Position numbers and translations under genes: made by a program
The notes under the pieces: model-generated
The model's database searches: none
What the model saw: the letters and a program-made list of their open reading frames with translations, nothing else
Told to the model about the DNA's origin: nothing
In this document: positions 1-64,000 of the stretch, in pieces
Position numbering within the stretch: position 1 is the first letter of the stretch
Layout: each line of letters opens with the position of its first letter
From: Lepisosteus oculatus
Taxonomy: Eukaryota > Chordata > Actinopteri > Semionotiformes > Lepisosteidae
Direction of reading: 5' to 3'
Assembly (NCBI RefSeq): GCF_040954835.1
Contig: NC_090716.1
Coordinates: forward strand, 7,890,775-7,954,774
DNA length: 64,000 nucleotides

Positions 1-2325
1 TCCTTTAAGGAAGGTACAGATCAGGCTGCTAGTATCCAAACAGCCCAGATGCACTGAAATGCTTTCTTTTGTTTGTAACCTTGCTTTTTGTTCATACAGT
101 ATATTCTTAGTTGGACAGTACTTGTTAATTAAATATAACCAGGACTTACAAAATGCAGTGCCTGCATTTCTCTGCTAATTATGTAAATATGTAACTAAGA
201 TTTTTATTTTATACTGGTGACATTGCACTGAGATTCAGGTTTATGGTTGACTTGATTGTTGTTTTAGGATAGATAGTCAAGGAGGGATACCTTTGGCTGT
301 GTTTGGTTTAATTATTGGTAATTGACACATTTGAACTTTGTACTGTAGCTTAAGGATATGTTTCATTGTAAAAAGATATAGTAGCATTCAGGAAATCCAC
401 AAATGTGTTTGGAAGTAATGTTGTTACTTTAGATTACAGCTTTCAGAACCACTTTCTCTGTGGTATTTACCACCTGTGTTGACAACTGCTGGTATTATCT
501 GAAAGCTATGTTAAGACAGGGTTGTTGAATAGTGTAAAGCAGGTTTTACTTCACAAAACAAAATATGATATTTAATGTTTACAGTATCAAAATAGGAATA
601 TGTGAAACATGAATATTTCTTTATTGTTGACATTTTTAACTTTTTTTTTAAGAAAACATTGATATGATTCGTACTTTGTGACTCAGACTAGATTAAATCA
701 CACATAAATCATTACTTTGTGACAGATAAAAATCCAAGTAGTCATTTAGTGGAAAAATGCAAGAGTACATACTAAGGGTTTTGTTTTTTACTTTCCTGTC
801 ATTATCATCAAAGCAGTCTAATGAGTTGTTTATTATTAGAGGCAGTAGTTTATTACCCAGAACAGAAAATGAATTATATTTGGGCTACCTTCATCTCTAA
901 AAAAAGGGATATTTTAATGACTACAGAAAAAATAATTAGATTAATAAAGTAAATAGATGATAAAATAGTATACCATCTTGAACAGCATATTGTGCTATAA
1001 TTATACTGTATGAACATTCTATGAGGTTTGTGAACCTGCTTGATGCTTATTATGTTATTGGATGTACTTATTTAAGAAAAATAAAAACCTTAAGAAAAAT
1101 GCATTTTTTGGAATGGAATATAAAACAATAGAGTGGTGTTTATGTACAAAGTTGTTTTCTCTCTGTTTCCTCTTGAAAAAGTAGTGCAAAATTGAAATTC
1201 AGATGGAGGATTTGTAAATGATTTCTTCTTTTGAAGTGATGTTAAGTGTCTTTTTATATTTAAAGTGTGTCCTTTTATAGTGATTTTACAAAAACATATA
1301 TTTTGGTAAAAGAGCTACACATGGTATTTTAAATAAATAATTCTATCCTGGCATTCTGTCATGTATGATTTTAATTACATTCTCCACAATCCCCAACTAA
1401 TTTAATCAAATTGTACAGCACCTAGCAGTTATGCTGAATTTTGATCAAGTATGATTAACATGACCTTAATGAATATAAATGAAAAATTACCAAGATTAAG
1501 AAGAACTACATTAATTTGTATTCAATATACAGTAAATGTTAAACATAAAGTAATTGCTTGCAAAACTTAAAATGTTTTAAATCGAAACTAAACCACAATA
1601 GAAAACATTATTCTCGACTTGCGTTGCAATGGTGTAGGGTGCACAGTGTGGACCATTTACAGCATAGCATTGAGAAAGCACAATTGTGTTACACAGTGCA
1701 ATGATCATTATAGAATTATCTGATGCCCCTTGACTCCAATTACCAAGACTATCAGTATTTCGCAAAAGGTAAATCTAGATTATGTACTGAACAGACGTTC
1801 AAATAATGCAAATATGCTTGCCTTTGCCAGCAACCTGGTATTCAAAAAAGGATAGAATGCAAATTCTATTGTTAAATCATAGCTTAAAAACAGTCATACA
1901 AAAATGTCTGATGAGGAGAGTCTCCTTGATCAGCTCCAGTAGAGCTCTTTACAGGTACAGTACTTCCCTCGCATCACTAAATCGATATCTTGGTATTTTA
2001 ATAACTTGAGTCTCACGGTCACCACTCATGCCAATGCAAAATGTTGAAATTATATTTCTTTATTAATTAACTGGAAACAAAATTCCAAAATAAGTGTTAG
2101 ACTTCAGATTTTTTAAAATATTGCTCCAATCGGTCGTTTTTAATCGTCCAAGAATCCGTCGTCAGCTGGTTTAAATAAAAGGTTGTTACTTTCATGATGC
2201 AGTACTTGCCGAAAGAGGTCAGTATTTAGCATTCTCTTCGCCTTGCTACGCTCGCTTGTACGGAAAGGTCAGTGTGGTTTTATGCATGAATCAAATAGGA
2301 GTTATCACTTTATAGTTCGGTGGTA

Positions 2326-2538
2326 TCAGTTCGGTTTGAGGTTTCGGAACCAGTCCTTGTATTCAGTTTGCGTGTTCTCTTCGGGTCCTTGTGCGATTTC
2401 TCCGAGTCCTGCCTGGAGCGCTCTACTTTTAGTCCAGAAAAGGCTCAGGGTTATTACAACGCTCACCAGGAATAAATAGCTTTCTAAAAAAAACACTTCT
2501 AGCTGAACATTTTTTAATGAAGGAGTAGCATGATTCAC
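2326..2538 (-). other. Unassigned minus-strand ORF with one possible membrane segment
   Basis: A 70-codon open frame starting at an ATG whose complement is at 2,536-2,538. Its middle is hydrophobic (VSVVITLSLFW preceded by ESYLFL), followed by a polar, acidic tail. About 95 bp downstream on the same strand (2,142 to about 2,232) is a second short open frame ending in an acidic FLDD tail and a stop. The patch is richer in CpG than its surroundings. Several stops separate the frames and no sensible intron joins them. It could be a decayed gene or retrocopy, a small-protein gene, or chance. I do not recognise the family. Confidence 0.15.
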
Positions 2539-2869
2539 CGAGATTCAAACAATTGAAAAGTAAAGGCAAAACAGAAAGAACAACGTTTTAACCACTCTAG
2601 TAACTGTAATAAACTGTGAAAAACGATTGCACATGAACTTGGCAAGGGTTAAAGTAAAATGATCTCTCTGGCGGAATACTGTATCATAAAATTCTGAGTA
2701 ATGATAAAGATCACTTCACATTGCCCAATGACATTATTTCTTTTTCTTGACACAAACTTTTACAGAGTGTGGGACAAGCTACTGCCATATTATTGAAGCC
2801 ATTAGCCTTCTTGCAAAAAGTACCTGGATGAGGTCCTCAGTACGACTAGATATTACCTACCAATTTAAC

Positions 2870-3205
2870 TGTCCATCCATTTTCTTACTGCCTTATCCTA
2901 TACCGTGCTGCGGGGGAGCTGGAGCTGATCCCAGCATGCAAGGGGAAAGGACAGGCTCCGTCCTGCATGGGACACCAGTCCATTGCAGGGCAGACAAGGA
3001 TGCAAACACACACGCTCACACCTGGGCAACTTTTCCCAGAAGCCAATTCATGTACTGTACCAGTATCTCTTTGGACTGTGGGAGGAAACCCATGCAAACA
3101 TGGGAAAAGCAACAGACTCCATGCAGATAGCAAACCAAGTCTGGAATTGAAACCAGGCCCCCAGTGCTGCAAGGCAGAAATGCTAACCACAGCACTACCC
3201 TACCA
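2870..3205 (-). mobile_element. V-SINE-like element, copy 1 (reverse orientation)
   Basis: Read on the minus strand it has a tRNA-like head (TTAGCATTTCTGCCTTGCAG), a B-box-like stretch, the conserved central motif around TGGAGTCTGTTGC...TTTGCATGGG typical of the DANA/HE1 V-SINE superfamily, and a tail ending in TGGATGGAC. Similar short sequences flank it (CTACCAATTTAA near 2,857 and CTACCAAATTGAA near 3,200) and may be a target-site duplication. The ORFs crossing this stretch are repeat shadows. Confidence 0.7.
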
Positions 3206-5796
3206 AATTGAATTAAATAGACCCAATGTCCTCGTTGGTATTGCAACCTTATTTATTCTCTGAATTATTTCATTTATGTTTGTTCAGAGATGGATCATAT
3301 AATGTCAAGAGAATGACAGAGAGTATATTAAACATATTCATAAATATTAATGTTATATTAACTAAATTAGTCATGTGTAAGATTTGCTGCACACATTTTG
3401 TACTATATATTTAAAGGGATATATTTAGCTAAATTGAATGATTTCACAGATGTAATTTTCGAATCGTTTAGGAGAATACTGTACTTTTTGTAGTTTCAAA
3501 CTCAGAAGTTACGAAGCTGTTTATTTAAAAACAAAACATGCATAACATGATTTAGAATTCTATAATATGAAATAGAATTTCATACAAATTGAACTTGGTG
3601 CGACAGCTGTCTAAATATGTATGAAAACACTTTTCTGATAGAAACAATTAGTTATTTATCAAAATTACTGTACGGCCTTAAATATCACGTCTGTGCCCTG
3701 ACTAAGGTCCGCGATGAGCAATCATTTGATCCCACTGCTCATCTTCTCACAGAATAGTGATTGAGAAAGTGCCTCCTTGATTTATCCTGTATGTAAGCAT
3801 GAAAACATGAAATCAATGAAATGCATTTTCCCAGAGGTAAATTAAACATGCAAGTTGGTCTTAAAGATCAAAGACCCAATCAAAGCTAATCATGCTGCAT
3901 AAAAAGTGAATGTGTTCAGTTTAGCACAGTAATTAGAATATGAATCACAGTTCTATTCTATGCAAATTTGTGACTTCCACTCCAGATGGCACAGGGAAAT
4001 GCACCTGGGATATTAAACAAATTATCCTGAATCTTTAATTGCAACACCATACATATATTCAACAAATAAACTCATTAACGCTCAAGGACAACAATTCAAT
4101 TAAAACTGGCACAGATATAATGATTAGTTTTAACTAAATGTGTGGGTACATTAGATTGCGTATTTGTTTTTGGTTAGTTGAATAATATATGTGAATTTAA
4201 AAAAGAGTATAATAATTTGTATCTCAATTTTAGGTGCAGAAAATCATTTAAGGTTACAGATACATCTTTCATATCTTTGTATTTTCTAAAGCTTGCTTTA
4301 GAAGCCTTTTAATGACTGCGTCTAATGGCTTCTAATGATTACTTAAGCCTTTGACCTGTGTACAGTGTAGTATTAACATTTATTTTAAAAAATAACAATC
4401 TAGTTTGTATTTCCACTGAACTGTTAATAATGCAAAGTATGAGGAATCACAAACAGGGAATCTGGGGCTTATTTGCCTAATTATATTTGGAAGAAAAAAA
4501 TACATAAGCAATTTTAAGCTTTCCAAATCACTGTAAGCATACATTGTTTTATAATGTCAATTGAAACTGTTCTGGAAGTTCATATTTGCCAGTTCTCAGA
4601 GTTGCTTTCAGTTACATTTCTAAGATCTGGCCTCAAATATCTGGTTGCAACTGAGTCTTACATCAACAACCTGCTATCAAAGTGAGTCTCTGTCAATTGG
4701 AATTTCATATTATAATATGAAAATTATATAAATATGACTGAAAATATTACAATACTATAACGTTACAAATGCATGTATTACAATGATATTAGTCATTGTA
4801 AGACACTTTTTTGACATGCAAAAATTTAACCCAGAATGGTGGCTTGAGTCTTGAGTATTGCTTGGAGTCATTAGGAGATTTGGGTCTGGTATGAAAATGT
4901 AACATTTCATCTGGAGTGTACTCAGCTCTGTAAATTCAATTGTGCTTTACATTTTATAATCTAATATTAAACTTACGCTGTATGTGCACATGATTTTCTA
5001 TTATGCACCCTATTTTGTAAACAACAAATTACGATGACACAAATGAAGATCACCATTGCATTTTATTTTGTAGCCATACGTGTTTATGAACACAGTGAGA
5101 ACCCTGCTACTTGATGTGTTAAAACCTTAATTAAAAGCTGTGTTTTTACATCATTTTACACAAAGACTGACATGGCAAAGAATGCTTCTGTCTTGGCCTT
5201 TACAGAAAGTAAAAAATAAACATGTATGACATGAAAAATAAGTCACACTTTAATTATTTTGGTTCATTGTATCCCCCAGCAGTGAGCTTGTTAAATTCAT
5301 TTATATCGTCTACATATGACAACTGACTTGAACCATTGCAATTTTCTTTGGGGAGGAATACATATAATTGTCTAAAGTACATGTAAAATTCGTGTCTTCC
5401 TTTTCCTATTTGTTACACAACTTCACACAGCTCCGAAGAATTACCTGCCTCTCCCTTAAGTTCAATGACAGATAAAGATTGTAACTTGCTTGCAACCCAG
5501 CTGGTAGGAGGTGCATCCTGGGAAATAAACCAACATGGGGATCAGATCCAAGTAGCACCATGCAGTTCTAACATCATGACTGAGTGAGAGACAGGAACAA
5601 TAATAATCATCATACAATAATCTGATCTATCAAGAGTCACTGTGTGGATTCCCCCCTGTGCCATCGCTTAGCGAGTCTGCGTTTCCCGATCTATACTCCG
5701 AGACAATGTGATTGTTTCTGGCTGGCCCTGTGCTTGTATGTGTGCGTGCTTTAGAAAGCTCTACGGGGGAAGTGCATCACTCCCAATCTTCTCCGG

Positions 5797-8700
5797 ATGA
5801 TGGACAGGAACTACCCGACTTCCAGCTTTACAGACCCGCTGGCTTCACCAGCACAGACCGCAGCTTGGGCCTACGAGCGCAGCACCGCAAGCATCAAGCC
5901 TAGGTAAGAGGAGAAGGGGAGGGCGGCTCATCTTAAAAAGAAAATCCCGGTGATGTAAGGCCTAGCGCAACAAAATGTCGAGTTTTTTTTAAGTTTGCGT
6001 GCCGTCTTATATAGGACACCGAGTTAAAAAATATCGTCTTTCGTGCAATCACTCACTGTACCGAGTTAGGCATCTGTTTGCAAATGGAAATGGTGGACTT
6101 TGGGGAAATCGCTGCGCTACATTGTGACACTTATTACAATGTTGAAACTTAATTGCCATTAAACAGAAAGGAATATTTGTATTTAGATACGCTCACCATT
6201 GAAGTTCTGTGAATTGTGAAAATTATGAACTGTGCATTTGATCCGATCAAAACGAATAAACATTAGTCTGTGTCTTTCATGTGTATACGAAGAGTAAGGT
6301 TTTTTTTTCCACAAGTTGACACAGCTTTTTTTCTTCATTTCAAAAACATTAGTTCTAACCTGAAACAGACAACGTGTAGCACACGAGAGTGTTTAGTACC
6401 GCACTGCTTATTGTCAACAAATGGATACATAAAATAATCAGATGTATTTAATTTGTTTCTGGGAACTTTGGCGGATTTGATTGTGTAGTTAACCACTGGA
6501 CTGAGTGTATATATAAAAACTCGTCCATATCCAATAATATGATTACGTATTAGGAATTTTGTTTGTTGAAATAACTATTTTTACTAAATTAAGAGTAACA
6601 CGTAGCAAAAGAGGTCCTCCGTGGAGGCGTGGCCTTGTTTGTCAACATAAAAGGCTGCATTGTTTGGAAATTAAAAATTGCAGTACAGATCATACACATT
6701 GATTTTTATTATCTGCGATAACAGTGACCTTGCTTGTCCCGTTTTCTGAGAAAAGAATACCCTTGGTTTGCTATTTTAGGAAGAAACCCATTTGAAGTCA
6801 GTTAATGTTGTCATTTTTTGTTGTTGTTGATGTTGTTGTATCAGTTTTTAACGGAGCGGTGTCGTGCTATATTCCTTCATGGCCCATTATGGAGAAGTCA
6901 TGTAGACGTGCAGAATTAGAAAAAGGAGTTGCCCTGAAGAGATGGGGAAAAAACATGACACGATTTTGCTTTGCTCTTATTAAAGTGTCATCCACATATA
7001 GCAAACGTTTAAATATACCAGGGTACAGTGATAGGCTAAGCAATAGTATTAATGATGACAATGACTTTTGTGTTTGTTCCGAATTAACAAAAACTGAAAA
7101 CGCTCTTAAACGCGCATCTTCAAAGATTAAATCCACTGTATATTATTTTACCTGGAAAATAAAAATAGTTGCATCATTCTGTTTTGAAGCTGCAGTCATG
7201 TGGGGAGTCCTATGGTTCTTCTTTGCCTGATTTGGAAAATTATGTTTGTAGCTAAAAATCGGACCCTCAAGATTTTACTACATTGTAACAAAGTAACTAC
7301 AGCACTTTCACAAAGCCCAGCTTTAGAAACAGTACAATCCTAAACTGTTTTCACATAAAGTGAAAATAAAATCTAAAATAGCAGGTCTGTGTATATGAAT
7401 TGTACTTGCCCAATATTTCCTGAACTGAATGCAGTCTGCAAACATTTCTGTATCATAATACAGACCACATTTTAATTAATTAGGCTATATCCTTTTGTTT
7501 CCTGATAAAAATCATGATTTGTATGCTCAATGTTAATGTGGAACATTTGAGTAAACATTCATTGTTCAGCTTGATATATCCAAACATTTCTGTGGAATGG
7601 AAGAGCAGTCAACAACACTCATCTTGCAGACATGCTATAACCAGGTTGATATGTTTCAAGGGTTAAGTCTAACACAGGAGTAGCTAAAATCTCAAAAGTG
7701 CTGAGTTGCAGAGGTAACTCAGTATAGTTAATCTAGTGAACATGTACCTGGAACAAAATGCAAAGAAATAAAGTCAAGTCCTTGTTGTGTCATGACTAGC
7801 AGGGCCTCACCAGCCCTGACACCAGCTGGGAAATAAGTAAATCAACATAAAAACGTAATAAATAGCATGAATACCTTTCTCACTTAAAGTGTCACAACAC
7901 CAGACTGAACTTCTGCAGCGGGGATTCTAATATTATTTCAGTAATTTTCAAAATCGAACGGAAATTTCACATCGGATTCCTTTTGGTTGAAATAAGGATT
8001 GCAAAGAGGGTCATGGGCTCTGATACAGTACATGAAGTACATCATTAGATGGATTTTATTTCAAAAACTGCATTAAAAGTGTAATGTATGTTCGCTGGGA
8101 AAAGGGAAGGGTAATTATGCTCACAGCTATTCTTCTCTATTGCTGGTTTTAAGTGCATAAGACTCTTAAAAAAAAAAAAGCAAAGATTATAGCTCAAATG
8201 TAAATTTTGGCGCCACCACTGTGCTTTGTTCTGTACTCTGTGTCTACAGTAGGTTCAACACGTGCATGAGGGCTGTGTTTTCTTGTCTACTGATATTTGA
8301 TCAGGTTCTTTAAAGCACTTTCCAGTATCTGCTCCGAGTCAGCACTGGGGGGGAAAGAGAGAGAAGGAAAAGGTTTCAGCCCTGCTGTTTCCTGAATATG
8401 AATGTCAGTGCACATACTGTATCTGGAGGCAATCGCCACAATTTGTCTGCCTTTGTTTATAGGTTGTTTTCAGTGCACATCCTCCTTGACATGATAAGGT
8501 CACTTCAAATATGTCAGTGTGCTGGTTGTGAAGGGATTTAGGTCTTGTCAAATAGTGATACTGTGTACTCTGAGAGGGACTCTTGACCAAAGGCCTTTTT
8601 GGTCACATATTTACTGTTCAGCATGCTGGAGGAATTTCAGGGTTTTCCCTAATTTCAGGAACTGCAACAAACTTGGAAAGCTACATTTGCAGTGCACAGG

Positions 8701-11700
8701 GCATAGAAAAGCGATCGCAATGGCTTAATTACAAACGTGCAAGGATGAATTGTTAAAAGAGGGTGAGATACCACAGCTTTTCACGTAACAGAATGAATGA
8801 GTAAATGCTAGGTTCAGAAGAGGAAGGAATGTGTACAGTAAAAGTAAATATTTTATGTAAAAAAATAATTCAGAAGCACATCTGCTAAAACTGTATTTTT
8901 TGTGTAACAATATAACGTTGATGCACATTTGAAGATGTATCAAGTAAGGACGCGCCACAATTTTTGTTTGATTTTTTTACTGCTCACTGTTATTGTTCAC
9001 TGGTTTAGGAATGTATAATGTAACTTCAGAGCCTTAGCATAGGTAAAGTGTGCTTGTGATTCCGAATTTCAGGAAAAGTATGCATTTTCTTGAAAGCAAA
9101 GCATTGACGACAGTGATTACAGGTCCTGTTCATATCTTGAGTCACTGATCACATGAGCGAAAGAAAAATCTGAGCCTTTTCCCAAGCTTTAATATGATCA
9201 TTTTCAGTCAACCTTCAAATACAACATAAAATATCATTGAGTTATGGAGTGGTTCGTGACAACCTTATGAAATACACAAAACAGACACTCTTGTGATTTG
9301 CTTTTGCAAATTGTTTCAAGTGATGTAATTTTTCACTGGTGGATTGATCTAAGTAACAAAAGAATGTACCAAATTAATATTGCAAAGGAGACGCCTTATT
9401 CTTCTAGTGCTGCATGTGTTAGTGATGTGCAGACTAGATAGAATTAAAGGATATGATATTCTTTATTCTTCAAGACTGCACTGCACTTACAGAAGTGCAC
9501 TCGTGTGCACAAAAATAAGATAACTTTTATATTGGCATCAGTATATTTGATGGACTAGATTCTTAATGTTTCTGTGACAAGCAAACACTAGGCAAAACCC
9601 TCATTCACATTAATAAGCATCTCTTATTTCACTCTTTACAACATTATGTTTAAAATCATTTTGTTTGAAATGCACTTCAAACAATGTGATTCAGCAGTGT
9701 ATCATAGATATAGATTCAGGATAAGAGAGCTGTGGCCTAATGTTTAGTTAGCAAATGGAAAGGACCTTAAAAAGACTGAAAAAAAGAAATGGTTTTATCT
9801 TGGAAGTTTTTGCCAGTACAATGAATATTGCACTGCTGCAACAGATGGAAAAATCCAGAAAACCGGTTGTTAGGAAGCTGATTAAAGTATTCTTTAATGA
9901 TTTAAATTGTGAGAACATATCTGTTGTCTCGTTTGACTTCTGTCTTACTGTGAAAGGTGTTAACAATAATGGCCCATTTAGTATTTACTAACCAAAGTAA
10001 AGTTTGCTTTTATAAATGATTATTGTTGAAATGTTGATCGAATTCACAACAAACATGCTACAAGAGTATAAAATTGTGTCTGGAGCATTTTGAAGCCCAT
10101 ATAATTTAATGGCTTGGAGAATTTAATTTGTACTGTGTACCGATAACAGTTAGGAATGATACTGGAAAAAAAATCCTAGAAAAGACACTGTTTTTTGTCT
10201 GATCCACAATCTTTTAATGGTTTATTTGCCTTGTGGCTATGATTATTAGACACTAATGGACTCAGCTGAAACGCTCTTTAAGGATATAGTTTATCTTCCG
10301 GAAATCACAGTGAGTCAGTGTGTTTTGAAGTACTGATCTTTTTTTTACTGACTGGATGCCTACTTTGAGTTCACAGGCCATGTGTATTTACAGACAACAG
10401 CACTAGGTAAGTGTGAGCACAGGCCTCAGATGATGCACATGAAAACATTCACTAAATCAGTCATGTAACTGTTGGAAAAAATTCTAAAGTTTTTTTTTCA
10501 TTATACAAATCCAGCTTTTGTTTTGTTTTCTAAAATGTGAATAATAAACAAGAATAGGACTTGGCTCGTCATGTGGTTTGTGTAATGTAATTGTTTTCAG
10601 AAAGACATGTTTCTACTGGTGCACAAAGCTTTCCTAGTATCCTTTACTTGCTGGATTAAATAAACATTTTATTGCCTTGTCTAAACCTTTTTTAGGTATT
10701 ACATCTAAAAAACATTGGTGCTTTTAATGCCTCAGAACATGTGACCTTTTGGGAAATTGACTTCCTCTTCAGATTTAACAAATCTATATTAATATTAACT
10801 GGAACTTGGTCTGCTTAAGAAAAAAAAAACCTTTTCGGTTTCACATGAGTGCTGGGAACAGGTTGGTTCTTCAAAAATTCATATGATAAAGGTCACTTCT
10901 TGACCTCCCTAAAATGACAAAACAATCATAAGAGCCCTTAGTGTACTGGGACTTAAATAGTTGTACTTTATTTTTTATCTGCCCAAGTTCAGTTGTTTAT
11001 AATACAACATAACAGAACCATACTCATAACGTTATGTATCATACAATATCTTGAATTCATTTGTTTTTTTGAAGGTATCTTTCTGCACATTGGATACTAT
11101 GTTGTAACTCTAGTGGTACTGCTGATGTTACCTTTTCTACAAAAGAAATATGTGGATGTTTGCTTTCTTTAGATAGGTTACATCTGTTGTGTTAAAGCTT
11201 ACGAAAAAGATTATAAACACCTAATCTCTTTTGTAAAACAAATCCTTCTGTATTTGTCAACAAATGGTAGAGTAAAATGCAAAACCACTGCCCTCTTGTT
11301 ACTGAAAATTAAGAGGATGGAGTTCTCCTCCGCTTGCTTTTTAATGTGCATTTCTTAAGATTCTTCATGATGCACTGTATATCTGTTGGCCAAAAGGCAG
11401 TCCAAGTGAAATTCTTCTCAGCTGTGACCTTCATTAGAGTGTAATATTTAAGAATCGAATAGATCTTTATATAAACATAAATGGAGAAACATTTTAATGC
11501 TAATCTCTTCTACTTTGGCCTGTAATTAGGTCTGAACTGAGATGTATGTTTTGGATTTATTTTCCCTGCCAAGGAAAGGATTTCTGGTGTTTAAGACAGA
11601 CTGGCCAACAACATAGAAACGATTACACTTCATGGCCTGTGGTTGTTTTCTGTACTCACAAATGCACTGTCATTTAAATGTGAATAAGTGATACATTTCC

Positions 11701-14700
11701 AGACATATATTACATTCTCCAAATAATGTTGTAGCAGTTATGTTGTAGCGGTTGTGATTGTGTCAAAATGTACTCAATACCGTTTGATGGGAAGGACCTC
11801 TTGTATGTAATTTATAAAAGTCACAGGGTCACTTTTAATGGAAGATATAAACTGCTGGACTAATAGGAACTAACAAGAGCATTGAACTTGCTCTCTAGTG
11901 TATGTTTCCAAACAAGAGTTAACATGTTGTGCGATGTATTCTTTCAAATAGGATTTGGAAACATCTGTGAAAGAAAGGTTCAGGTGAAAGAATGATGTAT
12001 TCAAGTTATGAATCAAGGCCTGTAATCAGACAAAATAGCTAAGTTCCTCAACCTGTATTTATGAGCAGTGTGAGATCTGGTTTGAGAAGGATCACGTAAC
12101 TCCAGATCGATCTAATTAAATGTTCTTAGGTTTATTGCTGATAATTGCAAGGGATGGGCTACATACAGACGCAGTACCCAGTGAAAACAGGAACAGTATG
12201 GTAAGAAATGTGTCAGACCCAGAATAATAGATGATTTAATTAAAGTGGCCTGCCTTTTACTGAATGTCAGAACACTGGATTATCTGTAATGTATTTGTAA
12301 GGTTTATTGATTACTAATGTTCAACCTTCCATGGTTTAAAGCATCAATTTTTCTATATATACTTTAGTAAAACATTTCTAGGATACTACAGCTAGCTTAC
12401 AGGTTAAGTGCAATTTTGCAGTCGTGCAAATTAAAGCACCCTTGGAGAATTCAGCTTTGACAGCGTATCTGTTGTGTTTTATTAAATGTGCACTCTCAGT
12501 GCCTGAGGTAAAGCTCTGTTGACTGTTATCTTCCGAGATTATGCCTTTCTGACTTCGCATTGTTGTTCACTGTGCAGTTTGAGCTATGGAGCTACGCATC
12601 CTGAAACAGAGCTTCTCCACAGACAGACCTATGCTGCTTCCCATCAGCTCCCTTCATATGCTGCTGCACATCATGCCACAGGTGAGAGAGGTCAAAGCAG
12701 TAGTCCCGCAAGGCCTTGATCCTCCAGGTTTCGGAAGACAACTTCAGTCACTATGGAATTTAAAATTTCAGAATTTAATGTCATGTTACATTTTTTAAAC
12801 ACTGCTAAAACCACGTTTAGTGTTCTGTGTACAGTTTTGGTCACCTTCCTACAAAAAAAAGGCCTTTGCTTCTCTGGAATCTGTTTATAGAAATGTGGCC
12901 AGGTATATTTCTTGGCCTAAAGGACTGAACTACACAGACGATAAAAAGTTGTTTTGTTCTAGTCTTGAACAAATTAAATAAGCAGGGCTGATTCAACTTT
13001 TCAGAACCCTCAAAAGTATTGACAAAGTCAAAATAATGAACTTAAGAATCCATGAAACATGAACCAGGGGACACAAGTGGAAACTGGAAAAGCATTTAAA
13101 TATGAGAATAGGAGGCACTTATTATGCAAAAAGTTGTTAGCATTTAGAGCAAGCTTAACCTGCAGTGTTGCTGCATCTGCTACTCCGACTTCCTTCAGGA
13201 AATGACTGGAGGAGTTCCTCAGATCGTTTAGCCATTAGCAAGTAAGCAAGCTAAATTTCCACCCCTCACTTGTATCTCTCATGGTCTTATGCCTACACCT
13301 GCATGTTGTTGGGATTTGTTTTTTCCCCTAGGACTGTCGGGAATATTTGACACAGGTTTGCACACTGCTGGCAGTAACACTACTGAAACATCAGTCATGA
13401 ATTTCCTCTCTGCTATCGAGTCCCGGAACCAACAGGCTGGACCAGCAGCAGCCGCCCTGCTCCCACAGTTCAGGACTCCATCCTGGCAGACAGGTACAGC
13501 TGGGACCTCCTGCATGTTGTCAGAGCGAAGTGTTTGGCTGGAACATCTCAGGTGTTCTGAGGGTTCTGCGGTCAGAGAGGAATTGCCAGGTGTTCCCTGA
13601 AAATGTTCCTGAGTTTCCTTAATTCCTTCAGTGCTGCCTTTGTGGCTCATTAATCGTGAACATAGGGACACGCATGATTGGCATACTTTAAGTGTCACGA
13701 TCATTGATGTTTTTTTCTTTCCTCCGTTAGGCATGCATTCATCGGCGGCTACAGAGCTGTTTGTTACCGGAGCAATACCAGCTTCAGGAACGTTCCCCCC
13801 AACATCAGCTCTCTCTGCCTATCAGCATCCCAACACGTTCACCACAAGGAACTTTGCCACTACTCCATCTCTGACACTTCAGGATGCAGCTTTTAGCCCC
13901 TCGTCTAATGGCCTGTTGTCCCCCCACGATCCTTTGCTGCAGATCAAGTCAACCCAGGGCACTGTCCCGACTGCTTTGGCATTTGACCGCATTGGGAGCA
14001 CTGTATTGAGTACCAGCCTCCCACCACAGTCCTCAACATATCGTTCAGCCCAAGAATCGGCCCCTCATCTTTTGCAACCTCAGTTCAGTTTGCTACCCTC
14101 GTCCTTGGGAGGAGCACAGCAGGCGACTCAACCTTACAGCACATCGGTCTTCACAGGTTCAGCCACCTCCATCGAAAGAGCACTTCAGCGGGAATGTAGT
14201 GTTATCAAGCACCATCAGAGGCCTTCTAGTACCCAGTCAGTTCAGGCACAGTTGTCCAGCACTCAGCATTCTTTGCAAGGTTACCTAACCAGTGGAAGCG
14301 AAGTCGCTTTCCAGGATCCGTCAAGGCAATCAGCCATGCCCTGCAGCCCAATCGGAGACACTACTCAGGTGAGCAATGGAGGACCACAGCAAAAGACATC
14401 TCAAGCCACACTGGAGCAAACTCAGGCATATCCATCATCCATCCCTTCCCCAGGATTTTCATCTGCATCCAACACAAAAGCAAAAGACTGTTCTACAAAG
14501 CACACCCAGCCCTCCTCAAAGACCTCTAAATCCCAAAGTGTATCTCCTGATGTTCAGCCTCAGAGTTACCCCTCCCCTGTGCAGAAACAGAGTACAGTAA
14601 TAGCCAGCCAGCCACAGGTCTACACCTCTGCACAGCTGCCTAGCTTAATGTCTGTAAGCCAGTCGCAAAACTACGTGACTTCACAGGCCATGTCCAGTAG

Positions 14701-17700
14701 CGTCAGCCACTCACAGGTTTATTCTTCCAGTCAGTCAGAGAAGTTGCCTTCTTTATATAAAACTCTTACTTCTTTCTCTGGCCAATCAGAAAACCTGACT
14801 TCTGCGAGTCAGACGCTTAGTTACTCTTCCAGTCAGCAGCAGGTGTTGTCTACAGTTGGACATAATGAAGAATACGTGGTTCAGGCACAGGATCTGTGCT
14901 CGGTTAACCCATCTCAAAGCTATTCTTCCAGCCACTCTCAGGGTATGCCTACTGTGAGCTATTCTGCACAGTCCCAGGGTCTTTCGTCCGTTAGCCCCTC
15001 ACAGAGCTATGCTTCAGGACAATCACTTACTCTGACCTCACAGTCCCTCTCCTTCTCTTCCACTCGTGCCCAAAATTTGCCAGCCTCGAGCCCTACCCAG
15101 AACTATATGCTAATGCATTCTTCGCCCAGCAGCCAGACAAAAAACGGATCACCGCCACAATCTCAGAAGTACCTGCCTCCAGTCCAGTCGCCTAGTTTTA
15201 CATCCTCCTCCCATTCCCAGGCCTTACCGAACAACAGACCATCAGCTGACCTAAAGCCATCCTATGGTAAAAGAAAATCAGACTCAAATTTGTTTGTCCC
15301 CTCTAAGCAGGAAGAAGATGAATTTCCCATTCAGGACCTGCAGGCTTTGCAGCAGGCCTCTCTTGAGGCTTCAGCCCAGACACTTGCAGAAAGCGCAATA
15401 GGAGACCAAACTACACCATATATTGTCTCAAAGACAGATGACCGGTACAATTCACAGAGTGTAATCCGGAGTAATTCACGGCCTGAAGATCAGATGGTTG
15501 GCCTTACACTTCAGGAATCTAAAAAAGGAGATAGGATGACTTCAATGAGCCACCATGGGCAACATATTGTAGGTGCCAACAATCGAGTAAGTCAAGACAT
15601 TAAGAAAAATTCAAATTTAACACAACCGGCACACATTACCATAAGTGCTGAAGATTTAAAGCAGCACTCATTGTTGCATAAGGTACCAGACTCCAGATCA
15701 CAGAACCATCAGGCACAAGTTATCAGTGCTCAGCAACAACAACAGGGTCAGAATCATGCCACACGACAAGCCCAACACATACGTCTGCCAAGTGCTCAGG
15801 TGCTTCTGGAGCCCTCCCGAGATTTGCAGATGATTTTTCTCCAACAGTCTTTACTGCACTCGGGCATTGATCCTTCTAAGATATCATCCCAGATGCAGCA
15901 GATTCCAGCCCAATATCTACAGATGGATGATCAGATTATTAACTCCAATGGTGGGCCAAATCAGTCACACCAGATTCTTTCTCCCAGCTCAGAGGTCTTG
16001 AAGATGGATGTTACAGAGTCTTCAAAATCGCTACAGCAGCATTTGTCTCCAAAAGATAATTATAGCCAACCAAGTCAGCATGAATCTAAGCACCACTTTG
16101 CTCTCAGTTCCATCTGTTTTCCCGATTCAATGTTGCTGGCAGATGAGAGGAACATCCTTTCCAACGTGGACGATATTTTAGCTGCCACTGCTGCAGCATG
16201 TGGGGTTACTCCTCAGGATTTTGTCAAACCAAACTCCTCAGAAGGTGAAATCCCTTCGCTTGCAAGCCCAGCTGACTCAAAGACTCCTTTTCAGGTTGTC
16301 GAGGCAAGGCATGTTTCTCCCAGTTTCACCTCCCAGCATTCTGGTGTTGCCAACCCACAGAATATGAGCATGGCTCTAAATGGTGGGCAGTTAAATATGG
16401 GTATGCACTCAGTGTCAGCGGTGCAGCCCAAGGCTTCAGGCCTTGAGCACCAGGGGCTGCAAGATTCAAACATACAGCCTGGGTTGACCGCTCCATCAGC
16501 TAACTCTAGGCACGAGGTTGGCGATAGGAATGTGTCATCTGTACAAAAGTCAAGAGGCACGAACCACGAGTCAGAAGAGGAAAATGAGGATGTGCCCGAT
16601 GATGAGGCTCTGAACCATAACGATCCTGACTTCATTCCCAGTGGCAGGAGCATAAGCGATGAAAGTGCTGCATCAGAAAATGAATTTAATTTAGCCAATG
16701 AGGAGTATGACCCTACTGGGCTCCTGAACAAGGCAAAATCACAGATGGAGCAAAGGGGCAAAGCTCAGGTACAGCCTCGAGGGCGAATGAACAGCAAGAA
16801 TGATGAGACGATACTGGAGTTTTCTCCCGACGGGCTTCCAAAGAAAAAAAACAAGACTAAGGGGTCAGGGAAGCCGACCGCAGAGGATGAAAACGGCAAC
16901 GCGAAGCCGATGAAACGAAGCGGCCAGGGCAAGCGACAGAACTCCAGGGGAAGCGACACCAATTCGCCTTCCACCTCCGACAGCTGCTATGACAGCTACC
17001 AGCACCAGGAGAGAATACGACAAAAAATTCGGGAGGTTGAGGAAAAGCAGCCAGAGGTCAAAACTGGATTCATAGGTTCATTTTTAGACTTTTTAAAATC
17101 GGGACCTAAGCAGCAGTTTTCGTCTCCTCCGATACGAATGCCCAATCGCACAAGAAAGCCACCTGTGGCTTCCATACGGCCCCCTTATCCTCTTCCCTTG
17201 CCTGTGAAGCCTCAGCCTCTAGCAACACCGTTGATTTCTCCAGAGCCTGATAGCATAAGTCCTTCCAAGAGACTTGATGATGAGCTCAAGAAGAACTTGG
17301 AAACACTGCCGTCGTTTTCCTCTGACGAAGATGACTCTGTTGGAAAGAACCAGGACCTTCAGAAGAGCATATCCTCTGCGCTTTCTGCATTGGATGAGCC
17401 CTCTGAGAAAAAGATCAAGTCAGGTAACTAAGACTAGATCCATCATTGGCCGAAATTAAGCAAGCAAAGGGGACTCCTTCAACTCTTTTAGTGGAATGCA
17501 CTTCCATCCTCTTAATAGTTAGAAACTAAGTATTAAAACTGCTCCCATCATACAGATTTTAAAAATGTAATTTGTAGTGTATATTACTCTGGTGTGCATG
17601 GTAACTTGTTGTTCATTTGGATCTGAATAAAAATAACACTCTCTGTAAATGCTCACACACTTTTCTTATTGTAAATCGACAGAAGCTGCAGAGACGAATC

Positions 17701-20700
17701 TTCTAGGTGCTGTAATAAAGCAAGAACAATCTCCAAGTATGCCTTCCTCCGTCTTCAAGTCCCAGGAACCTCCAGCTGCCGCAACTGAATCGCCAACACA
17801 AGATGAGCTTCAGGACGTTCCCTCTGACCAGCTAGCGGTCAAACTGACATCGGTGGCTATTGAGGGCTTGACGGACGAAGATCAGTCAGACAGCGGAGGG
17901 GAGGGAATGTACAGGGAGCGAGATGAATTTGTTGTGAAGATTGAGGATATCGAATGCCTAAAGGTACTGTACATGCAGCTTGTGATTGCTGTAATGGCAA
18001 CTGCTTTTCAGGGCGCTTTAAGAACTTAAAGCTGTCAGTGAATGGACGGCCATATTTCTGTCCCCCAGTGATTCCTGATCTGATTCATTTTTTGTATATG
18101 TTACTATATTTTTCACATGGCATAATTTTCCCCACAAGAAGAGATGTCTCTCACTAGGCAGTCTGAAAAAACTTGTGTATTTGTTTCAACATGAATTCCG
18201 GAAAGAGTTCTGTTGAATTATGCTCATTTTTGTGAGGAAGTCTGTGCCCCAAGAGAGACATGTCTTAAATATGCACTTCTTCGCCCAATTGCTTTCTACC
18301 ACTTTTTCAGCAGACGTTTTTAAGCTTCATAGAAAAAAAGGAAATATGTAAGCAGAATGATGAGTGAGTTTGTGACTTAAAATCCCAGATGCGTATATAT
18401 AGTTACAGCTTCGAGTGAAAGCTTACACATTGATTTTTGATTGATAGATCAGTTTTTGTGCTTTATTAAAAATAATTAAAAATTCGACATTAGTAGCAGG
18501 TTTTTGTTGACTGTGGGGTAACAGTTTTACTATCAGAAAAACAGTCTACTTTGCCCCCTTCAAAACAGATAATTTAGACGTTTTTTTAAACACGTGTCTT
18601 TCACTCTGATTACAATAATTTAATTTACAGGAATACTATCAAGTCCTTCATTAGGATTTATCTGAATTGGAAAAATCCTTTATTTCCTTGTTAAATGTTG
18701 TCAATTTGCATTAAACAGGAGATGTAAATCTTATTGTTTACTTGTCACCGCTTGCTGTGGGAGGGTTCAGGGAATTCTCTTCAGAATTAATCCAAACTCC
18801 TTGAAATGTATACATGTTTATGAATGAGTCAGTGTAGCAAGAAATAAGGAAATAAAACGTCTGCTAACACTTCTTCCCACGTAATCTGCTTTAATGTTGG
18901 TCAGACGTAGGCTTTCCACTCCCTGGGGAATTCCATGACCAGAAGTTTCGACGGAATCACTTGGATTCTCTGGAATCCATAAACATTTTTGAAAACTAAA
19001 TTGTTTTGCAACTATATAACCTAAACAATGTTATATTAAAAAACACAATCTAATATATTAGTAATGCATAGTATTTTAACTGATTTGATTGCAGATAACA
19101 GACCCTGCATAAAGCCGAGTCCACAGAATTCCTCAGGGTGCCATTTTCCGTGTCCTCTTAAAATAGGGAGACTGTTGACCTTTTTCTTCTATCTAACAGA
19201 TAACACTAAGAGCAGGAAGGGAGCCACCAGCCATTTGGAAGGTGCAAAAGGCGTTGCTGCAGAAATTTGTACCTGAACTGAGAGACGGAAACCGAGTTTT
19301 TTCAGCCACCAATAGTGTAAGTGTGGTGTGTTATCGGCACATCAGGAGCGAGTGAATTCTTTACAAATGTGTAACAGTTCATCATGGTAAAGATGATCCT
19401 GACTCTGAACCAAATGAAGAGCTCCCCATTCTCACGCTGCCTCGTTATTAAGATGTATTATATGTTGAGAATTTCAGAAGGCAGTTACCTAATTCTGGTT
19501 TTTTTCCCCTTTCCGCAGTATCTTGGGTACTTTGGAGATGCAAAAACCAAGTATAGGAGAGTGTACGTGAAGTTTATTGACACTGTGAATAAGAGAGAGT
19601 ACGTCAGGGTCTGCAACAGAAAGCCAAGGTGCAAACCAATGCATTCAGTGAGGTATGAAAGTCAAAGAGAACATTGTGTCCGCCATGCTTGCCTGCTCTT
19701 ATTTTAATCACCCATAGCTTGTAGCTGGAAGATGAAAGATGTAAGATTTGATGTCATTCACAACCCTGACAGGTGTTAAACCCCACCAGCCTTTGGTAAT
19801 GCCCATGTGTCATTTAGGAGCAGGTGGGATTTTCAGTGGGTGGATTATCCTCAATCCTGAAATGGACTTTCGATTGGATATTTTAAATCCTCAAACTGCC
19901 AGCATTAACAAATCTGGCACATCCACTGTAAAACAAGCTGTTCTGTCCCTCCTGCCCCAAGTCTTTTTTTCTTTGTTTTAAATTAATCTAAAAGAATGAT
20001 GCACCAGTGCCTCAGATTATATTGTTCTATCTTGGGTAATGAGCACACCTTTTTTCTTCCCTGCTGCTCTTCTCAGGGGCGGCCAGTCCAAATCGGTGCT
20101 CAGCAGCAGATCGGTTTCTGCCCCGGCCTCCGATCAAGCGGCCCCCAAGCCCACCTCGAGCAAAGGCTCCGCGGCCAAGCCCAAGGCAAAACAGCCGAAG
20201 GTCAAGGCGGAGCCGCCACCCAAAAAGCGGAAAAAATGGAAGGAGGAGTTTTCCTCATCCCCCTCCGAGTCTTCTCCTGAAGCCGTCAGCGAAGACGACG
20301 GTGAGTCGTCACAGTGCTGCTTCTCCCACCAGCTTCGCTCAGCTCCTCTCTTTTCTGTTTTTTTTGAGCGCTGAATCCTGAGGGATTCCGGGATCCTCTG
20401 GATTTTTCTTTTCTTCCTGCTTTAATAAAGAAATTCTTGTTAGTTTTTTTTGTCAAGTGTACGTGTCTTTTTTTTTGTGGTCTCTGTGATGAATATGGAC
20501 TGCTCGATTCAGTAAGGCCTTTAATTCTGGAAGAAAAGAGTTCCCATTACACATTTTCTTAATTGTTAAAGTGAAAGGACTGTTGTGTCAGGGCATAAGT
20601 GCCAAGTAAAAGAGAATTTATCTAATCTTGAAGGCTCTGAATTTACTGCCTCTACCCAGCTGCTTTTAATGTTGGAAACAATGTCTCCTGATATTTGTTT

Positions 20701-23310
20701 TTCAGAGTTTACTCCTCCAGTTCCCTTCGCTACTCGTTTTTTGAACACCAGGACCATGAAAGAGACTTTCAAAAGCTATGTGGAGCTGTTAATCAGTGTC
20801 GCGCTGGACGCTGATATGATGGAAGCACTGGAAAAAGAGAGCGGTGAGCACCGATTATGAGAGAGCATGACATTTGTTTTAAGTTCTCAGACTTGGAAGG
20901 TTTATTCAAAACTAAATCTGCTTGTAATGTCCAAGATGTACAAAGAAAACTAATAACTTTTGGACTTGTAGTTTTGTAAGGAAAGTAATTTCTTTGGGTT
21001 AGAAATATTTAATGTATCTTAATTTTATGTTACCTTGCAAGTCCAGTTTGTGTGATGGGGAGAACATTAATGAATGACTTTGGATTAATAATGTCAAGTG
21101 TTTGGCAGAAAATACATCTCTGTGGAATGACATTGAACCAGTGGACATTTCCATAAAGTTACTTTCAGACTATCTGACTTATTTTTCTCTGAATGTTCTT
21201 CAGATGAACTGCTTCTTCCACACATGAAAAGAGTTGATGGTATGATCACTGATAACAGAAGGAGACTGCTTCCCAAACTTCGAGTTGGACAGCTGTTCAA
21301 GGTATTGAATTTTGAAATTCGGAAAACTCCGGAGTGGACTGGAGTTGAACATTCGTTTTCTGCCATTTCATAAGCCTTTAGCATACATTTATTCCAAATT
21401 AGAATGCCAAACATGGATAACTTTGTGCTCTTGTGCTGTTTCTCTTTCAGAATGCATTGGACAGCTTTCCAGAATTATCAGTAGTAACGGACATGAAAAA
21501 GGATGGAGAAACTTCTTCATTTAAAGTCCGATTAAGTGGGAAAGCTTACAACAAGAAAACTCTTAGGCCAACCAAAACCTCCAGCAAATTACCACTAGTA
21601 AGTCATGTACAGTTTACTAAAGTAAGTTATAAACACTTCATTTCAAGTTTATAAAATAACCTTATAGAAGCTTGGAAATATTTTCAGAACAATTTTCAGA
21701 AACTGAGAGTTAAATACAATTTCCTCTAATTCTTGTTTCCTGAAAACCAGATATATACTGGTAACATACCTTAGTTATATTATGTGTCCGTGAAATCCAA
21801 ATGTTTTAGGAAAGCCTTTAGTTTTTATATAGCTTTCACAGGCTAACTTTTTTTCCAGAAACATCTACAATTCAACCAATGTGGAAGGGACTGCAAATGT
21901 CTGATTGTCACTAAACATAAAATGTATTTTAGGTCAGGTTGTAATTTAAAAGATAAAAGCTGTAAAAAGATTGCAAAAGGGCAAGAATTTCAACACGTGA
22001 CACATTAAAAGCTACTAAAAGCTTTTCAAATCTATGCTGCACCGTGTAATGTTGTGACCAGCTTTTGTCTTGATATGCAAGAGAGAACAAAGGAAAAATA
22101 AAATTGACCACTAGGTGGTGTCTATGATAAGCAATGAAGCCCCTGTTTTTAATTTGTTTTCCTACCAGTGAAAATGACAAATTGCCCAAGCACCGCTTAC
22201 TGTAATTTAGCGTTTAATTACACTAAATTATGTTTGTATTCTACACAATACTTGAGGGATGATTTTTATGTGTTTACAACTTAATTTCTTGGCCTTAATA
22301 TTTTTTCCCTTAACATGCCAGCTTTTTCCTAGCCTAGGGAACAACAATTGCAAAAACAGTGCTCGCTTTGGAGTAGTTTTCACCACAGTGCATACAGAGC
22401 AGGATTCCGAAAGTAGTTTTTCTGAAGATCTTAGTAGGCACCAATAACCTCTCTATAAAATATTTCTTCAACCTGTTTTATAGGAATATACTGTGGACAA
22501 GGAAAAAACCCACTGGTTTTCATTATACCATTCACTCCAACATTACAAATATCACACGTACCTTATGTGTAAAGATGAGGTAAGTATAGTGTTCTTTTTC
22601 CTTGAGGTATTTGCCCAGAAGAAAAACTGGAAAGATTTTTTTTTATTCTTTTTAGACATCACTTCATATTCATATCAAAGGTTTTTTTCCTTGCCACTTT
22701 TATGCTATGTGGAATTGTAGGGAAAATCTGCTGCAAACACTGCTGTGCTTCAGTGTCTTTGTTTTCCCTGGAGGTAATTGGAATTTTAAACATTTTAGAT
22801 TTTTGCATGTATTTTATGTTGATGTTTCTATTCTCTTTACAAAAGCATGGACACGTAACCCCAAAATGTCATATTTTCCATGTCCTTCTTGGATAAAATG
22901 ATTTTCTAATTTATAGCATTTAGTCTATAAAAGTTCATGACAATTACAAACACTGGGTGTACTCTTGCAATGTTAGTGGATTTTTGTTAATTGCAGCAGT
23001 GATTATTAGCTTTAGGGATAAGGCTGTGAACATATACCTTTTTTTAAAAGGGTACAATTTTGCACATTCTGGAAAGGTATGTTCTGAGCAGTTGACCAGT
23101 GTAGTTCTATCTTCCTTTTGCCTTTTTTGAAAGCGAGTCAAATCTATTGCACGTTTCTTTCCCCAGATTGCAGCGCTTCAGAAACAGAGCGAGGAGGATC
23201 TGGGGCAGGAGGAGACTGTACAGCTCTGTATGAAAAATGCTAGATGGGTAGAAAGTCTCTTTGAAAAGTTTGGTGAACTTCTGACACAAGTACAGCAGAC
23301 CTGTTTATAG
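5797..23310 (+). CDS. qser1: QSER1, glutamine- and serine-rich protein 1 (complete, 13 coding exons)
   Basis: Coding exons: 5797-5903, 12578-12681, 13332-13493, 13731-17423, 17683-17963, 19200-19316, 19519-19652, 20077-20300, 20706-20843, 21204-21301, 21451-21597, 22484-22579, 23167-23310 (stop TAG). All junctions are GT-AG and all phases close, giving about 1,814 aa; human is about 1,735. The N-terminus [15 protein letters not shown] matches the QSER1/PRR12 family start; either ATG (5797 or 5800) could be used. Residues ~125-1355 are Ser/Gln-rich and disordered. The C-terminal third carries the conserved [17 protein letters not shown] and [12 protein letters not shown] blocks, a basic KKRKKW nuclear-localisation-like stretch, and [12 protein letters not shown]. 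Human QSER1 is reported to act with TET1 in guarding DNA-methylation valleys from DNMT3. Assignment to QSER1 rather than its paralogue PRR12 rests on sequence and on the DEPDC7-TCP11L1-CSTF3 neighbours. Confidence 0.97.
5904..12577 (+). other. QSER1 intron 1 (6.7 kb)
   Basis: The longest intron in the gene. I see no exon of another gene. The 141-codon open frame at 6805-7230 has no recognisable domain, and the small ORFs near 8.5 and 9.8 kb look like chance. A CpG-bearing patch at about 6,600-6,680 contains GC-box/KLF-like (GGCGTGGCC), forkhead-like (TTGTTTGTCAACA) and ATAAAAGG sequences and may be regulatory. Confidence 0.4.
12815..13135 (+). mobile_element. CR1-like LINE 3'-end remnant
   Basis: In QSER1 intron 2. 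The sequence runs GTACAGTTTTGGTCACC...CTACAAAAAA, then TCTGGAATCTGTTTATAGAAATGTGGCCAGG, AAAGTATTGACAAAGTC, GGGGACACAAGTGGAAACTGG and GCATTTAAATATGAGAATAGGAGGCAC. This is the order of motifs in the 3' part of CR1-type LINEs as I remember it ([10 protein letters not shown].., RATRL, GIDKV, RGHKWKL, FFSHRV). It is diverged and non-functional. Confidence 0.6.
13731..17423 (+). other. qser1: QSER1 giant exon 4 (Gln/Ser-rich region)
   Basis: A 3,693-bp exon bounded by acceptor CCTCCGTTAG and donor TCAG|GTAACT, entered and left in phase 1. The first third is family-conserved ([43 protein letters not shown]). The middle (about residues 280-520 of the protein) consists of degenerate tandem units of the form SQ.YSSSxSQ. 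The last part is acidic then basic, with SDEDDS and PKKKNK stretches. If the intron is retained, translation ends two codons after the donor at TAA (17429-17431). Confidence 0.9.
22108..22120 (+). promoter_or_regulatory. CTCF-like motif in QSER1 intron 11
   Basis: CCACTAGGTGGTG is close to the CTCF core (CCASYAGRKGGCR) in forward orientation. This is a motif match by eye only; occupancy is unknown. Confidence 0.35.
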
Positions 23311-24100
23311 CAGGACGGGGGGGTGGGTGGAAGAGAACTTGGTTGTTCTTTCGAAGTCACGTTTTAAAATAAACACTTGTGAAGCACTAATGATGTACAA
23401 TACAGATATAATGAAATGTAATGTTGGCATTCTGCAATGCCAGGCAAGCTCTTATAAGTGGGCATTTTCGCTTCAATAATGGATATGCTGCACATGGTGC
23501 TGAAGAACAGAGTTTGCCGTTGCTCTGTTTAATATGAGAAGTCATGTATTTTATGCTGGCCAACATTTTTGAAAAAATAAATTTTCTACTTTGTAATCCT
23601 TTTTCGGTAACATGCTTTTTTTGTAGGACATGTGTGACAGATCAAGTGGCAAAACAAGCCCTAGGTATGAACCGATTTACTAGCATAGGAATCAAAACAC
23701 TTTAAATCAGAAAAGAAACGCTTTAATATTTTTTTGCCTCTAGACAGTCATTAAGAAATAATTATAAAATGGTGGGGGTAATTATATACAGTATAAATAT
23801 ATATTAAAACATCCATTTCTATAATGGAGCGCCAAATTTATATAGAATATTGTAAATTTTGTAAAGAGAGCCAGTGTGTCATTACATTCTTTTAAAGAAA
23901 GAAATTGACATAATATAGAAAACAACTTTTTTGCTTTAAAGACTCCTTTTATTATAACAATGGTTATAAGTCTGAACACGGAGTTGGTGCAATCCTAATA
24001 CTGCTTTTTGTGACATATTTTATTGTAATGAAATGCAATGACCTTAACTATTTTCTCTGTTTGAATAAAAGCGAAAAGAATTTGCCTTTATACTGTTTTC
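23311..24100 (+). promoter_or_regulatory. qser1: QSER1 3' UTR with several poly(A) signals
   Basis: After the stop at 23310 there are AATAAA hexamers at 23368-23373, 23576-23581 and 24064-24069 in AT-rich, ORF-free sequence, suggesting alternative 3' ends. The real end cannot be set from sequence alone. Confidence 0.55.
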
Positions 24101-24599
24101 TTTACAAATGTACATTTTATCTCACTAATAGTTGTATTTTTCACAGAAGAAAATATTGTGGTTGAATTTGTTTCATGTATCTTTGTAATACACTTTTCAT
24201 GGATTCAAGAAAAAAATCCCTATACATTTATATGTTGATTACATATTGTATACTATATATCTTGAGGTAATCGCCTTTCTTTGTTAATACAAGTTTGCTT
24301 CAATGTTAACCAGAATATGCATACAGTATTTGACTAGTTTTGCTTTTCAAGTGTAGCTGTGTTACACACTGCAATTATTTTCTGATACATGAAAATAAAT
24401 TTCCTACTAAACGAGGACACTGAGGTTGTGGTTGTTTGTCCAGATCCTCTCAGTAGTATTTGAAGGTATTGGACTTTGTCAGCTTCATCGCATTCTAGAT
24501 GACTTATCCTGCTGGTCCCATGTGAGACAGGAGCCCTGTCTTGCGCTGTGGAGTGTGCCACACCTTGTGTAAGCCTGAGATCTTCCAGTTCAGTCACCA

Positions 24600-25620
24600 C
24601 AGCCCTGCTCCATGTTGTTTTTCTTCTGCCCTGTTTACGTCACTCAGCTGGTGACCAGCCTAGAGAAACCTTTGGTGTTCGATCTTGGAACATTCTTAGT
24701 ATGTTTTTGAGACCAGCGAGTCTTAATCTGAATGACAGTGCTTCTTGTCTCCAAGTCCAGAAATCCAGTCTTCTTGTACAGGTCCTCATTAGAAATTTCA
24801 TTTAGCCAGTAGATGTTACAAGTCTTGCAACCATAATGGCAACCAATGGTCGCCAACCATTATGAGCAACTTTGGTTGACATGTTATGTCTTGGTGCAGC
24901 TGTCATTTGGAAAATTAGACATAGTTCTCATTCTGGTCTTAAGACTGCATGTTTTGACCTTCCAGCTGGTACAGAATCTGCCAAGAGCAACTTAAGCTTT
25001 GTTCAGTCTGGCTTTGATGTTCTTCTTGGCATTGTTGACATTACTAATAAAGCTACCAAAGAAGTTAGATTCCTCAACATACCCCTACCACTTCTGCTTC
25101 AATGGTAATTGGGGATGTTGTTGATTTATGCTCATGCTCATGTCTCATGTTTTTTTCTTTTTTGTGTGCAGACCAGTCTATTTTTCCTACAAGCCTATTA
25201 GGTCAGACTTATCCTGGAGATGGGTGTAGTTTGAAGAGATGATAGCAGAATCGGGAGCAAAATTAAGGACTTCTAAAAGTAAAGAGGTTGTGCTTCTGTG
25301 TTCCACCGGGACGGTCTCATGATTGCTGCATAACCCAACCAATGGTGAGAAGAAATAAAGGCGGGGGCATGAGATGCAGGCCTGCTGCAGTCAAGACATC
25401 ACTTGAAACCAATCCAACATGGCTGATGTTTGTAGATTTGCGCATAGAGGCTGACAGTCTTACTTGGAATTCCGTAGATTTGGAGAATCATCCACCAGCT
25501 GTCACAGTGTACAGTCAAACTTCTTTCTGTAAATCTGATGTAGAAGTGTGAATTCCATTTCAGACTCCATGCTCTATAATGTTTCACTGTACGAGCAGCT
25601 AGCCTGTACATTCTCTGTCT
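24600..25620 (-). mobile_element. Degenerate non-LTR retrotransposon (LINE) ORF2 fragments
   Basis: Minus-strand pieces appear in the expected order. A reverse-transcriptase stretch with YGIPSKTVSLYAQIYK lies around 25,410-25,500. A NIKARLNKA stretch is near 24,990-25,040. A C-terminal stretch YGCKTCNIYWLNEISNEDLY lies around 24,740-24,850, matching the LINE pattern 'YGCETW ... NEELYRR'. Stops and frameshifts interrupt it, and much sequence between the motifs is missing. The clade cannot be named with confidence. It fills much of the QSER1 to CECR2-like intergenic space. Confidence 0.6.
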
Positions 25621-26885
25621 GCTTAAAACCTGCTTGCTCTTTGCCTAATCTTGGAATTAGGGGTCCCAAAAGTGCTCTCGGGGAGATTGTTCCACAGATT
25701 TTGTCAGGGGTGGACAAGAGCATGACTCCTTCCCAGTGGTTGCTTCTCGCCCAGAATGCCAGAAAGAGAGCTTTCACACCGGTCTTCTGGAATTACGTCA
25801 TTCACTATTAACGTGTATGGCATCTGTGATAGCACTTGCTTCCAAACTGCTCTTCTGCAGGGAGTGAATTCCAGCGACTTGGACGTGTTTTTCTAAAACA
25901 AAAAGTAATGCAAAAAGTCCAACCCTTAATTTAATTTCTCAGGTGGGACACTCACTATTTTATCACCTAACCACAAACAACCCATCGTATCGATCTTAGT
26001 TTAGAGATCTGAATGAAAACATGCAGTGCTGCTGTAAATCTTTGAAATTAATCTCATTCCATCTTCCTCTTACACCGAAAACATTCCTTTTCCTTCTGAT
26101 TTGTAATGAATTGTTTAATCCTAACATTTACTATGCATACCTGCTCATGTAAATCAGACATAGCTGCTCTTTTTCATTATTGCTGAAGAGAACGATTATA
26201 CAATTGTCAATGTAAACAACACAAAAAGGCGTACAGTACTGCAATAGGAGTGTATACAAAATACTGGAGACTGCTAAATTGATGCAATTTAAGATTGAGG
26301 TAGGTCACGGACTACTATGTTTTAGGCTATATGCATATCTGTAATAAAAGTACAAGAATTTAGCGGTTGTTTTCTAAACACATTTTAAATTTCTCTAATG
26401 TTTCGGGAACGTTGAAGCTGTTTCATAAGATGCGCTTCTTAATATTTCGAATTCTATGGATTCCGATGTCTTATCCAGTAAGAAATGATGCATTTACTAA
26501 TGGTTTACAATTGCAAACGAATAGTTAAACAAATATATTTTTGGCAACGTTTGTGGCGAAAAGACGAATTTCTAATGCAAGAAATTGTATAGGGCTAATA
26601 AAGTGATGTTATGTTATGTAAAACGTTTCGTGGGTTTTGTACATTTATCAGTTTTTGGACGGGGTGAAGATAAAGTCTAAGAATCACTGTATTTTTGAAA
26701 AGCTAAAATCCTTACGGAAAACCTGTGCGTCTTGGCGACTTTAGGAATAAACGCCACACGACTTTTCTGCGCGACTGCTGTATCGTGACTTTCGGTTCGG
26801 TTGCTGTGGCATCCGAATTCCGTTATCTGGTTTGAAGTAATACTTGTCGTTAAACAAACGACAAACGAGAGAAAGAGAGAAAGAC
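25620..26885. other. Intergenic sequence and probable promoter of the CECR2-like gene
   Basis: From 25,620 to about 26,690 I recognise nothing. The last ~190 bp (26,700-26,885) is comparatively rich in CpG (TTGGCGAC, TGCGCGACTG, TATCGTGACTTTCGGTTCGG) immediately upstream of the start codon, consistent with a CpG-type promoter and short 5' UTR. Confidence 0.4.
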
Positions 26886-29800
26886 ATGAGTGAAAAAGCA
26901 GTACAATCTAGCGTTTCCCTGGAGATTTTAAGATCCTGGTGGGAGATCCCTGCAGTAGCCCATTATTGTCAGCTGTTTCGTGATGTTTTTGTTATCCCGG
27001 CTTTTGAAATCGAGGTACGCTGGTGTTATTAAATTTAGACCTTTTTATAACTCCTTCGACAGTCTGTTGATCTCGTAGTAGCTCAGCTTTTGTGAACAAT
27101 TGGTGGAATTTCTACAAATTGTTTATTTTTGTGCACTTCTTAACCGTTTTGGTACAACATTTACTTAACGGAGAAAAATGACCAATATGTTTTGAGAGTA
27201 ACTATTCATTATTCCCAGATTGTCCTTACAGTATTTGTTGTAAGTAACTGATAATTTTCGCATGTCACCTTTTAAAAAAAAACAGTGCACTTTACTATTA
27301 CTGACAGACATCCCCAAGCAAATGAGGTCTTGTTGTACAAGCAGTCTCATTAGGATGTTGCCCTGCCTAGAGCAACCCTGAAGATAAAAGATTGTAATCC
27401 CACAACCTGAAAGCTAAACATTAAAATATATATATATATTTACATTAATATCACACAATGTACTGCAGGTACTCGAGGAAGCTTTGCTGGCTGAAAACTG
27501 GGAGTTTTTCGAAGTGCTTCTATTGCATCTTCTCAAAGGGTGCTATCAGCGCCAGGATATAAGGTAAATTACTGGTATGATTTTTTATCATTATTTTTTA
27601 TTAGAACCTTTTTTTTACCTTCCATGAAAGCAAAACCCCAGTGAAGGTCTTTTTTTTCCTTTCCATTGCATCAGTAGCGAAAACTTCCACTCGTACCTGA
27701 CGGATATTGTGTGGTATCGCTGGGAGCTGGAAGATGGGCTAGTTAACCCGCTGCAGGAGAAAAGTTTCAGAGATCTCTCTGCAAAGTCTATCGTGCAGAT
27801 ACTGCTCAGGCTCTGTGTGTACCGAATGGACGCTCCTGATGTCACTGATCAATTAAAGGTAGGAAGTTACAATCTAATCAATTAAAGAAAAAACTTACAA
27901 TCTAAGGATGAGAACCATTGCCTAAGAACCATTGGATCACCCACTGTGTTCCGAAGCTGAAATATCCTTTTATAAAAAAGATTTAATGGTGGCTTAAAAT
28001 GAAAATTGTGTAGTACATGGGTATATTTTGTATACTTGGGCATTCTGGACACTTACCAGATTGTCTGTTGTATATTTATGGCCACAAACTCAGCAGCTTC
28101 CTTTATAGCCAATATGGAGGTCGTCTCTAGGGGAAGTATCTTGGAGGGCCTTTGTCATTGTGCTTTGCAGGCATTTGCAGCAGACAGCTTGCGTGTCGAC
28201 CCCGTTGGTGAAGACAGAAATGGCACCCTGTACTGGTACTTCTGTGAAACTAGACTGTACAAGGAAGAGCCTCCACTGAACAGAGTAAAGCAGAAAAGAA
28301 GGACAAGCCTAGCCGAGACAGTGAAGAAAAAAAAGGAATTTATGTAAAAGCACAATTTTCCTTAGAAGACATAGATTAAAGTCTGTGTAAATAAGAATAT
28401 GTACAGTATATATTTTAAATCATTTTGCTAAAATGAATGATGCTATATTGTTAATGACAATATATTTTATAGAATGTATGTACCTGTATATACTATCGTC
28501 ATATTCCTTAGAAATTTAGCTGCATCGCATGGTGATAACTTTTATTGTGTTAGATCATTTTTTTAATCAGTCCACTGTGACAGAACAGCAGCTTGTTGGC
28601 TGTTAGGTACAGAAACATGGCTTTAATGAGCTATAACTAATCTCAATAAGTATCACAAAATACAAAAGACTGCTCGTGTTGTAAAGGATCAATTAAGATA
28701 TTGACATTGGTGGAATGAAACTAAAATTTTAAATTGCAAATAATAAATAATGAGGATTCAGACTTGCTGTAGCATGTTGTTTTTGACGTCTGTACCACAC
28801 CATACCTGAAATGCTGACATTGATTATACAGAAGCATTTTCTCACTAAGCCTCTTACTACTTTTTGTTTCACAAAGATTTCTTGTTGATATTTTTTTTTT
28901 TCAGGAAGTCAAGGAAATGCAAAGTGAAGACCTTAAGGCAAAAGGATAGAGCACAATATTCAAAAAAGAGCAAAAAGAAAAAAACGGGGTATTGTATTTC
29001 AAATACTGCTTTTACATTATGTAGAACACCATCAACGAGGACACCAAAAACATTATGCCATGCCAATTCTAACCATTGCACCATGTCAATTCTTACATTA
29101 TTTTTTCTACTCTTCACTAGAGATTATGTAACTAGCATATTCGTATAAGCATTAGTGTGGTCAAGGAATCTTAAGTCTCTAAGTATTTGAAATAATCTAA
29201 GACGTTACCTGGATTTGTTAATCATAGTGCTGTTTTATTCTAGAAGTAGGCTGAAGAAAAACGAAGACTGCCACAGACTTGAAGGGGGAGAAAATGAGAG
29301 ATTTCCTGAGATCAGTAATAAGAGTAAGAAGTTCAGATTTTAAGAATAACCATCAAATTATAATGTAGCGTTATTTCTTTTCTGTTCTTAATCTGACTTG
29401 TAGTGTCTCTTTTAATAGTGTATTTTTTTCCAGCCACATTCACTTTGTGTTTTGGATTATGTTCCTTTTTTATTTCGTAATTATTAGGAATGTTGACCCT
29501 GTGTGCACAATCTGAGTATATGGGCACTTGGTCCCTTGTGTGTGAACGTTTGGAAGACTGGAAGGATTTGGCCGCAACATTCAGGGGAAGCGCGTATCGG
29601 AGAGAGCAAGAACTCTACAAAACCCTCGTTCAGACTCTGATTCCTCAAATTGGACACTTAAGCACTCAGAAGGTAAGAAGGGCCTTTTGTGTCCAACAAT
29701 AAACAGTGATGTCATGTCACCCAGCACCTGAATAAAGAGTTGCAGAGTAATCCAATGAGTAAAGGCACTTTCTTAGAGTCAAGAGTTAAGTCCACACATT

Positions 29801-32800
29801 TGCCAGAAAAGTCTGGGAATCCAGAAGCTAGAGCACAAACTGGCCCATCTTCATCAAGGTCCATTGAGTTTGAGTAAATGATGGATAAGATAGAACTCTT
29901 GTCATCAGATCCTGTAGTGTGCTGTTGAGCTAGCACTGCAGTGTGTTGTCTGGACATTTTGGAGGAGAGTATTCGCAGTCCTCATACCCTTTCTGTTGCT
30001 GGGAAAGGTCTTAGTTCTCAATTGGCATGAACAGTGAATTGGATTTTGTGTTCCCATGCATGTACAATGTGATGTGGTTTGCTCTTAACAAACACTGGAG
30101 TGTACCATCATTCAAAGTATACCTTTGAGTCTCTCATTTTCTTAATTACATTGTGTTACACCTAGAAAAAGAAAGAGCTACTCACCCAACCAAGAAGAAT
30201 GTCTGAGTGCATTCAGAAAAAGCAGGAGACACATGTAGGTGGATTAATGATTGATTACATTGCTGGCTGACATTGCTTTCTTTAAAGTACAGTACTTATT
30301 TACTTTACTACTGTAGTTTCATTCAGTTTCAGTTGTAAACTATTTAGGCAGAAATCAGGAGTCATTTATTTCCTATCAGTGTCATAAACAGACTCAATGA
30401 GGTTAGACAAGCATGGATATTTACTTAATTTGAGACATTTTCCATTTTTGTTTTATTTTGAGAAATTGTAAAGATAAATGTTTGAAGTCTGGTGTTTTTC
30501 AGGAAAAGAATGTTCTGCTTTTAAAAACAAAAGATGGTGGAAGAGGCAGCCGTGAATGTATTACCAAAGAGGAAAGTGCAGGACCTTTAAAGCAGAGAGA
30601 AAATCCAACAGGAAAAGGTAAACCTCAATGTACAAACCTAGTACCTGAATTATATGTATTTGACACAGTTCGCATTTTGCATCTGTCACTGACAGGGAAA
30701 CTGAAAAAATATCAGAAACAGACCTCTGGTGTATGCAAAGAGCCTTCTTCTGAGAAGAGAAAAAAAGAAGAGCACCTGGATCTCCACAGGTAAAACATGA
30801 TCTACTCAGATAGGCAACCATAAAGGATCCAAATACAAAAAGCTGGATGGAAACAAAACATTTCTTTCTGTGCATCCTTTCAAAGATACTCAAAAGTGAT
30901 ATTCACACAAATCCTGCCAGCTCTCTTGATTGTTGGAAAGACTGCAGCATACAAGGGGATTTTCTAATGTCTTATGGTGTGAACATTCCATAAACTAGAA
31001 GATCACTAGCATTGATATTAATTACACACTCCTCAGCAAGATGCTACAACACCCCACTTACTTAGTAAATATATATTTAAGTCACCTTAAATAAAGGCTG
31101 AGCTGGAAGCTGCCAAAGATGGAGTTTATCACATATTCGCTGAGCAGCAAAAACAGAACACTTACATAAGATATGAATCCCCTTTAATAATATCATAATG
31201 TAGGACTTCATCAGCTGAAATATACAATTTTCTTAGAATCAGATACAATATTGATCTCATGCCCTTATCATCCTTTTTTAATTATAGCATATAGTTTGAA
31301 TAATCAGAAGCCTTAAATATAAGAAAGGACTTGTATGTAATATGTATGTATACATTTTTATATTTGCTCCTCACTAGTGCATTCCGTACCTGTGTGTCTT
31401 ACTTCTAAAATTAGAACAAGCAGTTACATTTAAGGTTTAATTTACTCATATGCTGTTACTTTTCCCTTTTTTAAAATATTGATCTTTTGAAACATCTGCT
31501 ATGATGCCATAATTGTCTTCTTTTTTTACATTTAAATGTTTATTTTTCAGTGATTATTCAGACAATGAGGAATACATGTCCATGTTCAAAGGTAAGTGTT
31601 TTCTTCTTTCTATATTGTACTGGGTCACTCCCCAAGGAGAGTAAGTAAATATATGCTGGAAATTAATAGATTGCTTTAGAAATGTTTAACTATAAAGTTA
31701 TAACACAGATTGGATTAATAATAAAATCTCCTATTAGCCATGATAGCCATTGTAATGTTCTATTTATACACCAGACCTCAATTAATGATGTAATTCCTGA
31801 TTGTAGTAGAGTACAGTAATGGTGGGCTAAACTCACAGTTGAAATCATAGTGAGGGCTCTCTCTTGGACATCATGAGGAAATTGAAAATATGTAAATCCT
31901 AACGTCTGGTTTTAGCAATATATTTGATATTTTAGGTTTTCAATAACCAAGTCTATATTCTTTGCAATTTAGTTCTGGAAACAGTTAAGAACCATGCGGA
32001 CTCATGGCCATTTACAGATCCTGTAAAGGAAGATGTACCTGGCTACCACAAAAATATTAAGGTAACAGTGATTCATTTGCCAGCCATTCATGGTAGGTTC
32101 ATTTTCTTAACTTTAACCTTTTTTAAAGGCTGCAATTTAGGCATAGTAAATTTAAAGACAGAAAGTGAATCTGTGAATTATCCATATTTTATCATACTTT
32201 AATATCCATATTTTATCATTTCATACTTTTTTATTGACACGTGGTGTGGTGATTAGCACTGGTCCTTAATACCTCATGGGTGCATGGGTTTTCACTAGCT
32301 ACTTTGGTTTCCTTCTATATTCCAAAAATAAGTCTGGCCTGCCAGGTTGACTGCTGTCTCTTAATTGTCCCTGTGTGCTTGTCTGCCCTGCAATGGACTG
32401 GCTTCCCAATCAGAGTGTGACCCCATCCAGCACCCTGGTTGCTTTAAGTTTGCCACAACCTTTGCCAGAAATAACTGGCTTCAGATGGATGGATATGTTT
32501 TTCATTTTTTGTTAGTTTTGGTTCAGATTAGTTCGTATTTTCTGAAACAGGCTCCGATGGACCTTCTGACCATTGAGGATAATCTCATTCATAAGCGATA
32601 CAAGACCACAGATGACTTTGTAGCACATTTTGGCCTGATTTTTAAAGAGGATGAGCTGTATCCTGGGAAAAGCGGTATGCATTTTACAGATGATACAGTA
32701 CATATATAGCAGCCAGCTTTGAGGTGCCAAACCCAATGTCTTGATTATCCTCCTCCTCTCTAAGAGTACACCCTGATGGCATCTTCTGTGAAACAGTGCT

Positions 32801-33996
32801 TCCACAACGCCATGCGGAAGTATTTTCCTGAGGAGCAATCAGACAGCGACGAAGAGGAGTTCACAATGGACACCACGATCAAAGGCAAACCAGAGAAGAG
32901 AAAGAGGCGCTCAACACCAAAGAAGGCTGCAGAAAGGAATGTGTTAAAATTACTAGATGAAGAAGTCAATCCCAGGAGATATCACAAAAAAACATACAAA
33001 AAGGATGTTGCAGAGCTTTGTGTCCAAAGACAGGCAAGGAGTCATTCTGTTTTATGAGTTACTGCTGATAATGTCTTCCACAGGGTGTATTTTACGGGGT
33101 ATCTGACCATGTTCTGCTGTTGCGCCTCTGTGCTATAAAAAAAGAAAATTACTGAAACAATTTGTGTGCTTTGAGAAAAAAGATAAATACTTTTTAATGC
33201 ATAACTTCATGAGCAAATATGTAACAAGAATTAAATATTTATCCTATTATATTTAAAGCATAGTATTCTACCATTTTTTAATGGTAAATATAGAGACTCT
33301 TTTATTCATAAAGAGGTCTGGCTCTTAAGAGATTTGCACATTTTGTGAACATGCAAACAATGCAGTGGAAAAAAAACATCGATCCTTCATCTGGGGAGCC
33401 CAGCTCAAAAACCAGGCTTTGTATCACAGCAGATATTTTGAAGTAAAAGGGATTTGTCTCCTAAAATACTGATTAGAGTAAATCTTGTTTTTTTTCTTTT
33501 TTTATAGACCCAAGCAGCTGCGCCAACAGCATACCAATTTATTCACACAACAAAGCAACCCAGCTTAATTGCACCATCTCCCTGCTATGTTAACAGACCA
33601 CAGAATGTGACAATGTTGCCACATTCTCCAATGATGCCTTTACTACAAACTCCCAGTCAAGAGTCATTGAGTCAAGCACCATTTCCAACTTCAAAGGTCT
33701 TTTACCCCAATAACCTCTTTCCAGTGCAGTGGCAGAGCTCCATCTCTGGATCTGTTCTACCATATGCTTGGCCAGTGACTTATTTTATTCCAGCCTTCCC
33801 ACAACCTGCACCATACCTGGGAACACTGGAACGGGCAAATCAAGAAGGAAAAAAACAGCACAAAACAACTCCTGTTGTCTTTGAATTCATACCACAGCTT
33901 CCCAATATCTTACAAAAGATGGAGATGCCTTATTCATGTGACGTTGTACCATGTAAGACCTCTCCAACACATGAACCCACTTTGGAAGGTATATAA
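26886..33996 (+). CDS. CECR2-like DDT-type/bromodomain chromatin protein (complete, 15 exons)
   Basis: Exons: 26886-27014, 27469-27563, 27675-27858, 28171-28343, 28905-28988, 29244-29323, 29488-29672, 30166-30234, 30503-30617, 30696-30789, 31551-31591, 31973-32061, 32551-32674, 32765-33033, 33508-33996. Phases all close, giving 739 aa with no internal stop. Residues ~12-194 match the CECR2 N-terminus (LRSWWEIPAVAHYCQLFR, GCYQRQDI, FHSYLTDIVWYRWELEDG, ADSLRVDPVGED..LYWYF). Residues ~265-310 match the TWWLLC/EEW..RERQLYK block. Residues ~403-513 are a bromodomain with WPF shelf (428-430) and IKAPMD. A basic tail and a Pro-rich segment follow. Human CECR2, about 1,480 aa, partners the ISWI ATPases in the CERF remodeller. 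This protein is half that length, and the bromodomain Asn is Pro. Being a paralogue rather than the CECR2 orthologue is inferred from location and divergence. Confidence 0.9.
31551..32860 (+). other. Bromodomain exons of the CECR2-like gene
   Basis: Exons 11-14 encode helix Z (about DYSDNEEYMSMFKVLETVK), the ZA loop with WPF and PGYH (ZA Tyr kept at 441), IKAPMD leading into helix A, helix B (KTTDDFVAHFGLIFK), a BC loop reading ELYPGKSEYT, and helix C (VKQCFHNAMRKYFPEE). An acidic SDSDEEEF follows, as in CECR2 (DTDEEF). By alignment to CECR2 (MFRNCRKYNGESSEYTKM) the conserved Asn falls on Pro484, codon CCT at 32662-32664. Confidence 0.85.
32239..32496 (+). mobile_element. V-SINE-like element, copy 2
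   Basis: In intron 12 of the CECR2-like gene. It reads GTGATTAGCACTGGTCC at the head, GTGTGCTTGTCTGCCCTGCAATGGACTGG in the body and ends CAGATGGATGGAT. It is diverged, and its end lies about 55 bp before bromodomain exon 13. Confidence 0.6.
33034..33507 (+). other. Probable GC-AG intron in the CECR2-like gene
   Basis: Exon 14 reads on into a TGA at 33055-33057, but ends plausibly at CAG|GCAAGG (33033|33034), a good GC-type donor. The downstream acceptor TTTTTTTATAG|ACC (33507|33508) restores phase 0 and opens a further 162 codons. Either the GC donor is used or the short form ends at 33057. Confidence 0.55.
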
Positions 33997-34299
33997 ATTT
34001 GTAATGGTATGTGGAAAGTATGTTGTGTCTAAATTTAATAAAGCGTAGGAGGAAGATTTTAAAAAGAAACTTGACAAAACAAATAGTTTGGACTGGGCAA
34101 AAAATTCAAGAAAGTATGTACACAATTGGAAAGGTGGCTGACTGTACTTTCCATTTTTTTGCCTGCAAGGGATTTTAAATTACTTTTTTTGCAAAAAATA
34201 CTTTTTGGACGTTTCTGAGGTGTAATAGTTTTTGGTTATTTTCTATTTGAATGGCTGTAATGGGTTCTTTTTGTTGAAATTGCTAATCTGCCTTTCCAG

Positions 34300-34376
34300 T
34301 GGAGCCTTATTTCACATGCTTCAGTTTTACAGGAAATGCCACAATGGGAGTCGGCAAACATAATGTCACAGAGTAG
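34300..34376 (+). CDS. Alternative last exon of the CECR2-like gene
   Basis: Exon 15 contains an in-frame donor GAAG|GTATAT after 33988 (phase 1), just before its own stop. The acceptor GCCTTTCCAG at 34290-34299 is strong, and the frame continues 25 codons from 34300 to TAG at 34374-34376. This would replace the last two residues with about 25 others. There is no homology support; only splice-site quality and phase. Confidence 0.35.
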
Positions 34377-34390
34377 CAACAGATAAGAAA

Positions 34391-34406
34391 AGTGCCCCCT
34401 AGTGAT
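34391..34406 (-). promoter_or_regulatory. CTCF-like motif downstream of the CECR2-like gene
   Basis: AGTGCCCCCTAGTGAT on the plus strand is the reverse of a near-consensus CTCF core (TCACTAGGGGGCACT). Motif match by eye only. Confidence 0.4.
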
Positions 34407-34842
34407 ATGAGCTGTCTACACAGAGCCTCGCAGTCAGCAGGTGCCGCAGATACAGCAACTAGTGAAGATTATAGTGAAAGCAGCTCTTGAATTCAGTGTC
34501 ACTGAACAAGAAGACTTGACTTCCTCTCTGAAGATGAAAAAAAACAGAAGATAGCAATCTGCCTGGGCAAAAGAGCAATGAAGACCAAACTGCTGAAGAA
34601 GCCCAGAGGAAAAAGCATAGAAATCTCTCTATGAATGCTGGGAAAAGTCAGCAACCCTCAAATGACACAGAAAGGCAAAATGTTAGAACTAGAGTTACTG
34701 AAATGCTCATCTTAATTCTGGTGTTAAGGAAGAAGATGATTTAAGTATGTTAGTAAATAGCATGTTAGTCAAAACATGAAATAAATGGCTCATAATTTAA
34801 GGTAATTGGCTTGAATGGTTCTTTCTAAAACAAAGTTTTTGG

Positions 34843-35133
34843 AGCCTCCTTAGTGACTCAACTGGTAAAGAATCACTTGCCTGAGTGCAGACTGAGCTCT
34901 GTGATCCAGGTGATGCAGGTCCGAGCCTGGGTCATGTCACTGACTATGACTGGGATTATTGCCCAAGTGGCAATGTGCAATGGGCTGGGTGTCACTGAGA
35001 GCTCTCGTCAGACTCCTCCAGGCTCTCCTCTGGTCAGTACAGGACCTTCTGCATGGGGCTGTGCTACCTTGGACATGTTAAGAGACAAGAAACTCGAAAG
35101 TTTGCTTGCACTTATTCAGTTCCCTGGTGGGAG

Positions 35134-35135
<2 letters not shown>
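34843..35135 (+). mobile_element. tRNA-derived SINE
   Basis: The head resembles a tRNA with an A-box-like TAGTGACTCAACTGG and a B-box-like GGTCCGAGCCTGG, spaced as in tRNA genes. A non-tRNA body of about 200 bp follows and runs directly into a trinucleotide tail. It is distinct from the V-SINE-like copies. It is not a functional tRNA gene: no stem-closing acceptor arm is seen. Confidence 0.55.
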
Positions 35136-35181
<46 letters not shown>

Positions 35182-35197
35182 TATAATAATAATAATT
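35136..35197. repeat. (AAT)n microsatellite
   Basis: About 62 bp of AAT/ATA repeats with one ATT interruption, forming the 3' tail of the tRNA-derived SINE. Open frames through it (poly-Ile, poly-Asn) are artefacts. Confidence 0.95.
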
Positions 35198-35335
35198 ACT
35201 TACACTTATATAGTGCTTTTCTGGACACTCCACTCAAAGCGCTTTACATGTAATGGGGACTCTCTTCCACCACCACAAATGTGCAGCATCCACCTGGATG
35301 GTTGTGGCATTTGTAGCAGAGAAGTGAAAAGCACA
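35198..35335. mobile_element. Dispersed-repeat fragment next to the microsatellite
   Basis: Sequence TTACACTTATATAGTGC, then CTGGACACTCCACTCAAAGC and GCTTTACATGTAATGGGGAC resembles a short dispersed repeat that I recall seeing many times in fish genomes. The family name is uncertain. Confidence 0.4.
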
Positions 35336-37619
35336 TAACTGACTATTCCAAAATATATTTGGCAATTTAAATTTGAAAAGGTTTTTTATTTATTTTTCAG
35401 ATTTTAAACTGGCATTGTCCTTTGTCTTAAATACTGCTTACATACCTGGATTTATTATTGCCTATTTACAAAAGTCAGTTAACAGTGGAATGAGTATGTC
35501 TGAAATAGAGAGTGCTGTGATAACTCATTTCAAAGGTCTTGCAACAATGTTTGATGGCTCGCTCTTGCTTTGTTTTTAGAATGATAAGTTACTGCACAAA
35601 TGATTTTGCTTTGTGGTCCAAGAGAAAAGTACATGAGCTTGCAACTTGTTAAAATAAATAACAAGCAGAATTGTCTTATCTCTTCACACCTGACCAGTTA
35701 GCTTTTGAAAACAAATCTGTGACATTTTGCACATCATATGATGATGGGACAAAATGTAATAGTTATGCTTGGAGAAAGTATTTACAAATGAAACTACATT
35801 TACTTGCACCAAATAAGATCCTGGGTTTTTAAAACCAAAAATACAGATATTTTTTATTTTTATCTTGAAAAATGATTGGGTCCTTGAGAAATTAGTGAGT
35901 TGCAATAATTTGTGATTTAATTTATATATAAAAGAATGTTTACTGAGAAGGAGACAATAGCTACTTTAAAAGTCAATGAGGATTAAGACTTAATCTGACC
36001 TAATAAATGTACGATAATATGAAGACAGTTCAAGCCTTTACAGCACCCAGCAGCCTTGAAATTATCATATTAAAGTGACAATTTTTAAAACTTTCAAAAA
36101 GTTTAAAAGCAAATTAGATATTTTCAATGTCTTGCTCCACCTGTGCTTTTTCCATTGTTATGTAATCACAGACAAAACAAAGCACTGCACAGCAATACAG
36201 TGTGTACTGAAATAACAAAAGCTGCTTTTGACCAAGAGCACTATGCAACAATTTATTAGCAAATGTTCCCTATTCCTGTTGAGAAAAATATTGTATTTAT
36301 TACAGTTGCCTACTTCTAACTACACATAGGGAATTCTGTGATTTTCATTAAACCTAAATATTTGAGTTGATCTTCATGTGAAATTCTAACTCATCTGTGC
36401 TTTACGTCACTGTACTGTATGTTAGAAATCATTCTGTTCCAACCCTGATTATTCTTTTCACCCTTCCTTTAACCTTCACTTAGACCTTTGCCTTCATAAC
36501 CTGCCAGCCATGATATTTTGAGTTTACTAAAGAAAGAGGATTAGGTATCGTTTTTCGAAATGTTCTGGTTAAAGAATTCATCTACTTTTTTGTGTGAAAA
36601 TCAGTTTCATTTGGGTGTAGCAATTTATAATTCTTAGTTACACAATTTCCATTTTTAGATTTTTATGATATGTTGATTTAATTACAGTCTTAACAGCAGG
36701 CATTGTTTTAAAATAATTTCCCTTATATTATTGAATATGTATCAGACTGGCAATGAAGTAACTATTTCCCCCTTTCTTCCCTTTTTTTTCTAAGCCAGGT
36801 ATTTTCATGGGCTGAAAATCGGAAATATACCATTGTAGGAAAGCTGCCTTGTAACATCGGTTTTGAGCTCTCTAAAGCAAATTTAGAAAATGGGCTTATT
36901 TGGGTCCAGCATATTCAAAATGTGCATTGTTCTCTTTGAAATCCTTAAATTGTACTGGGCTATTGAAGAAAATATGTTGAGCACAATGTGGCAGACGTTT
37001 CGGATTCCCTCCACAAAAGCACGTCTGTTGTCTAACACACATGAATAAATGAAAGCACTGTTCATAGTCTATCAAAATTTCCATTTAAGTTGGAGTTAAG
37101 AATTCAAGGCAGTATATTTGTTGGAAAAAAAATCACTGCATATTTGTTAAACACAAATGTCTGGGTTATGGTGGAAAGAGATACATGAATATTAATATTT
37201 TTCACATATCTTTGCAAGTGGGCCCGAACTAAGAATCCCATTGTACGTTTCATTTGGTGCAGTCAACATGGAATTTTGTTTATTCCTTACTTCACTATTC
37301 TTCCAATTGAAACCCAATCTCCCGAACTTTAGGGCCTCGAGACAAGGTTGCGTAAACTTTTCTGCCTTTTTTGATTATTGCTAATATATCATTACAGCTG
37401 GAAAGCTCTAATATCGATGTGTGTTCCCCAGGAGGTTTACAACATTTCAAAGTTTTATCAACTATAACATATTCACACAAACTCTTATCTCGTCTTCCTT
37501 GATGAGCAGGAAGCTCCCCGAACTGAGACTGAGTGTGTTTTGTATTCATTTTAGGAAGCCTTTACTTCAGCTTCCTTCATTTTTAAAGGGAAAACACCAT
37601 TCAATTGAGTGCATAAACT

Positions 37620-37760
37620 GATCATAAGAAATAATCACAAACAGGATGAGGGCATTCAGCCATTTAGACTGTCAGATGCCTAGTATCTTACTGGCCTGAG
37701 AACTCATCTGGCTTCGATGATACGGATGTTTAGGTTATTCCACCCACAAACCTTTAAATG
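37620..37760 (+). mobile_element. Degraded interspersed repeat
   Basis: ATCATAAGAAATAATCACAA, AGGGCATTCAGCC and TGGCCTGAGAACTCATCTGG recall a high-copy repeat of non-teleost fishes ('CATAAGAAA...ACAAACGAGAGGAGGCCATTC'). Heavily diverged. Confidence 0.35.
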
Positions 37761-39174
37761 AATCTTGGCCCCCTGCTGCTGTTTCTTTCGACACTTAGCT
37801 GATAATTTCAATTAAATTATTCCTCACCATTTGCTTGTGAAAATAAGAGTTCCAACAAGGACTTTCGAATTAAAACTGTAAATGTACATCTGAAAGGTGC
37901 GACATATATGTCCATGTTACGAGCCTGGCATGTGTCAGGGGTGAGGACACACTTGAAGAAGACAGCGAATTGACGAAAAGAAAGCTGAAGTGCTGAGTGT
38001 GATGAGATGTGTCAAGTGCTAGATCTTTGGGTGCTGCATTAAGAAGTGCAGAAATAAAAATCTACTCAGGTGTAAAAGAGAAATGTTTTCTGTTCTGGCA
38101 TTGAAAACCTCTGACTCCAAAGCCTTAAAAACTCTCTTCTTTGGGTACCACTCATACAAGGTCCCTTGTGACAAACCTTTGAGGTACTTGGAGTTTTAGA
38201 CAGTATGCAAAGCTGTAAATGAACTGATGATAAAACAGGACAACCCAGACGAGGAAGCATTAAGTGTCCTAAAACAACTTTAAATTGTATGGCTTTTTTC
38301 ATTGAGGGAAATAACAGATGATTCTTACTACAGATGAGTCTCATTTCATCTCAGTTTTCTTAAATTTTTCTGAATCTTTCAATCTGATGAAGTCACACCT
38401 CTCTAATTACATTTTAGAACAACTATTTGTTATCATATATTTAAAAAGAACTATTAATACCAGGGGATAGTGAACATTATCACATTAGTCTTTGTTACTG
38501 CATGTATGCTCTTACTGTCTCATTACTCAGAGAAGGTGTGGTAGTTTCTATTACAAAGCACATTTGCAGCCATAACTCAGGACCTTTTGTTGTAGTAAGG
38601 TGACAGTAAATTACGGACTTAACCAGGAAGCGCAGAAAGTGTTCAACCTGTTTGGCTGGTTTGCAAAATGTATTTTTGAAAAACATATTTTCATTCCTCT
38701 GCCACCCCATTTTCATGGATGACTGCTTTCAAATCACGTGCAGTGCTATTCTTGAACAAAAACAATGGTCAATGTAAAATCAGATCTTTGTTTTGTATCC
38801 ATTGCTCGTCATTAATGACAATCCTAAAAGGTAGTTGTCTTGGTTCAACAGGAATGTTTACACAGGTGGCAGATAGAAATTAGACTTTGCACAGCCTGAA
38901 TGTTTTGTGCTACCCCTTCTAATTTTGTAACTCTAACAAATGACTAACTTTTTAGCCCAGAGCCTACCTTGCACTTAAATACTTTTATTTTACTAGGAAC
39001 AATTAAACCAAACATCCAGTGCAATATATTTGAGTCAACCCTATTTAGTGTACTGTATCTTGCAAAATGTTATTGTGTATTAAAATTACCATCATCTGTA
39101 CCAGCCATTTAAACCAAAACCTGGTCATTTTATTTTGTAAACCATCTATCGCTGTTCAAAGTCTTCTACAATTC

Positions 39175-39450
39175 CATCCATCCATTTTCCATTTCATCCA
39201 TAATGGACCATAATGAAGTCAGAGTGAACTGGAGCCCATCAGACAATGGACACAAGGCAAGATACATCCTTGTTTGGATACCAGTCCATCACAGGGAGCA
39301 CACATACATGCATATTGGAGAACAATTTACAGAAGAACCTACATAGTGTAGCATGTCTTTGTGCTGTGTAAGGAAACCGCATTAACCATAGAAAACTCAA
39401 TGACAAGCAAACTCCACTCCAAGCAGGATTCCTTCTCCAGGATGTGACAG
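39175..39450 (-). mobile_element. V-SINE-like element, copy 3 (reverse, diverged)
   Basis: Starts with TCCATCCATCCATTTTCCAT, the reversed GGATGGATGG tail, followed by AGTGAACTGGAGCCCATCAG and GGATACCAGTCCATCACAGG, the reversed body. The head is poorly preserved. Confidence 0.55.
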
Positions 39451-40577
39451 CCACCATGCCATGATCTTCTATAATTTAATGAGACAATTAAAAATATAAT
39501 GGATTAATTAAATCAATTAATTAGAGGAATAAAGACCTGGTAGGGGAACTATGGTGTGCTTGAGCACTACTGTTCATACGAAACATACATATACTTTTAC
39601 CAGCCATAGAAAGTGTAAAGGCACCTACAGTATGTGCCGTGAGATTCCATTGTCACGCTGTTCAGGTTTGACTGTGACCCATATTTCACTATAAACAGCT
39701 TCCCCCTGGCACACAGAGGTAACGACTCCACATGCACGCTGGTGTGGGCATGCAGTGCTTGGATTCATGGATGCCGGAGGAGAGAAGCTTCATTCCAAAT
39801 GCGTCTATCCCCCAAATTGTCCAAGTCTACAGCTGGACAAGGACACGGGACTGCTGGAAAGATCGCAAGGGGAGGTCATTTGGACCACATTGCTTGTATG
39901 GTAGTGTCGTACCTAAGTCAATCTATAATTTCGACCAACCATTTCTTAAAAGAGCTCAGACGCCACAGGGTCGGGAAGTCCGATCCAGATGCCCACGGCT
40001 CTGTGCGAAAAAAAATGTTTTCTGTTCTCTATCTGATCTGTATTCCCTTTCGGTTCCCAATTTCGGGTTTTTATTTAAAACAAGTCAAGCGAAATATTAG
40101 ACGCGGATTAATGTTAAAATCTCAGTTGAAAAAATAACATATTAATAACAATACAAATATTGTAAATTATTAAAAATGAACACATTTAAATAGATAGACT
40201 TACGGATAATTTATCCCTGCAATAGAGTTGATCTAAATTTAGCCAGAACCTTTAATTAGTTTATTACATTGTTTATTGACTTAAATTGTAGAAATTACGA
40301 GTGTTTCCATGTTTTAGTCATTGAGGAGTTTGAATTCCCTATAAAGCGTGCTGGGCTGTTGATCTCCGAGGATCAATCCTTAAGGTAGTCCAGCAATAGT
40401 AAAACAAAAAGGTACAAGAAACTAGCGACAAACGGTTTGCCATGGCACACGGTATAAGGGACAGCAAACAGATTATCAGTGTGGTCGATTGCCAGTGAAA
40501 CGCCGCTTGATGACTAATTTGCTTAGTGACACCTGCGATGTGAATAAGAGGTGGAGGCTTTGGGGTTGGCTCCGCTG

Positions 40578-40585
40578 TTACGTCA
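40578..40585 (+). promoter_or_regulatory. CRE-like site in the DEPDC7 promoter
   Basis: TTACGTCA, one base from the palindromic TGACGTCA, lies 46 bp upstream of the DEPDC7 start codon within the CpG-bearing 40,490-40,700 segment. Candidate CREB/ATF site by motif only. Confidence 0.4.
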
Positions 40586-40630
40586 CCGCTCCAGTACGAA
40601 TTGAGAAAGTGGAGCTACTGCTGCAGAGTT

Positions 40631-49342
<8,712 letters not shown>

Positions 49343-49440
49343 CTGCGCCACTTTGTATTGTAAAACTCTGTATATGTCTTGTATTTAGAGCTATGTAAAT
49401 GTTTAAATTATAAGAATAAAGTATTCTAATTTTTACACTG
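49343..49440 (+). promoter_or_regulatory. depdc7: DEPDC7 3' UTR and poly(A) signal
   Basis: AATAAA at 49415-49420, 73 bp after the stop, followed by T-rich sequence (CTAATTTTTACACTG). This gives a very short 3' UTR. Confidence 0.7.
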
Positions 49441-50330
49441 CTGCTTCATCTTAATTTGACTTTTTGGTCCTAACCACAGTTCATTTTTTTTTTTCCCCCA
49501 CGTAGTGACTCAAGCCATTCGATATGCGTGCCACAGTCATTAAATATTGGCATTTTGGTTTCAATAAATTCAAGCTGCACTTCAAAATACTTGGCATTTT
49601 ATTCTGCAGGGGAAATGATTTTGCATTTTAGAACTGCTATCTTCATATTAGATTGCATCTTCCTCTAATCTTTGCCTGTTGGTGGACTCCTTGGAGACCA
49701 AAAACTCCAGCTATATGAACGATTATTTTTAAATGATGTTATAAATGATTTGGACTTTTTTTTTTTCCCCACCAGACGTGAAATCCACATGTCCGTCTGT
49801 TTCCAAGGTCAAAAGTTCTGCATTTCCTGCGCTTATGAATACATCTCTTTGTAGCCGAATCAGAATGACAAAAGCTATCTGAATGTCAATTCGCCAGGGA
49901 TAATAGCAGGGTGGAGAACGCACAATCGCACTGCAGTATATTACCATTAAACTAACTTAAAGAACATTTAATACTGATCTACACCAGATGCAATTGAATG
50001 CTTTATTGTAAGCTTTCAAATCTGGGAAGTGGGTTTCGTCAGATCCCATTGCCATTCGAACCAGTGCAGGACCGCGTTCTGCGCAAAGTAAAATAAAAAC
50101 GGATCTGCCGCTTGAGGTCGCCAGTTGATTCCCGTATAAAGAAAAACACATGCAAGGAAGAGGAATCCTCTTTTCCGACGATAAAGAACTTATTTTAAGA
50201 TCGGGTTAAGGGAGCTGTTGCACAGATAATATCGACGACCGTCACATTCCCAGCACAGTAACTACGACTGGGAGGGCGTTGAGGGGGAAAATAAAAACAG
50301 TCTGGAATTTAATCCCAGCATCGTTTTAAA
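49441..50330. other. Intergenic spacer DEPDC7-TCP11L1
   Basis: About 0.9 kb with no gene. Base composition shifts from AT-rich to CpG-bearing toward 50.2 kb, where the TCP11L1 promoter begins. Small ORFs here are chance. Confidence 0.5.
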
Positions 50331-50340
50331 GCCGCCTACC

Positions 50341-50422
50341 AGAAGTTGTAGTTCTCTTGCAAGTGCGCGACCTCTGAACAGGAAAGAAAGTCGAAGAACC
50401 AAAAACAAAACTACAATTCCCA
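50341..50422. promoter_or_regulatory. TCP11L1 promoter with paired ZNF143/SBS-like motifs
   Basis: ACTACAATTCCCA at 50410-50422 (+) matches the ZNF143/Staf-associated promoter element ACTACAAYTCCCA. AGAAGTTGTAGTT at 50341-50353 is a weaker copy in reverse orientation. An ETS-like ATTTCCG lies near 50450. The surrounding 50.33-50.53 kb is rich in CpG. Together these mark a housekeeping-type promoter just upstream of the presumed noncoding first exon. Confidence 0.55.
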
Positions 50423-50454
50423 CGTAGCCGTGCCGACTGTAGGAACGTCATTTC

Positions 50455-50710
50455 CGTAAATAGAGATGGCAGCGTCGTCTGTTTGAGCTGGGAGGTGGCG
50501 TGCTCGATAATTTCCTATATTATACCGGCTGTATTCGTTTGATTCTGGAAGAATCTTATTCTTTCTATAGCACTTTATTTCCAGCGAAATCTAAAGGCGC
50601 ACCATATTCTTTGGTTGCAAAGGCCAAGGACGTTATTACAATTTAACTCCGTATTGCAGTTATTTTTAGCTGATTCCATTTTTCACTGAAAACCAGAGGA
50701 GAACGAGCAG
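50455..50710 (+). other. tcp11l1: Presumed noncoding first exon of TCP11L1 with a short uORF
   Basis: The segment after the promoter ends at a usable donor GAGCAG|GTTCGT (50710|50711). It contains a seven-codon uORF, ATG at 50466 to TGA at 50484-50486. The transcription start is not known. The next exon carries the main start codon at 52718. Confidence 0.4.
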
Positions 50711-52717
50711 GTTCGTGTTTTCAGCTTTGTCTGTGATGTTGGATTTAACGATGTATTCGTTTTTTTATATTTGGCATTCATTTTGCATATACATATTATA
50801 GTAATCGAATAACATGGCGCATTGTTGGATTAAACGCGTCCTCCAGCTAAACAAAACGTATCATATACTGTTGTGAATCCTTTTTTGCCATTTTTGTGAA
50901 TTACTATTTTAATTAGCAATGTATACCTTATGTATGCATTCCTAAATTGATTATTTTTACCTTTGCTCACCCAGATGGCACTGATTCAGTCAGTCGTTTA
51001 CAGCTAAACATATCAACGGCTGAAAAATAAATCTAAATAATCCATAAAATATTATAGGATAAGATTAGATTTATCCACAAGTCACAGCAGTGTTCCAAGT
51101 GTAACTGCCAAGAACCTGTCTTCTGTGGGTATTGTGGTTTACAATGAATTCCCATCGGGGGTTTCTTAATTCCTTATACAGGGTAATAATTCTGATACTG
51201 TAGGAAGCATGGGCTATGTGCCGTCCTACTTATTGGTATTCCTGCTCAAAAAAACAAGGTGAGGCACTGGAGAGCTATATTTTAGGTATCTTGGTTCCAT
51301 TTAAATTCTGAAGGGTTGATTTAAGTTCCTTCAGAAGTCCCTTCATGAGGCCAACTGGAATGCAACAGGAAATTAATCTCTCATTTAAATTCAGTTTGTC
51401 GGATGCTCGATTTTGAGTAGGGGAAAACACTTCTGAACTGCAGAAATGTTTGGGTTTTTTTTCAGTTGAGGTCCTTTGTCAGAGCTTTGTTCCTGTTCTT
51501 GAACAGGCCGAAGGAATGCACTGTACGTATGTCACAAACACTTTATTCAGAACACAATGTCCTGTATAAACTGCATTTGTCAAGTAGAGACAGCTAATGC
51601 ATGACAGGAAGTTGGCTTCCAGATGTTTGCAGCAATGTTATTTGTCTAATTGTTCAAAGTCAGCTATTTTTTGTCCTGATTCCTGCAAGAAAGCTTAGCA
51701 AGACTAGACACCCAAGATGATAACCTAAGGCTAATTTCATGAGTGCAGTGGTAGCAGGAATTTTGTGGTCCAGTTGTTTTTGGTCTCGAAAGTGGACTTC
51801 AGTTTCAGGTTAGCTTCACCTGTTGCATGCCGTCAGCCAGCAGAGCTGTCATTTGTTACTGACAGTGTTCTCTGCGCAAAGCCTTCAGTTCACTCACAGT
51901 GCAGGTGGTGCTTGTCAGGCTCTCCGTCATTCTTCTGCTTTCCCACTTCACAGCTCAGCATGCAAGTGGACAACTTTGTACGAAGGCGGAAGTACCAATA
52001 AGTGCCAGTCATTGCTGAATGATGATGGCAGTGTGTTGTGGTTTGGGATCAAATGTTGTGCATGCTCTTGGGAAAAATGCATTAAAACTTAGACGTGCTG
52101 AAATACTGGGGTCCTTGATCCTATGGAGCAGTGTTCCAGCTGCAGATGTTTGGAAGCCTTTTTAGGAATACCAACATCTTCTGGTTTCATTTCAGCGGAT
52201 CCTTTGGTTTCTTCACTGTGTGACTCAAGAACTATGGTGTTCTACCTGATCTTTAGTAGGATGCTTCTTAAAATTAAGAAAGAAATAAAACCTTCCTTTT
52301 TTACAATTAATTCATTTTTTATTTCATTTTGTCATAGGCTATACGTAAAAAAACAAACCTTTAGCTGTAAACTGTAGACATCTGCTTAAGCAAAAGTTGT
52401 TTTGACATTAAGATGGAAGAATTTTGTTCAACAAACAACACCTTTCTCTCAGTATATCAAACAGCACTGCAAACACAAAAAAACAAAACAAGAAATGCTC
52501 AGAACTGTTTTTTATGTCCAAGCTTGTCTGGGTGAAATATTATAGTGAAATAGTGATATTTATAATCCAGTGGTTAACATGAAAATGTCTAACAAGCATG
52601 GGGAAACATGTAAGACGGTAAAGGGCAAAAGGGTGTTGCTGTTGACTGCAGGTTTTGGTCTGGCTCCAGGGAGATACTGTATCTTCAGCTGATTGTCTAA
52701 CGAGCGCTGGGAGAAGC

Positions 52718-55700
52718 ATGTCTCAGGACTCGGACAAGCCGACATCTGGGGAGGACAAGCTGGATGATCCCAGTGAGACGAGGAACCGTGCAGAGAGCCT
52801 GGACCCTTCAGAAGAGTCTCTGAGGAAGAGGGTGCGACAGCGCACCCCCAGCCCCCACGGGGGCGGCAGTGTACCGTGTAGGTCTCACAGGGCGGGCACG
52901 CTGTTTTAACAGATATGCACACTAGTCTGTGAGTTTGGTCAACATATAACGGAGACAGCCATGTAAAATCACTTGTAAGGGCGTTGGGCCACCATATGCA
53001 CCCTGGTATAGAGCGCACCAGTGCCTGTACTTCTGCAGGAGGGAGGTGACACAATAATGAGGATCCATCTCAGGGCAAACACAGACATGACCACACTCAT
53101 ACGAGGGACGATTTTCCCAGCAGCCAATTGACATACCAGTATGTATTTGGACTGTGGGAGGAGGCCTGAGGACCTGAAGGGAACCCACGGGAGACATGGG
53201 GAAAACATACAAACTCCACACAGATGGCACCCCAGACCTGGAGTTGAACCCAGGGCCTTAGCGCTGTGAGGCTGCCCATAATCAGTTTCCTTTCCTAAAA
53301 TATTCTGTGAGTGTTATTTCCTTAAACGATCTACAGTATGTGTTGCCCTAAGGCATTGTAAAGAAAAAAAAAACTGATTTTCTTTCCCTGCTACAGCCAG
53401 TCCTCCCCGATTTGTGTCAGTGGAGGAGCTGATGGAGACAGCCAAAGGTGTGACCAACATGGCCCTGGCCCATGAGATTGTGGTCAATGGTGGGTTCCAG
53501 GTGAAGCCCTCACACTTGACAGAGGGCAGGTAAGAGACTCCATTTTGTCTGGGGAACAAGTAAAGCCCTTCATATATGACCACGTGCCCTGTATCACATT
53601 GTTATCGCTTCAGGGTTTCTCATCTGAATCTTGTTCAGAAATGCTGAAACTCAGCGGCAAACCTGAGTTTAGTTTTAGCCAATTGTCAGAAATATGACTT
53701 GGTTTAATGAGAGGAAATTGTTTGTTTTTTTCTTGTTTGGGTGACTAGTTTAGAGAAAAGGGTGCGAGAGATCGTACACAAAGCGTTCTGGGACTGCCTT
53801 GAAGCGCAGCTGAGCGAAGATCCTCCTACATATGACCACGCAATCAGACTGCTGGGAGAGATCAAGGAGGTGAGAGCTGGGGTACTGGTCCTGTAAAACA
53901 GATTGATATTTTTAAAAAATCCCGTTTGTTGGTTTTGATGTTTTAAGGACAAGAAACTACACCATGATTTACAGAATAACAAAAATAACTTTCAATTTCT
54001 GAATTACATTGAAATGATTCATATTTTTCCTGTTTGCGGTAAGCTTGTCTTAGTGTTTCTGCATCGTTTATAGATGCAACTGCTTTGAGAGGGGAAAATG
54101 GGCTTAATGGACAGGGGAAGAAGTGAGGGAAAGAATGCTGGTAGCAAGTCTGTGTGCAGAGAGAAAATAGAGCAGTAATTCTCAGTTATGCATTGTGTTC
54201 TCCAGAACAGAAAAGGTTTGATTCAAGTACCTTGTTTTAGCAAAGCAGAAAGTAGATCACAGTGGCTGACGCCTCAGCTGGTTACACTTACGCCTGAGGA
54301 AATTAAATGGAGATGTGAAAGTGATGTGGCCCTTAAACGCACCTTTGCTGGCTTTTGAATTTCCGTGAAGAATGGCTGCAGATCCTGTACCTTTCTTCAT
54401 TCTTCTCCCTTGTGCTTTGCTGTTTTGATTGCAGTCTGTGATAAATGTCTGAATTTAAAATGTAAATCTGCCAGTTTACTGTAATTCAAAAAGTAATACA
54501 TTTTCTGGGAATGTCAAGCACTGCATTTTTAAACATATCTGTAGGTCTTCACAAAGATTACACCTGTCAGGATTAGTTATGGCATGTATTTATACAGTAC
54601 AGCACACAATGTGTCCAGTGTCTATGAATGCATTCCTGTGCCAAGGTTGTATAACATGCCCTTTCCATTACATGTCCTTTCCATTTCCAGTACATTACAT
54701 GGTAATATAAGTACTATTTGCTATTAGTTTTTTCATTTGTTGAAAAATGTACATTTTTTGTGTAGTGTTAAGTTATAGTCCCACCATGGCCAGGTAGTTT
54801 GGAGGAGTAGAAAACATTACTTTTGTCTTGAAGGAAAAATTGAATTGTATATTTTCAATCACATAGCTAGACAAACTGGAACTGTATAGCTACCATGGTT
54901 TTTCTAAGTTTATTTACTACTTCAGATCATCAAACTGGACACATTGTTTTTTAAGTCAGTATTGATGAGCTGCTTGACTGAGTGTTGACGTGAGACCACA
55001 GCAGCGTTATCAACGAGACGTGTTTTTTTTTCTCTGCTTTGTTAATTATCCCGAACCACAACCCTTTCAATGTGTCGCCAGTCCGGTTTGCTGAAGGATT
55101 GCGTCTCTGTGCCTAGACTCTCCTGTCGTTCCTGTTGCCTGGCCACAGCCGCCTGCGTAATCAGATTAACGAGGTTCTGGACCTGGAGCTGATCAGGCAA
55201 GAGGCAGAAAACGGAGCCCTGGACATCAACAAGGTGGCGGAGTTTGTGATCAGCATGATGGGGACCCTGTGCGCCCCAGCTCGAGACGAGGAGATCAAAA
55301 AGCTGCGTGACATCACCGCCATTGTTCCTCTGTTCAAGTACGGGAGAACGTGCACGTGAAAGTTGACTATAATCAGTCATGCCTAATTTTGATCTTATGA
55401 GTATGGTTGCATTAATAACCACTGTATGTATGAGCTACTTTTGTGGAATTAAACTGGTATTATTAAAGATGTAGTTACTAAGCATTGAAGGAAACATGAA
55501 TACAAAAGCTTGGCGACAGTATTTTGAAAAGCCCACATTAGGAGAGTTTGAGACGCTTATTTGACACCCTCTGTCGTATTCTGTTTTATAGTAAAGAAAT
55601 TGGAATCTTTAAAGATTAGATTTGAATGGTTAAGTTGTACTTAAAATATTCTGTATACTGTCCAGTGGTTGTAAAGAGAGAAGCATTTGTATTTTTTTCT

Positions 55701-58700
55701 GGTATTGCCTCCTGTAGGGGTTTTCTAAAGAGACATCAGGATACAGATACTATAGATGTGTTCTGTGTCTTTCAGGGCCATTTTCTCAGTAATGGATTTA
55801 ATGAAGATTGATATGGCTAATTTTGCAGTAAGCAGCATTAGACCACATTTAATGCAGCAGTCTGTTGAGTACGAGAGGAAGAAATTCCAGGAATTCATTG
55901 AAAAACAACCCAGTGAGTAACTTCCCTTGTTTAAAATTGTTCTTTCACAAGCCTTTGCAGTGAGTGGCACTTGCCTGTAACATACATAAGAATGTCATTA
56001 ATCTTTTATTAACAGCTTTGTATTTTAATAGGTGTGTTATACATACTCATCTTTGTATGGAAAATGAGATTCTTAAAAGATTACGTTCTTGATTACGCTG
56101 TAGGTATTTTATTACTAATTGAGTTTACAGTGACTGATGTGATTGATACCACAGGCAAGTTTTAGTTTCCTGATAAAACCTTTCCACTTTAGGCACCTAA
56201 TCAAATACCATACAATACGTGACAATTACTCAGTAGTTTGCATGTGGCCTTCTCAAAAGCCTAAGCCCTAAAGAGTGCCTCTGGTGCGATGAGACGACCC
56301 CTTTCGGAGATGTTGACCTGCAGAGTAATAAGCTCGGCTTTCTCCAGACTCCCTGGACTTTACTCAGAAGTGGCTCCAGGATGCAGCAAACGCTCTCGTC
56401 AATGTGGAAGCAGAGGCCAGCCCTCCCTGCGCAGGGGCGGCAGGCCTCAGGGCCCCCGCTCTGTCCCCCCTCACGGTGCACAACCAAGCGTACCTGCGCC
56501 TGCTCAAGTGGGACCACACTCGCTCGCCTTTCCCCGAGGTAGGTCACCCGCCACCTGTTCTCCTTCTCCTGCCTCTCGACCTTGGGTTGGCCTTCTTAAA
56601 CCAATGCACCGCCCTCCTTTGTTTTGCATTTGTCGTTTTTTTTCCCATTTCAGTGATGCACACCCGACGTTTTCAAGCACGTACTGCTTTACGGTAGGGT
56701 TGCAGTGACTGTCGCGTGTCTCTGGGCTCTGTGGGAATCGACCTTATGGGTTAAAAACATCCCTCTTTTTGCCAGACAATGTTAATGGACGAGACTCGGT
56801 TTCAAGAGATGCAGATGGACCTGGAGCAACTGACAGGAATAGCGGCAGTGATGCTGATCACATACAACATTGCTGGAGCTGCTATCTCTGGCCTCCCTGG
56901 GTTTGCTGAAAAGCTGAAAAGCAGTGTTAAGGTGCTCCTGACAGGAATGCATGACCCGTAAGTGATTTCATACAGATCCTTTTTTTCCTTTTTCGTGCAT
57001 CAGATGGGTTATGGGGTTATTAATGACATTATTAAAGCACAAGAGTTGCTTATTCCAAGTTTGAGCACTTTTTATAGCCTTATTAAAAAAAAAAATGTAT
57101 CTACTACTCAAAGCTTCCAGGAATTAAGATGTTGTTTGACATCACCATGTACAGACTTCATAGTTATTGACACAAAATGTTATCTATGACCTTTACTTAA
57201 AACATAATGTGGTCCCTTGTTCATGTTGTGTGACTCGTTTCACCTTGAAACACTGGCTTTTATTTTAACATTCTCTTTCCATTCTTCAGTTCCTCTAACA
57301 AAATAGTCTTATTGGCTTTTATTTCCTTCTGAAAACTGTTAACAATGTTTATACCTAAAACTGCCTTAGGCTAAGAGAAGCTAAGAAGCGTAACATTTTT
57401 GCCTCATTAATCCAACCTTTCGCTAGTCACAGCGTTCTTGGAAAAACAGGTAGGCAAAATCACAGTCCATCACATTTCCACTTTGAAGTCCACATACAAA
57501 GGTATCCAGTCCATCAGTGTGGACAGGGATGTTTATGATGTTTAAGAGCTGAACTACACTGTAGGTATGATGACATAGACTGGTGTGTTGTAAGGAGTAT
57601 AATTAAAGGGATACCAGCTTCACTGAGAGCCAAATCAGAACTGAATTTAATGCACACAGTGCTTCAACTCATGATTGATTGGCTAAAATCTTCCGATCAA
57701 GTACATAAAAATGCAGTTTTGCAGCAATGAGAGCCAGCCACACTTTAAACTTTATCTTTCACATTTGCATACAGGAAAGATAAATAATACATGGTATATG
57801 GTATATTTTGTTCACTGTATCCAGGATGGGAATGCTCTCTAGTGGTTGCTATGAAAAGCGCATATACTGTATATCCAGTGCTGCAGTACCCTAAATAAAA
57901 TGCTGGCAGTGCATTTCAGTTCCTTTTACATGAAGAATGCCTTTTACAGGTTCTTCAGTCCGCTACCCCTGAGAGCAGTGTTGGTGTTCCACGTAACCAG
58001 AAAAAAACATTTGAAAGACAGCTTTTATTCTTGAATTAAACCCCTAAGTTTTTATTAATTGCCCCATTTCCTTTTTTTCCTGCAAGTTCTTTTAATGCCA
58101 GCGAGGCCTTTGCTACAGTTGGAGAGAAGATCTGTGTGGAGGTTAATAGCTGCCTGGCCCAGCATGGCTTCACCCCGTTTTCTGCTGACAGGGAAACTGT
58201 GCTGAAAGGACAGATTGAAGCCGTGAAAAATCCAGACAATTCCATCCGCAAACTCATCGGTAACAGTTTCATTACTCTTTGAAATGCCAGGGGTTTCCTT
58301 TTTAGATCAAATCTTGTTCTGATTGCAGCAAAGAACATCAGGACAGTAACCAAACAACCAAGAACATAGTAACATGTTTCAGACTTTTTATTTAACTGCC
58401 TGAAAATTAAAATTTAAGGTCTTCTCCCACCCTGCTGTTCTTTGGTTTGTATATTTGTAGTAATATAATACAGACTATGATGCTAATGATTTTAGACCCT
58501 CATGTCTTGCCCTTCACATAATTGTCTCGTCTTTTGCATCTGGTCTCTTTATGGCCATTAGATTAATAATCTAGGTAGTGCTAAGTAAAGTCAAATTCCC
58601 CTTACTTATTCCTACTAGCTATTTGCCTAATTAAAAAAAATAAAAGCACTTAACTAGATGGAGGTAATAAAAGAGGCTCTTAAAAGTGCCTAGATGACTG

Positions 58701-59072
58701 ATCAGTTGATTTAAAGTACCGTGCTTTACACAGCACAGAGGTATCAAAATCAATTCATGTTGCCAAGATGATTGCTAGCTATGAAGTTTTTTTTAAATAT
58801 GTTCTTTATGCTAAATATGTTTCTTTTTTTCAGATTCCCGCATTCAGACATTCCTAATGGGCTACCTTGAGTCTAGCCATCAGAAATCCAGCCCTGTTGT
58901 ACCAGGGGGTTTGGTCCCCATTCAGAAAGAAATGGAGGAAATAGCTGTGAAATTCAGCCGCCTGGTTAACTACAACAAAATGGTCTTTTCCCCATACTAT
59001 GATAAGATCCTCAGAGAGATATTCAGTGAGGGAGATCATCCTCCTGCCACCAGACAACTAACAGGACAATGA
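52718..59072 (+). CDS. tcp11l1: TCP11L1, T-complex 11-like protein 1 (complete, 9 coding exons)
   Basis: Coding exons: 52718-52877, 53397-53529, 53749-53869, 55117-55337, 55776-55912, 56348-56538, 56776-56957, 58087-58259, 58834-59072 (stop TGA). All phases close, 518 aa; human is about 509. The start is the first ATG of the exon, [17 protein letters not shown], comparable to the acidic human N-terminus. Residues ~55-510 are the TCP11 domain: [117 protein letters not shown]. Exon 7 is more variable, with a Pro/Ala-rich insert. The C-terminus runs about 12 residues past the point where human ends. TCP11-family proteins are linked to sperm function or cAMP/PKA signalling in testis; the role of TCP11L1 is less clear. 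Confidence 0.97.
53040..53277 (-). mobile_element. V-SINE-like element, copy 4 (reverse orientation)
   Basis: In TCP11L1 between coding exons 1 and 2. Reversed B-box-like TGGAGTTGAACCCAGGGCC, reversed central motif ACATACAAACTCCACACAGA, and GGACTGTGGGAGGAGGCC and GGAAAACATACAAACTCC are present, all in the order of copy 1. The left edge is uncertain and may extend to about 52,920. Confidence 0.7.
57833..57848 (-). promoter_or_regulatory. Weak CTCF-like motif in a TCP11L1 intron
   Basis: GCTCTCTAGTGGTTGC is the reverse of GCAACCACTAGAGAGC, two substitutions from the CTCF core. Low confidence. Confidence 0.2.
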
Positions 59073-60680
59073 TGAACAATAACTGTATATGTTAGGTTAA
59101 ACAGTGCTCCTGCCCCAAGGCCGTAGATCTCAAATTTAATCAGTCCTGTTCAGTATTTGGCCACTTTAATTGTAAAATGTAACCATGCAGCTGCATTTTG
59201 ATATTTTCATTTGACTTTGAATTATTCTTCAAGTGAAACTATTATTTAAAAAAAAATGGTTAACAATACACAGCTACTATCTCATCAGCTTCCTTTATAA
59301 TTTAACACTTTCACAGAAAGAAAAAAATATCTGGATATTATGCATTTTACAAAATAAACTGGAGCAGGGATCATTTGTCTGTGAGTGTGCTATATTAAGC
59401 AAAGCAGCAGAATGTTTTTACTTCGTGGAATTATTTCTTTACTATCAGTCTTACACTGTGACTTAATAATAAATAATATTAGATTAGCAATTGAAAAACA
59501 ACTGACAACTGGAAAACCCCTACAGATGCTGAATTATCCTGTCTGGTTTAGAAGAGAATTCACCCTTAGAGATGAAGAGGTCTTGGACAATAGTACCGAT
59601 TAAAGATGCTGCTACTTTTCCATCACGGTGAACATTTCATGAAGTAGTTTACTATAAGAACAGAAGGAATACTGTTAAAAATCAGTAAAATTAATTTTCC
59701 GGTGTTTCTCCAAGGTAATTCCCAAAAACTGAAAATGTATCAGGTCAACTACAGAATAAGATATAAAATGAATTTTGTCTCTTTAAGATGTGCGGATTTG
59801 TTTACCAAATTTACAAAACTTTGGTTAGAGATTACTAAAAATGGCCTTTTTATCATTAATCACATCTCAAGGTTAAAAGTTCAAAGAAGTGTGCACTGGT
59901 TAAAACATTTCTCGACAGTACAATAAGTAAAGTAAAACAATATTCATGGCTATTGCTGCTGGCTGGTGTTCCTGGCACTTCTTCTGCACTGCAGGTGAAA
60001 ACGTCTTGTACTCTTCGTTTCAAACCCACATAAAATTCACAGCTTTAAGCCTGAAAGATCTTTATTGTAACCTATTACAAAACGTCTTGTGACCTATACT
60101 TGGCAAGCTTGTAATTAAAGCATCATATATGGCTTGCAGTGAAATAGAATCTGTATCTGTGGACAGTTATCTTTATACAAACCAACCTAGCTATACCAAC
60201 TTTGAAAACTTAAATAGCTTATGCATTTTATGAATTGTGCTACTTTACATCATGGTGATTTTCTTAAAATTGCTCATATTTAATGTAGTTTTGATTCCAT
60301 ACTTCCATACAGCCATAGGCAGAATTTTTTCTAATGGTCTAGAACAGCATTATAATTTTAAAAGAAAGATGGTTTAGACTGGAAATTTGGAATATTTTTC
60401 ATTAAGAGTTAGAATCCATTTTTTGATTTCCAATATGTATAGGAAATAATTTTTAGAAAGGCAAAACACAAATTTAAGTGGGCACTGTGTGCCATTTTTA
60501 TGTCTTTTTTGCACATAGTTTGAAAGCTGGCAAAAGGCTCAAATGTTTTTTAGAGTGTTCATCTACAATGTAGGTGAGGTATGTTATTTGATAGTTATTT
60601 ACAGGAATTATTATTTTTTGCTTATGTAATACCAATGTGGCTTTGTTGCAGCTTTACTCAAATAAAATACTTCCAACCCA
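59073..60680 (+). promoter_or_regulatory. tcp11l1: TCP11L1 3' UTR and poly(A) signal
   Basis: AT-rich, ORF-free sequence after the stop. AATAAA at 60661-60666 is followed by T/GT-rich sequence (CTTTTTATTTGTTGG), a good cleavage context. An earlier AATAAA near 59,353 is possible. The 3' UTR would be about 1.6 kb. Confidence 0.5.
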
Positions 60681-60684
60681 AAGC

Positions 60685-60705
60685 TTTATTTTTCGCCTTT
60701 TTATT
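60685..60705 (-). promoter_or_regulatory. cstf3: CSTF3 poly(A) signals (minus strand)
   Basis: TTTATT at 60685-60690 and 60700-60705 are AATAAA on the minus strand, about 470 bp beyond the CSTF3 stop. They interleave with the TCP11L1 signal on the other strand. Confidence 0.5.
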
Positions 60706-61170
60706 TGTTGGAAATTTGTTTGCTTTGACTACAAAACAGAATGACTCAATTTTGCCATAAATACTGGACCTAGACATGGCAAACTCAAAACATTGTATGT
60801 CAAATTAAGGTTTGTAATTAAAATCTGTACAGTATAAGCCACTCAGTTTTTTAAAATAAAACTGTTAAAAAACAAAACACAAGACTTTATATGGTGCATT
60901 AAACAGCATACAGAATTAAGCTGAATCTGCGTTTTTGTCACGTTTACCTCTTAAAGAACCCAAAGAACTCAGAAAAGCAACTGTACAGTTACATTCTCAC
61001 ACAAGATATCCCTTGTGTGTCTCCTCTTGAGCCCACTTGCTTTGGAAGAGGCACAATCTTTTTTTAAACTCCCCAGCGAAACAAGAGTCCTCCGAGGTCA
61101 CGGTGAGAGAGAATGAAATATCCTCTAGTGCCTAAGAGTCTTTCTCACTGAAGGATACCCCCTGGGCAGC

Positions 61171-63984
61171 TCATCGGATTCTCTTCTGCTGCCGAGCTCT
61201 GTAGATGTCATGTACAGGAGGTGCAATGGCCCCTTTTTCCTCCTCATCATCGGAGTCGGCGTTTGGCCTCTTCAGCGCTTTGTTGATCACTGCGTTGTTC
61301 TCCACTGGCCCGTTCCCTTCACTCGCTAACTCAGGCTGCCTGCCGGTGATGAGTTCCACAGCAGCATCAACAGCTTTTTGAGAACAACAAAAAAGTTAGT
61401 CATACCTATAAACAACCCAGTCATTTTAAGAACAGTCTCTCTAGGAAAAAAAAAACTTACTATGCCACATGCAGGCATAATCCCCCTTTTTACAAGATGC
61501 TTGATATCTGTTGGTCAGCCCAGAAGTATGGGCCTTAACTAACACACCTTTACCTTCATGAATGAGTCAGCAAAGCAAACACCACAGTGCAGCACTGAAC
61601 TTACTTTCTGGAAGTTTACATCTTCTGAAGGCCTCCATTAAATCATCCACTTGGACGAATGGACCCTAAACGTAAAACAGACAGCAACAACTAATCAAAC
61701 GCCTGCCGAAACCTACGGTTCCTAGAACCTTCACACTTCAAGCAAAGGAAGGGTTTTATACTACTGTCCAAGAACAAAGCACTTGCCCATGTGCAAACAA
61801 CATCCATCTTTTCCCCCCTCCCCCCTGGACTTCGTTCGTCTAGCTTCTCTTCAATAGCAATGACAGTGTTGTCTGCCCCTGGAAGAAGAGCTGTGTGTGC
61901 TGGGAGCGTCAGTGCTTGTGCAGGGTCTGGCAGTGCTACTGACCGTGAAGCAGGTGGGAGGTGGCAGCAGTTTCATGAGAATCACCGCAGCGGGGGGTAC
62001 TGGGAAGACTCCACCTGGCACAGGGTGTAGCCCTGGGGCTGGAGGTGAAAGGTGTTCACAGGTGAGATGGCTTTTAATAGTCACTTTGTTCAGGAAGTGC
62101 CTTTCTTTTAGAGAAGTTAAATGAAACACAATTTGTAAAATACGGTATAAAGGTTTCAGTCATCTGGAACTAAGTCACAGGACATCAAAATGAGGGATAT
62201 ATATAAGGCTACACAACATAATGAAAACAAGAAGTATAGTGTTAGAAATTGAGTACAATACAACAAATAAACAGCAAGTAAATCAGCTGTAATCCCTGCT
62301 GAGGAATTCACATGACATGAACATGAACATTCTAGATATCATGCAGAGTGCCGATGACAAAATGTTTAAAACATCCTAAAGTTTTCTAATGAAAATACTT
62401 AAAGTTTAATTCCCATTATTTCTCAATTAATAATGTTTTACTCTCTGAATTCTTGAAACAGATCTTTGAAAACAGTAACGAGACACAAGAGAGGCTATAA
62501 ATTGTAAAGAGGAAATAGGTAAAAAAAAATTGGCTTGGATACCACTTAGCAAAGGTTTTCTATTTTGGAATTATTTCTGTAATTAATTTAATACTTAGGT
62601 TAAAGAATCGGTTTATGTTCCCATTGTATACTGCAAGAACAGTATTGTGGACAATAATGTCAGTCTTCCCAAAACTGGTGTAGCAGCTGACTCCCAGTGG
62701 ATCTTGAACATCACTGCCATGATGCAGTTTGGCGGAAGGGGCTCTGGACTCCCAGCCAATGGCTTGTGGGTTCACACCCCAGAAGGTGCTGTACCCTTGA
62801 GTACAGCTCATCACACGCACTGCTGCCGTGACTTCCCTGCTGAGCAGACGGACACTCTCCAGGCGGATCCCACACTCTGCAATTTCTTCTCATTTTAAAA
62901 TCAAAAATCCAAAGGAAACGCAAAGGGAAGTGTAACCCCCAACTCACGGGCTAGGTGCCGGGGCTGAAACGGGATCATCTGGTTCGTGTCTGGTTTTGGA
63001 TACTCGGGCTTGCGGTCCGCTTCATCTTTCAGCACAGGCACAATGGAAGGAGCCACTACAGCCTCAGGAATCAGAGATGCGAATTTGGCACGGGAGACAT
63101 CCTGCAATACACATGTCAGTTATTGTTCTTCTCCCTCAAAGAATGAAAAAAGTTTTATTGATTCACAAACAGCAAGCAAATCCTTTTCCCCCCTGTTTCC
63201 AGTGATCACACTGGCACAGCACTAATCATCATCATACTTGGTGAGATTTAGTCTGTCAAGTGTCAGTGTCGCTGGGAATGTGAAAACTCATAACTACAAA
63301 GCTACATAACTGTTCTATTGCCAAGAGTAGGTCAGATGTTATAAAAATGACAATGTAGTCTAAGATCCATGCTAATAAGCAACATTTCAATTTGAGACGT
63401 AAAGACATAGACAGCGTGGTGGAGCAGTGGTTGACACTGCTGCCTCGCAGTAGCGGGGCCCTGGGTTAAATTCCAGACTTGGGGTGCTATCTGTGTGGAG
63501 TTTGTATGTTTTCCCTATGTTTGCATGGGTTTCCTTCCACAGTTAGTTATGTTAATTGACTTCTGGGAAAACTGGTCCTTGTGTGAGTGAGTGTGTCTGT
63601 CCTGTGATAAACTGGTGTCCCATCCAGGGTTTACCCAGCCTTGCGGCCATTGCTTGCTAGAAAGTCTCTGGCTTCCCCACAACCCTGAACTGGAATTGGC
63701 ATTTAGAAAATGGATGGATGTAGAAACATGTCATACTGAAGCACATGTTTCTACTTCATTCAGTCTAGGCTGACAACACAGTACAAACCTTATATCCCAG
63801 AGCCTTCAGTTCACTGGCAGAGCAGGGGTACAGGTCCATGAACTTGTATCTGTCCACTAGCAGGGCTGTCTCTTTCCCTTCATACTCCTCCTTGAAAGCT
63901 GTAAACCTTCTTCGCTCCACCTTCAGGATACTGGCCAAGTCTCCAATATTGCTCTCAAAAGCTAGAAATCGAGCCCAGATTTCT
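61171..63984 (-). CDS. cstf3: CSTF3 / CstF-77, C-terminal five exons (partial)
   Basis: Minus-strand exons in transcript order: 63789-63984, 62948-63101, 61944-62038, 61605-61665, 61171-61373 (stop TGA at 61171-61173). Phases close and give about 235 C-terminal residues; the rest lies to the right of the window. The first exon ends the HAT-repeat region ([40 protein letters not shown]). Next come the proline-rich [20 protein letters not shown] and [20 protein letters not shown], then [15 protein letters not shown], and the end [14 protein letters not shown], all nearly as in human. CstF-77 is the dimeric scaffold of cleavage stimulation factor, binding CstF-64 and CstF-50 during pre-mRNA 3'-end processing. 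The gene converges with TCP11L1, as in human. Confidence 0.97.
63413..63722 (+). mobile_element. V-SINE-like element, copy 5
   Basis: The best-preserved copy, in a CSTF3 intron. It has an A-box-like GGTGGAGCAGTGGTTGACAC, TGCTGCCTCGCAG, a B-box-like CTGGGTTAAATTCCAG, the central motif TGTGTGGAGTTTGTATGTTT followed by TTTGCATGGGTTTCC, and the tail ending AAATGGATGGATG. Confidence 0.8.
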
Positions 63985-64000
63985 CTGAAAAACACACAGA

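Follow-up and report, generated by a model that had tools for sequence, protein, structure and literature searches.

An intact CECR2 paralogue with altered bromodomain signature residues in Lepisosteus oculatus, most likely retained from the early vertebrate genome duplications

As a rule, CECR2 is regarded as one gene. The window analysed here, a stretch of 64,000 nucleotides from the Lepisosteus oculatus genome, contains at 26886–34376 on the forward strand an intact multi-exon CECR2-family gene flanked by QSER1 and DEPDC7, which raises the question of whether this is CECR2 itself, a decaying or reinserted copy, or a separate gene, and of what its product could do. The answer we favour from the sequence, with a probability of roughly 0.55, is an intact CECR2 paralogue, most likely an ohnologue of the early vertebrate (2R) genome duplications, whose product is probably an ISWI-docking nuclear subunit without key chromatin-reading parts. 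Our literature search found no description of a second CECR2 gene, and automatic annotations may carry it as CECR2-like.

Scripted joining of exons yields a chain of 16 exons from the ATG at 26886 to the TAG at 34376, encoding 762 aa with a single terminal stop. The earlier note had given fifteen exons and 739 residues; exactly 739 aa are reproduced by an alternative end in exon 15 at TAA 33996, whereas the end at 34376 belongs to the 16-exon, 762-aa model. The introns are GT-AG at 14 of 15 positions and GC-AG at one (after 33033). Exons 4 and 5 can be joined in two ways, at 28343/28905 or at 28284/28909, and we adopted 28343/28905 for its better acceptor, judged by eye, and for a phase equal to that of the canonical CECR2 gene on contig C7 (see below); the 741-aa chain given by 28284/28909 is retained as an alternative model. 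The features of the locus are as follows.

26101–27300, no strand: CpG-rich promoter-like region around exon 1; CpG observed/expected 1.54, the window's highest (median of 634 sub-windows, 0.34)
26886–27014, +: exon 1, carrying the start codon and encoding the N-terminal helical (DDT-like) region; 62% of 32 aligned aa identical to C7 CECR2 exon 1
27469–27563, +: exon 2; length (95) and phase equal to C7 exon 2
27675–27858, +: exon 3; length (184) and phase equal to C7 exon 3
28171–28343, +: exon 4, WSD-like motif, alternative donor 28284; 65% of 34 aligned aa identical to C7, and phase
28905–28988, +: exon 5, position of the AT-hook exon, without the RGRP core; KRGRPPKKKK in C7 exon 5 versus RAQYSKKSKKKK here
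29244–29323, +: exon 6; from open frame and splice sites only, C7 counterpart not located
29488–29672, +: exon 7; 38% of 50 aligned aa identical to C7
30166–30234, +: exon 8; phase 0 at either end, with C7 exon 8 identified by eye
30503–30617, +: exon 9, position of the CECR2 charged-helix exon, sequence diverged; phase 0 in, 1 out, like C7
30696–30789, +: exon 10, diverged; phase 1 in, 2 out, like C7
31551–31591, +: exon 11; phase 2 in, 1 out, like C7
31973–32061, +: exon 12, first part of the bromodomain, SWPF retained; from structure-sequence match and C7 comparison
32551–32674, +: exon 13, encoding helix B and the BC loop of the bromodomain, with Pro in place of the anchor Asn (codons TAT CCT GGG)
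32765–33033, +: exon 14, bromodomain end and basic linker, followed by the GC-AG intron
33508–33988, +: exon 15, tail, alternative stop at 33996; no CECR2-tail match at E up to 0.1
34300–34376, +: exon 16 with stop codon; from the exon chain
34780–34785, +: first AATAAA after the stop

The flanking genes are supported by a DUF4211 match at 20705–20854 of the window (30.2 bits, cut-off 27) and by a DEP domain within 43707–44300; beyond these domains, the names QSER1 and DEPDC7 are our assignment. The exon chain, the bromodomain match and the flanking domains thus agree on an intact CECR2-family gene between these neighbours, as first proposed. Scanned against Rfam, the window yielded nothing that reached the gathering thresholds. 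In human 11p13 deletion tables, which need not be complete, QSER1 is followed by DEPDC7 with no gene listed between them (PMC9408430), so that the proposed loss in mammals is supported for human only.

A search of PDB sequences with the window bromodomain placed human CECR2 at the top (8ru1, E 1e-22), and the best three of the 406 sequences matched at E up to 1 were all CECR2; a PDB search for an N-terminal relative found none up to E 1. The same genome carries a canonical CECR2 on contig C7, from 8,899,655 to at least 8,973,590, adjoining ATP6V1E1 and SLC25A18/22-type carrier genes (located with approximate human query sequences), and the window gene is therefore a separate paralogue and not the orthologue, in agreement with the original proposal. 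Approximate BID and MICAL queries, run against the 200 kb surrounding the C7 gene, gave nothing at E up to 0.1; bMERB matches sit elsewhere on C7. When the genome was searched with the C7 N-terminus, E values below 1e-4 were obtained only on C7 and on C21, the contig of the window gene, and the search for a third CECR2 gave weak matches only (C3, E 2e-4 and 2.2; C1, E 0.23; C5, E 0.27). The better C3 match (38%) lies far below the C7/C21 pair, and its gene is, as a guess, KIAA2026, a separate gene, yet one whose Pfam helical domain matches CECR2 N-termini (42 bits in C7 CECR2, cut-off 27.8; sub-threshold at 20.6 and 23.8 bits in the window copy).

With CECR2, a regulatory subunit of the ISWI-type CERF complex (human 22q11; C7 in this fish), the window gene has in common the N-terminal helical/WSD-like region, exon order, intron phases and the bromodomain. 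It differs in its coding span, 7.5 kb where the C7 gene covers at least 74 kb, and in sequence: over 302 alignable aa, identity is 51.0% between C21 and C7, 52.3% between C21 and human and 73.2% between C7 and human (human CECR2 sequence approximate outside the bromodomain), with 83 unique positions in C21, 20 in C7 and 16 in human.

CECR2 has been described as having a DDT domain, an AT-hook and an acetyl-lysine-binding bromodomain that reads acetylated histones, and as working with SNF2L/SNF2H in neurulation and spermatogenesis (preprint PMC11661176). In the window protein the bromodomain is still recognised (Pfam E 9.4e-12, 45.2 bits, cut-off 21.7), and it retains SWPF as well as the conserved Tyr that precedes the anchor. 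Three of the four polar signature residues, however, are lost: D/N/Y/N, intact in C7 and human, has become H/E/Y/P, with helix-B Asp replaced by His, the second Asn by Glu and the acetyl-lysine anchor Asn by Pro (YN to YP). The strict helix-B motif occurs at three of eight other bromodomain loci of this genome, the pattern being too strict for an estimate of frequency. The loss of the anchor Asn, like that of the AT-hook core, was absent from the earlier note.

We infer from these replacements that the window protein may be an ISWI-associated CECR2 variant no longer reading acetyl-lysine. The alternative that survives best, although we consider it unlikely, is that the same 2R paralogue binds acyl-lysine via other residues and acts as a CECR2-like reader of shifted specificity. 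This would fit the Pfam score and the retained SWPF and Tyr, and threonine or tyrosine may stand in for Asn in bromodomains (PMC3326523); the replacement here, however, is proline, whose side chain offers no donor, and the Asp of helix B is gone as well, as is the second Asn. The anchor Asn is likewise replaced in the atypical bromodomains PHIP(2) (PMC5977933) and MLL (PMC3326523), and the window copy differs from both in its Pro and in the additional loss of Asp and Asn. In support of the acetyl-lysine-blind reading, a preprint reports that the N514A mutation weakens the binding of human CECR2 to H3K14ac 16 fold, to H4K8ac 34 fold and to tetra-acetylated H4 25 fold; its binding of tetra-acetylated H3 is unchanged (28.0 and 28.4 uM; PMC11661176), so that Asn loss need not abolish all binding, a point in favour of a reader of shifted specificity.

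In the reading that we prefer, the window protein probably serves as a regulatory subunit in the nucleus, its N-terminal DDT-like/WSD-like region still binding an ISWI ATPase (SNF2L/SNF2H), and it has shed chromatin-reading parts of CECR2, namely the anchor Asn, two further signature residues, the AT-hook core and the long tail. Pfam DDT is sub-threshold in C7 CECR2 itself (18.6 of 22 bits) and not listed for the window copy, in which WSD is sub-threshold. The RGRP core was searched for in the 762-aa protein and not found; the Pfam AT_hook model is reported for the C7 protein alone, where it stays under its threshold (9.6 against 17.4 bits). The long CECR2 tail has no match in the window gene at E up to 0.1, and the protein is presumably about half the length of CECR2. 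One tail match (E 0.097) falls in a C7 intron, and an approximate human tail sequence gave a single weak match in the window, inside a QSER1 exon (20%, E 0.03), which was taken as chance. A remodeler subunit of this kind would not be steered by acetylation and could act as a competitor of CECR2 or have its own target choice; an ohnologue with a degraded pocket would be a natural experiment for telling apart the CECR2 functions that depend on acetyl-lysine reading from those that do not.

Could the gene be dying, recently silenced or losing function, its frame open by chance? Its fast divergence (51.0% to C7 against 73.2% for C7–human), the lost key residues, and two donors weak by eye (TAT|gtaaaa and GGG|gtattg) beside the GC donor speak for this, but we consider it rather improbable. 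Pseudogene marks are absent, as the earlier note had argued: frame and splice sites are unbroken, with 762 codons free of internal stops and GT/GC-AG at all 15 introns. In neutral simulations of 361 codons, which modelled substitutions only, none of 500 runs kept a stop-free frame at 0.2 substitutions per site, and 10 of 500 did so at 0.1 per site; decay would have to be very recent. Moreover, the window's strongest CpG peak lies at exon 1, and together with the stop-free frame it argues for a living gene, one that we would expect to be expressed.

As for the age of the duplication, the window gene and C7 CECR2 differ by a dN of 0.43–0.46 and a dS of 2.14 (LWL85) to 2.67 (ML), NG86 dS being undefined, and 38 of 62 fourfold sites differ, which places synonymous sites near saturation. 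The dating as a whole draws on one genome and a human CECR2 sequence that is approximate outside the bromodomain. C7 and C21 each carry members of five chosen gene families (NGF family, Caprin, TEA, MICAL bMERB and SLC25A18/22), and a 2R ohnologue is therefore the most likely origin; the five were preselected for human members that link 11p to 12p or 22q, and so confirm rather than sample. In the NGF, Caprin, TEA, SLC25A18/22 and CECR2 searches, whose match counts are lower bounds, no additional pairs came up, and the BDNF of this genome looks ray-finned in type. MICAL also matches six other contigs, and a DUF4211 search of the contigs gave matches on C21, C5 and C4, not on C7. Near-saturated synonymous sites, near-equal distance to C7 and human CECR2 and the common families uphold the proposal of an ancient paralogue. 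It is improbable that CECR2 was duplicated at the DNA level more recently, within this lineage, with a copy reaching C21 by chance and then evolving fast: a long branch can mimic age, and one genome was examined, but synonymous sites are near saturation, the window copy is no closer to fish C7 than to human CECR2, and C21 shares old gene pairs with C7.

On the favoured 2R origin, the window gene would extend the gene set assigned to the vertebrate ancestor. Somewhat more tentatively, two CECR2 genes may have existed at the start of jawed vertebrates, the second lost in human but kept by non-teleost fish, where it would be a working ISWI subunit that gave up acetyl-lysine reading. The resulting CERF-like remodeler would act independently of acetylation, as a natural separation-of-function form of CECR2.

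The phases of all 13 comparable introns agree between the window gene and C7 CECR2; here phase itself had helped to select the donor of intron 4, C7 exon 8 and the incoming phases were read by eye, and introns 5 and 6 were compared on one side only, C7 exon 6 not having been located. We found nothing in favour of a retrocopy or of open frames strung together by chance, and both are refuted by these shared phases and by the E 1e-22 match to CECR2, in keeping with the earlier argument from introns. Window exons 1–4 align to C7 CECR2 at 54–65%.

The joined exons of the CECR2-family gene give one open frame on the plus strand, between QSER1 and DEPDC7, within a window that spans C21:7,890,775-7,954,774 of a 1.2 Gb genome.

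Features of the window
13613-17431, QSER1 large exon
20705-20854, QSER1 DUF4211 match
26886-34376, plus strand, CECR2-family gene
43707-44300, stretch containing the DEP domain of DEPDC7

The intact gene that the earlier note had claimed in this interval is confirmed: our preferred model has 16 exons and encodes 762 aa, and an alternative end in exon 15 reproduces the 739 residues of that note. The introns are GT-AG in 14 of 15 cases and GC-AG in one, and an AATAAA is at 34780. The CpG observed/expected ratio peaks around exon 1 at 1.54, the window maximum (median 0.34, 634 sub-windows); a high ratio is typical of many active promoters. Two more peaks, at 39801-42200 and 49701-51100 (1.19 and 1.24), could be where DEPDC7 and the gene after it begin. 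Just past the gene end lies a repeat-like stretch (34829-35340), in which an AAT microsatellite occupies roughly 35140-35190.

The window gene is of the CECR2 lineage by descent. Human CECR2 is the top PDB match of its bromodomain (best E 1e-22), CECR2 providing the three best of the 406 PDB sequences matched, and its N-terminus aligns exon by exon with a provisional human CECR2 sequence. Pfam Bromodomain scores 45.2 bits in the window copy (cut-off 21.7) and 93.9 bits in the copy on another contig, C7. There, the window protein matches exons from 8.8997 to 8.968 Mb, and the provisional human CECR2 sequence matches up to 8,973,590, long tail included at 26-29% identity. Next to this C7 gene lie ATP6V1E1 and a carrier gene that a provisional SLC25A22 query picks up and that we take from its place to be SLC25A18; ATP6V1E1 and SLC25A18 both neighbour CECR2 on human 22q11. 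Within this genome, the C7 N-terminus finds matches with E below 1e-4 on C7 and C21 only. A second, canonical CECR2 is thus present, and the window gene is a separate paralogue, as had been proposed.

Intron phase is identical between the two copies in 13 of 13 comparable introns, counting intron 4, whose donor was selected partly by phase, and introns 5 and 6, compared on one side each, with C7 exon 6 not located. Translations inspected by eye supplied the incoming phases and C7 exon 8. Exons 2 and 3 do not differ in length between the copies. Over 361 aligned codons, amino acid identity is 47%, dN is 0.43-0.46 and dS is 2.14 (LWL85) or 2.67 (ML; undefined by NG86), and 38 of 62 fourfold sites differ. 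Across 302 aa common with human (human letters from the PDB for the bromodomain, provisional elsewhere), identity is 51.0% for C21-C7, 52.3% for C21-human and 73.2% for C7-human, and 83, 20 and 16 positions are unique to C21, C7 and human, respectively. The bromodomain alone (94 aa, human from the PDB) gives 46%, 46% and 68%. Had the copies arisen after fish and tetrapods split, C21 should resemble C7 more than human, provided that C7 and human rates are similar; it does not.

Five families, selected for a human pairing of 11p with 12p or 22q, are each represented on C7 as well as C21: neurotrophins (C5, C7, C21; by their translations, probably NTF3-like and BDNF-like), Caprin (C7 and C21 only), TEA (C5, C7, C21), MICAL bMERB (C7, C21 and six other contigs) and SLC25A18/22 (E below 1e-14 on C5, C7 and C21). 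A DUF4211 search made as a check on QSER1 matches C21, C5 and C4, with none on C7. On these sequence comparisons, C7 and C21 are probably sister chromosomes from the early vertebrate genome duplications (2R), which would make the window gene the CECR2 ohnologue. Contig C5 also holds TEA, NGF-family and SLC25A18/22-like genes at 26.94-33.20 Mb, like C7 and C21, and appears to be their third sister; querying the genome with the C7 N-terminus revealed no CECR2 copy on it. The BDNF-like gene (C21:3149853-3150185, minus strand) carries replacements, such as NEACRG and KKKKAWRF, that look unusual for the mature part of BDNF, which is normally very conserved.

When the C7 sequence of the 361 codons was evolved neutrally in simulation (substitutions, without indels), 10 of 500 frames stayed stop-free at 0.1 substitutions per site, and none of 500 did at 0.2, 0.5, 1.0 or 1.3. 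Given a pairwise dS near 2 or more, the window gene can have gone without constraint for only a minor part of its history; a very recent loss of function is possible.

Passages of PMC3326523 describe a helix-B bromodomain signature of D, N, Y and a docking N. Human and C7 CECR2 fit D, N, Y, N; in the window copy these positions are H, E, Y and P, the P taking the place of the acetyl-lysine anchor Asn. For human CECR2, passages of a preprint (PMC11661176) report that N514A shifts binding from 34.2 to 560.5 μM for H3K14ac, from 15.4 to 518.7 μM for H4K8ac and from 1.5 to 37.4 μM for tetra-acetylated H4, abolishes RelA-K310ac binding and leaves tetra-acetylated H3 binding unaffected (28.0 and 28.4 μM). 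The RGRP AT-hook core of C7 exon 5 is also absent from the window protein. Because both the AT-hook core and the anchor Asn were looked for and not found, the gene should not, judged by its sequence, be classed with acetyl-lysine readers of the CECR2 type. In exons 9 and 10 the phase is kept with little sequence likeness to C7, the provisional human query finds no match to the long CECR2 tail in the window copy, and the best-kept part is exons 1-4 (54-65% to C7). CECR2 is described as a regulatory subunit of CERF with SNF2L/SNF2H (passages of PMC11661176). As the DDT/WSD-like region is the part kept, the window protein would dock on ISWI through it, without acetyl-lysine steering, and might either compete with CECR2 or have its own targets; we can only infer such docking, since Pfam DDT is sub-threshold in the C7 copy and does not appear among the matches of the window copy, where WSD is sub-threshold.

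Of the idea that the paralogue was kept in this fish and lost in mammals, the loss is supported for human, where a published table of 11p13 deletions, which may omit genes, gives QSER1 then DEPDC7 with no gene in between (PMC9408430). In passages of a 24-species bromodomain survey (PMC9454494), spotted gar has 39 bromodomain genes, a tree covering tilapia, human and zebrafish has cecr2 as one member of its subfamily, and cecr2 is absent from the ten genes with teleost paralogues; these passages neither show nor exclude the window gene in gar. The literature searched yielded no description of such a gene and, going by it, this is a previously undescribed variant within the known CECR2 lineage. 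Elsewhere in the genome, at C3:33829960-33830490 and C3:33836198-33836425, a 567-residue open frame with a weak likeness to the CECR2 N-terminus (38%, E 2e-4) has a bromodomain match close by; taken with the helical-domain match to Pfam KIAA2026, it may be a distant relative, perhaps KIAA2026.
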